From Pisaster brevispinus (lineage: Eukaryota; Echinodermata; Asteroidea; Forcipulatida; Asteriidae): DNA of 64,000 bases. The stretch covers positions 24,026,742-24,090,741 of the forward strand of contig JAMKCF010000003.1 of assembly GCA_023634235.1 (NCBI GenBank), written 5' to 3'. Within the stretch, counting starts at the first letter, position 1. Each line of letters opens with the position of its first letter. Below are positions 1 through 64,000 of the stretch, in pieces. The notes beneath the pieces were generated by a model, which saw only the letters and a program-made list of their open reading frames with translations, made no database searches and was not told the DNA's origin. The position numbers were made by a program, and so were the translations under genes.

Positions 1-582
1 TTTGATTTACAGATATTAAAATGTGTTTGAAAAAGAAATGTTGACTAAATTCACACGACGTCATCGATCATCGCAATAATAATTGGTTGCGCCATTTTGG
101 GAGTCGACATTTTATATCACCATAGAGAAAGCCTACGCGGCGTTTACACGCTTACCGGAACTTGTTGATTCCTAAAATGGGGTATGGACACGGAGTATGC
201 AAGGAGCAGCGCTTAAAAATTTAAGACTGCGGGGCTTGCAGCTCAAAATTTTTATTGGACCAGAAAATTTATTTTCAAGACAAAATCAAAGTTAGTTAAA
301 CAAGCACTAAGAGAGATTATGTCCCATTTGTCTTACGTGTAAGCTTGCTTTGATACCTAATTTAGTGTTATTGTCAGATTCGTAGTCAACATTTTTTTCA
401 CAAAGATATTACACAATGAGGTAGCCCATTATTATTCAATTAAAAACCCAGGACCACTTGGCTTGTCTGGTTGTGAGTTTACTGGCCTATAAACAAGCTG
501 TTTTTATTTTTCGATCATACTGGCTAAATTTAGAGGCCTAATAATAATCATATGAATGGTTTGGTTGTTTGTTTCTTTGAAG
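1..582. other. Intron or 5' flank of the EMI/collagen gene, no feature seen
   Basis: This is AT-rich sequence before the first visible exon. It ends in a pyrimidine-rich tract and an AG acceptor at 581-582. No other exon was recognised here. The signal peptide and first half of the EMI domain must lie to the left of the window. Confidence 0.5.
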
Positions 583-680
583 GATAATGTTTCGACCTCG
601 ATATTACGTTGGAATTCGTACCGTGGAAACAACTGAACGAAGGTGCTGTCCAGGATTCAGCGGGCCCAACTGTGACAGAG
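583..680 (+). CDS. EMID1/COL26A1-like: Exon: C-terminal half of EMI domain
   Basis: The acceptor is a tttgaag ending at 582 and the donor is GTAAGG at 681. The frame reads [20 protein letters not shown] and then [12 protein letters not shown]. The paired Cys, CPG and Cys near the end match the last conserved block of EMI domains. The exon begins with the third base of a codon and ends after the first base of a Val codon. The ORF starting at an ATG inside this stretch in another frame is a shadow. Confidence 0.85.
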
Positions 681-3600
681 GTAAGGGGTTCCCAAATAGC
701 TCTTACATTTTATAAGCTTGAATGTCATAATATCAATGTATTTACTATTTTCCTTCGACGCCCAGACAACAGTGTATTCGTTTCTTCACTCACTCCAGAA
801 TATCTCATAAAAAAAGTAAATGGTGGCATGACAGGAGTGCATGCTGTAAAGGGGCTTTTAGGAGAAATGCAAACGGAAATTAGTTTTAATTTGCCAGAAG
901 TGACCCCTTAGAAGAAATGGTGCACCCCCTGTGGCCACCCCTACAATTTTACCCTAGTTTCAGTGCTGCTCTCAACTTACCATTTTCATTTTAAAAAGAA
1001 ATCAAACCAAAAACCACCACAGGTGAATGCGTCAATTAAATTCAAGTGAACATTTCATCACGTGGCCACAACTCTTTAGCACTGAATGCCAACACATGCA
1101 AGACCTAAAATGGAGTCTAAGCGAGTAGTGTTGTCAAGGTCACCAAAGACCCGGAAATGGCTTATTTTTCATGATTTTGACACTTTGTAACAGTTCAAAG
1201 TGCCCATCCCTCTCTGTTTACATTCTGTCAATTCTGTCAACCTTTCTGGAAAGGTGTGAATTTTATTTGACCTAAATTTAGGGAGATAAAGTGGCAGTCA
1301 GATACAGAATTTTTTTAATTTAATAATTATTAAAAAGGAAACCAAAAAAACAAAAAAAACACCATAGGCAAGTGGCACCCAGACTGGATCCGCGTGTAGT
1401 TTCCTTTCAAACTAATTTAAGTTGTACATTCATTTGACCAGTTCGGGATCACTTTTTGGATTCACATTGTTTTTGGTTGCAATCTCTTTGACATTTTAAA
1501 CAAAAAAGTTTATCAGTTTACCTAAACATGTTATAAAACTCACCAAGTATCCACTGACAAAAAAAGATTAGTACATTTGAAGAGGCTTTGAGAAAAGTAT
1601 TGTCACCTGTTTGACCAGTTCAGGATCAGTTGATTCTATTCTGAATCAGTAGCTTGCCCTCTATTGCAAACCAATACTCCCATTCATAAAACTGTCTCTC
1701 AAGGACACAAACTTCACAAGTGTGTTGGCATGGACATGGACTTCCTTTCTCCAGAGAATTTCATGCAAGTGTATTCAACAGCAGCGCAAAAATCCAGCAA
1801 CAAAAACACAAAACAACAGCAAAGGCAAATGAAAAGGTGAAGCACGCCTAAAAGCAACATTGACCCAAATATCTATTCTTACAGTCGCAATTTCCTCCTC
1901 CAAGTTTCATTTTCTCACAAAAAAACAATATTCCTACAAGAATTTGTTGAAGAAATGTACCTTAAAAGCAACAAATAAACTTTCGACTGCAGCAGTAAGA
2001 TTTTACCTCCACTGAGTGCGGCACCATTTGACGCAATGAGAGATGCTGAGTAGTGAGTGATCCCGAACTGGTCAAGGGTACGATGCCCCCCGAAAGACGA
2101 TTTTGGTAATTTTGTCTCCTCAAAAAAACAAGACGACTGCTCAGTATTTACCTGAAATATTTTTAGCACATTCTAAGCATTTAACATAAATTGTATTCGC
2201 CCTGTGGCGTTCAAATTTTAAAGGTGAGAAGTTTTAACAGCGTTTTTCAACCAACATTTAAAAAAAAAATAATGATCAAAATCGCAGACAAACTTCAAGA
2301 AAATTGCCATAATTTATTTGTTGATGAAGTTTGGAACCTTATTTTGGGTTTGTTGGTTTATTGCATGTTATTCTTCACATGTATCAACAGAAATTGGTAA
2401 TGTGAGAAGTAACTTAATTATGGGGTTGTTGCAAAGTTGAAGTGATCCCGAACTGGTCAAATGACTGTATTTGTAGTCTGAATAATGAACCCAACACTGT
2501 CACAATTGTAACAACTTCACTCGTCATTCTTCTTCCATTCTTGCTAATGCTTACATGTTTAATGCACCTTTTTCCTGACTTTTTTTCAAGTAACGCAATT
2601 TTTTTACAATATACTGCATTCGGTGTTAAGAAACTAATCTTGTAATTCTACAAAATGGCAATTCATTTGAAATAATTTGATAAAACGCACTCACCGCTTC
2701 GATGCCTTTTCTTTCATCATCGGCACTTGTTTTCTTTGCCCGTACATGTTGTTAACATGCCATAAGTATTTCCAGAGAGTAATTAGCACAAAATGTAACC
2801 GAACACAAGTTTTTGAAGCTTCTGCTCGCATTCCTGACGAACCGAAAGCAATAAATATTGTCCTCTCTGACACGTTCATCTTGTTCTCGAGTAAACGGCG
2901 ACTTGTAAAGCAGAAATGCTGTTGTTTTCCATCATAGTCGTAGACAACAATGTTCCAACAAAAATGGCGTGCTGTATTTTTATGTGACTACAGTACAAAC
3001 ATGGTCGCCGCCGTTCACTACACACTGTATTTACGTGCGCCTTTATCATGCGTTGTAATCGTGGTGTTAGCACCTGTTTGCGCACTTTTGACCAATCACA
3101 AACGGGCTCGCACAATAGCTTATTTCTTATTCAGATTCTTTGGAATGGCTGTTGAAATTCCATAGCGTTCAACCTCAGACCTTTTGTATATGGATTAGTT
3201 GAATAGTTTGCTCATTCTAGTCTTAACTTGTTTACAAGGTTATCTACCACTAACAAAACTTCACATTTGTAGAAATCATTAAACAATTCTATCAAGGTAT
3301 AACCAACAAGTACGATGACAAATCTCACATATTTTCCTCTTTCACAAATATTTTGTAATGGCAACTTTGCTGGCATTAATTTTTGCTTTTTGCTTTTCGG
3401 GGTGCCTTCCTTTCTTTTTTCCTAATTTATTCTTCTCTTTTCTCCTTAACCCCGAAACCATTTAAAACCCCTCTCACAGTGTGCTTCAATTGTTCCCAAA
3501 TAGAAGATCTACGGCACAAAGTGGACCTTTTGGTGAGTATTTCTTAGTTTGTTTCTTCTCAACATTTTTTTGAATTGATTTATTATTTTTCCATTGTGGA

Positions 3601-6600
3601 TATAAACTGTTTGCACTGACGCCACAAAGGGCTACTGTCAACCCACGGTCTGCTTGGTCAAAAGCAGAGTGTTACACAATCATCAGATCACATATTTCCC
3701 TCACACCATCGAGCACTCGTAAATACTTGTTCTTTATAAAAACTTAATAAAACTGTTGGTTTAAATTGTGTGTGTGTGTGTTTTTTTTCTTTCTTTTTTC
3801 TACAATTATGTCAAAAAGCATAAAGCATTAGAATATTCGCCTGACATAACTCATATTTAAGTATATTTTATTCGTATTATTGTTAAGTTTGAATTTGACT
3901 TTGATAAGACTTAAAATGCTTGTACGGTTTTGTGTAATTTTGTACATCACTTATAATTACCAAGTTCCATGGTTGATAAAACGAATGGCACCCGCATTAG
4001 TGCTATAATTTCACCTTATTGAGTTGATTAGTTTGGTAATTTATCTTTTCATTTAAAAAAAAAAAAAATTACCGTACCTGTATAATGGTTGTCTTTCACT
4101 CTAGATGACAGGTTCATATTCACCACAGGTGGCCTCTTCGGATTCTGTCAATCACATTCCGGCCGGTGCACCACAGCCCGGCATCCCATCGGTCCACACC
4201 GTGAGCGGTCCACCAGGCCCTGTTGGCCCCCGGGGACCTGTTGGAGCCAGAGGGCTGATGGGTCATCCTGGACAGCCCGGACCTATTGGACAGAACGGTC
4301 TGCCCGGCGAGGATGGAGCACCGGGGGTCGATGGACGGCCAGGGGAGGTTGGCCCTCGTGGACCCATGGGGCCCCCAGGACCCCCTGGTCCAGCTGCGCC
4401 AGGTAGAGTAAACTAGACGGAACGTCAGCAAAATTATGTTATTGTAGGATTTTATATACAACCTGCGACAGCTCAGTGGACAGCTGAGTAGATGAAAACT
4501 TTAAATGTGATATTTTATGGCAATATTGCTTTCTATCAACTTTTGATATGAAGAAAGGGTTCCTTCTCAAAAATCGTTCAGCTTTTTTAAAAACTTGTGT
4601 GGGAATTGTGACACAAAATGTCCATATGACCAATGTAGTAACTTGCCTGCCAAGAAAATGCCCTGGAATGTACAAGGTCACTATTTGTGTACACAAAGGT
4701 TACATAGTTTATAAATTTAAATTTCTCAGCTGTTCACTGTACTTAACTGTACTGCAAAAGATTCATAAAAGCTGATTGAGATTGTCTACTTAAATTGATT
4801 TTTTTTTTAATTGTTCACTTTAACAGTGTTTTATATTCTCTTCCTTATGTATAGTTTATTATGTGACCACAAGTCGTAATAATTTTACCGTTTTTATGCT
4901 GGATAATGGAGAAGCCAAATCAGTGTAAATCAATTGTAACTGTTATTACTTACCCCGCCGGTAATTAAAACAAATGAATTAATTAACTAATTCAAAGTTT
5001 CTCTATTTTCTAATTAAGGTATACCTGGATTGCCAGGACCGCCAGGACCAATGGGATCCAATGGAAAAGCACATGGTCTTAATGTATCTGTAAGTATACT
5101 AATGATGAAACAATTACGGTTTAGAATATAGAATAAATAATTGAAATGAGGCAAAACTATATGCTTTACTAGACTTGGTTGATCGTTATTATTTTACTTT
5201 TATTTTCGTTAAAATTATTTTTAACAGTTTTTTTCTATCCCATCCAATGTAAAACTGTGAAAGTAAAAAAAAAATCGCATTCCCGACAATCACCTCTGCT
5301 CGTATATAGAATTCACATTATGCATGTTGTAAGGTCAACATGTAGTTCGTTTGTGGGTCAACCACCACACAGGGGATATTTTAAAACATAGCGTCTTCAT
5401 TGTTTGCTTGGAATCTCAGGAGTGCTGTTGAGGACTTTAGTTGGGGGGGGTTGTTTCTGTACAAGAGGAAAGAGTGTGTTAAAAATAATAATAATAATAA
5501 AGACATTTATAACGCGCAAAACATATCCACCCAAAGGATGCTCAAGGCGCTCACAAGAAGAATAGTAAATAAATAGTAATTAAATATGACGTGTCATCAG
5601 GTGAGAATGGGGACATCGGGGTATACCCTCTGCCCCATATCGGGCACGGTATACTAGACAAACTTCACATCTTAAACTGGCATTGGTTGTTATTTCCTCA
5701 TTGTGGTGTCATTTCTTTCTTCAGGCTGTTGAGCTCGAGGCTCTTCTACTGGAAATAGCTCATCTAAGAGACAGAGTCTCAATCTTAGAACACATCATTA
5801 TAATACAGAAAGGTGAGAAATGAGAACCCAGGCCCCTCTTCCCCTCCCCCAAGAAGCTTGGAAATCATTTATTGATGGAGTGAGGATTTATGGAAGTGGA
5901 TCTTTAGAAACAAAATCAGGATTCAAGTCAATGTGTGCGTATAGGATAGTATACAAATATTGACTGCTTCGAGTGCTATGGTTAAAACTACGACTCCCGA
6001 GGTGATCCCCGGAGCGTTCTATTTTCCCTCGGCTGCGCCTCGGGAAAATGGAACGGTCCGGGGATCACCGAGGGAGTCGGAGTTTTAACCATAGCACGAG
6101 TAAAAGCAGTCAATATTTGTTTTATAACACCCCCAACAGACTATTTATCATCCTCGTACACGTAACGTTCGTACGCGCATTTCAGATACACAGATGCACA
6201 ACTGATTGAGTTCGAGGTGGGTAAAAAAGACGTCTGGGTACTGCGCGCGCCATGTAATAGTCGACTATTCCATGGCAAACGACTATCACACGGCCGCCGG
6301 GTTTCTAGTAAAACTAAGACATATCATGTGACGCGCTCTAAACCAATGAAAAGGCAGAATTTTGTAAGGGGTGTTATAATTCCCGATAGACGCCATTGTT
6401 ACGGGTTGGCTTTGAGTTGCTGCTACGCGGCCAAAGTGGACCAATCATGCAATGAATTCCTGCGGCCCTACGCGGTACGCAAAACGTTTGTGCGTTCAGG
6501 AAATGACAATCATTGCCACTAAAGATGGTCAACTATACATTGTGTAACTATACATTGTGTGATGTCACAGGGCCTGCTTTTGCTTCTGATAAGCACTACA

Positions 6601-7388
6601 ACCGAGACATTGTGTGCGTCCTTTTTGACGCTGAAATCCTTTTGATTCTAAATATCGTTTTACGCAAATCAGTCCAGTTCATTATAGGATAAGGCCCATG
6701 TGCGACAGGCCAAAAGTACAATTTCCTTCCAAGCATTAGAGTAACACAAATGGATATAGACATTTCAATTATTAACTTTTTAGAAACTTGAAAACAAAGC
6801 AATGGCAGCATAAACGTAACACACTATCTTGTATCGTTTTCATGGAATATAATTTGAGATAGCTAATTCTTGGAACATTTGCCTCTAAAACACTCTCTTA
6901 ATTATCACAAATTTGACCTGGGAAATTTGACCTGGGAAAAGATGACTATATGAAAAGGATATTCTCTTTTTTGTTGTCTTAACTTGAGGAAACAAAAGTA
7001 CTGTGTTATAAGACTTGAGAAGTTAGTAATGAACTTAATTAATTCCTACGTTGTCGTCTCTCCACCAACAGGAGGTATCCCAAACAACGAGGCTTCCATC
7101 AACCCGCTCTTCCCAGTCAACCCCAGTACAGACGGCTTCTTGGAGACCCCAAACGCCCCCACCGAGATCCCCCAAGTCGAGAAACCGGGCATCCTCATTC
7201 TACCCTCTCAAATAGGAGGAACGGTCGAGCCGGATTCCGCATCTGGGAACGGGGATCAACAGGACTTGAGTATATTTTCAGGATTGGATGAGAGCACGAG
7301 TATACACGCCTCGGATGTTCTGGCCCTCTCGGGGGAAAAGGAGAGTGTAATACGGACCGGGCAGGAAAACCCACCAAATGTCCCATGA
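583..7388 (+). CDS. EMID1/COL26A1-like: EMI-domain short collagen, 3' six coding exons (partial gene)
   Basis: Predicted secreted extracellular-matrix protein of the EMID1/COL26A1 family. Visible exons are 583-680, 3480-3532, 4105-4402, 5019-5089, 5725-5812 and 7072-7388, all with GT..AG borders and compatible phases, giving about 307 residues. Domain order: the C-terminal half of an EMI domain, with the family's [11 protein letters not shown] block; a short linker ([14 protein letters not shown]); 21 Gly-X-Y triplets; a two-residue interruption and about six more triplets; a coiled-coil segment ([12 protein letters not shown]); and an acidic, Pro/Ser-rich tail ending at a TGA at 7386-7388. 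EMID1 and COL26A1 share this order, including the R-V-x-ILE coiled coil after the collagen. The collagenous part is far too short for a fibrillar collagen. The 5' end, including the signal peptide, is outside the window. I cannot choose between the two vertebrate paralogues. Confidence 0.87.
681..3479 (+). other. Intron of the EMI/collagen gene, carries nested MITE
   Basis: This is a 2.8 kb intron between the EMI exon and the linker exon. It contains a nested inverted-repeat element (1430-2464, annotated separately). The remaining ORFs are short, lack splice logic and match nothing I recognise. Confidence 0.7.
1430..2464. mobile_element. Nested inverted-repeat element with 24-bp perfect termini
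   Basis: The left end (1430-1453) is the exact reverse complement of the right end (2441-2464). The core of both is accagttcgggatcact or its complement. A second, shorter pair of the same end sequence lies inside: one near 1611-1632 in the left orientation and one near 2060-2080 in the right orientation. This suggests one MITE inserted in another of the same family. No transposase ORF is present. The host is an intron of the collagen-type gene. Confidence 0.7.
3480..3532 (+). CDS. EMID1/COL26A1-like: Exon: linker between EMI and collagen regions
   Basis: Acceptor ctctcacag ends at 3479 and donor GTGAGT begins at 3533. The 53 nt complete the Val codon of the previous exon and encode [18 protein letters not shown], an amphipathic stretch with two Cys. 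EMID1-type proteins have a comparable Cys-rich/coiled segment here. The phase fits both neighbours exactly, which is the main support for so short an exon. Confidence 0.78.
3533..4104 (+). other. Intron, TG microsatellite near 3768-3782
   Basis: AT-rich intron with a short TG run followed by T/C tracts, and an A-run shortly before the acceptor at 4103-4104. Nothing else was recognised. Confidence 0.6.
4105..4402 (+). CDS. EMID1/COL26A1-like: Exon: main collagen triple-helix block
   Basis: Acceptor ctctag and donor GTAGAG at 4403. After about 34 residues of non-collagenous linker, the frame has 21 uninterrupted Gly-X-Y triplets rich in Pro (for example [16 protein letters not shown]), then Pro-Ala-Ala-Pro into the next exon. 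The high Pro at X and Y positions and the Arg/Glu/Asp at Y are typical of stable helices. The exon ends after the first base of a Gly codon. Confidence 0.92.
5019..5089 (+). CDS. EMID1/COL26A1-like: Exon: end of collagen helix
   Basis: Acceptor taattaag, donor GTAAGT at 5090. It encodes [20 protein letters not shown] and then LNVS. This continues the helix after the two-residue interruption and ends at phase 0. The 71 nt plus one carried base make exactly 24 codons. Confidence 0.88.
5090..5724 (+). other. Intron with fragment of a dispersed repeat
   Basis: The stretch around 5390-5660 (ggaatctcagg, G-run, ctgccccatatcgggca) recurs with the same order of landmarks around 10960-11150, so it is a dispersed repeat copy. 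No coding signal was seen. Confidence 0.5.
5725..5812 (+). CDS. EMID1/COL26A1-like: Exon: post-collagen coiled coil
   Basis: Acceptor tctttcttcag, donor GTGAGA at 5813. It encodes [20 protein letters not shown] followed by LEHIIIIQK, a leucine-heptad helix. EMID1/COL26A1 proteins carry a similar segment after their collagen region, probably for trimer formation (inference). The exon ends in phase 1. Confidence 0.86.
5813..7071 (+). other. Last intron of the collagen-type gene, with a palindromic repeat element
   Basis: It holds the palindrome at 5953-6120 and the linked repeat to about 6379. The rest (6380-7071) is AT-rich without an exon that fits the frame. The 101-aa ORF at 6217-6522 lies mostly in the repeat. 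Confidence 0.6.
5953..6379. repeat. Dispersed element with 168-bp near-perfect palindrome
   Basis: 5953-6120 is an inverted repeat. acaaatattgactgctt at the left end is mirrored at 6104-6120, and both arms share tgctatggttaaaac, gactccc and gtgatccccgga with few mismatches. The right-hand part up to tgtaaggggtgttataa (6379) recurs with the same landmarks at 60846-61259, so both parts belong to a dispersed family. Confidence 0.7.
7072..7388 (+). CDS. EMID1/COL26A1-like: Terminal exon: acidic Pro/Ser-rich tail and stop
   Basis: Acceptor ctccaccaacag, stop TGA at 7386-7388. It encodes a 105-residue low-complexity tail rich in Pro, Ser, Glu and Asn ([20 protein letters not shown] at its start). 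No domain or ER-retention signal is seen. The tail is not obviously conserved with vertebrate members. Confidence 0.82.
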
Positions 7389-7732
7389 AAAAAACAAGGA
7401 CAAAAAATGTAACTGTACGGAAAAATACAAGGAACTTTCCAGCTTAGTCTACTGTGTACTATTGTGAATGCTGGAGGCATGCCTTTGCACAATGATTGAA
7501 CAATCCAGAATGTCAAGTAAATCATGTCTGATTGATATCATTTATAAAGTTCCAGACTAAAATTTTGTCTCAAGATAGGGTTTAAGACAATCAGACATTT
7601 TGACCTGAAAGAAGATACTCTGCCATTTTGAAGTTATAGCTGAACTTACTATATATTCAGTATTACATTGCATGTTTTATTTCTTTGAACTGAACAATGC
7701 AATGGCAAACACAATTCTTGCACTATAATAAA
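7389..7732 (+). terminator. 3' UTR with AATAAA polyadenylation signal
   Basis: The first canonical AATAAA after the stop is at 7727-7732 (339 nt downstream). Another AATAAA lies near 7843. The transcript end itself cannot be seen. Confidence 0.5.
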
Positions 7733-8840
7733 AATAATTACCTTTTTTAATGCATAGTAAGTAAACTATTCAAGTAGAAATCTAACTATTTTAGAAGTAA
7801 AGAACGAAGGGTTTTCACAATGGTTAGTTAGCGTGGAACGAAATAAATCACAGGTGATGTTTTTGACTTAAATTATAGCAGTATTATGCACACAAACAAT
7901 ATTTATATAAATATAAAACCAAAATATTTCTTTTGCTTTTAAGAATGCCTGGAAATTCAACCCCCTTTAGGAATAAGTATAAAGTTGAACAAGAATTCAG
8001 AAGTTTGATAAAAAAAACCTGAAAAACGTTAATCATTTGGCTATCTACCTCACAAGAAACAGCCGTCAATTTTTAAATCAAAAAAGTTTATAAAAAAATA
8101 AAAAACGGACGTCACTTTTTTTCTCTCACTACATTCTGGTACCTCTATGATTGTGACCATAATATTAATGAAACTACAACTATTTGCTGTGCCTTCAAGG
8201 AACGAGACAAGAAATAACCTTAAGTTTGGAATGTTCTTTAATTTACGCTAAAATTACTACTAACTATAATTCTGCTCTAATGTTAAATGGTAATGTTCCA
8301 TATTGATGTTTAAAACCAAAATGCTTTATTCTGGTATGTTGTTCAAAAAATTATCAAATACTTCATAATTGTCAAAAAACAGTTAATTTTACCACGCTTT
8401 GCCCTATTCGTAAGTCTTTAAATAGCTTTAAATCGCAACATTAATTTTATTCACTCGAAGTATTTTTGCTGTCCATTGTCGGTTGGATGATAGCCACTAA
8501 AATGAGACGAATAAAATAGGTCCATAATGGTGTGTTGAAAAATTCTAGTGACATCAATCACTTTTGGAAAAATGCTAAACATTGTGGATTTCAATCTTTT
8601 AAAAAGACGTTCGGGCTTGAATTAAAAACAACTTTAATTGAGGTAAAATTTGGGAACAACATTATAAATAACAGTATTTGCTTTACAAAATATGTCTTGT
8701 TACTGCTCGTCTTTGTAAAATATTGTTTTTGTTATCCCAAAATATGTTTCTATCAAACTGCCCTCTTTAACAAAAATAAGCCCTGTTAAATATGACTAAA
8801 AAGCATAATCATTATGAAAACAATTTGATTAATGCTACTA
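7733..8840. other. Intergenic, AT-rich, no gene seen
   Basis: Short ORFs only (for example 8532-8789), with high A/T and no homology I can recognise. It lies between the collagen-type gene and the minisatellite. Confidence 0.6.
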
Positions 8841-9800
8841 TTGTACCTTGTACCTTGTGCTATCCAGAGCGAGGATTTTCTGTAGGCTGGTACCAAATGC
8901 ATCATCCATCCATTACAGGGTACCTGCTTGTACCTTGTACCTTGTGCCATCCAGAGCAAGGACTTTCTCTGGGCTGGTACCAAATGCATCAACCATCTAT
9001 TACAGGGTACCAATTTGTACCTTGTACCTTGTGCCTTCCAGAGCGAGGACTTTCTGTAGGCTGGTACCAAATGCATCATCAATCCATTACAGGGTACCTG
9101 CTTGTACCTTGTACCTTGTGCCATCCAGAGCGAGGACTTTCTGTAGGCTGGTACCAAATGCATCATCAATCCATTACAGGGTACCTTGTACATTGTACCT
9201 TGTGCCATCCAGAGCGATGACTTTCTGTAGGCTGGTACCAAATGCATCATCCATCTATTACAGGGTACCTACTTGTACCTTGTACCTTGTACCATCCAGA
9301 GCAAGGACTTTCTGTAGGCTGGTACCAAATGCATCATCAATCCATCACTGGGTACCTTGTACATTGTACCTTGTGCCATCCAGAGCAAGGATGTCTCTAT
9401 GCTGGTACCTAATGCATCAACTATCCACTACAGGGTACCTTGTACATTGCACCTTGTACCATACAGAGCTAGGGCTTTCTCCAGGTTGGTACCGATTGCG
9501 TCATCCATCCACTACAGGGTACCTTGTACATTGTACCTTGTACCATACAGAGCTAGGGCTTTCTTCAGGTTGGTACCGATTGCGTCATCCATCCAGTGCA
9601 GGGTACCCTGTACCCTGTACCTTGTACCTTGTACCATATAGAGCTAGGGCTTCCTTCAGGTTGGTACCGATTGCGTCATCCATCCAGTGCAGGGTACCCT
9701 GTACCTTCTACCTTGTACCATACATAGCAAGGTCTTTCTCCAAGCTTGTACCAAAGGCATTATCCACCCACTGCAGGGCACCTTGTACCTGGTGCCATAC
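8841..9800. repeat. Minisatellite, about 11 units of 83-91 bp
   Basis: Each unit contains gtaccttgtaccttgtgcc, then ccagagc, actttct, ggctggtaccaaatgcat, catccat and tacagggtacc. Units drift from left to right: aatgcat becomes gattgcg in copies from about 9480 on. The unit is not a fixed multiple of 3. The long ORFs on both strands here (8848-9852 +, 8786-9250 -) are products of the repeat, not genes. Every unit keeps two or more GGTACC sites. Confidence 0.93.
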
Positions 9801-10358
9801 TGAAAGAGGGCCTGATAAAGGTTTACTATTAAATCATTTAATTACCTGTTAATTTTCAATGTCGTACTTTGTCTTTATTGCATGAATATTTTGGTTTTTT
9901 TTTGTTTATTTGTATTTATTGTTATTACTTTTTTTACATTTTTTTTTACACCTTTCATTTACTCCTTATACTATGTAAATACATTTTTCTTGTACTTTCT
10001 CTTGTATTATTTCTGGACTTAATTTAATGTTCTTTGCAAATACATGCTGCATTTTTATTTTTATTTTGTTTTATGTTCTTGTTGACTAAACATATTTCTT
10101 GTTGCTCGATCTCTTTCAACAAGAGAAAACAAAACATAAAACAACGATGGGAGTCCATCTTTAAAACATCAAAATAGCTAGAAAGCGGTAAGGGATTGCG
10201 TATTCATGCATTTATATTTTATGCAATACAATATTATAACAATCGTGTGTAATGTAGGGGAGGACTTTTGTATTTTTAGGCCTGTTGTTTTGTAACGGTC
10301 TTACTCCACCCTTTGGCACAACAACAGCCTGATCTCCATTCAAGAACTAAACAGTTAG
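9801..10358. other. Intergenic, no feature seen
   Basis: T-rich sequence without ORFs of note or recognised repeats. Confidence 0.5.
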
Positions 10359-10503
10359 ACCCTTTTCGAAAACACACCTGGGCTACGGCTCAGGCTCCGT
10401 CCGGCTATTTTGAAGCCCCGTACCAAAGCGCACGTTTTCAAAATAACTGACGAAGCCTAAGCCGGAGCCGAAGCCAAAAGTCGCGGTTTCGAAAAGGGGC
10501 CGT
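10359..10503. mobile_element. Foldback MITE, copy 1
   Basis: The left arm (cccttttcgaaaacac, ctgggctacggctcagg) and the right arm (aagcctaagccggagc, cggtttcgaaaagggg) are imperfect inverted repeats. A second copy with the same landmarks is at 24028-24140 inside an ACOX3 intron. It is non-coding. Confidence 0.65.
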
Positions 10504-11186
10504 TAAAATGGCAGGCTATACATTTTGGTGGCTGCATATCCCCCACCCACCGTCGATAGTACCCAGAGAGTTTTATCATTTACAGTGGCAAGTCTACTTG
10601 ATAACGTCATGACACTGTCGTCATGTTGATCTGCAGATCTAGATTCGTTTCCTCTGGTCTCTCACAAAACTGGGCCTCCAAAAAATGTCCGGACATATTG
10701 TTTCGAGTCTAAATTCAGTACTAATGACAGTATGAATTTAGAACGGTTACACGTAGGCCTATGCCAAATAAAACAGTTGAACATCTTAACGGTTTGGTGT
10801 ACTTGTTCTTGTTGTTTATTACAATTTTATCAGGTTTGTGTTTTGTGAATTAATCCATGCTATCATTGGTGTCGTGTCATGACCCTTGTCAAGGTCCCTG
10901 TGTTCATCAGCAATAATGAATAATGGGTGTCATTATTGCCGGTGACAATTTTGGCATTTGGTGCCCGATATGGGGCATTGTGGTACCCCCTTCTTTTTTG
11001 TTTTTACTGTTTGTATCTTAATTGTGTGCTTTGGAATCTCAGGAATTCTTAAGAGGGTTTAAAGGGGGAGGGGTACTTCTGTAAAAACAATGTTTTTAAA
11101 GTTTGGCCACATGGTAGGGGGTGTTCCCTCTGCCCCATATCGGGCAAGGTATACATTTCGCTTTGAGAAAAGCTACCCCCCCCCCC

Positions 11187-11220
<34 letters not shown>

Positions 11221-11924
11221 GTGCCACAACCCTTGTCAAACAACAACTGAAACAACAATTAGGAAAAAAACCTAGTAATCAAATCAATCAATCAATAAAA
11301 TTAAGTACAGTGAATATTATATATCAATTGCAGTAGAATAACTGCTGAACCTCAAGTTTCAATATTTAAACCTGCAAGATTTAATTCTTCAAATATTTTG
11401 AATGATAACAATATCTAACACATTTTCTCACAGGTTATAAGCCAAGTTCAGTAATACGATAATATTCAAAATACATCTTCTGCCATGATGTGAATGACCA
11501 ATTTAGCGTCTTAAAACACAGTTGAATTTGTCCTTAAAAAGCTTTGTGGAAAACAAACAATAATAATATATTCATCTTCGTATCAAAATGCACGATACAT
11601 GATTAAGACTTTTGAAATTTTTAAATTGATTCCCATCAAATTGTTGATAAACACACGATACTACCAACGTGTAAAAAGTACAACAAAATAGATGGTCACA
11701 TTTGAAAAGAAAACGACACTTTGTTATATATTTTTATGGATTCATTTTGACACAGCAAATCCAAACAAAAACCAAGTGGTTTTAATTGATGACATAATTG
11801 CATCGTGATACGCATGCGAGCTGCACTGTATACTGCTCTATATGTGCTTTCGTAGTCATGGCAAGGTGGGGGAGTCAAGTATAACCCGCTGCTAATCACG
11901 GGATTCGAACTGGCCTGACGACAC
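10504..11924. other. Intergenic; poly-C/poly-A tract and repeat fragment
   Basis: A C-run followed by an A-run of more than 25 bases lies at about 11177-11214. The block at 10960-11150 resembles the intronic repeat at 5390-5660. The ORFs over the homopolymers are artefacts. Confidence 0.55.
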
Positions 11925-11926
11925 GG

Positions 11927-12170
11927 CAGGCTCGGTGGTCTAGCAGTTAAGACATCAGTTCTAGATTGTAGTGGGTTGTGGGTTCGAATCCAACCCGAGT
12001 AGCCCGTGTGTTTCTTCCCTCAGGGCTTGTGAAGCTGCTATCCCCGAGTATACAGTACTTGTCACACATTAGTGCTAAAACATCACAGGCACCCATGTGT
12101 ACAAGTCTCCTCAGGCTTGGGAGCTACAGTATTAAGTTCACTTATGAGGCATCCTAAGGTTTTATCATAG
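11927..12170 (+). mobile_element. tRNA-derived SINE (head with A and B boxes)
   Basis: The head reads ggtggtctagcagttaagac (A-box region) and gtgggttcgaatccaac (B box) in tRNA spacing, with a partial acceptor pairing ctcgg/ccgag. A non-tRNA body follows. It is not a functional tRNA because the arms are incomplete. Confidence 0.6.
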
Positions 12171-13960
12171 TATTTATTTTGAATTCATAAACCAATCAAA
12201 ATACCATTTATAATATAGCGCTAAAATCAAGTCCACTTATGAGGCATCCTTGGTTTCATTATACATTTTTTTAAAATCATCTATTCATCAATCGTTCAGT
12301 CAAAATTTCATTTATAATGTTGCGCCAGAATCAAAAGTTATCTCTAAGGTCCCTCAGTCAAAAAAAGAAAAGAAAAGAATGGTTAGTATGAAGCCTGCTG
12401 GAACAGATCCGCTTTGAGGAGTTTCTTGAATAATGTTGAATGAACACATGTGTTCAATGGTATCTCTGATTTATGCAAAACAACATGTTCCTCTCACGTG
12501 ACATTATTTGAGACAGAACAACTTATCAATTAACTGCAAATGGTATCAAGTTGATAAAAAGTAGTAATACGATTTTTTTTTTAAATCATCAATGCATTCA
12601 AATCATCATTACGAATCGTACATTTAACACAAAAATCAAAGTTGATTCAAATCTAAAAGTGATAATGCAGGAAACGAAAACAAAAACCAGCTATACATTA
12701 AAGATTGTGCGCACTCTTTGTAATTTTATCCGCATTATGGCCGCGACCAACCAAGCGACTTTGGCTGCGGCTATGGCTTTTGGCTCTGCCGCTGTAAGAA
12801 TAAGCCTCTTCAGCGGTCCAGTCATAGCCACTGATGTAGCCATTAATTTGAGTAAATTGTCTAGGGTGAAAGGTAGTACGTAGTCAGGGTACCACACAGC
12901 CCGCGAAGACAAACAGAAACATGCGCCTTAAAACTGAAACCCAGAAAAAGTTCACTTCAGTCATAACGAAAACATACACAGCAAAACACATTTGTTTCTG
13001 TTCTAACAAGGGCTCGATAAAAGTTCAAATGAGGCATTGTTGAAAGCATATACACAATTCACAAACGTTCACCCATGGTGTGTATGTTCTCCCCTATAAA
13101 ACTGGACTTCTGTAAACAATACAGAGAAACAAGAAAACACTTTCATATTTCAGAGTGCATCCGTAGTATAGGCATAAACAATTGCACTGGGGGATAAAGA
13201 ATTATATAACAATTTGGTTTTGACTGTAGACTGATATGTGATCTGGGGACTGCAGGCTTTCCCTGAATCCTGTGCCTAGTAGGAGTCCAGTGCTTAGTCC
13301 CACATCGGTGTATGGTAAAACAAAATATTTTGTACTACAACAACCTTCAAACAGACATCTTGAAACGGTACTATTTCCAACACAAAACAATGAATGCTAC
13401 AAAACTCCCCAAACTCACTAACTACTCCTTTCCGTTTTGGACAAAAAGTCACCCTTTACGAACTATTAATTTTTGGCATAGTTATTATCATTAGATAAAT
13501 TAATATTAATTTACTTAATCTAGATAGACTGAGTGACCCGTGACACTGTTTCCACAAGAGCCCCAGAGCCAGCAGGCACAAAGTGTACACACTCACTGAC
13601 CGAGAAAATACACAAGCTGACATTTAATGGTGATTGCACTGTTACAACTCTAAATTCTTCAGCTGTGATTTTCCTTTTTACAAGTCGTGAACTGTATTTG
13701 GTTGTGCAAAAGTGAAACGCCCTGAAAATGGGCAGCAATTTCCTTTTTGGTTTTCGAGCAATAAAACTCCGTGAATGACCACGGGATGTAATTTACAGTA
13801 ATGGGTCTACAGACTCCCTACATCACCGCACATGGGAAAAAGAAGACTGTGACAAATTAACATCTTCAAGCAAGTACAAAGACCTACGGAAACCCAAACC
13901 TTAAGTCAGGAGAACATCTGAAAAATCACAGGCCTGCTTCCTATACCAATATAGTGTAAT
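12171..13960. other. Intergenic, no supported gene
   Basis: ORFs on both strands around 12690-12910 form an Ala-rich reading caused by a local gct/gcc-rich stretch. I see no splice sites or known motif. The rest is AT-rich. Confidence 0.5.
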
Positions 13961-14032
13961 GTAGTATCTTGCCTGCCCGGAAATGCCATGGAATTTAACC
14001 AAATTTTAAAAACTTTATTACACATTCAACAT

Positions 14033-14350
14033 GTGTGTCATGGCCTAGCGGTTAAGAGCACCGGATTCAAGCTCTGGTGTTTGATCAGCAGAGTGTGGGT
14101 TCGAGTCCCAGTCGTGACACTTGTGTCCTTAAGCAAGACACTTAACCATGATTGCTTCGTAAAGTTGGGGAGGTAGTGCTTTCTGCTCTACCAGCCAGGC
14201 TTCTGATGGATGATACCCAAGCCTACATCCGTATGGACTGTAAAGGGGGGTAACCCTGTTTCAGTCCCAGGAGTAGGTGGCAACGGCCCCTGGAAAAATA
14301 GTTGATTGTAGCCCACACCAGGCCTTGTGTGTCTGGCGACAGTCTAATAA
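14033..14350 (+). mobile_element. tRNA-Leu-derived SINE, copy 1
   Basis: The head gtcatggcctagcggttaag, cttcaagctct-type anticodon arm and gtgggttcgagtcccag follow the layout of tRNA-Leu(CAA) with a long variable arm. The body (ttctgctctaccagccaggc, gggtaaccctgtttc, caggagtaggtggcaac) recurs at 30345-30718. It is flanked by two related segments (13963-14030 and 14460-14537) sharing gtaatgtagt, cttgcctgcc and gaaatgccatgga. Confidence 0.72.
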
Positions 14351-14440
14351 TAAAGAAATTTTCAGTTTCAGATGTGGGAGGAAAACCCCCACCCACGCAA
14401 TCAGGTTGGGACTGAAAACCCAAATCAACATGCAAGGCTG
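14336..14440 (-). mobile_element. SINE family 2 fragment
   Basis: Read on the minus strand it has gggttttcagtcc, cctgattgcgtgggt, ttttcctcccacatctg and gaaac, the body of the SINE seen complete at 62447-62690. The tRNA-like head is missing. Confidence 0.55.
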
Positions 14441-14569
14441 TGGTCCGATGTGAGGTTCAATAGTGTAATGTAGTGTCTTGCCTGCCGGGAAATGCCATGG
14501 AATTCAACAAAACTGTTCAACTTTATTACACATCCAGTAGTGTAAGTGCAAATAGCAGGATAGTAACCA

Positions 14570-14713
14570 GGAAACGATGGGAAAACCCACGCAATCAGGT
14601 ATGGACTGAAAACCCAATCAACATTCAAGGCTCTGGTCCGACCGTGAAATTCATACCAGGGATGAGGTAAAAGGCACGGAAAGAGACCACTGAGCCAACA
14701 TGCTGGTCCCCAA
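14570..14713 (-). mobile_element. SINE family 2 with tRNA-like head
   Basis: On the minus strand a head with ggctcagtggtctctt (A-box-like) leads into gattgggttttcagtcc and cctgattgcgtgggttttcc. It is the same body as at 62447-62690 and is truncated at the 3' side. Confidence 0.55.
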
Positions 14714-15674
14714 ATATATGTTTTTGTAAATACTTTTTTTTGGTAAACACGGAGACACAATCTCTATTATTAAAGTGTTTGTTAATTATTCCTCCACCAA
14801 TATGCAGTTATATTGCCTCAACCCTTCAACTTTGGTTTATATTTAAAACATTTTAAGTCAGTGATCAAATCCTAGTTGGGTTTCTTGGACACAAGTACCC
14901 ATCAACATATGATTACTGCCTTTTCTACACTACTAAAAAAAAACTCCTTCTTGGAAACGATTCTGACCCGTGTAAGTTTTACCATAGAGCAAGGAAACGC
15001 ATCCTCGCTCTATGGTTTGACTCACCAATAATTGACACACTACAACATTAACATTTCATTCCAGAATTTTGAATTGCTGGATCCATGTCAAAACCAAACC
15101 AACTCAGGAGGTGGTGGGTTGAGGGTTCTTGACCAGTGTCAAGAATAAGAACGGTGTTTGAGACTGTGATTGGTCATTCTATTAAGGGGAGGAGCTTAAT
15201 GGTTCATCTATTATACATGGTACCCCTGTTGTCGAATGTGATTATCTGTTCAGCCTGAACGCGCCATTTGTTTAGGGTTTTTTTGGTTTTATCTTAGGGG
15301 TATTCCTTGACAATGTTTGTGGAAGGACGGCCTTGTTTTTCCTTGCCACTCACTGGCTTGGTATTTTATACAATTTTGAACATTTGTAATTTGTTTTTGT
15401 TTTTCTCAGTCAAAGTTCTATTTGTGGATTGTACCATTGAACTACTATTAGGGATTTGCCAGAGTGAAGTTTAATAGTTTTTTTTTTTTTTTTTAAATAC
15501 CAATCCTTCAAAAAAATATATAAATTGTTATCATTAGGTTAAGACTCAACCTACTGATTAAAGAGACAGTCTATGGCACGACCAAAAACCTCTCTTGATC
15601 TGATATATCATCCCTGATTAAAATAGTTTCTTGGGATTTCGAATTAAAATTCACCCGTTCAGTTTTGCTTGTGC
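14714..15674. other. Intergenic between repeats and the ACOX3 3' end
   Basis: It contains a short hairpin (ccatagagc / gctctatgg near 14982-15016) and T-runs. No gene was seen. Confidence 0.5.
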
Positions 15675-16111
15675 TTTATTACTTGGTTATTACTCATAAA
15701 TAAATTTGGATACATCTGCCCAACAACACACACAATGATCAAGAATAAACCATCGGTGAACCATGGCACCGAAGTCTGAAAATTTTAAAACTTTTGCATG
15801 AGAATTTAAAAACACTCCTTCCGACAGATCAGCATTAAATAATCCCCACCTCCATGAGCTCTGTTTTATAATAAAACCATAGTGTAGAAATTTGGTTGGC
15901 TTTAACAGATTTTGAAAGTGAAAGACATAGTGAGGAGACGATCACAAGCAATGTACATGGCGTTTCGGCCGGTACCCCGCTTCTGCTAAGCAGGCATTTT
16001 GTGCCGAGCAGATTTCTATGAAACTGTCACCGACTATTTTAAAGCAGAGGATAACTCCGCGTAGTTTCATTTGCTTGCAGCTCTGGACAAAAGTTTGTTC
16101 CGTCTGGCGAC
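15675..16111 (-). terminator. ACOX3 3' UTR with polyadenylation signal
   Basis: On the minus strand an AATAAA (plus-strand TTTATT at 15675-15680) lies about 430 nt after the stop codon. It is a plausible transcript end; other signals may be used. Confidence 0.45.
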
Positions 16112-16216
16112 TCAAAGTTTGGACGAAGTTGTCTTGTTGACGAACTCTTTCCACCAAGTTGGCCGCTCCAAGCTTCCGGGGGTCTCCAGGAATGAAGAGT
16201 AAAGGCGTTTGTATAC
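16112..16216 (-). CDS. ACOX3: ACOX3 coding exon 15, stop and PTS1
   Basis: The acceptor ctatctag precedes [20 protein letters not shown], then [14 protein letters not shown] and TGA. The last three residues, SKL, are the canonical peroxisome import signal read by PEX5. The WW and SKL positions match vertebrate ACOX3. The ORFs running through 16039-16347 in other frames are shadows. Confidence 0.95.
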   Translation of the reverse strand, partial: VYKRLYSSFLETPGSLERPTWWKEFVNKTTSSKL

Positions 16217-19200
16217 CTAGATAGGATAAAAACAGATATCAAATTAATCAACACTATCATCTTCATCAACTTCCTTACACCTAGCAGTGTCCCAGGCTGA
16301 TTAAATCGCACTAAATTTTGGACTGTGTACTGGCAGGGCTGATTCAATCGACCCTATTTATAACGCCTTTTCATTGGTTTAAATACATCACAGAACCTGA
16401 CCTTAAAATGACCTTTGTGAAAGTTTAAGTTGTAAGCCAAATAAAGTTTGGGATGTCAGTTTTGAACTTGTGTACAATTTGACTGCAGTCATTGTTTCTA
16501 TATTTTATTTGTCATCAACAATCTATTCCTTATCCTTAATAACTTCAGTCTCATTGTAAGTAAGCAAGTCAATAATCTGTGAACAGTTTCTCACTACAAA
16601 GTAAAAGACAAAAGATCGGGTTTGGGGTGGGAGGGGGGGGGCGGGGGAGCCAACTGACCTGCCCATCAGAGGCACCAATAGTTGAGTTGAGGACGAAATC
16701 AGGAGGAGCGAAGACGTCTACAAGAGCCACGGCTTCATCTTTGAGTTGAGAGCAGAGGGTTAAGATGGCATTGCGAATCAGATGAGACGGCTGACTGCCA
16801 GAGAAGAAACCTCCTGACGGGGAAATGTCGATATCAAGAAAATATTATAGAAATTCCTCGACATTCAAACTTTCTAGTCTTTGAGAAACTTGTCATACAC
16901 TAATCTGAGACAATTTCACTGAATTACTATTTTAGAATGTTTCAATGTTTTTGCTTGTTAATTTTATAACGTCTTCCTTCCCTAACCACTTCTTGTTGGA
17001 TCACATCTTTTCCAAAAATGGACATTGAACACCAGGAACAACTTCAGAACGTCCTATTTTGGTTCCGGTCTGTTGACCTGCTGACATATGAATTACTTTA
17101 AAAGGTTAAAAAGTTTCAGAAAATTGTGAAAATACCGACGGGAAGTGGTCAAGAGAGTAGTGCAAAGTTAATGTACTGAATACGCAGAAGTTAACCTTTT
17201 GCTGCTTAGCAAGAATTAGTTTGTGAGCTTAGCAGTTCCGTAAAATTGACCAACGTTTTTATTGCCATGTTTGAATTAGTGGCTGCGGCTGTTGCTAAGA
17301 GTGTTACTAAGGGCAACCTATGGTAATTAGTAATTACATGTTAACGTGGCAATCAAGCAGCAGTCGCTAATCAGCCATGTGTGAGATAGATTTGAATAAC
17401 ATCTGGTACAATGAATGACTTGCTTAGCCACACAGATGCCGCTTAAATTTACATTCCTCAGACTATAGAGACAGTTGCTATGTCACATGACTCGGGGCAA
17501 GCTTTTGTATAGCAACCTCCAGATGAGCAAACCCTGGTTCCAATGTGGCATACACATTCATTCAGAAGTGTGTCTGGGTGTTCGCCGTCTTTTACGTAAC
17601 TACGCAAAAGCTTGCCCCGAACCATGAGACAGAGAAACTGTCTCTATAGTCTGAGGAAAATCAAATTTAAGCTGTAAGTTGTGACTAAGCAAGTCATGGT
17701 ACCAAACACTATTCAAATCTAAACTCGTAAATGGCTTAATATTCAGACACAGCCTATCATACCTTGGTACAATGTTGCAGCATGTTTTTCCAGACTCCAT
17801 AGTCCATACAAACTACACATCTTCAGCAACACTTCTCTGATGGAGGGGGCCATGTCGTTACTCTGACAAAACTTGTAGAAGACTTCAAGTGTCGCATGCT
17901 GAAAAAAAAAAATATATATATATCGATATCTGCTAAGCACAAAGTAGTCAAGATTTTATTTAAAGGTATTAAACAGGATTGGAAAGAATAAAAAACATCA
18001 CTGCATAATTTGAGTCTGAAAGCTTACTGATAGTTCACACTAGAACCATTTTTCTGTGAAGTATTTCCCTCTGGCTGTTACAACCAAAATTAAGGACAAT
18101 GCTGAAAATTGTGCATGGTTTTTTCACTTTTTTTTCTCCAAACTCACACAATGGATTATGCAAAAATTTTCACAGGTTTGGTATTTCATGCATATGGTTG
18201 ATCACAAAAAAAACATGAACCCTGTCTACGACTATTTTGTCAGCTCTACCAATCCTGTATAATATTTTTAAAATATCAAGTAACAAAACGCAAGGGAAAT
18301 GGACAAGGCAGTACGACACACATCCCTTAATTACATCAGTTCAAAGCATACTACTGTAACCTCTTCGCAAACTGTCTTTGGAGGTTGTGGCGTTCCTTAA
18401 TCTTTTGTTTCGTATAAAGTCTTTATACAGCAAACTTTCCTGCCATCAGCCTATGTCGATGTCACTGTAATTCAAAACAGTCGATCCATGAATTTCATTG
18501 GTTTCACTATGGATCGAGAAGACTTACAACTTTATTAACCAGAGTTCCACAGAAAAATCTTGCGAATGCAATGATCAGTTGATCATTTATGTAAACTTCA
18601 CTAATTCTGGTTTGACAGCTTTGTTGATATATACAATACTAAAAAAGTAGCCGTGTTAGTCTGATAGATAACACAAGGAAGGTAGTGGTAGCACTTAAAG
18701 ACTAACTAATTACATAAAAAGCTGCATGAGCTTTCGTAGCAATGTAATAGAAGAAAAAGATACTTGATAGTTAGATAAAAGACGGTTTCAGACTGTAAGG
18801 CTTCGCCGCGTTTAAGTATACTGTAAAATGGCCCCCACATTTCCTTGCAAAATTATTATGCTAATATTGAGGTCAAATGCTTAAAGGTTCCATGCAAGTT
18901 AGGCAGGTCGCATGCAAATAGGCAGGTCGCATATAAATAAATGTGTAAAATTAAGCTAGCAATAACACAATGCGTTCTTGGAAACTACAGAGTTTTTATT
19001 TAAATTGATGAGCTAACCTCGATGTAAGCGATAGCGAGCGACCGACAGAAGTACACCTGGCTGTCATTGCGTGCAGTGAAGAGATCTTTGCCTCGTTGGG
19101 TTTCAGTCTTCAGTTTGGACATACTCTCCTGTAGCAGATAAACCACTAACCACTTGTAGATGGCAAGAGAGACTGCAAACAGGCAAGAATAGAGGAGACT

Positions 19201-22200
19201 AAATTATTATACCAGCCCGCTTCATACTTCATGCTAATTGTGAAAGCGAAGCAAGTTTTCTTGCACAGGCTTGGAATTTCAACTTTGAGAGAAAACAAGG
19301 AAGGCAGCGGTAGCATTTCAAGAATAACTAATTACATACAAAACAGCATGAACTTTCGTAGCAACAACTATTTCATCAGATGCAATGAAGGGGACAAGCC
19401 AAGTACATGCTATAAATACAAGAAAGTAACGGGTGAATGAATCCAATACCAAAAGATGGAGTAGGGCAAGGCCATTTTCATTTTGCAAAGGGCACTTGGG
19501 AAAACTTACACTCCATGGACAAAGTTTTGAAGGGGCACCAAGGCCAAGACCCAGGGAAACACAACAGAGGCCCTCTGTGGCCTCCTTGTAATCCCAGGCC
19601 TACTGCATCACGATTGGCAAACAGCGCGTACTGACTGTTCACGTCACCATGATTTGCTTCGTATTCGCTCCTGCGTGAAGTATGGACCAGGCTTTCCTAC
19701 TCAGTGTGATATTCCTTACCCTCAGGAGCCATGACGTCGCTCTCTGTGGTGCAACTAAACCTCCGTTGTAGAATGTTCTCCATGTCATCCATGAAATCAA
19801 CAGTTTCCATTGTGGACCACATCGCCTCTCCATCTGTGGGTCGACAGACAATAACAGACATCATTCAATAACAATAATCAGTTCTTATGTATCCCTTTAT
19901 CTACAAACTTCCCTTAGTGCTTAAAAGTAGGGTCATACTGATGATGAAAACCCCCAAAAAACTGTGTAATTTCTACCCAAAAGTTTACTTGTTATAAAGA
20001 TGGTAATGGTGGTAAGCATCCTGCGAAATTAATCTTGTCTGAAACGCCCGTTGATAAGAAATCGAAAAACTTGAATCTCCTAACTCACCTCAAGGTGAGT
20101 TTTTGAGGTTAAAATTTCAGTGAATGTTGCCACCAAAGATGGGGTTGGTACCCGCTACATTTGGCTAAACGTGAATGGGATCGATGTTCTTGATGCAAAA
20201 ACCAAGACAGTTATTTGCTGTTTTCTCAACAAGTATAGTAGTTACAGTGTCTTTAAAGACAATTAGGCCAACAAATCAACATTACTTTGACAAAAACCCA
20301 ACCATGACCCTACCTTTAAAGATGGGTATGCTAAGTTTTCGAATTATTAAACCCATTTATATAGCCTTTGCAAGGGTTTACACACTTAAAGGTATAATCT
20401 GCTCCCAGAAACACCGGGGCAAACCCCGTATCTTAACAATAAGTGCACTGGATTTTTTTTACATGCATTACACAACGCATGGGACCAATGGCTTTAAATC
20501 CCGTCCGAAGGTAAAGCAATAATGGTCAAGTGCTTCCTCAAGGACATCAGTGTCAAGACCGGGAATCGAACCCACACTCTGCTGATCAGAAACACCAGAG
20601 CTCGAGTCCGGCCACTTCAGTCATATGAGATGGAGCTGACCTTTCTGCTTACAGTAACCAACTTGCCCACTTGAAATCAACTTCTAACTCCGCTGATTTC
20701 CAATAAAATCGAAACTTTCTAAAAAGTGTCATCTGCTCTTTTATCTCCTCTTGCACACTCTGCATTCTTATCCTGTCCTGCCTCCTTACGAGTGACAGCC
20801 CAGACCTCAGACATCAACCTACCTGTCTTCTTCGCTTGAGCTAGACTGATCAGGAAGTTGCTTGTTTGTATCAGCAAGACGTTATTGTCACCTTCGTAGG
20901 TACAGTTGGGGTCATGGTCATTGCGAATCTCACCGAAGCCACTGGCTGCAAAACAGTCAGAGTGAAAGTCATTGTACGTAGTAAACAAGATCTTTCAGAG
21001 GGTCAAAATCCGTGTTCGCATTGGATTGATAATTAACCGAGACCATAGGTAACATTCCAATGCGTAAATCTTACCGGTGTCCGCACTTGAATTATTTGAC
21101 GGAGGTAAACTAACCGCGATGATGGTGAAACAAACTGACTGACTAAATAAAAACACATGGGGGTGCTACGCCAGTGACCTTTAACTAGATGTGACAAAAT
21201 ACATGACCTAGCTTGTAACCAATGGTTGAAGAGAAGCACAGCAAATAAAAGTAAGAAAAACAACATAAGCAAAGGGACGCAATTTCTAAGTTCTGTATAC
21301 GGCCTTGACAACAATTAAACTACCTGTTAGACTTGGTTAAGTTACCTGGGTGAAATTGGACTGGACTTAAAATGGTCAAGTCACCCATTTTTTTGGTTAG
21401 TTTACCCCCAAAAGCCTAATGTGAACACTGCTATAGTAAATCTGAGGAAGAAAGAAATTGCTTCCTTCTTGACATTTGTGAAAGTATTCAAGGCTGTACA
21501 TTGGACCTAATTTCATAAAACTGCTTAAGAACAAAAAATAAGCTAAGCACAACAAAATTATGCTTACCAAAATAAAGTTACCTGTAAAATACCATATCAC
21601 ATGTACAATTTGTGACTGGTATCCTGCTCATTTCTGCTTAGCAGGAAGTTGTTAAACAGTATTTTCTGCTTAAGCAGCTCTATAAAATGGGCCCATAGAG
21701 TTGCTTAGGCACATACAGTAACAAAGCACAAGAAAAATTATGCTTACCAGAATAAGGTTACCAACCAAAATACCATGTAATATGTAAACTTACCATCTAA
21801 CACTGGTATCCTGCTTACATTTGCTTAGCAAACAAATGTTTAAAAAATTGTATGCTTATGCTCTATGATTGGGCCCTGTGTCCAATTTTTTAAAAAGCTT
21901 TAAACGAAAAATTGCTCGGCATTGAAAAATCTTGCTCGGCATTGAAATTCTTGCTGAACAACAATAGGTTACCAGCCAAACTGGCATGTACTAATACCAT
22001 TATTCTTATTTTAATGGATTTACCCCAGAGGAATCCATGGCCACCACAAGCCTCTCTACATTCCTGTATCGCATTCCTGGCTGTCCATGTTGTTAGGGGT
22101 TTATTGGCGCTGGTCAGAGCGTGGATCTCACGACTCATCCTCATCTGAAAAAACAACCCCAAACAACAACAACAACAACATCAGGTGAAATAAATAACAT

Positions 22201-25200
22201 ATTATCCTTTAGAAACCCTTTATAAATTGGCCAATCACAACAGCATGCCTAGAACCTATCCTTTAGGCTCCACCTCTTGATGCATTGGTCAAGAACCAGA
22301 TACACCGGCTTAGGCCAAAGTTTCAAACATCTTCACGGTCATGCAGAGAGTACAAGTTTTCAAGATCCTCTTCCCCCCCGCTCACAATTCAGACTTATCA
22401 ACAGTAATTTTTGCAATGTTTATGAATATACATTGTGTATGTAAAGTTTTGTTTGTACCCCCTAAAAAGCACCAAGTAAGAGTCTTAATTTGTAAGCTGT
22501 AGTAGTATTTTGTTTTTGCCGATTTATTTAGTGTTGTAAACGCTTTTTCATTATACAGAAAATGTGTGAATTTAATTTTCCTCCAGTATTTCTTGAGTTA
22601 AAAAATCAACATTTGATTCACCTTTTAAAGTTGTACATAGGCTCTGACCACACAACCCCCCACCTCCCACTCCCCCCATTGTGAAAATCTGAAACCGTGA
22701 AAGTGTTGAGAATTTTCGGACAGCCCCTACAACCCTTGAAACTTACTTGTCTTTCACTTTTGTCTCCGAGGACTGTGGCAATGACAAATTCATTATAGCC
22801 CTCGATCACGTGGAAGGTGAAAACATGCTGGGCATACATGGCTGCCACATACGGTAGTAATCGCCATTGCTGTAAAGAGAAGGACATTTGATAAATATCA
22901 ATCTTAGAATTGAATTTTTGACAACGGGTGACATGCACACTCGCAAATGTTTTTTGTGCCGGAAAATGGATTCCTGACAAAAACCCTGTTTAAAAATGTT
23001 CAGGGGAAGTTTCGATCAGTATGTTCCAAATTGTCCTAAAAAAAAAAGCTTTACTCCTTACGATGATCAACATATGCTGTTTGAAACATTGAGTTGTTCA
23101 AACAATCAGCTTCTTTTCAGCTACAACAAACTTAACCACTTTACGCCGGTTGGCGCATCTATCCGTCAAATATTTCTGGCCTCTGGCGGATGGTTTATTA
23201 CAGCCAGATGACTGACATGAATCCCCACCTGGATATTCCATTGTGTAGCGTGCGCAGGTGTGCAACTACTGCGCTACGCTTTGTTTGACTCGTACAAAGA
23301 GGGACAGTAGGTACTGGCAATCATGCCTCATAATATCTTTTTGTGGAGGTTATTGTGTAATCACTGATCCCAGACCTTTGGCCTGTTGTACAAATGTGGC
23401 ATACAAGAATAGAGGCTGCTGCCATTGTTTATCATTGTTTTTCGGCTCAATGGGAGGCAAGTCCGAGTGTACCCAAAATCGGCCGTGGCTTACAGTCTAG
23501 GGTTCGGCAAATCATGGCGAGTGCCTACTCAATTTTCTCACAAACACCAAATCCCAATTTTCTTTCAAACATAAAGTCCAGTGCTTATTACGAGAACCTT
23601 TGTTGTCTTTCCTTTGACAAGTCAGGGTTTCATTCCTTGCAAGGCTATTTTCAAAGGAAAATGATCACTCAAGAAGCTCCAAAAAGTCCTGAAAAGTAAC
23701 ACCAAAGGTGGGCACAGAAAACTTTTTGGAATACCAACCTGAAGTGGTTAAAGAGATAATATATGCATCAGGTTAAAATAAGTAGCATTTAGTTACTCAC
23801 CTGCAGTTGATATTCTATTACCGAGATTTCCTTCTCAGCTGTAGGTCCAAATTGTTTGCGTACCGCTGAGTAACGGAGAGCGATGCTCAATGCCTTTTTT
23901 AGACTGGTGACGGCCATGCTCGCTATCCCTACCCGGCCGGCTGATAGCGCCCCCAAAGCTGTGCTGAATCTCTTCGTTGGATCCTACACACAAATTGGTC
24001 AAGTTAAATGTTTTTAAAACATCAGCTCTTTTTCGAAACCTCAGCTTCAGCTCTGACTCCGGCTAAGGCTCCATCAGTAAAACAGGCAGATAGGGCTTAA
24101 GCCACAGCCAAAGCCGAAGCTGCAGTTTCAAAAACGTCCATAGAGAAGTATTTATGCAAATCAAGAAGAAATTCTCAATATTCCACTACTTGATGTAAAG
24201 TTGGTTCTGGTATCATTCATTCTAGAAACACTGTCTAGGAAATTGTTAACTTAAAAGGACTTTTAAATAAAAATGTACAGACCAATTTGAAATGTGTTGT
24301 ATGGAAAGTTTTGGGAATTTGACAAAAATTGCACTTGAAGGGTATCAAAGATAGTGCCAATTAAATGAGATTTCTAGAGACTCATAAGAACTCTATCTAT
24401 TGGAAAATGAGTGGATCACACAACTGAATTTGACCTTGGAGCCCTTTTTCATTTGCAATTTCATGACTATGAAAGTAAATCAGTTGGGAATATTTGTCTC
24501 AAGGATAAGCACTAGTTTGAAATGTTCATTTACAATTGTTTTATTTTTTATTACTGAACCTGTACAGTGTCTACTTTGGGTTTGGACAATTTTTTAACAG
24601 GGTCCAACAAAAAGCTTCTACAAAGTTTCTCACTACAACAATTGTCTTTCTTAGCGGTGCATGTATTATTACAGAATTGGTGAGGATTTAATTTCATTCT
24701 GAAAGCTTACTGATTATGAAGTTCATACTAGAACCATTTCTTTTCTGTGAAATATTTCCCTCAGACGGTTGAAGTCATATTCGAGAAAACTGTATCTGAA
24801 CACCTCAACATAACACAACAGCTGATTTCGGTTGTTAACCAAAATTAAGGACATTGTGGTCACACACTGAAAATTGTGAATGGTTTTTTATTTCTTTCTC
24901 CCGACTCAAACAACCGATTAAGCCCAAATTTTCACAGGTTTGTTATTTCATATACATGGTTGATCACACAAAGCATGAACACTGTCCGCCACAATTTTTG
25001 TCAGACCTATCCTATCCAATAGGCCAATCCTGTGCAAATCACCCAAAGTCTTTTCCATACTTTGCACTGTGCAGAGCCTTGTTTGTTCCTGAAAGCCCCT
25101 AAATATCTCTCATACTCTTGACATTCTATAAGAGTGTTTCTAATCGTTGAATCAAGGGTCAAGACTCTGGTCCGAATTCCAGAGGCCAGATGTACTTGAT

Positions 25201-28200
25201 AAAAAGCAGACTGACCTTATACGGTGTGACATAGGTACCCTCCGGGGTCACATCGCTCCCTCGGTTCAACAGATTGACCCTTGGAATACGATAATTGTTG
25301 AAAGACACAAAACTGAAAAAAAAAGGAAATACAGAAAATAACAGAAAAACAAAGCGGAGGATGAACATTAATCAATAGATCTTCAGGTAGGCAACCATAA
25401 AAACAAAAATTCAACCCTAGCACTACCCTGCTAGAGTCTCTGGAAGTTTGGAAGTTTTCAAGAAACATCAAGACACTTTCCTGTTCAGTGGTTGATTGCT
25501 AAGGTCCAACTGTGTTTCTTGTAAAGTGTTGTGATACCCAGTATAAGACCGCACTATAAATGCCCATTATTATTGTTATTACTACTACGATGTTCTAATA
25601 CATGTATGTGTAATACCATGCACTTGAAGCTGCAAATGGCAATTTCTTTTTTAGAAATTGCAAATAAAAATGGAGAAAAAAAAAACAATGCCTGCAGCAA
25701 GCCTGGAATGTTTATCTTTGAGAGGGGCGGGCAAGGTGGCATTTGAAGCTGCAAATGGCAATTTCTTTTTTAGAAATTGCAAATAAAAATGAAAAAACAA
25801 AACACCAAAAAACAATGACTACAGCCGTCCTGGAATGTTTAGCACGGTCCTTTTTCATTTTGCAAAGGGCACTTCCATTGAAAAATCTTAAAGTCTATGG
25901 GAAACTTTCGAAGGGGCACTAAGGCCAAGGCCAAGGGCAATGAATGTCATGGCCTATGTGTTATTCCAGGCTAGCTGCAGTCAATGCATACAAAAAGTTC
26001 AAAGCTGACTTCCCAAACTTTATTTTTGTGACAATGTGTACATTTACAAAGGTAATTTAAAGTCCTACTGTGTGTTGTGACCATAAAGGCGTTATTAATA
26101 AATAGAGCTGATTTAATCACTACTGTCAATACACAGTCTGAAAAATGGGGGGGTTGGTATTCAGGCCAGACCACTGCTTGACAAAAAACAATTGATAAGT
26201 TTCATTTATTATAAAGTTATCAAGTAATAAACCACAAGGGAAACTGACTGGGTAAATTTTAAATAATTTGGGTTTTGAACAAAGAAAAATTGACTGGAGC
26301 ATTACTTGATATTTATTATTTAAAAAGTCGCATCCCCTTTAAGGTGATCCCGTGGCTGCCGCTTCCCAGGTTGTATCGTAAACTTGGGTGTGATCCCTGG
26401 CTACACGGCAGCTAACGGTTGAATGGCTTCTGACTGGCACCCCCGAACAAAGATATTGACTAATAGGGAGACCGCCAACATAGGGCTGGATAGCTCAGTT
26501 GGTAGAGCGCCGGTACGTTATTCCGGAGGTCGTTGATTCAAGTCTGCTCCAGTCAATTTTTCTTTGTTCAAAACCCAAATTATTATAAAGTTAATACCTG
26601 TTTATGACAAGGAACACTATAAAATTTCTCTAAAATTTTGCGACCAAACTGGAAATGTTTCTCACCCATTGTCGAGGCCATTTTGGCCCAACTTCTTGCC
26701 CATGTCCCCAACCACCAATCCTGGGTAGCTCTGGAGGGTCTTGGGGTCCCGTACGGGTACAATAAATGGGTGTAACCCGTGCCGTACCCCATCGGAGGTG
26801 TAGAGCTGGGCGTAGAGGAGTGTGTGGGTGGCCGTCTTTCCCAAAACACCCACCCAGCATTTCGTGGCCTCAATGTCGGGTGTGTTGAGTATGAATTCCT
26901 TAAGGAAAGAACACAGTGAGGACATTAAAAAATATAGCGTAGTCAGACATCTGCTTTGGAAGAGTACATTTGTTCAAAACTTGGGCACGAGCCGTGGTTT
27001 GACTTTTGCGTTTTACTAGGTGACAAATCTGTTCAATTATAATTTTTTCCGGAGTGAAAAACCTAAAATGCGTTGGTTTTTACTAAGCTCTCTTTGGGCA
27101 GGTCTGTTTTTGTGGGTTTTTTTAAATGTGTGGCAAATGTGTTTAGTAATTAATAACTCTTCAAAACATTTTCAAGATACTGACAATTCTGTACGACTGA
27201 AGAATTCAGCTTTACTTTGATAGTAAACTTAAAAAGAAAAACTAGTAAGTAGTCTCCTAAACAACAGTCGAAAAACTATTTCAACTTAAAACATAGTTTC
27301 AACAAAATATATATATTTTGGGCTGCTGGGCTAAAACAGGGACGATATATAGGCCTCTTTAAAAAAGTAAATTTTTCTGATATACTGGTAGTGTTAAATA
27401 TGCTATTATTATTTTTTTAAATTTATTATGTAATTCTGGTAATGAAACCAAGGATACCTCAAAAGTGAACTTAATCAGCAAGCCTTAGGAAAGCTGTAAA
27501 CAAGTGTGCCTTCTATGTGAGTCAGAAACACCAATGCTTGAGTCCGCTGCTCTTTTAAGCCCTAGTATAACATGCCTCTTTGATGTTGTCATCAATTTAT
27601 ACAAAACATTGTAAGTACCAACATGGAATACACATCGGTTGAATTGAAAATGTTGAAACAGCAGGGTTTAGCATTGTATGTTTTTATATGCTTCTACTCT
27701 ACCCTACCTCTGTCTTTGGATCGTACGTAGCTGTCGTTCTAACTGCTTTAGTGTTACTGCCATGGGAAAGCTCTGTCATTGAAAATGACCCGCTAATCTA
27801 CAGGCAGAATTTAAAAAAAAACAAAGAAGTTATTTTGTGCAGCTCTACCAGTGTATACAGGGTTTGCCCTTTACTTTTTTTAGTGAATGGCCAGCAGGAC
27901 TGGGCCCAATTTCATGGAGCTGCTTCAGCACAAAAAGTGGCTAAGCGCAACAAAATTATGCTTAACAGAATAAGGTTACCAGCCAAACTACCATGTCACA
28001 TGTACACTTTGTGACTGGTATCCTGCTCATTTCTGCTTAGCAGACAATTTTTAAGCAATAATTTCTGCTTAAGCAGCTCTATGAAACTGGGCCCCATAGC
28101 TTGTCAGTCCACTAGGCCGTTGGCTTTTTCACGTTTTTTCACTAGTCGATCGTTCAAATGAATTAGGGATGCTTTTCAACACTGAACCCGCCAGCTGGAC

Positions 28201-31200
28201 CACCTGGACTATTGGAGAGAAATCTGACTGGTCCTCAGGTGTTTTATCTGGCATCTGGCATCTGGCCAGCGGACCACTGTTGAGGCAGAATGCTGCTGTG
28301 ATATCCACAGTCGCAAAACTGTGATCTGAATTGATATTATAATTGAGGGATAGAACTGTAACCGCCTAACTCAAAATATTTAAATGCAAATGAATTTTTT
28401 TTTATGTAAACTCTCATGTCTTCTTCCCCTTGGTTCTTCATCTGAAAGACGTATTGTATTGATTCCATACACTTGTCTGTCTTGATGTTGCAACTTTACA
28501 ACCATGTGTTATCTCTTTAGCGAGTATGCTTGGTTCTGAGAAGAACCGGAGGTTTGTTTGTCATCAAGGGATGAGGAATGGAACTTTACAGTTGCTCCGC
28601 ACAAGTTTTAGGAACTAATATTTATAACACACCTCTTACTGGTTCTCTAGCCTGGTTGGCTGAGACACGGTCACATGGGGTTCAATAACATAGGCTAGTC
28701 AGGCCTCGAAATAACCCACGGCACCCCCACAGCCATTGCCGTGGTGCCCTGTGCTTTTGCTGTGGTGCCCTTTGCAAAGTTCCAATACAAATTTACATTT
28801 TCCTCATACAGTGCCCCCTCAAGAGAGAAGTTCAAGGCCTGGGCTAGTGCATGAAATTTGCGCCACCTTGAACTAGACACGCAACAAGTCATCGCGCGTG
28901 TGGAAAATGCAGTGGAAGTATTTTCCGAACAGGGCACTATACTCAGAATCTTTGACTGGTTACAGAGACCTCTTATGATGTGAACAGTGAACTGCAAGCA
29001 AAAAACTGAATCTGAAACTAAAAGAGGTTCTTTTTTCATTGAGTTTAGTTGACTTGCGTTGAAGTAAATCGTTGAATTAAAACAGTTGAGCTATACAAAA
29101 AACTGATAATGTTTTCCATATTTTGGGCTGAGGTGTGTTATAAAACACATATGGACTGGCATAATTCGGTCACTAGTGCATGTCTTTCTCCCCTCCGGCC
29201 CGTGAGTGACCAGAAGAGGGTTCTATTTCCCTCTGCAGACCTACTCTCATGACCTCATTGTCAGTCCAATGCATATATTATTACGTAAGTATATTAAATA
29301 TTAATAAAACAAGAAATTGGGCCAAATTAACCGGCCGTACTTACAATGCATTTATCTTGGTTACAACACATCGGGTGACCTTAAAATATACTTTGTGAAA
29401 CTCAAGTTGTGACCAAAATAAAGCTTGTGTGTGCCTTGACTGCAGTCATTGTTTCTAGAATTCTCAACTTCCAATTTCTAAAAAAAATGTACAAATGTAC
29501 AGCTAAAAATGCATGGCATTGCACGTATTTAACACACCATACTGCTAGGGTTAAATAACTTTGTGGCTTATGGTGTGTTTATTGAAAACTCCAGGATGGA
29601 AATTAATTTACTTTACCTACTAAAAACCAAAAACAATGATGTACTTTCCCTACAAGTAATATTTGTTCACTTTAGCAGCTCTATGAAGCTGGGTTGAGAT
29701 CTCATTTGGACACTTACTTCAAAGCTGGATGCTTGGTCTCGGAACTTGAGGTGGCGCTCCGTGCCCAGACTCATTATGGAGCCACCGAACATCTGTAAGA
29801 AAATCAACGAACAATGATACTATTTCATCATTTTTAAGATGTCATTTTTTTTTCATACATGTAGCTGGTCCTTTTTAACTAATGCATCAGAAATGATTAA
29901 GTTATTCCCATTTCCAAACATGGGACTTGCTTTCAACAACATTGAAAAGGGACAATAGAAACTCTAATGAACACAATATATTTGTTCCGTGATTTCCATG
30001 GCCGACAAAAACATTAAACATTATTCTGTAAACTTTGAAACACAGTTCATCACACAAGCCTATTACGTGTGTGTTTGCGTGGGCCCAGCGACCAATAACA
30101 CATACTGCAGAACATTCTAAATTTATACCAATATCCTGCTCCTAAACACACAAGAGTTCTCATATGTGCAACAGGCACAATTGAGAGAATGAACAGAAAA
30201 GAAACTTTTTAACATTGTGAGCTGAACTATTTCACAAAAATGACAAAAATCTGATATCCAAAACCTGCAGGCCATTGATTGTTAATCCCATACGATTTGA
30301 ATTATGCAGGCTGAAAATGGACCCTCATATCTAGGACTCTGTAACTGTGGCAGGTCAAAGCCGAGCGGTCTAGTTCACTGGACCCAAGCTCTGGTTTTGT
30401 CAGCAGCAGAGTGTGGGTTAGATACCCAACAAGAAACCTTGTGCCCTTATTTGCTTCGTAAAAAGTTGGGAAGGTAGTGCATTCTGCTCTACCAGCCAGG
30501 CTCCTAGTGGATGATACCCATGCCTACATCCTTACGGACTGTAAAGGGGGTAACCCTGTTTCAACCCCAGGAGTAGGTGGCAACATGCCCCTGGTGGCAG
30601 TTGATTTGGGTCAATATCCCAAATCAGTTAAGTGTAGCCCTCACCTTGAAATGGCTGTCCGTAGCCTTTTGATGTTACATGATCTCTCATAAAAAAAATT
30701 AAAAATACTTTTTTTTTAAGCACAGAGGAAGAGTCCTACGTAGGGCTAACCTGATAGTTGAGAATGTACTTAGCCGAGAGGGACCAGTTGTACATGCCCA
30801 GACCGTTGATCATCCACTGCATCTGAGTCATGTTCTCCATCAGCTTCTCCCAGGGGAGGATGTTGAGATTCATGAGATGCTGAAGACGCCTCTGGGTAGC
30901 CTCTCGCTCATCGGCCATCGTTGTGTCATGACGGAGATGCTGGAAGACGCGTTCCTTCTCCATCATGCTCCAAAGATCACGCTGATGGGGTAAGGATTAC
31001 AACAATGTGGTCAAAATTTCAGAAGAGTGACTTTGCTTAGTAAATACGGACCTGGCTGATGCCTCCTCAGTCTATTAGTATTATTATATCTTTCTGGTAA
31101 TGAAACCAAGGAACCCTCAAAAGTGCCTTGCAGTGTAACCTGTGGGCCTTAAGTACAGGTGAATGTGTACTTGTGTAGAGAAGTTGTTGAAGAAATCTCA

Positions 31201-31467
31201 GTTTTAGATTTTGGAGGAAAGCCCCAAGCACCTTTAAAATAAAAATTCTAAAGCTCTTCCTCGAAAACACCTGCATCTTTAAAAGTGTTTTTAATTTTTT
31301 ACCTTAAATCTTATTGCATCTTCACCCTCCATGAGCAGCTTCAAGTGCTTCCAGTTGAAGGAGGCCTTCTTGCGATACACATCTAGGGGACCGGTTGGCA
31401 TACTGGGTACCAGTGTCTTCCAGTCATCGGGCACGACAGGGCCATCTGTTACTGTTTGGGACTCCAT
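16112..31467 (-). CDS. ACOX3: Peroxisomal acyl-coenzyme A oxidase 3, complete
   Basis: FAD-dependent oxidase that makes trans-2-enoyl-CoA and H2O2 from acyl-CoA, the first step of peroxisomal beta-oxidation. ACOX3 members handle branched and long chains. Fifteen coding exons on the minus strand: 31303-31467, 30751-30981, 29718-29792, 27708-27797, 26666-26898, 25216-25312, 23801-23983, 22747-22869, 22024-22144, 20823-20945, 19720-19833, 19018-19172, 17763-17898, 16659-16813 and 16112-16216. All have GT..AG borders and the phases chain without a break to 701 residues; human ACOX3 is about 700. Landmarks in order: [20 protein letters not shown] (N-terminus, ACOX3-type), [15 protein letters not shown] (flavin region), the [12 protein letters not shown] block, [16 protein letters not shown] (carries the family's catalytic Glu), [10 protein letters not shown], and a C-terminal SKL (type 1 peroxisomal signal). 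It looks intact and functional. Confidence 0.97.
16400..16510. repeat. Dispersed repeat, intron copy A
   Basis: The order gaccttaaaatgacctttgt, aaataaagtttg, gactgcagtcattgtttct also occurs at 29370-29460 in another ACOX3 intron. The family is unknown. Confidence 0.5.
16659..16813 (-). CDS. ACOX3: ACOX3 coding exon 14
   Basis: It encodes [20 protein letters not shown] and on to [13 protein letters not shown], in the helical C-terminal domain. Donor GTCAGT, acceptor cgtcag. It enters in phase 1 and leaves in phase 0. Confidence 0.94.
17388..17720. mobile_element. Foldback MITE in ACOX3 intron
   Basis: The left arm (17388-17511) and right arm (17600-17720) are inverted copies of about 120 bp sharing agatttgaata, gacttgcttag, cctcagactatagagacagt and ggggcaagcttttg. 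The loop is about 90 bp. It is non-coding and sits between coding exons 13 and 14. Confidence 0.8.
17763..17898 (-). CDS. ACOX3: ACOX3 coding exon 13
   Basis: It encodes [20 protein letters not shown], then [20 protein letters not shown] and ATLYQ. The LYGLWSL block is a hallmark of the ACOX C-terminal domain. The acceptor lies behind a T-run and the donor is GTATGA. It leaves in phase 1. Confidence 0.95.
18018..18262 (+). repeat. Dispersed repeat, intron copy B1
   Basis: Landmarks tgaaagcttactgat, ctagaaccattt, aaccaaaattaaggaca, attttcacaggttt, atggttgatcaca recur in order at 24697-25036. Both copies lie in ACOX3 introns. The ORF at 18056-18262 is within it and is not a gene. Confidence 0.65.
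18640..18760 (+). repeat. Dispersed repeat, intron copy C1
   Basis: The order acaaggaagg, agtggtagca, taactaattacata, gctttcgtagcaa is shared with 19290-19390. Two partial copies flank ACOX3 coding exon 12. The family is unknown. Confidence 0.5.
19018..19172 (-). CDS. ACOX3: ACOX3 coding exon 12
   Basis: It encodes [40 protein letters not shown] and [12 protein letters not shown]. The [11 protein letters not shown] and ARN-x-x-QV motifs align with the ACOX3 C-terminal domain. Acceptor tttgcag, donor GTTAGC. Confidence 0.94.
19290..19390 (+). repeat. Dispersed repeat, intron copy C2
   Basis: Second copy of the element at 18640-18760, sharing acaaggaagg, taactaattacata and actttcgtagcaa. Confidence 0.5.
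19720..19833 (-). CDS. ACOX3: ACOX3 coding exon 11
   Basis: It encodes [20 protein letters not shown], then [18 protein letters not shown]. This is the less conserved linker before the C-terminal helical domain. Donor GTAAGG, acceptor cccacag, phase 1 to phase 1. Confidence 0.92.
20510..20620 (-). mobile_element. tRNA-Leu-derived SINE head fragment
   Basis: The minus strand reads gactcgagctctggtgtttc, gatcagcagagtgtgggttc and gattcccggtcttgacac. This is the head of the Leu-type SINE seen at 14033 and 55951. The body is missing or short. Confidence 0.6.
20823..20945 (-). CDS. ACOX3: ACOX3 coding exon 10
   Basis: It encodes [20 protein letters not shown] and [20 protein letters not shown]. 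The [14 protein letters not shown] segment is near-invariant in ACOX3 and shapes the active site after the catalytic Glu. Acceptor ttttgcag, donor GTAGGT. Confidence 0.96.
21501..21695. mobile_element. gggcccaatttcat MITE
   Basis: Short palindromic element with ends ggacctaatttcata and ataaaatgggccca. The interior has aagctaagcac, tatgcttacc, tggtatcctgctcatttctg and cttaagcagctctat. Same family as 27901-28095. Confidence 0.75.
21688..21878. mobile_element. gggcccaatttcat MITE, abutting copy
   Basis: It starts at the gggccca that closes the previous element and ends ctctatgattgggccc. Its interior repeats tatgcttaccagaataaggt and tggtatcctgctta. The two copies share their boundary. Confidence 0.7.
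22024..22144 (-). CDS. ACOX3: ACOX3 coding exon 9, catalytic glutamate
   Basis: It encodes [20 protein letters not shown], then [20 protein letters not shown]. The Glu in [11 protein letters not shown] is the position of the catalytic base in acyl-CoA oxidases. Acceptor ttttttcag, donor GTAAAT. It leaves in phase 1. Confidence 0.97.
22747..22869 (-). CDS. ACOX3: ACOX3 coding exon 8
   Basis: It encodes [20 protein letters not shown], then [28 protein letters not shown] is characteristic of ACOX3. Exactly 41 codons in phase 0. Acceptor tttacag, donor GTAAGT. Confidence 0.96.
23801..23983 (-). CDS. ACOX3: ACOX3 coding exon 7
   Basis: It encodes [40 protein letters not shown] and [20 protein letters not shown]. 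The [12 protein letters not shown] block contacts FAD across the dimer in this superfamily. Phase 0 at both ends. Confidence 0.96.
24028..24140. mobile_element. Foldback MITE, copy 2
   Basis: Inverted arms with tttcgaaac, ggctaaggctccatc and aagccgaagctgcagtttc match the element at 10359-10503. Confidence 0.6.
24697..25036 (+). repeat. Dispersed repeat, intron copy B2
   Basis: Second copy of the element at 18018-18262, longer by an inner segment with cacctcaacataac. It is within the intron between coding exons 6 and 7. Confidence 0.65.
25216..25312 (-). CDS. ACOX3: ACOX3 coding exon 6
   Basis: It encodes [20 protein letters not shown], then [13 protein letters not shown]. The RIPR-x-x-LLN-R and VTPEG-Y motifs are ACOX hallmarks. 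It completes a Gly codon split with exon 5 and ends in phase 0. Confidence 0.95.
25626..25840. repeat. Local tandem duplication, two units of about 120 bp
   Basis: gaagctgcaaatggcaattt, followed by agaaattgcaaataaaaatg, occurs at 25626 and again at 25746. The intervening text ends with a similar gcctggaatgttta/ tcctggaatgttta. It is non-coding and intronic. Confidence 0.7.
26220..26579 (+). mobile_element. SINE-like insertion with 39-bp inverted repeats and 14-bp TSD
   Basis: It is bounded by the direct repeat ttattataaagtta (26206-26219 and 26580-26593). Inside, 26262-26300 is the exact reverse complement of 26546-26584, whose last 5 bases fall within the right TSD. A tRNA-like unit lies at 26483-26554 with a 7-bp acceptor pairing (ggctgga / tccagtc), D arm agctcagttggtagagc and a poor T arm, so it is not a working tRNA. 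The tRNA part sits at the right-hand end, unlike a normal SINE. Confidence 0.75.
26666..26898 (-). CDS. ACOX3: ACOX3 coding exon 5
   Basis: It encodes [40 protein letters not shown] and [14 protein letters not shown], and ends in [15 protein letters not shown]. KxWVG-x-GKTATH and GLHPFIV are strongly conserved. Acceptor ccttaag, donor GTGAGA, leaves in phase 2. ORFs in the other minus-strand frames are shadows. Confidence 0.97.
27708..27797 (-). CDS. ACOX3: ACOX3 coding exon 4, flavin-binding motif
   Basis: A 30-codon exon missed by long-ORF searches. Acceptor gcctgtag, then [20 protein letters not shown] and [10 protein letters not shown], donor [14 protein letters not shown] is the conserved flavin-contact segment. 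Its phase 0 borders join exon 3 and exon 5 exactly. Confidence 0.95.
27901..28095. mobile_element. gggcccaatttcat MITE, best-preserved copy
   Basis: The ends tgggcccaatttcatggagc and gctctatgaaactgggccc are inverted repeats. The interior has aaaattatgctta, ataaggttaccagccaaact, atgtcacatgtacac and tggtatcctgctcatttctg. It interrupts a sequence also seen uninterrupted near 52745-52800 (ggccagcaggac, then cagctttttcac). Confidence 0.8.
29370..29465. repeat. Dispersed repeat, intron copy A2
   Basis: Second copy of 16400-16510: gaccttaaaatatactttgt, aaaataaagctt, gactgcagtcattgtttct. Confidence 0.5.
29718..29792 (-). CDS. ACOX3: ACOX3 coding exon 3
   Basis: It encodes [20 protein letters not shown] and ASSFE. 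The FGG-x-x-x-SLGTERH pattern is typical of acyl-CoA oxidases. 25 codons, phase 0. Acceptor ttacag, donor GTAAGT. Confidence 0.94.
30345..30718 (+). mobile_element. tRNA-Leu-derived SINE, near full length with A-rich tail
   Basis: A degraded head (ggtcaaagccgagcggtcta, cagcagagtgtgggtt) is followed by the same body as 14033-14350 (ctgctctaccagccaggct, gggtaaccctgtttc, ccaggagtaggtggcaac). It ends in an A-rich stretch at about 30690-30718. The insertion orientation is opposite to ACOX3, in the intron after coding exon 2. Confidence 0.7.
30751..30981 (-). CDS. ACOX3: ACOX3 coding exon 2
   Basis: It encodes [40 protein letters not shown] and [20 protein letters not shown], ending [10 protein letters not shown]. 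It is the N-terminal helical domain. 77 codons, phase 0. The acceptor is ccccatcag, so the reading starts before the in-frame ATG. Confidence 0.95.
31303..31467 (-). CDS. ACOX3: ACOX3 coding exon 1
   Basis: ATG at 31465-31467, then [20 protein letters not shown] and [20 protein letters not shown], ending DAIRFK before GTAAAA. The start is chosen because family members begin shortly before GPLD-x-YR. The context caagg-ATG-G has a G at +4. An in-frame upstream extension is discussed in the findings. Confidence 0.92.
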
Positions 31468-32612
31468 CCTTGCAGGAAAATGAGCCGATTTCTAGAACTG
31501 TTTAAAAAATATATGACACAAACATCAGTTTAACTTAGCTCATCAAAAGAGTTCTAACCTAAAGTTTTAGACCTAAATTCCATGTGCCCGTCGAGCATTA
31601 TGCATCATGCAGAGTGTGCAAGCACCTTAACGATGAAAATACACATCAAGCATTGAACACCATTTTTTTATGGATACTGCAGTGTGCAAAATGGATACAT
31701 GGAATTAATCTTTGATTAAGCCAACTATGCACTCTAAATCTGCAGGTTGTGCAAATCTGTAGAATGCGCTCGACGAGCATCGACAAACTAGAAGTTATTA
31801 CACACGATCCAATTTCAATTGCGCACAATTTCCAAACTTGCACAGTTTTGTTTTAAGTAGTAGCGCGGGTTACTACTTTGCGCTTAAATCCTACTTAATT
31901 GGACCAGTCCAAAATGAATCACAGGGATGTCCCAGGAAACTTGTCGGTATTCTGTAATTAAAACACCTAAAAGATCAATTTAATTTGTCCGCCTGATAGG
32001 AAGTTAAACATCCTAATTCCTGTACATAGGTAAAATATTTTAATACTAACTTTGGGAAGTTAATTGAAAATATTTTTTCCAATTACCACAGTTTTATGAT
32101 GAGACTCACCTCCAAGATCACTCAACAGACTTTGGTCGAATTTAATCAGACAAAGGAGTACTTTTTTATGTCAAAGTGGAATGTAATATTTCAACAATTC
32201 AACAACAGGGCACTTTTGTTCACAGGTTGGTGAGCATGCTTTATACTTGCTTAGTAGTACCAGTACTACGGTAAAATACGGTATTTTTAGACACGGGCGC
32301 TGTCTCGGTGTCCCAGTTAGTACTGGGTCTAGGGTAACACGTAGTCCCATACGCTGACGTCCTACCAGGGCTAGGGTAACACGTATTCCATCCTACCAGT
32401 ACCATCAAACACACAGGCCCCAAGTGTTCTCTCAGACCATTACAATTTTAAATGCCATATAATGTCCAAATGTTTGTAAAAATTTGTCGGGTCCTGTCGG
32501 GACTCCAATGACACTACGTTAATAATGGTTGAACACTCAACAGGCTCTGACCTCCAACACCACCTACCCCTTCCTTCCCAAGTACAACTGTAATTACTAA
32601 TACATGAGGTTC

Positions 32613-32653
32613 GTTCTGCTATCGTTTATCGTGGAGACAGACGATAGCAGAAC
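32613..32653. other. Perfect 13-bp hairpin
   Basis: gttctgctatcgt at 32613-32625 is exactly complementary to acgatagcagaac at 32641-32653, with a 15-nt loop. It lies in the probable 5' intron of ACOX3. No function is assigned. Confidence 0.6.
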
Positions 32654-32930
32654 AAATCTTCATGTCATGTCATGTCTTAAGTTCTATGGATGATGGAGGA
32701 AGGCACTAGGTGGAAAAGTACACACCAGCCATCCCCCTTCAAATCAAGGCAGGGAGCCCTTGATTCAATGGGCAGACCAGGCTATCTGTACTTGCTCTAT
32801 ATGCTCTTGCTCTGACCACGCCCCCCCCCCAAACAGTGGGCAGACCATCTGACGACCATGGAGGAAAAAGAACTGCCGTTGCGTTACTAACCGTGCTTAC
32901 ATGAACATGAATAATTTGTAATGCACTTAC

Positions 32931-33130
32931 ATTTGTTAATTTGCAAATAACCATGGACTTGGTCGAGACGTTAACTGTCGATGATGGTTGCGGAGACTGA
33001 ACTTTGGAGGTGTGGAGCTGAGAGACTGAGAGAGTCTGAGACTGTGCAAAAGCAGGTTGACTGATTTCGGTAGACAGAGCCAAAAAAGTCACGGTAAAAA
33101 AGTGCAGTGTCCCAGCCCTGACTTCTTCGT
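32931..33130 (-). other. ACOX3: Probable ACOX3 5' exon (noncoding or upstream ORF)
   Basis: On the minus strand a strong donor (aacaaat then GTAAGTGC) lies at 32930. A TATA-like tatttttaaaag lies upstream at about 33153-33164, which would place initiation near 33130. An ATG at 33090-33092 opens 54 codons to the donor. Splicing to coding exon 1 is possible at AG sites ending just above 31467. The exon is predicted from signals only. Confidence 0.4.
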
Positions 33131-33290
33131 TGCGGTAGTTTGACTAACCTGGGCTTTTAAAAATACACACCACACACACACACACTGGTGACTCATCAAT
33201 ACAAAGTCAACTTTGGGTCTAGTGACTAGTTAGTGTACCATTTCACAATAAGTATCGTATGATTTTTTCTAATCCATCGACAACAATCAA

Positions 33291-33866
33291 ACCGAGCTGA
33301 AGCTAGCACAGTATTGGGCCCAAACTAGCCAGCCGCATATTCGCGGAACGGCCAGCCGCGTATTCACGAAATTAGAACACATGCAGTATAGGGAGGTGAC
33401 AAAATGGCTCATTTGGCTCATTTCTGTCGGCGAATCCGTTACGTTATCCGAACAAATACTGAAATTCTAGCCATAACTTGCAGATTTTCTCTTGATAATA
33501 TTGAAATGTTATAGCTATTTATCATTGAAAAGCAATAAACAAACAAAAACAAGTCGCTAAATAACAGAAAATTAGCCGCAAACACGGAGACAATGTGCGT
33601 GTGTTATGTCAATTTTTTTTGTTATGCAGTTTAAATACTATAACATAATTTGAAAAGAGTTTGTACCCTTCGTTATGAATAAAAAAGGAAGTTTTAGCCC
33701 AGAATCTTGAAGACTAGGCACTGGGCATACCACATTTTTGAGCTGGCTAATTTGGTCCACTAATTAGTAGTTATACAGACACCATTTTCCATCTAAAACA
33801 CACGCAATTGCATATGCGGTTGAGTCAACTACGTCTTGTGTAAAGAATTGGTACCCTTCATTATGA
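33291..33866 (+). repeat. Left terminal inverted repeat
   Basis: Pairs with 43607-44177. Shared landmarks in order: gctagcacagtattgggccc, ccagccgcgtattcacgaaa, aaaatggctcatttggctca, ctgtcggcgaatccgt, gacaatgtgcgtgtgttatg, gagtttgtacccttc, gagctggctaatttggtcca, atctaaaacac, gcggttgagtcaactac. Confidence 0.88.
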
Positions 33867-34009
33867 ATAGTAACATGTTAGAAAATTATCTGTTAACATG
33901 CATTATGCAGCTTTTAATATTCATGACCTATGGAAGGCAAACAACGCCCTCTTTTGGTTCTGCCTCAACTGAGCGGGAAAACATATCGCAGCCGGGCCCA
34001 GTTGCAAAT

Positions 34010-34531
34010 ACCGTGAGGACAGTCAGCGCAACTAAATACGAAGAGTAGGTCGTGGTAGTGCATAGTACAAGACCCCGGTTCGAAGCGCAGCATTTAACTC
34101 TTTTTTTTTAACTGTTGTGTAACATATTATTTATAACGTAAATATAAAGCACAATTTATGAGCTGGCAAGTTAGCGCAAGTGGATAGTTTAAGGTAGTGC
34201 AAATCGCAAGAACCAGGTTCGAGCCCAGGCTGGTTTTTGTTTTTTTATCTTACTTTAAAAGGTAAAGAAATATTTGTATCTAAAAAAAAGCAAACTTCCA
34301 GTAGATCAGTAAGTTAGCAAAACTAGTTAAGTGATGGTCTTGCACATCGCAAAAGCCGGGTTCGAGCCCAGGTAGGCTCAAACCAAAGAACTGATTTCTT
34401 TTTACCTTCATAAAAATTTAGATTAACACTATATATTGGAACAAACAGAGGGTGGTGGTGGGCAGTAACTTAGCCCAGAGGTAGGACGAGAGAATACAAG
34501 AGAGAAGGTGAGAGGATCGAATCACGGCGGG
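34010..34531 (+). repeat. Series of four tRNA-like (B-box) modules
   Basis: At about 34078, 34216, 34359 and 34514 the sequence reads ggttcgaagcg, ggttcgagccc, ggttcgagccc and ggatcgaatca, that is, B-box-like cores spaced 138-155 bp apart. The first three are followed by T-rich tracts. In modules 2 and 3 the core is flanked by nearly complementary 5-mers (ccagg/ccagg, ccggg/ccagg; 4 of 5 pairs), as in a T arm. Acceptor and D arms are not convincing, so these are tRNA-like remnants, not tRNA genes. Confidence 0.5.
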
Positions 34532-37500
34532 GCCCCAGCTGCTGCCAACTGCAACTGGGCCCCAGCTGCTGCCAACTGCAACTGGGCCCCAGCTGCTGCC
34601 AACTGCAACTGGGCCCCAGCTGCTGCCAACTGCAACTGGGCCCCAGCTGCTGCCAACTGCAACTGGGCCCCAGCTGCTGCCAACTGCAACTGGGCCCCAG
34701 CTGCTGCCAACTGCAACTGGGCCCCAGCTGCTGCCAACTGCAACTGGGCCCCAGCTGCTGCCAACTGCAACTGGGCCCCAGCTGCTGCCAACTGCAACTG
34801 GGCCCCAGCTGCTGCCAACTGCAACTGGGCCCCAGCTGCTGCCAACTGCAACTGGGCCCCAGCTGCTGCCAACTGCAACTGGGCCCCAGCTGCTGCCAAC
34901 TGCAACTGGGCCCCAGCTGCTGCCAACTGCAACTGGGCCCCAGCTGCTGCCAACTGCAACTGGGCCCCAGCTGCTGCCAACTGCAACTGGGCCCCAGCTG
35001 CTGCCAACTGCAACTGGGCCCCAGCTGCTGCCAACTGCAACTGGGCCCCAGCTGCTGCCAACTGCAACTGGGCCCCAGCTGCTGCCAACTGCAACTGGGC
35101 CCCAGCTGCTGCCAACTGCAACTGGGCCCCAGCTGCTGCCAACTGCAACTGGGCCCCAGCTGCTGCCAACTGCAACTGGGCCCCAGCTGCTGCCAACTGC
35201 AACTGGGCCCCAGCTGCTGCCAACTGCAACTGGGCCCCAGCTGCTGCCAACTGCAACTGGGCCCCAGCTGCTGCCAACTGCAACTGGGCCCCAGCTGCTG
35301 CCAACTGCAACTGGGCCCCAGCTGCTGCCAACTGCAACTGGGCCCCAGCTGCTGCCAACTGCAACTGGGCCCCAGCTGCTGCCAACTGCAACTGGGCCCC
35401 AGCTGCTGCCAACTGCAACTGGGCCCCAGCTGCTGCCAACTGCAACTGGGCCCCAGCTGCTGCCAACTGCAACTGGGCCCCAGCTGCTGCCAACTGCAAC
35501 TGGGCCCCAGCTGCTGCCAACTGCAACTGGGCCCCAGCTGCTGCCAACTGCAACTGGGCCCCAGCTGCTGCCAACTGCAACTGGGCCCCAGCTGCTGCCA
35601 ACTGCAACTGGGCCCCAGCTGCTGCCAACTGCAACTGGGCCCCAGCTGCTGCCAACTGCAACTGGGCCCCAGCTGCTGCCAACTGCAACTGGGCCCCAGC
35701 TGCTGCCAACTGCAACTGGGCCCCAGCTGCTGCCAACTGCAACTGGGCCCCAGCTGCTGCCAACTGCAACTGGGCCCCAGCTGCTGCCAACTGCAACTGG
35801 GCCCCAGCTGCTGCCAACTGCAACTGGGCCCCAGCTGCTGCCAACTGCAACTGGGCCCCAGCTGCTGCCAACTGCAACTGGGCCCCAGCTGCTGCCAACT
35901 GCAACTGGGCCCCAGCTGCTGCCAACTGCAACTGGGCCCCAGCTGCTGCCAACTGCAACTGGGCCCCAGCTGCTGCCAACTGCAACTGGGCCCCAGCTGC
36001 TGCCAACTGCAACTGGGCCCCAGCTGCTGCCAACTGCAACTGGGCCCCAGCTGCTGCCAACTGCAACTGGGCCCCAGCTGCTGCCAACTGCAACTGGGCC
36101 CCAGCTGCTGCCAACTGCAACTGGGCCCCAGCTGCTGCCAACTGCAACTGGGCCCCAGCTGCTGCCAACTGCAACTGGGCCCCAGCTGCTGCCAACTGCA
36201 ACTGGGCCCCAGCTGCTGCCAACTGCAACTGGGCCCCAGCTGCTGCCAACTGCAACTGGGCCCCAGCTGCTGCCAACTGCAACTGGGCCCCAGCTGCTGC
36301 CAACTGCAACTGGGCCCCAGCTGCTGCCAACTGCAACTGGGCCCCAGCTGCTGCCAACTGCAACTGGGCCCCAGCTGCTGCCAACTGCAACTGGGCCCCA
36401 GCTGCTGCCAACTGCAACTGGGCCCCAGCTGCTGCCAACTGCAACTGGGCCCCAGCTGCTGCCAACTGCAACTGGGCCCCAGCTGCTGCCAACTGCAACT
36501 GGGCCCCAGCTGCTGCCAACTGCAACTGGGCCCCAGCTGCTGCCAACTGCAACTGGGCCCCAGCTGCTGCCAACTGCAACTGGGCCCCAGCTGCTGCCAA
36601 CTGCAACTGGGCCCCAGCTGCTGCCAACTGCAACTGGGCCCCAGCTGCTGCCAACTGCAACTGGGCCCCAGCTGCTGCCAACTGCAACTGGGCCCCAGCT
36701 GCTGCCAACTGCAACTGGGCCCCAGCTGCTGCCAACTGCAACTGGGCCCCAGCTGCTGCCAACTGCAACTGGGCCCCAGCTGCTGCCAACTGCAACTGGG
36801 CCCCAGCTGCTGCCAACTGCAACTGGGCCCCAGCTGCTGCCAACTGCAACTGGGCCCCAGCTGCTGCCAACTGCAACTGGGCCCCAGCTGCTGCCAACTG
36901 CAACTGGGCCCCAGCTGCTGCCAACTGCAACTGGGCCCCAGCTGCTGCCAACTGCAACTGGGCCCCAGCTGCTGCCAACTGCAACTGGGCCCCAGCTGCT
37001 GCCAACTGCAACTGGGCCCCAGCTGCTGCCAACTGCAACTGGGCCCCAGCTGCTGCCAACTGCAACTGGGCCCCAGCTGCTGCCAACTGCAACTGGGCCC
37101 CAGCTGCTGCCAACTGCAACTGGGCCCCAGCTGCTGCCAACTGCAACTGGGCCCCAGCTGCTGCCAACTGCAACTGGGCCCCAGCTGCTGCCAACTGCAA
37201 CTGGGCCCCAGCTGCTGCCAACTGCAACTGGGCCCCAGCTGCTGCCAACTGCAACTGGGCCCCAGCTGCTGCCAACTGCAACTGGGCCCCAGCTGCTGCC
37301 AACTGCAACTGGGCCCCAGCTGCTGCCAACTGCAACTGGGCCCCAGCTGCTGCCAACTGCAACTGGGCCCCAGCTGCTGCCAACTGCAACTGGGCCCCAG
37401 CTGCTGCCAACTGCAACTGGGCCCCAGCTGCTGCCAACTGCAACTGGGCCCCAGCTGCTGCCAACTGCAACTGGGCCCCAGCTGCTGCCAACTGCAACTG

Positions 37501-40500
37501 GGCCCCAGCTGCTGCCAACTGCAACTGGGCCCCAGCTGCTGCCAACTGCAACTGGGCCCCAGCTGCTGCCAACTGCAACTGGGCCCCAGCTGCTGCCAAC
37601 TGCAACTGGGCCCCAGCTGCTGCCAACTGCAACTGGGCCCCAGCTGCTGCCAACTGCAACTGGGCCCCAGCTGCTGCCAACTGCAACTGGGCCCCAGCTG
37701 CTGCCAACTGCAACTGGGCCCCAGCTGCTGCCAACTGCAACTGGGCCCCAGCTGCTGCCAACTGCAACTGGGCCCCAGCTGCTGCCAACTGCAACTGGGC
37801 CCCAGCTGCTGCCAACTGCAACTGGGCCCCAGCTGCTGCCAACTGCAACTGGGCCCCAGCTGCTGCCAACTGCAACTGGGCCCCAGCTGCTGCCAACTGC
37901 AACTGGGCCCCAGCTGCTGCCAACTGCAACTGGGCCCCAGCTGCTGCCAACTGCAACTGGGCCCCAGCTGCTGCCAACTGCAACTGGGCCCCAGCTGCTG
38001 CCAACTGCAACTGGGCCCCAGCTGCTGCCAACTGCAACTGGGCCCCAGCTGCTGCCAACTGCAACTGGGCCCCAGCTGCTGCCAACTGCAACTGGGCCCC
38101 AGCTGCTGCCAACTGCAACTGGGCCCCAGCTGCTGCCAACTGCAACTGGGCCCCAGCTGCTGCCAACTGCAACTGGGCCCCAGCTGCTGCCAACTGCAAC
38201 TGGGCCCCAGCTGCTGCCAACTGCAACTGGGCCCCAGCTGCTGCCAACTGCAACTGGGCCCCAGCTGCTGCCAACTGCAACTGGGCCCCAGCTGCTGCCA
38301 ACTGCAACTGGGCCCCAGCTGCTGCCAACTGCAACTGGGCCCCAGCTGCTGCCAACTGCAACTGGGCCCCAGCTGCTGCCAACTGCAACTGGGCCCCAGC
38401 TGCTGCCAACTGCAACTGGGCCCCAGCTGCTGCCAACTGCAACTGGGCCCCAGCTGCTGCCAACTGCAACTGGGCCCCAGCTGCTGCCAACTGCAACTGG
38501 GCCCCAGCTGCTGCCAACTGCAACTGGGCCCCAGCTGCTGCCAACTGCAACTGGGCCCCAGCTGCTGCCAACTGCAACTGGGCCCCAGCTGCTGCCAACT
38601 GCAACTGGGCCCCAGCTGCTGCCAACTGCAACTGGGCCCCAGCTGCTGCCAACTGCAACTGGGCCCCAGCTGCTGCCAACTGCAACTGGGCCCCAGCTGC
38701 TGCCAACTGCAACTGGGCCCCAGCTGCTGCCAACTGCAACTGGGCCCCAGCTGCTGCCAACTGCAACTGGGCCCCAGCTGCTGCCAACTGCAACTGGGCC
38801 CCAGCTGCTGCCAACTGCAACTGGGCCCCAGCTGCTGCCAACTGCAACTGGGCCCCAGCTGCTGCCAACTGCAACTGGGCCCCAGCTGCTGCCAACTGCA
38901 ACTGGGCCCCAGCTGCTGCCAACTGCAACTGGGCCCCAGCTGCTGCCAACTGCAACTGGGCCCCAGCTGCTGCCAACTGCAACTGGGCCCCAGCTGCTGC
39001 CAACTGCAACTGGGCCCCAGCTGCTGCCAACTGCAACTGGGCCCCAGCTGCTGCCAACTGCAACTGGGCCCCAGCTGCTGCCAACTGCAACTGGGCCCCA
39101 GCTGCTGCCAACTGCAACTGGGCCCCAGCTGCTGCCAACTGCAACTGGGCCCCAGCTGCTGCCAACTGCAACTGGGCCCCAGCTGCTGCCAACTGCAACT
39201 GGGCCCCAGCTGCTGCCAACTGCAACTGGGCCCCAGCTGCTGCCAACTGCAACTGGGCCCCAGCTGCTGCCAACTGCAACTGGGCCCCAGCTGCTGCCAA
39301 CTGCAACTGGGCCCCAGCTGCTGCCAACTGCAACTGGGCCCCAGCTGCTGCCAACTGCAACTGGGCCCCAGCTGCTGCCAACTGCAACTGGGCCCCAGCT
39401 GCTGCCAACTGCAACTGGGCCCCAGCTGCTGCCAACTGCAACTGGGCCCCAGCTGCTGCCAACTGCAACTGGGCCCCAGCTGCTGCCAACTGCAACTGGG
39501 CCCCAGCTGCTGCCAACTGCAACTGGGCCCCAGCTGCTGCCAACTGCAACTGGGCCCCAGCTGCTGCCAACTGCAACTGGGCCCCAGCTGCTGCCAACTG
39601 CAACTGGGCCCCAGCTGCTGCCAACTGCAACTGGGCCCCAGCTGCTGCCAACTGCAACTGGGCCCCAGCTGCTGCCAACTGCAACTGGGCCCCAGCTGCT
39701 GCCAACTGCAACTGGGCCCCAGCTGCTGCCAACTGCAACTGGGCCCCAGCTGCTGCCAACTGCAACTGGGCCCCAGCTGCTGCCAACTGCAACTGGGCCC
39801 CAGCTGCTGCCAACTGCAACTGGGCCCCAGCTGCTGCCAACTGCAACTGGGCCCCAGCTGCTGCCAACTGCAACTGGGCCCCAGCTGCTGCCAACTGCAA
39901 CTGGGCCCCAGCTGCTGCCAACTGCAACTGGGCCCCAGCTGCTGCCAACTGCAACTGGGCCCCAGCTGCTGCCAACTGCAACTGGGCCCCAGCTGCTGCC
40001 AACTGCAACTGGGCCCCAGCTGCTGCCAACTGCAACTGGGCCCCAGCTGCTGCCAACTGCAACTGGGCCCCAGCTGCTGCCAACTGCAACTGGGCCCCAG
40101 CTGCTGCCAACTGCAACTGGGCCCCAGCTGCTGCCAACTGCAACTGGGCCCCAGCTGCTGCCAACTGCAACTGGGCCCCAGCTGCTGCCAACTGCAACTG
40201 GGCCCCAGCTGCTGCCAACTGCAACTGGGCCCCAGCTGCTGCCAACTGCAACTGGGCCCCAGCTGCTGCCAACTGCAACTGGGCCCCAGCTGCTGCCAAC
40301 TGCAACTGGGCCCCAGCTGCTGCCAACTGCAACTGGGCCCCAGCTGCTGCCAACTGCAACTGGGCCCCAGCTGCTGCCAACTGCAACTGGGCCCCAGCTG
40401 CTGCCAACTGCAACTGGGCCCCAGCTGCTGCCAACTGCAACTGGGCCCCAGCTGCTGCCAACTGCAACTGGGCCCCAGCTGCTGCCAACTGCAACTGGGC

Positions 40501-42361
40501 CCCAGCTGCTGCCAACTGCAACTGGGCCCCAGCTGCTGCCAACTGCAACTGGGCCCCAGCTGCTGCCAACTGCAACTGGGCCCCAGCTGCTGCCAACTGC
40601 AACTGGGCCCCAGCTGCTGCCAACTGCAACTGGGCCCCAGCTGCTGCCAACTGCAACTGGGCCCCAGCTGCTGCCAACTGCAACTGGGCCCCAGCTGCTG
40701 CCAACTGCAACTGGGCCCCAGCTGCTGCCAACTGCAACTGGGCCCCAGCTGCTGCCAACTGCAACTGGGCCCCAGCTGCTGCCAACTGCAACTGGGCCCC
40801 AGCTGCTGCCAACTGCAACTGGGCCCCAGCTGCTGCCAACTGCAACTGGGCCCCAGCTGCTGCCAACTGCAACTGGGCCCCAGCTGCTGCCAACTGCAAC
40901 TGGGCCCCAGCTGCTGCCAACTGCAACTGGGCCCCAGCTGCTGCCAACTGCAACTGGGCCCCAGCTGCTGCCAACTGCAACTGGGCCCCAGCTGCTGCCA
41001 ACTGCAACTGGGCCCCAGCTGCTGCCAACTGCAACTGGGCCCCAGCTGCTGCCAACTGCAACTGGGCCCCAGCTGCTGCCAACTGCAACTGGGCCCCAGC
41101 TGCTGCCAACTGCAACTGGGCCCCAGCTGCTGCCAACTGCAACTGGGCCCCAGCTGCTGCCAACTGCAACTGGGCCCCAGCTGCTGCCAACTGCAACTGG
41201 GCCCCAGCTGCTGCCAACTGCAACTGGGCCCCAGCTGCTGCCAACTGCAACTGGGCCCCAGCTGCTGCCAACTGCAACTGGGCCCCAGCTGCTGCCAACT
41301 GCAACTGGGCCCCAGCTGCTGCCAACTGCAACTGGGCCCCAGCTGCTGCCAACTGCAACTGGGCCCCAGCTGCTGCCAACTGCAACTGGGCCCCAGCTGC
41401 TGCCAACTGCAACTGGGCCCCAGCTGCTGCCAACTGCAACTGGGCCCCAGCTGCTGCCAACTGCAACTGGGCCCCAGCTGCTGCCAACTGCAACTGGGCC
41501 CCAGCTGCTGCCAACTGCAACTGGGCCCCAGCTGCTGCCAACTGCAACTGGGCCCCAGCTGCTGCCAACTGCAACTGGGCCCCAGCTGCTGCCAACTGCA
41601 ACTGGGCCCCAGCTGCTGCCAACTGCAACTGGGCCCCAGCTGCTGCCAACTGCAACTGGGCCCCAGCTGCTGCCAACTGCAACTGGGCCCCAGCTGCTGC
41701 CAACTGCAACTGGGCCCCAGCTGCTGCCAACTGCAACTGGGCCCCAGCTGCTGCCAACTGCAACTGGGCCCCAGCTGCTGCCAACTGCAACTGGGCCCCA
41801 GCTGCTGCCAACTGCAACTGGGCCCCAGCTGCTGCCAACTGCAACTGGGCCCCAGCTGCTGCCAACTGCAACTGGGCCCCAGCTGCTGCCAACTGCAACT
41901 GGGCCCCAGCTGCTGCCAACTGCAACTGGGCCCCAGCTGCTGCCAACTGCAACTGGGCCCCAGCTGCTGCCAACTGCAACTGGGCCCCAGCTGCTGCCAA
42001 CTGCAACTGGGCCCCAGCTGCTGCCAACTGCAACTGGGCCCCAGCTGCTGCCAACTGCAACTGGGCCCCAGCTGCTGCCAACTGCAACTGGGCCCCAGCT
42101 GCTGCCAACTGCAACTGGGCCCCAGCTGCTGCCAACTGCAACTGGGCCCCAGCTGCTGCCAACTGCAACTGGGCCCCAGCTGCTGCCAACTGCAACTGGG
42201 CCCCAGCTGCTGCCAACTGCAACTGGGCCCCAGCTGCTGCCAACTGCAACTGGGCCCCAGCTGCTGCCAACTGCAACTGGGCCCCAGCTGCTGCCAACTG
42301 CAACTGGGCCCCAGCTGCTGCCAACTGCAACTGGGCCCCAGCTGCTGCCAACTGCAGTTGG
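34532..42361. repeat. Satellite: 290 tandem units of 27 bp
   Basis: Unit 1 begins at 34532. 289 units translate identically (APAAANCNW in the frame starting at 34532) and unit 290 (42335-42361) differs by AAC to AGT, giving ANCSW. I noticed no other variant. The unit is 18/27 G+C, in AT-rich surroundings, and contains CAGCTG, two CAACTG and a GGGCCC at the unit junction. Because 27 is a multiple of 3 and the unit has no stop in any frame, all six frames are open for the full array. Confidence 0.98.
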
Positions 42362-42585
42362 TTGTTTATCCCTTCTTCAACATTCTTCGGACTTTTCGAA
42401 TTCAATAATTGCAGGGATTGATATTTTAAACAAACTTGATATCTTATTTCGCATTATTTGATAGCTTCCTCTTTAAAAATGTTATCAGCAAAGAACATTG
42501 TTTTCTTATTTGTTGTAAGTCTTCCCCCGTTCGAGGTCTCTTGTGTATTTGTCCGTCTCTTACTTACTTTTAATTTTTAAAAACA
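42362..42585. other. Unique spacer between satellite and 200-bp repeats
   Basis: AT-rich, with one B-box-like cccgttcgaggtctc near 42526-42540. Otherwise nothing was recognised. Confidence 0.5.
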
Positions 42586-43788
42586 ATTCATAATGAAGGG
42601 TACAAATTCTTTACAAGAGGTAGTTGACTCTACCGCATAAGCATTTGTGTGTGTTTTAGATGGAAAATGGCGTCTGTATAACTGTGGTTAATTAACCACT
42701 AATTAGTGGACCAAATTAGCCAGCTCAAACATTTGATATGCCCAGTGTATCAGTCTTAAAGATTCTGGACTAAAAAACAAAAAAATTCATAATGAAGGGT
42801 ACAAATTCTTTACAAGAGGTAGTTGGCTCTACCGCATAGGCATTTGTGCATTTTTTAGATGGGAAATGACGTCTGTATAACTGTTGCTAATTAACCACTA
42901 ATTAGTGGACCAAATTAGCCAGCTCAAAAATTTGATATGCCCAGTGTATCAGTCTTCAAGATTCTGGACTAAAAAACAAAAAACAATTCATAATGAAGGG
43001 TACAAATTCTTTACAAGAGGTAGTTGTCTCTACCGCATAGGCATTTGTGCATTTTTTAGATGGGAAATGGCGTCTGTATAACTGTTGCTAATTAACCACT
43101 AATTAGTGGACCAAATTAGCCAGCTCAAAAATTTGATATGCCCAGTGTATCAGTCTTAAAGATTCTGGACTAAAACTTCCACTTTTATTCATAATGAAGG
43201 GTACAAATTCTTTACAAGAGGTAGTTGACTCAACTGCATAGGCATTTGTGTGTGTTTTAGATGGAAAATGGCGTCTGTATAACTGTGATTGCTTAACCAC
43301 TAATTAGTGGACCAAATTATCCAGCTCAAAAATTTGGTATGCCCAGTGTATCAGTCTTCAAGATTCTGGACTAAAAAACAAAAAACAATTCATAATGAAG
43401 GGTACAAATTCTTTACAAGAGGTAGTTGGCTCTACCGCATAGGCATTTGTGCATTTTTAGATGGGAAATGGCGTCTGTATAACTGTTGCTAATTAACCAC
43501 TAATTAGTGGACCAAATTAGCCAGCTCAAAAATTTGATATGCCCAGTGTATCAGTCTTAAAGATTCTGGACTAAAACTTCCACTTTTATTCATAATGAAG
43601 GGTACAAATTCTTTACAAGAGGTAGTTGACTCAACCGCATAGGCATTTGTGCGTGTTTTAGATGGAAAATGGCGTCTAGCTAATTTGGGTTAATTAACCA
43701 CTAATTAGTGGACCAAATTAGCCAGCTCAAAAATTTGATATGCCCACTGTATCAATCTTCAAGATTCTGGACTAAAACTTTCACTTTT
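42586..43788. repeat. Six tandem copies of a 200-bp unit
   Basis: Units start (attcataatgaagggtacaa) at 42586, 42785, 42986, 43187, 43388 and 43588; a degenerate seventh start is at 43789. Each has ctttacaagaggtagttg, gatgg-aaatggcgtct (one variant), accactaattagtggaccaa, gccagctcaaa and gattctggactaaaa. Two tail types occur (aacaaaaaacaattcat and cttccacttttattcat). The last copy merges with the right inverted repeat. Confidence 0.93.
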
Positions 43789-44177
43789 ATTCGTAATGAA
43801 GGGTACAAACTCTTTTCAAAATTTGTTTTTGTATTTAAACAGCATAAAACAATTTATGACATAACACACGCACATTGTCTTCGTGTTTGTGGCTAATTTT
43901 TTGTTTTTTTGCGACTTTTTTTGTTTGTTTATTGTTTTTTGTTTAGAAAATAGCTATAACAGCTCAATATTATCCAATGAAAAACTGTAAGTTATGGCTA
44001 GAATTTTAGAACTCGTTCGGATAAAGTTACGGATTCGCCGACAGAAATGAGCCAAATGAGCCATTTTGTCACCTCCCTGTACTGCATGTGTTCTAATTTC
44101 GTGAATACGCGGCTGGCCGTTCCTCGAATACGCGGCTGGCTATTTTGGGCCCAATACTGTGCTAGCTTCAGTTCGGT
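43607..44177 (-). repeat. Right terminal inverted repeat
   Basis: Reverse-complement partner of 33291-33866, ending gctagcttcagttcggt and followed directly by acaatcaa. The ORFs at 43998-44244 on both strands are within it and are not genes. Confidence 0.88.
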
Positions 44178-44682
44178 ACAATCAAACACTGGTGACTGTA
44201 AATTTCAGTTAGCACTATTTTTGGTCCCAAAACACTACTTTTGATCCTTGTACCAAATTTGACTGTTCGTCAACGACCGTCAATGTATTTTGTGTGGGGT
44301 GTATTTCTTCTTCTTTTTAAACACAAGTAATAAAACTTTCAACGTTATTTGTTGGATCTTTTTAAAGAAATCTTTTAACAGATCTTCTTCAATCAAGTAT
44401 CAGAGCCCCAATGTAATTGATTAACAAATTAGCCCATAAAAAGCAGACTTCAAAACAAGTGTTCCCCAAGCATCTCAATATGGATTCATCAAGAGTAGGT
44501 AGGTGCTGACGATGCTTTGCGAGGTGTTTTGGAGGATGTTTCAGACATAGTGATTTTTCTTCAGATGAAAACGAGGAAGATGTCAGTGAAGATGAGGCGA
44601 TGTCTATGAGCAGCTATGGCATTGAAAGCGCAGATGAGGACAGTGATGAGCCGGTAGCCCCCGCCCCCCCCCCACTCAAACC

Positions 44683-44784
44683 CGGGCCCAATTTCATAAA
44701 GCTGTTAAGCAGAAAATTCATCTTAGCAAGATGCTTTACCGCTTAGCAAGTTGTTGTGCTTACAGGCTTTATGAAATCGTCCCC
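44683..44784. mobile_element. gggcccaatttcat MITE, short copy inside the pseudogene
   Basis: Ends gggcccaatttcataaagct and ggctttatgaaatcgtccc, interior taagcagaaaa and cttagcaag. It interrupts the N-terminal part of the piggyBac pseudogene. Confidence 0.7.
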
Positions 44785-45000
44785 GAACCCAGCGGGCCGC
44801 CCCGCCGGCCCAGCAACAGCCTGCTGGACAGTTTGAAGCCCCAGATGGCACACTTTGGACCGAAGAAGTTCCTCGTGCTGTAGACCTAAGACTTGCTGCG
44901 TCAAAAGTTGAATGCTGCCCGAGGCCCCCAAAATGTCGACATAGCCTCTCCAAAGCTTGAACTCCTTGCACTCTTCATGCCAGGTTGCTATGCTCTCATC

Positions 45001-45638
45001 GTCGATGTTCCGTCCCAACTTGACAATTGTCCCAACTATAGTTGGGACTGGTCCCAACTTGAGTGTTAAAGTTGGGACGTCCCAACTATAGTTGGGATCA
45101 CCCATAGAGTTCAACAGGACACCGTGCACGGCCGTGATCAATCATGGGTCGTGATGCGATCGGCGTTAATTAACAAGATTCTTTATTTCAAACCCGGGTC
45201 TCGGCTCTGTACAAACTCATGTCCAAACTGGTTTGGAATGATAGTATATCGCTCACAATGGACCGCTAACTCAGTGTAAATAGTGTTTTAGAGGGTTCTA
45301 ACAGCGGACAGCTCAGGCTACCAGCAGCCTCATGCTGAGTGCTGCCGGGTGACGCTTTCTTTTCTACCTCTATGGTCTCTCAGTAGGCCTACGCATTTTA
45401 GTTTCCCTTCTCTCCGAAAAACAAAATCCTAATTAATCTCAAATAATCTCAAGGGAAAGTGGTCTTAAAAACTTCATACTATGATACTTACTACTATTAT
45501 GTTTTTAGTTTATTCGTGGGGTGCTTTGTGTTCACTGTGATCCCAACTACAGTTGGGACGCCCCAACTTTAACACTCAAGTTGGGACCAGTCCCAACTAT
45601 AGTTGGGACGATCATCAAGTTGGGACGGAACATCGACA
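45001..45638. mobile_element. 638-bp MITE with about 100-bp inverted ends
   Basis: 45001-45103 and 45537-45638 are inverted copies: gtcgatgttccgtcccaact, tcccaactatagttgggac, ggtcccaacttgagtgttaa. The ends are themselves built from small cccaacta/tagttggg palindromes. It splits the piggyBac pseudogene between its N-terminal and central parts. The inner 430 bp has no coding signal. Confidence 0.85.
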
Positions 45639-46740
45639 ACACCAATGAGTATGGTGCTTCAAAGCGAGGGCGGCAGTGAAAGGACGTCGTCATGATGGAG
45701 CTTCGATCAACCATCGGCCCCCTGCTGATTTATCTCGGCCTTACCAAGTCCGGACACGAGAGGGCCCGCTGCTTCTTGAGGGAAGTTTTTTCTTTATAGA
45801 CCCACCTGTCAAGCAACGATGTCCGGGACAAGGTTCCAGGACATTCTCACAATGATGCGGTTCGATGACAGGGGTACACTGGAGGAACGGCGATTGGTCG
45901 ATAAGTTTGCACCAATCAGAGAGATTTTTGAGATGTTTACTGATTCATGTCGCCGGTATTACAGCCCGGGTGAATGTCTCACTATTGACGAGCAACTTGT
46001 CGCATTTCGTGGGAGATGCCCTTGGCAATAATATGCCCAGTAAACCCGCCAAGTACGGATTTAAATGCTGGGTATGCGTGGACAGTATATTAGCACCCAG
46101 TATGTTTGTAACATGCAGCCATACATTGGGAAGGAGACAGACGAGAAACTGAACTTGGTGCCCGTGTCGTCAAAGACATGGTGCGGCCCTACTTTGGAAG
46201 TGGACGAAACGTCACTTGTGACAATTTCTAATATAGTAAGGGTCTGACAATCGTGGGAACCGTGACGGGAAACAATCGTAGTAAGTCCCGAAGGATATGC
46301 GTAAAGAGAACACAAAACGCAAGGCGGCGGGTTCGTTACGGTTCATGTTTACGGACAACATGAAACTTTTTTCTTACGTGCCCAATTAATTAAAAAAGAA
46401 CAGAAATGTGACCATACTGTCCACCGTGACAATGTCTTTCAAGAAGCTTCAGTGAAGCCAGAGATCATACATTAGTATAACTCCACAAAGTCTGGCGTGG
46501 GTACGGTCGACCAATGTACAGTGTGTATACAACTACTCCAGAAAGACCAAGCGTTGGCCGCCGGTTGGTGATGTTCTTCAACTAATAATAATTGATAAAC
46601 CTTTCAGCCATCAACGCCTATGTCCTCTGGCTTCAGCTGAACCCCGGATGGCACCAAGCGGAGAGCAGTCGTGGTCAAACAGCTGTGGCTCTGGCTAATA
46701 AACACTTTCGTACTACGTACCACTGCTGTTGATGATCACA

Positions 46741-48240
46741 TTATGAATGATACAAAATTTGCGATCTGCAAAAAGGCCGGCAAATGTTTTATTAAACTAA
46801 CTAAGCTTGTCCCACTGACCAAACTTCTTGTCCTAACTTTAATCACATAAAGCAAATTTTAATGTGAAAAATATTGTTTGGTAAACTCAGCTTCATTTGA
46901 AGTTCATCTAGGCCGGTTCTGTAAACCTATTTATTCTTGTGTGGCATAAAACAATTAGGCCTCTTTGCACATAAAGTAAGGAAACCTACATCCTGTTTTT
47001 ACAACTACAGAATTAGCGGACGTGTGATCATTTTGCACCCAAGCCTCGAGACAGCATTCGGCAGAATCTTAAACCCTTAATTGCGTTTACCCCCCCCCCC
47101 GACTCTACGCAACTGCTTGGTAGGACCAATTGTTCATACCACACCATCTAAGGTTAATTTAAAAATATTTTCTGTGCATTTCCCAACAATTTCTACATTT
47201 AAGTGACCTCTTTACATGCCCAGCTATTGTCTAGAACTATTTGAGTCCTTTAGTTACCCAGTAATTGATGTTCCCCCCTAATTAGCTAAAATCTAATTAT
47301 CTAAGCAATGCCCCAACTTTACCCCGACGAGCGAAAGGGCCAATATTTACTACCACACAATCCAACTATATTTCAAAATTATGTGCATTTTCCAACAATT
47401 TTTTTTGTCTAAGTGACTTAATTCTAAGTCATCTAAATGACTTCTTTACACACTCAGCTAATGTCTAGGATTGTTTGAATCCTTTAGCTACCCAGTAATT
47501 GTTGTATTTATCTAATTATCTAAGCATTGTCCCCCAACAAGCCAATATTTACTACCACACCATCCAATATATATTTTGAAAAAATTCTGTAAAAAAAAGA
47601 TATCTTCCCCCCTCCACTTATATAAACATTATGTGACATCACTGAATTTGACTCCCCCAGGTCATTAAACTTTGTAGATATGGCCTAATTAATAATTGTG
47701 TGGTACCATTAATTGGCCCTTTCCCTCCTTTAAGGGTTTTAAGCTTCGAAATAATTTCTTCAGTTTTTGCTGATCGTTTGTGAGCTTTTCTGTATCATAT
47801 TTTCGAACTAGCTAACTCTGGCTCTTGAGACCCCCCCCACCCCCAAAAAAAAAAACCAAACAAAACAAAAACAAAACAAAAAACACCCTAAAACAGAAGG
47901 TTGCACCACACTAAATAAACTCCCATAGTAACCAACGCTAAATGCTAAAATAATCAGCCTCTCGAAAACCAATCAGATATAGTTTCGAAACCACCCCCCC
48001 CCCCACCGAAACTTTGCTTTTTCCCGAACCGACTCGCTGTCAGTTTTCACCAGGCACTCCTCCAACTCACAAGCCAAATAGGACCAACTTTACTAAACTT
48101 ATCAAATCTCCCCAAAAGTTAAAACACAAACACCCCAGGTTGTGATAGGTTCTTACCATTACACATTCTATAAACTGCATGACTCCAAAAACGTTATAAT
48201 TAAAAAGATTTTGTGGGTACACAAATTATGATAATTAGCT
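46741..48240. other. Non-genic; degenerate tandem of about 230 bp and C-runs
   Basis: Two diverged units (about 47091-47328 and 47329-47570) share ctaagtgac, ctctttaca, cagcta-tgtctag, tgaatcctttagctacccag and ctaattatctaagca. Several C-runs of 8-12 bases occur. No gene was seen. Confidence 0.5.
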
Positions 48241-48496
48241 TTGCGCATGAATTCTGGCCTGTTTAGTGTGGTGCGCCTTGAAGAAGGAAACAGCCCCCTC
48301 TACTGCTCAATGCCGGCGTTCACTACGCCAGGCTGATGCCCAATCATAAGCACGCCAACATCAACTTTCAATTGCGGTCGTTAGAAAGGGTACCAAACAC
48401 ACTGACAAGTGGTTCGATCAAGTGAATTTACATTTTGCAGCGCGGTGCGAACGCCCGTAAAAAAGATGTTCTGTCAATTTTGACACATCTTTTACA

Positions 48497-48529
48497 ATGG
48501 ATTGTCAACTTCTTCGACCGTTAAACAAG
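48497..48529 (+). CDS. Possible first coding exon of an unidentified gene
   Basis: An ATG at 48497 opens MDCQLLRPLNK directly into a good donor (aacaag then GTATGA). Upstream (about 48290-48490) is locally richer in G+C and CpG, with a CCAAT motif (gcccaatcataag), as a promoter/5' UTR might be. No downstream exon in the window could be linked, so the gene would continue through a very long intron or beyond. This is a weak call based on signals only. Confidence 0.25.
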
Positions 48530-50999
48530 GTATGATTTATTTTCTTTTTCATGTCAAGTAAAGCAAGATACTCAATGTAGTTATTGTTTATGATCAATTA
48601 ACAATTTATGGTTGGAGCGTAGCTGCAGCCACTGGCCAGGGCAGGGCCAGTGCCAGGCCCAGGCTTCTTACTATTTATAGTATAAATGTGCCGAGGTACA
48701 CAATACAACATCCAAGACGCCCCCCTCCTTTTTTTGTGATCATTAAATGGAAAAATTTCCGCATTCAGCCACCAGCTTTTTGGCGTTTAAAAAAAGTTTT
48801 TTTCAATTTTTTTTTCTCCAGTTCATACCTGAGGATGTGTTCTATCGATTCGGTGAATCTTGAAAACGTAAAAAAAATAGTTTTCATAGGGGATCGGTTT
48901 AAAAACTAGGGATATTTGGTTAAATCCTCAAATTTTGGCGGAAAAAAACCCCCGCTTTTTCCCACACTGTCTTCTTCTCTCCTGTCTCCTCACTCACCCA
49001 GTCTCCATGTTGTCCCTCCATGTTTCTACCTGTATCTTATCTACTGGAAGGAATGAACGTTTAATCAGATAATGCAATGTACTTACGGAGATTCGAACCT
49101 GTAACAAGAGAGAGAACAATTTATTAAGAAAGCATAGCCTGTACCACACGGCTATGAGGCATTGACACCAGAACGGTTTGTTTGTCGTACATGTTTCTCC
49201 CAATACCTGGTTCACCAAAGGTCATAATGAATATGTAGTTTTTATGAATATTAAAATAAGCTGGGTTTGTCCAATGGCTTGCATAAACTGAATATTCATA
49301 AATTTGTTTTGGATTATTCCATTAGTACAAGCCCTAGGTAAGTTCAACGCGTGCTTTGTTGGTTGTTCTAATTTCCCTCCTAAATATCATCTTCGATTAT
49401 TACCCATTCCACAAATCAAAAAGTCCTAGCGAACTGTCCAATGCGCATGAACGATGACCGACTGATTGGAGTATTGCACAACTTACACAGACACACACAC
49501 AGCAGGAAAACGAAACAACATGGCGTTTGTTTTCATCTCACTGCAAGACGAAGCCTTGCCATTTTGGGACACCTTTTTAAGCCTTTAGAATTGTTAAATT
49601 CTGCCTGTTTTCTGGCTGTACATGTTCGGTAAACCCTCCTTGATAGGTAAGAATATAATTTAGTGAAAAAAAACCAGAACTTAGGGAGATAAATTGGTGG
49701 CGAGCAGCGGAAAGTTTGCCCATTAAATTTGTGTAACTAAACTACGAAATCATGGTCTGTGTTTTAAGGATAACGCCCAACACAAATGCCTGAGCGCATT
49801 GTGTACTGCCTTACTTAACTAGGGAGTTCAGTGCCATTTGCATGTTTTTTTCATCAAACGATCAAACCTAGTCTCTAAAACAGAGACAAACAGTGTACAT
49901 GTAATGTACAAAAATGTTATGTACCATGGACGATGGTCGGATCATTGCCCATGGGCGTTTGGGAGGGAGTGGGTTTGACTGAAATAGTGATGATAGATGA
50001 CTGGGGAAGAAGATGAAAACCAAACTTTTTAATTTTATGCAGTTCACAAAGATGGTGAAAATACTTTATAGCTCATTTTCACTTTTTCACTCAAAAATTA
50101 CCCAAAACAATGCTTGATTGAGTAAGTTAAGTAAGAAAAGATACTATATTAATTTTTTTGTCAAACTGCGTGAACAAGTGGCAGTCGGATTTTGCATAGT
50201 TCAAGACTACTAACACAGTAAAATACGTTGCATGGAATTTTCTGTTATAAACTTTTTTCCATAAATGAAGTGCTGGTGTTTAGTCGGAATTCTGAAGCAT
50301 TAATTTCGAGCTGTGTTAGCCTTTACAGTCCAAAAATTGTTGTGAGTTACATAATATTCCTTTTAAAATTTGGTTTTATCCCAAAGTGCCAGCCATGTTG
50401 CCCTCAACCCTAGGTACGATCAAAAATGTCCATTTTATTTGACATTTACATGTGTAAAGATTCATTTTACAGTAATATTATACACTACAGTAAAACGACT
50501 TTTTAAATGTTGAATAAAATAGATAATGATAGGTAGGCCTAACTTGAAAGTTACAATTAAAAAAGAAGAAGAAAAGATTATGACTTATAACTTAGAATGA
50601 GAAGATTGTGAGTTTTATTATGGCCTTAAATCCGTGGGTACCTTTGTTACATATGTAAAATTTTAAAAACTGAAGAGTATAATCTTTTGAAATTTAAGAC
50701 AATTTGTTTCTGAGAGTGACCGGATGTAATGCATATATTTCATTGGGAGATATAAAGTGGTTTCTTTCCCTTTCTATCACATCTGTGGACCCGGTTTGAA
50801 TCCAACCTTTGGCAAGAGCTGTTGTGCCCACCCCCCTTTTGCACAGATTTAAATGTTCTTTCCACATCAACGAATGTAAAACTTAACATTTCTTGTTCCT
50901 CATTGCCCCAATCATGCCAATACAGTTATTCATCCTATTGTTTGTGCCTACGTTGTTGGTTGTGAAATCAAGTAAAATAAAAGATAAACTAGGCTTATT
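48530..50999. other. Non-genic or intronic, no supported gene
   Basis: ORFs at 48688-48909, 49441-49632 and 50228-50413 show no known motif. A CpG-richer patch at about 49430-49580 with an ATG in acaacatggcg could be a promoter region, but nothing confirms it. Confidence 0.45.
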
Positions 51000-51730
51000 G
51001 AGTTTTTGTGACATCACAAAAACAAGGTGTTCATGAGATATGCCATCAATGATGAAAATGGTGACAACATTTCACCTTATCAACCCTATGTGTGGTTCAG
51101 GAGTAAGATTTTTTCCAATTTAAAACTTCAACTTCTGGTTTGAACAGGAAGTCAAGGTCAAATGAGGTCACACGCTGTGTAATGGCTTTTAAGTCTTTGG
51201 AGCCAATTTTCAAATATCACATGGACTATCATTATTTGGGTGTGCAATACGCAATGAAACAGCGAGCGATGCCAAATGTAATCGCACATGTAGCTGTACA
51301 TTGACTTACTCAATACATGTACGTCTTACATGTCTTAAGCTACCAGACGAGAGATCAGACTTTTTGCAATTTTTCAACTTCAGGTTTGAACCGGAAGTTA
51401 AGGTCAAATGGGGTCACATTTGTTGATCTTTTATTGACCTGTCCGATGATATGTAGATTATCCAAATCCAACGTGTGGTTCATGAGTTATGGTCTTTTTA
51501 AAATATTAAACTTTGATTTAATTCAATACCCGATGACGTCATCATGACATCATCAGGTTTGTGTGGTCTTGATAATAATGAGTTTCAATTGTCTGGTGAG
51601 TTTCAATGTTCAATTCAATTTCAATCTTGACTTATGACCAAAAATGATTTTTTTTTAACGAAAAAACACAAAGGCAGACTTTGACCTTTCAGTACCGGAA
51701 GTAAAGGTCATACGATTTTGGCGTAAACTT
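51000..51730 (+). repeat. Diverged tandem repeat with AGGTCA-type direct repeats
   Basis: Units of about 245 bp share acttcaggtttgaaccgg, aagtcaaggtcaaatg and gggtcaca. Each of the first two carries two AGGTCA-like half-sites spaced by 4 (51155-51170 and 51401-51416). The third, near 51690-51725, has only ggaagtaaaggtcata. Confidence 0.55.
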
Positions 51731-53265
51731 GAAACATTCCAGTATAACGTGCACATAATTTATCCCATAGAAGTGCCCTTTATTAATGCAAAACTGCCTT
51801 GCCCTTAACGGAACGACGAAGTACCAGGCCAGGGTGTATATTACAGTCAATTATAGTGCACAACTCAAGCCACTGCGCATTGCCCAAAAACTGCTTGACA
51901 TTTCCCATTAACGCACTGCAATTTCAATATCCCATTACCACAGTGAGTCATCAAGAGCCTTGATGGTGTAGTGCTGACTGTGCACACTCTGCTCGTACGA
52001 GGAGAAAACGTCAATCATGCATTGATGTCATTATTGATGGTCTGTGCGCTGACATTAAATCAGTTATTTTTTACCCTTGTTAGGTAAACCGTTTATTTTC
52101 GGTGTTAAAAACGGTTGCATTGGGTTTAGGAAACAGTGGTTTGTCTGTTAGATTTAATATTTAGTGAGTCATGTTTTCACACACTCAATAAATGATGGTT
52201 TTCATATTATGTAGTTGTGGTTATGACAACTATATTTTTTCCTTGAATATCGTTGCTCAGTTAAAACCTTTTAATATAATATACATTGGCTACTTTATAG
52301 ATTATGTTTTTTGAAATTGCTTAAATTAAAAATCATATGTGAGTAATGTATGTGCAATGTTCACAGTCAAGAATTAAATAACAAGTTTGTCTTTTTTGAA
52401 AATTTAAAAAAATAAAATAAATAACAATTCTTTTGAAATGAGAAGACAGCTCTTAACAAAATTTTAATGATTTATATTTAAGGTGGTACACCTGTACAGT
52501 AGCCTACATGTCTGCACTTATTCTTAATTTGCTTTGAATTATTTCTTTGAAATTCCATTTACCAAGCCATAAGTTGTTTAAAATGAAATTCTTAATTTTG
52601 TACACGCCATCCATCAGTAGTGCGTTGAGGTGCGTCACGTTCATGCTGTGATCCATCCATGAGGTCGTCCTTATTAAACAAAAAAGTGCACATTTTCTTA
52701 GTACAGCAAGGTAAACTACACTGCATGCCCTGACCTTTATCCAGTGACTGGCCAGCAGGACAAGTTGGCTTTTCATTTCACTAGTCCGTCAGCTTTTTCA
52801 CTAGTTCAGATTTGAGCAAGTTTGGGTGCTAACCTTTTAGTCAATTTGCCATTAAATCACGCACGCCTGGTTTGTGGTTCACTCTAACACTACAGGTTTA
52901 GTCGATTGATTCGTCAACTATGGCAACCCAACAAGGCGATGACACAGAAAAAATTATTTGGCTCATAAAAATATAACTTGCAGAGTATAGTGCAATTGTA
53001 GTAATTATCTTAAAATTTGACATATTTTATTGGCAAAAACCAACCAGTTATGGTCAAACCAACTTTTTGTGTTATTGCAAAAGTTTACAAAACTTTTTCT
53101 GTCACATAACCAATCCGCCATCTTGACAAAATGACCTGACTTTGTTAGTTGACTAGAGAAACGGTGCTCCGGTACTAGGTTGATCCAGTTGGACTAGCTA
53201 AATACATGTAGTTGAATCATAAAACAGCGTTCAAGTGACATCTACTACACATGTAGATTGATTGT
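51731..53265. other. Non-genic, no feature supported
   Basis: AT-rich. The stretch near 52740-52800 is a dispersed sequence that is also the host of the MITE at 27901. The ORF at 52504-52776 has no recognisable domain. Confidence 0.45.
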
Positions 53266-53648
53266 GGTTAAAGGGAACGTATACCTTTGGTTTTTTGAAC
53301 CGTTCGATTGTTTTAATCCTATAAACATGATAAATGTAGATACATGTATATACCATAAAAATAACCTGTGAAAATTTCATTTCAAAAGGTGTTAAAGCGT
53401 TTTTGAGATATCTCCGAAAATCTAGAGCGGTGGTCAATGTCCATGCAGGAAGAATTTAATCCGTAATTAGAATACACAATCTGAGAAACGTGTCTGACAG
53501 TAACATTTCTCAGATTCAAATTTTGGGGGATGGAAATAGATGTCTTTTTCTATTTAACTACATTACTTCGAAGTGAAATGATTCTCAAAATGCTTTATAC
53601 TATCAAAAGCTGCTGTACTTCTAACTAAGTTTTTAATGCCTTTAACGT
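53266..53648. mobile_element. MITE-like dispersed element
   Basis: It starts ggttaaagggaacg and ends atgcctttaacgtt, short inverted ends. The interior has aaggtgttaaagcg and ttttgagatatctccgaaaa, and a ctgagaaa / tttctcag pair. No second copy is in the window, so this is tentative. Confidence 0.4.
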
Positions 53649-54920
53649 TAAGAGCCATAACCAAACATATACCCTATATTATGTATGTTTATTTTCTCTT
53701 CATTTATTTATTTTTTTATAAAAGATTTTTGGTCCAGTAAAATTTTGAGCTACAAGTCCTGCCCCCCCCCCCCCAATTGAGAACCTGCAATCATGAGGAA
53801 TCTGAGGGGTTTAACATTTAATGTTGATGACTGTCAGGTGATTTGGGTCAATATGGCCACTTGGACAAACTAAATACCATGTAGCAATTCATCATTCACT
53901 AGTGTATGGAGCTATAGCCTACAGTAATGCAGAACACCTGTCCGCCAATGTATTGCACAGGTGTCAGACAAATTGTCCTTGGTTGTAGACCTTTCTGAAA
54001 AAGAAAATGATAAGATCAGAGTAGATTCTTGGCATGATGTCACATCCTGCTGATGAGGTGATACTCCTTGATGTATGGTACACAATCACATGGTGTACAT
54101 GTACAGGGTAGAGTCTAAGAGTGTACAACTTGGCAATTACCTAGGTGTCATGGTCACTGATGGTGCGACCATATTGCTTTTCTGCCAGTGCCATACATTC
54201 AAATGTAACCAAACTGAGGCTGGATGGGAAAAGTAGTCTGGTCCCTTTAAATGGAGTGAGAAGGACTGTCATTATCACTGTGTGAACAGGGAACCCAACA
54301 AAGATGGCCACACAACCGGTCGAGGTCTATTGCATACTGACGAACATTTTACATTAGACAAGCAATGTACAAACAGCATTTAGGCCTATACAATGTAATG
54401 TAGTTTTAAAGGATGTGCACAACATTGGTAAGATTGAACGTATGTAAATGCTCACAGTTTATTGAAAACTTCCCTTTAATCATTTGTATGTGTTGGGTGG
54501 CAAGCTTTTTTGTTGGATTTTACATTTTAACTTGCAATCTGACAGTGGTCTGTTTCAGTTGGGAGCATTTTATGTACTTCAACAAATAAATATTTTTTTG
54601 CGTGGGTTTCCTTGAAATAATTTATTGCTTGTTGACCATTTTGCAATGGGATGGGAGAACTGTCATGACTGTATGCAAAGTTGCAAACTTGTGTACCCTT
54701 AGATAAACAGAATGATGTGCATTACACTAAAAATGCTAATGTCCAGTAGACCTTTAATACATAATACAAGCCCAGGGGCCGATTGCAGAAAGAGCCAAGG
54801 TCGCTCTTGATGGTCCTCACTGTATTGGGTATTGCTATGTAAGCAAAGTATGATGTTACAATACTAATCACTATGGCAATATTAACAGTTTGAATCTTAG
54901 TGCCTTGTAAAATCGAGCCA
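53649..54920. other. Non-genic; no supported gene
   Basis: A C-run at about 53761-53774. A possible tiny reverse-transcriptase remnant near 54120-54170 is treated under rejected items. Confidence 0.45.
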
Positions 54921-55109
54921 TGGGCCCAAATTTACATTGCTTGTAAGAGGAAATACTTGCTAAGCACTGGAAAAATATTGCTTAGTACAATGTACTTACA
55001 GGTAACCAGCCAATTGTTGCGACTCGTGCTCTGTAAATGTTTTGCTTTACAAAGAAAATTGCTAATTGTTTTCTGCTTTAAACATAACAGCTTTATGAAA
55101 TTGGACCCT
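54921..55109. mobile_element. gggcccaatttcat MITE, diverged copy
   Basis: Ends tgggcccaaatttacattgc and cagctttatgaaattggacc, interior ttgctaagcactgg and ggtaaccagcca. Confidence 0.65.
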
Positions 55110-55520
55110 GTGGTTTAGTTAAGACTTTCTTGTAATGAATTTATAAGCCCTTTGTAAACATTTAACATCATAAAGAAGAACAACTACCGTCTAGGCATCA
55201 GTTTGCTGCAGAAAATAGGCCCGCCTGACTTAGTATTACACACTCCAATGCAGACACTGTGCGTGTATGCACACGTACTGTACAGGTAGTGAACTGTAAT
55301 GTACATGCATAATTATCTCACTTTTAAAATGAGCATGCATTTGTGAAGACAGTTTTGATGAATCCAAAGCATTGTATGATTGTATTAACCTTATTGAGTC
55401 ATACGTGTAGCTTCTCCGTCCTGGAAATGGGTGTGCAAATTGAATGTAGAAATGGCGTAGCAGAATTAGGGTATAAATCTGTAGACTAACGCAAGTTGTG
55501 CGCTTGGGAACACTTAGACC

Positions 55521-55698
55521 TGGGCCCAATTTCATAGAGCTGATTAAGCAGGAAATATAGCTTAAAACTGTGATGCTAAGCGAAAATAAGCAGGATAATG
55601 TATGTACCAGTCACAATGTTTTTTCTGGTATTCAATCTTTGATGTGCTTTCTTTTTAATGGTTACGTGTAATGTAGCAGCTCTATGAAATTGGGCCCA
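55521..55698. mobile_element. gggcccaatttcat MITE
   Basis: Ends tgggcccaatttcatagagc and gctctatgaaattgggccca, an almost perfect inverted pair. Interior has gctaagcgaaaataagcagg and gtaccagtcacaatg. Confidence 0.8.
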
Positions 55699-55950
55699 AA
55701 TTTAAAGTGTGCCATTTATTTCCTTTACTGCACATTATGTGTGACCTACATTGTACAATGTGTTTCAAAACAGGGTTACAAAATATTTGAATCACTTAAG
55801 ACTTGCAGTCTTGCACAGTCTGTATACTCTTAACTTGGTTTATACACAGTATGACGCTGTTTTCATTTCGACATGGGCTGATGGGTGAGAATTGTAAGAT
55901 TTTTGAAATCTATAAATCCAGGAGATATCCAAAAGGTGATAATTTAGTGG

Positions 55951-56620
55951 CGTGTCGTGGCCGAACGGATAAGAGCACCGAACTCAAGCTCCGGTGTTTC
56001 TGATCGGCGGGGTGTGGGTTCGAGTCTCGGTCTTGACACTTGTGTCCTTTAACCCTAAAGGGCCCAAATCCTTCAATATCCTCATTGCCATAGTGCAGGA
56101 TTAAGAAGGAGTTGGGTTTTTAGAGATCTGCAGCACAGGAGGATTTAGAAGGGTTTGGGCTACAATGAGTTTTTGTTTGGGGAGGATTTAGCAGGACTTG
56201 GGCTATCAGGCTGTTTTTACATACACTGTACATGTACATGTAGGAGGATTTAGAAGGTTTTAGGTCTCATGCAGCTTGGCCAAAATAGGATTCTGAAGGT
56301 TTTGGGCTTTTAGGGGTGGAAATTATAATAAAGCTGACTTTTCTTTTTTGTTTTGCAACTAAATTGTTTTTTGTTAGCTTGGTCAGTAAATCACAAAGTT
56401 GATTTAACTACTGTCACAAAAGGATTTAGAAGGATTTGGGCTAATATGTATATTTACAATAAGGAAAAGGAAATAGAAGGATTTGGGCACTTTAGGTTTA
56501 TGACAACTTTAATCTGAAGGATATTGAAGGATTTGGGCAATATGTTTACCGAAGGGTCTAGTCTGTTAGGGTTAAGCAAGACATTTAACCATTATACATC
56601 CAAGTTTCAGATCTTTTTGT
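55951..56620 (+). mobile_element. tRNA-Leu-derived SINE interrupted by another element
   Basis: The head gtcgtggccgaacggataag, ctcaagctccggtgtttctg, ggtgtgggttcgagtctcgg runs to cttgtgtcctt at 56049. It resumes after 56571 with ttaagcaagacatttaacca. The uninterrupted order (cttgtgtccttaagcaagac) exists at 14120-14140. Confidence 0.75.
56053..56571. mobile_element. 519-bp TTAA-flanked MITE with CCCTAA ends
   Basis: It is flanked by TTAA on both sides (56049-56052 and 56572-56575), begins ccctaaagggcccaaatcct and ends ctgttaggg. The subterminal ccttcaatatcc is mirrored by ggatattgaagg near 56520-56533. The interior holds several gaaggatttgggc-like repeats. TTAA duplications and CCCT-type ends are the signature of piggyBac-superfamily elements. 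It is non-coding. Confidence 0.78.
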
Positions 56621-56799
56621 CGGCATTGTCTCCTCACCGCTAATCTAATGTCCAGCTTGTTCAAGGTGCAAGTGTGTGAGGGCAGAGTCCGAAGAAACAG
56701 GATAAACCAAGTTGGCCGATCGCAAAATTGGTTGATCGCCCTTTAATTGCCCTAATCCTCCTTTGATCGTCTTTGCCGGATCAAGTGTAAACGTGGTGT

Positions 56800-57657
56800 T
56801 GGACCGCGTTCCCACTGGATCCACAATTACGAGATCCTGACCCCGCAAAAGGATTAGTCGCAGACGTGAATCGCGGTCGCGTTCCCACTAGAGTATGATC
56901 GCGCATTGATCTCCCTTTTGGGAACGGAAGTGGATTCAAAGTTCACCAACGCAGGTCGACCAAGTGGGCAGTGCGCAGGCGCAACGTATCTATGGCGACC
57001 ACACAGTGTGGGGTGGCTCCTCTACTACGCGCGCGCGGCAGTCGCCATTTTTGTTGTCATGATAGTACATGTACTGTACTGTATACTGACTACTGTTGAC
57101 CGACATGATGGACTTTTTGGGAGGTTTTTTTTTTACGAATTTATGGGACGTTTATTACTGGGCGCTGCCATCTTTAAAGAACGTGCACGTATGAATACAA
57201 TGCATGCAAAATTAAAGTGTGGGTTTGGGCTTAGTGTGGATGCGTTGTACAGAACGTGTAGTTGGTATCGTCACGTGACGTCAATACTGCTTTATGCTTT
57301 ACTTGCAATTCATGTCACCAAATGCGTGGTGCTTGCTGGGAATAGAAGAAAAAAGAACACCATTTTCGCGCCATTCGGGCCTACCGTACCGGATGTTCGC
57401 CCTCAAATTGCGGGGTCTGATCGCCCTTTGCGTTCCCACTAGACTTTTGATCGTCCATTAATCCACAAAGGCGATCAGATCCCGCTTTAATCCTACTCCC
57501 GAGGTGGATCAAATTTGCGGGGTCTGATCCTGATTGCCCTCGCGTTCCCACTTACGCTTGATCGCCCTTTGATCGCCCTTTTCGAGAAATTGCGGGGTCT
57601 GATCGCCCTTTTCTCGAATTGCGCGATCAATGCGGGGTCCAGTGGGAACGGGGCCTT
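56800..57657. mobile_element. Element with cgttcccactgga inverted ends and tgatcgcccttt repeats
   Basis: The left end ggaccgcgttcccactggat and the complement of the right end (ggccccgttcccactggacc) match. Motifs gatcgccctttga, tgcggggtctgatc and cgttcccact recur many times near the right end and also just left of 56800. It encloses a 178-codon ORF (56906-57442) with no known domain. Confidence 0.6.
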
Positions 57658-58480
57658 GGTCCCCTACAAGTTAATGTGTTCAGTCAGCCCTTCAGGTCAG
57701 TTCTTGATCATAATTTAGTGTCTTCTTGCGGTTCTCTACTATGGATTTCATTTTTACCATCACAAGTTTGTTAACCCTCCTACTATCAGTGTGTTTTATA
57801 AGACAGCCGAACCATACCTCATTTTGCCACAACAGTGGCATTTTGAGGCACACACATTTGGACAGATTGGAGCCATTTCCCAAAGTGTTTCAATGAGAGT
57901 GGTAAACTGGAGAATCCACCAGCTGTGCCCAACTGTAATGGAGTTTGGGCCACTGTTGGAAGAGATAATGTTTTCAACCTTGGTCAATTTCTGCAGTGCC
58001 AATCTTTGGCACTAATTGCTCACACATGCATACAGTGATATGAAAGTGTGGCTTGGGTTACTTCACCAATTGTGTGCATATACATGTATATATGGGAGAT
58101 TTTGAGGCATTTTGGAGTATGCCTGCAGGACGCTTAAATACTGTTATTTATTTTACCTACAAAAATTAATAAATAACAAAAACCCCAGAGCCACAGTCGA
58201 CAGCGAGGCAGAAAACTGGAAAGAAACAATATTGCATCAAAAAAGTGGCAATAATTGTACACCATACATACGGTGTAAGGGCCTTGTCACATGAGGCAAC
58301 TTTTCCAGGCAACTTGAAGGCAACCAACCCCAGTGCATGATACAGGACCACTTTCGTAGCACATAAGTAATTTTCAAATGTGAATGCCTTTTCTTATTGG
58401 AGATTGCCTGGAACTGGTTGCCTGTAAATTGCCCGTGTGACATGGCCCTAAAATTTAAAAACTGTCATGTGACACCATGC
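57658..58480. other. Non-genic, no feature supported
   Basis: Several short overlapping ORFs on both strands around 57690-58350, none with a recognisable motif or splice context. Confidence 0.45.
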
Positions 58481-58482
58481 AT

Positions 58483-58660
58483 AGTGCAGACCTGCTAATT
58501 CAACCCGATTCTGCAGAAAGTTCCCGGAAAATAAATAATTCTGTCCATGTTCCGATGAACAATATCAAAAATCTCCCTGATTATGGAAACCTTTTTTCCT
58601 GTTATTTTGTAAGAAATCACCCTGATTGCTACATGTATACAAATGGTGGCAGCTGTGACA
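58483..58660. repeat. Dispersed repeat D, copy 1
   Basis: Shares with 61915-62125 the order gattctgcagaaagttccc, gaaaataa, ccgatgaaca or cggatgaaca, aatct-ccctgatt and gtggcagct or ttggcagct. Probably a MITE with gagctgccaac-type ends. Confidence 0.6.
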
Positions 58661-60845
58661 GTGAATAAAGCTACTCAAAAGACATCTTAAAATCTAAAGT
58701 TTGGGGAAATAAATTTGTATCCTTTATTAATGGTCACGGAGGAAGGACTTACTTGAATGGTCTACTACAGGGGACATTAAGGATGTGACTTGACGAGGTC
58801 AGTCTATTTATAGAGTTAAGACGCCTTGCCAGGCAGTGGGGCTTACTAATTCAGACATCTTTAAGGCTACTGTCCGTTGCTGAGTAGTTCAGGACCTAGA
58901 GGGTTCGTCTCCCTGGTGCAGTGACCCAGACAGTCTCTTCTTCTCTCCCTGTCTTGTGAATATAAACAGCCGGATATGCTGGGGAGAACATTTGACAACG
59001 ATTGAGTAGCAAGCCTGAGACAAATAAGGTACCCATGTACATTGTAACTGCAGCACCCAAGATTATTTAAAAATTGATGGCCGCATCTTTGCTTCATTAG
59101 GCCAAGGCATACAGTACGTTACAAAATCAGGGCTCAAATTTGGGTGAAAAAACCTCAAGACCGCAGGGTTTGTAGATACAAATGTTTACTGGACCAGAAA
59201 TTTGTGTACAAGATCAAAATCAAGATGAGAACAAATTTTCCTGGGCCGTGACAACATGCATTTTACTGTTTTTATTTGTTTAAACAATTAAGCACTGAGA
59301 CATGTAAGAGAAGATTTATCTCATAACTGTATTTTGGGGTATCATTACTCAACAGAATTGAAAGGTATTTTTCAGACTCAAAAGTCAACATTTGCAAAAA
59401 TTGTTCTTTTTGTTCTGAAAGTTATTACACAGTGAGGTATGTTTTGTTAAAAAATTGTTGAACGCAAGGCAGTCGGCCATTTATAAAATCACTAGCCCGA
59501 CACTAAAACCACCTGCACGCTGTCCAGTGTAAAATTTGAGCCCTGAAAATAAGATCAATCTTCTTTTACTGCTTGTTCACATAAAAACAGTTTATTGTAG
59601 ACTTTGTTATACTCTGTTTTCATTTTGATTCTGGTCTTGTTAAGAAAAAACCAAATTCTGGTCCAGTACAGACTTTTTGCCCTGCAGTCGGACTTTTCCT
59701 CCAATTCGAGCCCCGTTTTAACATGAGCTGAGCTAAGTAAATACAAACACTTTTCAACATGGTGCTCAAGTATTTATCTTGTCACTTTAAGTAAATTGTC
59801 CAGCCTCCATATCACTTTACTTCCCTTCCCAAGTCAAGGGGTGTGGGGGTGATTCTAAAGAGGTGTTGTGTGAGGTTCTAATTGAAACCTGTTTCTATTC
59901 AATGTTGTTATATAACCACGGGGTATTCATCCAACCTGACCTGCATAGCTAATCCTTACAGATTGGAAAGGGAAACTTGGTAATTCTAGCACAGCAGTGT
60001 TCCCTGTGAAACGAATGATTTTATCGGTGTGGTACACTCAAAGTCGACGAGCACGCGTGTGTGCACTATCTAAAGTGTACATGCAGGGATTGTGTCGCCC
60101 CCACGGTTTCAATGTGTCGCTAGTACCGGATTTAAGTTAAGGTCAGGTTAGTATTTTTAGAAGCAGTTAATGTGCAGTCAAAATTTGGTATTTAGTTGAG
60201 AAACCTGATGGAAAAAAAACCCTCCCATACAGTTTTTATTCTTCCGGTGTACATTGAATGATCTTTACGACTGCTTCAATAGTCCGCTGCTCTCTGGAAA
60301 GATTTGCTCATGTGTTAACATTTTTACCTCCATGGTCGAACCACAATAATGACAAGTACATGGGGGTGAAGGTAATGCTAATATTCCGTTTTCAGTGTGG
60401 GTTTGAGTCGAGTGTAAGCCAACAACTTCTCTGCAGTGTTAATTGTTCACATGTGAATTAATAAAAATTATTACATTAATTGAATGGTTTTAGTGCACAA
60501 TGTGTGATGTAGGCCTACAGTTAATAAAGTGTATTGTGGAATCACATACTGTATAGTGCAAAAAACATTGGTCATCTTAGCACACTTAACACTATTGGTA
60601 CATTTTCGTCACTGCTAATACCGGAAGTACAGCATTGGTGCAATAATAAGCAAGCGCGCATGACATGTCTTGAGTCGGATATCACCTTAAGTTTTCAAAA
60701 TGGTTAAGGTCAAATTAACGGAGAGTACGTATAGAAGAATTCCTCCACCTGCTCTCCCCCCCCCCCAAAAAAAAAAGGTAGGCCCCTTGCACTTTGTGCA
60801 TTTTGGGTCTCAATTTATCAATGTGTAATAATATACATGTAATAT
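58661..60845. other. Non-genic, no feature supported
   Basis: AT-rich sequence with short ORFs only. The ORF pair at 58867-59097 (-) and 59555-59746 (-) shows no motif. Confidence 0.45.
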
Positions 60846-61259
60846 ACAAATATTGACTGCTTCAAGTGCTATGGTCAAAGCTACGACTCTCGAGGTGATC
60901 CTTCCAGCATGATAAATTTTTCCGAGGTCAAGCTGAAAATCAGAAAAGAACATTTCGGGGATCACCAAGGGAGTCATAGTTTTAATCATACATAGCCTGA
61001 GTAAACCCAATCAATATATTATTATTTTTAAACACCTCATACAAATTTTGTGCTCAGACGCCTAGGAGCATGCACCGAGGCAGCTGCTGTTGCTATGGGT
61101 GGACTGTAGCACAGTGGTTGCTATGGGACAGTGGTGTTGGATCGCATGTACAGCGTGTCGCATTTGCACGGCTTTCTAGTAAATATGAGACATCATGTGA
61201 TGCGCTCTAAACCATGTAAACCAATCAAAAGGCAGACACATTGTAAGGGGTGTTATAAT
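60846..61259. repeat. Second copy of the 5953-6379 repeat element
   Basis: atacaaatattgactgcttc, gtgctatggtcaaag, ctcgaggtgatcc, ggggatcacca, ggctttctagtaaat, catgtgatgcgctctaaacc, tgtaaggggtgttataat occur in the same order. The palindrome is more decayed here. Confidence 0.65.
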
Positions 61260-61914
61260 TGAGTTTAGTCCCGACCCTCAAAGAAAACAGTTGATTGGAT
61301 AGTTCACCACACAACTTATGCATCCGAGTTTTTGAACAACAATTATGCCTATTTAGAGGCCATTCATTCGCTACATACATGTACATGTAGTTCACAGAGC
61401 TGGTATTTATATCACACCCCCCCCCCCCCGACATGACCAGTCTACGGCCAATATCCAAGCTCTCCAAGGTATTCATTAATTAAAATTATTGTATGCTGCA
61501 CATGTTTGAGATTGCCAAAAATGTTCACCTTTTGTATAGCTAGCCAATGATTACAGTGCATACTGTTTTAATCTGATCTCCCACAGAGCCTATTGTAAAA
61601 TTTTGACATGGAATGTGTGATTGTTAGAGACAGTTTCACGGCATTCAATTTATCTCTTCGTACCGTCAATAAAGATGTATTCAATACATTATTGTAGGCA
61701 TTGAAGATAAGCCTTGGCCAGACTGTGTGGCCAACCTTGACACACTGAACTCAAACTGTCAAAGCACGCTGGCATGACTGGTTACTTGGAGTCAGCAAGA
61801 GAGAAATTGTCTTAACCTGTCAGTAATGTTGCTCTGTGCTTCCAAGTTTGAGATCTCAGTCCCTAGCAAAATATGACTACAAAAGCGCACTTGAGTCAAA
61901 ACAGCACCATCCAT
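61260..61914. other. Non-genic, no feature supported
   Basis: A C-run at about 61418-61430. No gene or repeat family was recognised. Confidence 0.45.
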
Positions 61915-62125
61915 CAGAGCTGCCAACTCTTCCTGATTCTGCAGAAAGTTCCCTGAAAATAACTCAATCTTTCCACGTTCGGATGAACACATTTGAAAAT
62001 CTTCCTGATTTAAACATAGATTAGGGAGACTTTTCCCTCTTATTTTGAATGATGTAGTTTCTAATATCTTCCTGATTGTTGTAAAAAATCTCCCTGATTA
62101 CAAGAAGCAAATGTTGGCAGCTCTG
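61915..62125. repeat. Dispersed repeat D, copy 2
   Basis: Ends agagctgccaact and tgttggcagctct are an inverted pair. The interior has three cttcctgatt/tccctgatt repeats. Related to 58483-58660. Confidence 0.65.
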
Positions 62126-62446
62126 GTCTACATGTATCTGTGTAACTTTTTGATGTGTTTGTAGAACTTTGTACATACAGGAAAAGTTGTAAATTCATGC
62201 ACATTGTCGTGATTGTACACATCCATGTTTTTTTTTTATAAAGTCATTTAGCCATTAGAAACCACTCATTTCTGTATTGGCCATTCGCCCACATGTGGCT
62301 GATAATGTAAATTTTTGGACACATTTTTTCCATGTAAAAAGTTGGGAAAAATATTGTGAAAACAGAAAATTTGCTTTTCTTGTTTTTATATTTCATATTG
62401 TAAGGAGATTGCTCTCTTACAATGTAGGCTGTGATCTGATTCGCTT

Positions 62447-62690
62447 ATTGGGGTGGTCAGGTTGGTGTAGTGGTATCTTGCCTTGCCTTTCACCTCTGGG
62501 ACCCCGGTTCAAATCCCACCGGGGGCACTATGTGGATTGGGTTTTCAGTCCCTGCCTGATTGCGTGGGTTTTCCCTGGAATAATTTTCTGGGGTTTTCCT
62601 CCCACATCTAAAACTGAAACTTCCTTCATTGTCTTCTCTTCATGGGGTTCTTGGCTTATACAGTGATTTAGTTCGCTTTTCTGAGAGTCC
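62447..62690 (+). mobile_element. SINE family 2, complete head and body
   Basis: The tRNA-like head has ttggtgtagtggtatcttgc (A-box region) and accccggttcaaatcccacc (B box), followed by the body gattgggttttcagtccctg, cctgattgcgtgggttttcc, ttttcctcccacatct and aaactgaaac. Two minus-strand relatives are at 14336-14440 and 14570-14713. Confidence 0.72.
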
Positions 62691-64000
62691 TTAGCTTCAC
62701 AACCAGAATCAATAAATTAAATGAAATGAAAATGAAATGGGTTGGGCCTTCCCTAGGCTCCCATTTATTTTTTATTGACTTTTTTGTATGTGTCTCGTGA
62801 ATTAAAAAAGCCTGATATAACTGTACATGAATAGTAACCTGCGAAACATTGGAAAATACATGTAACAACTAAGGACCTGAACTTTTCAATGATTATTTTG
62901 GAGAGTGCAAACGGTGTACAGTACAAGTACATAAAATCTTGCAGCTTTTTTTGCGCCTGGCTGCTACATGTATTCATGAGTATTTTGGTATTTTATGAGC
63001 CGTATTACAGCTGCTATGGTCTCTGAAGGGTTAATGTATCGATGTCATGAAATGACTCACTTTGTACATACACTTAAAATCTTCTAAGATGATTGTTACT
63101 GACATCGTTGTGCTGTGATTTGAATTTTATCGGTGATTGAAACAAAACACTAACAGTAATGTTTTTGTTTGTTTTTTTGGTTTTTTCACAACCCTTTTTC
63201 TCGAAAAAAAACCCCTTAGTGTTGTATATTTTAAAAAAATAATCTGACCAAAGTTTGAATATTCGTAGCCGGGCGATAGAAAAACAAATGTCAACTGGGC
63301 AGAAAGTTTTAGTAGCCCAGTATGGATTTCCAAATTTGGGTTTTCCAACAAAACAAGTCGCCGCATTCTGTAAACCAAACTAATAAAACTGGAACGGCCT
63401 AATGCTAACTAAACCAAGTATTGTCATTTTTGTGCACACTGTAATGGGGCGTCCGGAAAATGGCCACCATTTCTGTTAAAGGGCACATATTGCGATGGCC
63501 CCAAAGGCGATCCTATTGCGATCCTCCTTAAGGCATGCTGTAGATGTGTAGGAAGTCTCATGCTTGTATCTTAACAAGTCACATTTCTCTAAGTGTTCAT
63601 AAGGGAAATTGTTCACCATGTTCACTCTTCAAAATCAGACCGTGATCAGACTTGTGATCCACGGCCCTTCCATGGCAAAACAGCCCAACTTGAAAAAGTT
63701 TGGGTTTTTTTGTTGAAGAAAATTTTGTGGCAAATTTAGGCTTATGGTTTTGAATATAACATGTCCTATCTCGGCCTCTTTTTATACTTTTGTCCAGTTT
63801 TTATACCGAAACAGCCTTTATCGTTGTACATACTTGCTTTTCTCAAAATGTCATTTTTTCAAGTTGAGGCTGTTTTGCCGACTGTTGAGGTGGAATGGGA
63901 GGTGGGGAAACCACAGGGATGGTTATTGTACGATCCTGACAATAGGTCAAATAGGAGCCAATTCTTGTACATACATTGTGTAGGCTCTCTTGTCACGCTT
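62691..64000. other. Non-genic to window end
   Basis: AT-rich with short ORFs. No exon, RNA gene or known repeat was recognised. Confidence 0.45.

Follow-up and report, generated by a model that had tools for sequence, protein, structure and literature searches.

A probable foldback-type DNA transposon of Pisaster brevispinus with a uniform 27-bp satellite array in its middle domain

Tetris, a foldback transposon of Drosophila virilis, has, as published, terminal inverted repeats (TIRs) that combine a flanking domain with an outer domain, the latter an array of ~220-bp repeats of which the number varies; its middle domain is non-coding and variable, its target-site duplications (TSDs) measure 8-10 bp, and its authors suggest Mutator, on the basis of the TSDs and of earlier proposals for foldback elements (PMC4079207). 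Galileo, a Drosophila element of the P superfamily, has in its published accounts long, internally repetitive and unequal TIRs, two-TIR copies without transposase, one of them 9,021 bp long, and a TSD of 7 bp, sometimes 8, of the GTANTAC type (PMC4168063, PMC3688188, PMC3573991). Tm1, a Mutator/Foldback family of root-knot nematodes, is reported to have composite TIRs in which the number of tandem motifs differs between the ends; the two TIRs of one element are 93% alike on average, and some members carry a cargo other than transposase (PMC3169594). The TIRs of Rehavkus, a MULE or a close relative, are given as 26-400 bp long, and a minisatellite directly precedes the one at the 3' end (PMC6446971). 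The internal tandem array of the Xenopus MITEs miDNA4 and Xstir/Xmix can, according to their accounts, grow into a satellite (PMC12628747, PMC9659126), and the Cg_HINE Helentrons of the oyster are described as non-autonomous, with satellite-like central repeats (PMC7492417).

We analysed a 64-kb window of P. brevispinus DNA (the whole stretch of 64,000 nucleotides, contig JAMKCF010000003.1), in which a sequence-only reading had proposed an inverted-repeat mobile element with a satellite as cargo. The coordinates proposed for this element were correct when both duplications are included (Table 1). The first bases at 33291 and 44177 pair (ACCGAGCTGA and ACCGAACTGA, respectively), and the inverted ends do align from the first base, as had been claimed: 516 of the 595 alignment columns were identical (87%), with 20 gap columns, over 579 bp of the left arm. 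The TIRs extend to both ends of the element, as they do in DNA transposons of the TIR order (cut-and-paste), and the exact 8-bp direct repeat announced outside the ends, ACAATCAA, was found to adjoin both of them in this single copy (n = 1 for a fixed length). On the + strand of the window ACAATCAA occurs only twice, each time abutting the element, and its complement is found at three other places. A flanking repeat due to chance had been named as a possible refutation; 68 of 1,998,570 random position pairs outside the satellite showed an 8-bp match, i.e. ~3.4e-5 per pair. When the flanks (39-40% GC, CpG observed/expected ~0.6) are joined via a single duplication, they read ATCGACA-ACAATCAA-ACACTGGTGAC, the form that an empty site would have. 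We also observed a 12-mer, ACACTGGTGACT, with exactly two occurrences in the window, one lying ~90 bp beyond the left duplication (33182-33193) and the other directly outside the right duplication (44186-44197). A rough estimate gives a 1-2% chance of such a pair for two 400-bp flanks.

Table 1. Features of the inverted-repeat element; positions count from the first base of the window
Feature	Position	Strand	Remarks
Inverted-repeat element	33291-44177 without duplications; 33283-44185 with both		within the 64-kb window
Left 8-bp target-site duplication, ACAATCAA	33283-33290	.	exact match to 44178-44185
Left TIR, outer flanking domain, 371 bp	33291-33661	+	aligned with right end from base 1
Subterminal motif pair (A/G)GCCAGCCGCRTATTC, 23 bp apart	33327-33365	+	mirror pair at 44103-44141
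L1, single ~201-bp-type repeat of left arm, 188 bp	33662-33849	+	82-87% identical to R1-R6
Left interior: three, perhaps four, diverged ~140-bp tandem units with Pol III B-box-like motif	33870-34529	+	
Short inverted stretch resembling the 27-bp unit	33985-34006	-	13 exact bases from 33994
27-bp satellite, 289 identical units + 24 bp	34530-42356	+	TRF, 289.9 copies at 100%
Right interior	42357-42604	+	first bases complete 14-bp palindrome CCAACTGCAGTTGG, which starts at 42348 in the array
Six ~201-bp repeats of right arm, R1 (outermost) to R6	42605-43807	-	
Right TIR, outer flanking domain, 370 bp	43808-44177	-	from alignment; motif pair at 44103-44141
Right 8-bp target-site duplication, ACAATCAA	44178-44185	.	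exact match to left copy

Both arms consist of an outer domain of ~370 bp followed by repeats of ~201 bp, of which there are six on the right and a single shortened one on the left (L1, which lacks ~14 bp through a 14-bp gap, among other gaps). A boundary motif, TGTACCCTTC, marks the transition, at an offset of 371 (left arm) or 370 (right arm), and a seventh boundary motif of the right arm starts at 42604. The long TIRs thus contain internal tandem repeats, as in foldback elements, the variation in their number (six versus one) being seen between the arms of one copy. R2 was 99.5% identical to R4, as against 87.5% to its neighbour R3, and the right-arm repeats are partly organised in a 401-bp higher-order pattern (401-bp period in TRF); this mosaic and this period point to an exchange of two-unit blocks. 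The arms, whose outer domains have 37-38% GC and a CpG observed/expected of 1.3, are most alike at their very ends, with 169 of 180 positions identical in the outermost 180 bp, compared with 307 of 358 at positions 181-540 (Fisher p = 0.006; the 180-bp cut was set once the bins had been inspected, and the comparison leaves out gap columns as well as bin 541-600 (42/58), the latter because the TIR alignment ends at 579). The outer domains also contain the subterminal motif (A/G)GCCAGCCGCRTATTC, which with up to 3 mismatches had four matches in the window, all within the two TIRs at mirror positions, compared with 0.17 expected from shuffles. In Galileo, the most proximal site of transposase binding is placed ~70 bp from the element end (PMC3688188); on this analogy the motif pair is a possible candidate for transposase binding. 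Neither this pair, nor the ~201-bp arm repeats, nor the tandem units of the left interior appeared in the sequence-only reading. No second TIR or ~201-bp arm repeat was found elsewhere in the 64-kb window. Searches of viral_contigs with exact patterns taken from the TIR, from the satellite and from the 201-bp repeat returned 0 matches, as did a search of genome_contigs with one exact TIR pattern; these misses say little, because the two collections consist of viral and prokaryote sequence.

The tandem units of the left interior are spaced 139-143 bp apart and carry a B-box-like motif, GGTTCGA, which is present three times on one strand, together with one GGATCGAATC. T runs follow unit 1 (34101-34109) and, with one interruption, unit 2 (34234-34246). 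The relationship between the first three units was supported by resampling, since the score was reached by 0/500 resampled sequences for units 2 and 3, 0/500 for units 1 and 2, and 2/500 for units 1 and 3. Pairings with unit 4 were unsupported (64/500, 487/500 and 100/500 with units 1, 2 and 3, respectively), and we therefore give the count as three, perhaps four; the satellite begins inside the region of this fourth unit. ARAGORN detected no tRNA gene in the window, and the Rfam tRNA model gave no match with E up to 10. Because neither recognises the units, we call them Pol III-promoter-like rather than tRNAs. Rfam matches to mir-1451, mir-589, SSRC41 and mir-434 were below the gathering scores and were taken as chance. 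The GGTTCGA motif was also observed in three of the four copies (at 14098, 20572 and 56017) of a dispersed repeat family of the window (14037-14293, 20514-20611, 30354-30594 and 55952-56049), which by its class is probably a tRNA-derived SINE.

The middle of the element is occupied by 7.83 kb of a single 27-bp satellite, in agreement with what had been announced, and no variant was found in it. When the array was cut into units, 289 of 290 were identical, the last one being a truncated perfect copy. The absence of variants in 7,827 bp (95% upper bound ~0.04%) is to be compared with a difference of ~13% between the arms, and suggests that the array reached its present state after the arms had split, or that it is continually homogenised, or that it was smoothed in assembly. 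The array makes up 72% of the element and has 67% GC without CpG. Hairpin-driven amplification was also considered, but the DNA folds of the unit and its dimer on both strands had z-scores of +1.15 to -1.82, and even in the best case 11 of 200 shuffles folded as well; folding was not used as evidence.

The statement that there is no coding capacity inside the element was right in substance. We scanned 20 ORF pieces of the element with Pfam, comprising 16 of the 19 stop-to-stop ORFs of at least 45 codons outside the array (7/7 and 9/12) and pieces of four of the six frames that cross it, and found no match to a transposase family. Ten matches of short ORFs were below the family cut-offs (E 1.5e-05 to 0.059; GRF zinc finger, 0.0072) and were taken as chance or repeat artefact. 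The one match above its cut-off, that of the translated array to Wza_C, had no single stretch that passed alone, and it was rejected as a repeat artefact. Formally, the array can be read through in all six frames, but this is no sign of a gene, because the same held for 22,590 out of 100,000 shuffled units (mononucleotide shuffling). A 180-residue piece of the translated satellite was scored against 7,992 candidates, a capped list, none of which was a relative at E<=0.001.

Ten ORFs elsewhere in the window, also examined with Pfam, yielded exon pieces of acyl-CoA oxidase and collagen, which are suggestive of an animal, and a fragment of a piggyBac-type transposase; no homologue was obtained with a query the size of an exon. 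The acyl-CoA oxidase pieces lie on the minus strand at 21893-22989 (PF22924, E 1.5e-11, above the cut-off, and 0.0049, below it). The piggyBac-type fragment (45780-46028; PF13843, E 4.4e-15) was the only transposase among these ten ORFs. It lies 1.6 kb to the right of the element, has four short relatives and belongs to a locus (45001-46028) with a ~101-bp inverted repeat (45001-45101 and 45537-45637, 95%). Because piggyBac uses TTAA sites, the fragment is unlikely to represent the mobiliser of the present element. The window further contains a minisatellite at 8841-9790, with periods of ~87 and ~171 bp and three stop-free stretches (339 and 146 codons, plus strand; 160 codons, minus strand), as well as two self-complementary stretches, at 17373-17736 (374 columns, 72%) and at 5953-6120 (171 columns, 84%; relatives near 60840-61036), which are possible small palindromic MITEs.

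We conclude that the element is probably a DNA transposon of the foldback type, non-autonomous and moved by cut-and-paste, with a recently amplified satellite in its middle domain. The proposal that a non-autonomous DNA transposon carries a satellite within it remains the best reading, while the length and the composite arms make foldback type a better description than MITE type. That the element has been mobile is what the anatomy of this one copy suggests, and it might also spread the satellite, as had been proposed; counting against the present reading are the single copy in the window, the lack of a transposase match in the 20 ORF pieces and the ACCGA terminus. In this scheme the subterminal motif pair, and perhaps the arm repeats of ~201 bp as well, would be binding sites of a transposase encoded elsewhere, which would bring the ends together and create an 8-bp duplication on inserting the element. 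The unequal arms, with six repeats in the right one and one in the left, may stem from unequal exchange or gene conversion that altered the number of arm repeats and shuffled them, and a very recent amplification of the 27-bp unit in the middle domain, through slippage, unequal exchange or rolling-circle reinsertion, would have produced the 7.8-kb array.

From the length of the duplication and the type of arms, the transposase is most likely Mutator-like or P/Galileo-like; we place Mutator-like first, with about an even chance of being right, and P-like next. TSDs of 8 bp are made by hAT, P and Merlin elements as well. Elements of the hAT superfamily have, besides this TSD, short TIRs with a YARNG-like start, and although the duplication agrees, the present TIR starts with ACCGA and is ~580 bp long. 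We know of no superfamily terminus that ACCGA matches. Helitrons and Helentrons have neither TIRs at their ends nor a TSD, and the presence of both argues against them. The duplication ACAATCAA is, in this one copy, not of the GTANTAC type, which lowers the case for Galileo itself, not for the P superfamily. With 8 bp it lies within the 8-11 bp given for the Mutator superfamily (PMC6446971), a range that is not specific.

To state that no named family has this architecture was too strong, since Tetris, Rehavkus, miDNA4 and Xstir are in print. We could assign the ends to no named family, and the architecture combines known features. Tetris, as described, resembles the present element in the order of its domains and in TSD length (a likeness of architecture), and satellite arrays arise inside it, as may have happened here; however, its satellite is the TIR repeat itself, whereas here it is a separate unit of 27 bp in the middle domain. 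Galileo shares the long, repetitive and unequal TIRs, but differs by its GTANTAC-like TSD, compared with ACAATCAA, and no transposase is found here. The likeness to Tm1 lies in composite TIRs with an unequal number of tandem motifs at the two ends; Tm1 differs by a 9-bp TSD, an arm motif of mostly 14 bp and other termini, and no large satellite figures in the account of it that we consulted (PMC3169594). Rehavkus has, like our element, long TIRs and an internal tandem array, but also a 9-bp TSD and a transposase gene, and it is listed from arthropods and annelids (PMC6446971). miDNA4 and Xstir/Xmix are likewise non-autonomous inverted-repeat elements with a tandem array, but miDNA4 belongs to Tc1/mariner, the MITEs measure ~400 bp and the accounts consulted describe no composite foldback arms (PMC12628747, PMC9659126). 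Cg_HINE is, similarly, a non-autonomous mobile element carrying satellite-like repeats, though of the Helentron class. What is unusual here is the share of the array (72%), its uniformity, and the fact that the amplified unit is other than the TIR repeat; in a limited literature search, we found no published element combining a large array share, uniformity and a non-TIR unit.

Other origins have to be weighed against this. A ~580-bp segment could have been duplicated in inverted orientation around a local satellite by a rearrangement, next to a coincidental 8-bp repeat, without ever having been mobile. The single known copy and the ~13% divergence of the arms would agree with this, and the second direct repeat in the flanks (ACACTGGTGACT, 33182 and 44186) might hint at a local rearrangement. 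We nevertheless consider such an origin very unlikely, because on either side the first paired base is directly adjoined by the 8-bp repeat (~3.4e-5 by chance), the similarity of the arms is highest in their outer part, where a transposase would act, and the composite arms resemble foldback elements as published (PMC4079207). It is also unlikely that the uniformity or the length of the array is largely an artefact of assembly or consensus building on a shorter or more variable array, though the uniformity could partly be an assembly effect. The complete lack of variants, while the arms and the left-interior units have diverged, would be explained in this way; however, the array ends cleanly, the TIRs and the duplication pair across it, and a recent amplification yields the same pattern.

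A more serious possibility, though less likely than not, and one that is compatible with the main explanation, is that a satellite pre-existing in the genome was captured by, or inserted into, a real transposon. The composition of the array (67% GC without CpG, vs 37-38% GC and CpG observed/expected 1.3 in the outer arm domains) speaks for it, and capture has been proposed for miDNA4 by Scalvenzi and Pollet, as told in PMC12628747. Against it stands a short inverted stretch in the left interior that is a possible, weak candidate for a remnant or seed of the satellite. Its 13 exact bases, which extend to 18 identical columns out of 20 with one gap, are the only exact match of 13 bases to the unit that the window contains once the array and its edges are set aside, and this length was reached by none of 200 shuffles of the left interior (maximum 12). 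Yet the seed match is not extreme, because shuffles of the right arm region reached 13 as well, as did those of the left flank, and its weakness is again in favour of capture. The right interior contained no satellite-like counterpart above shuffles. Among 167 overlapping chunks, the one bearing the seed ranked first in two of three scoring schemes and outside the top eight in the third. The inverted match at 33994 is therefore weakly consistent with growth of the satellite in place, its statistics being marginal. A further reading, which we regard as quite unlikely, goes beyond the preferred one of a foldback transposon with a recently amplified satellite: the 27-bp unit would be born from the inner sequence of the element, amplified in place and moved as a ready-made 7.8-kb array, with the Pol III-like units keeping the domain transcribed, in a foldback family of self-growing satellites. 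If this were true, a single mobile element would be the source of a satellite distinct from its own TIR repeats and also the vehicle by which that satellite is dispersed.

How satellites start and how they reach new places is an open question. In models published so far, as they are presented in PMC12628747 and PMC4079207, a satellite grows inside a transposon and then leaves it. A locus with intact ends, an intact duplication and a uniform array of 290 units would represent an early stage of such growth and exit, for which a single locus is insufficient alone; if copies with different numbers of units exist, the steps of growth would be readable directly.
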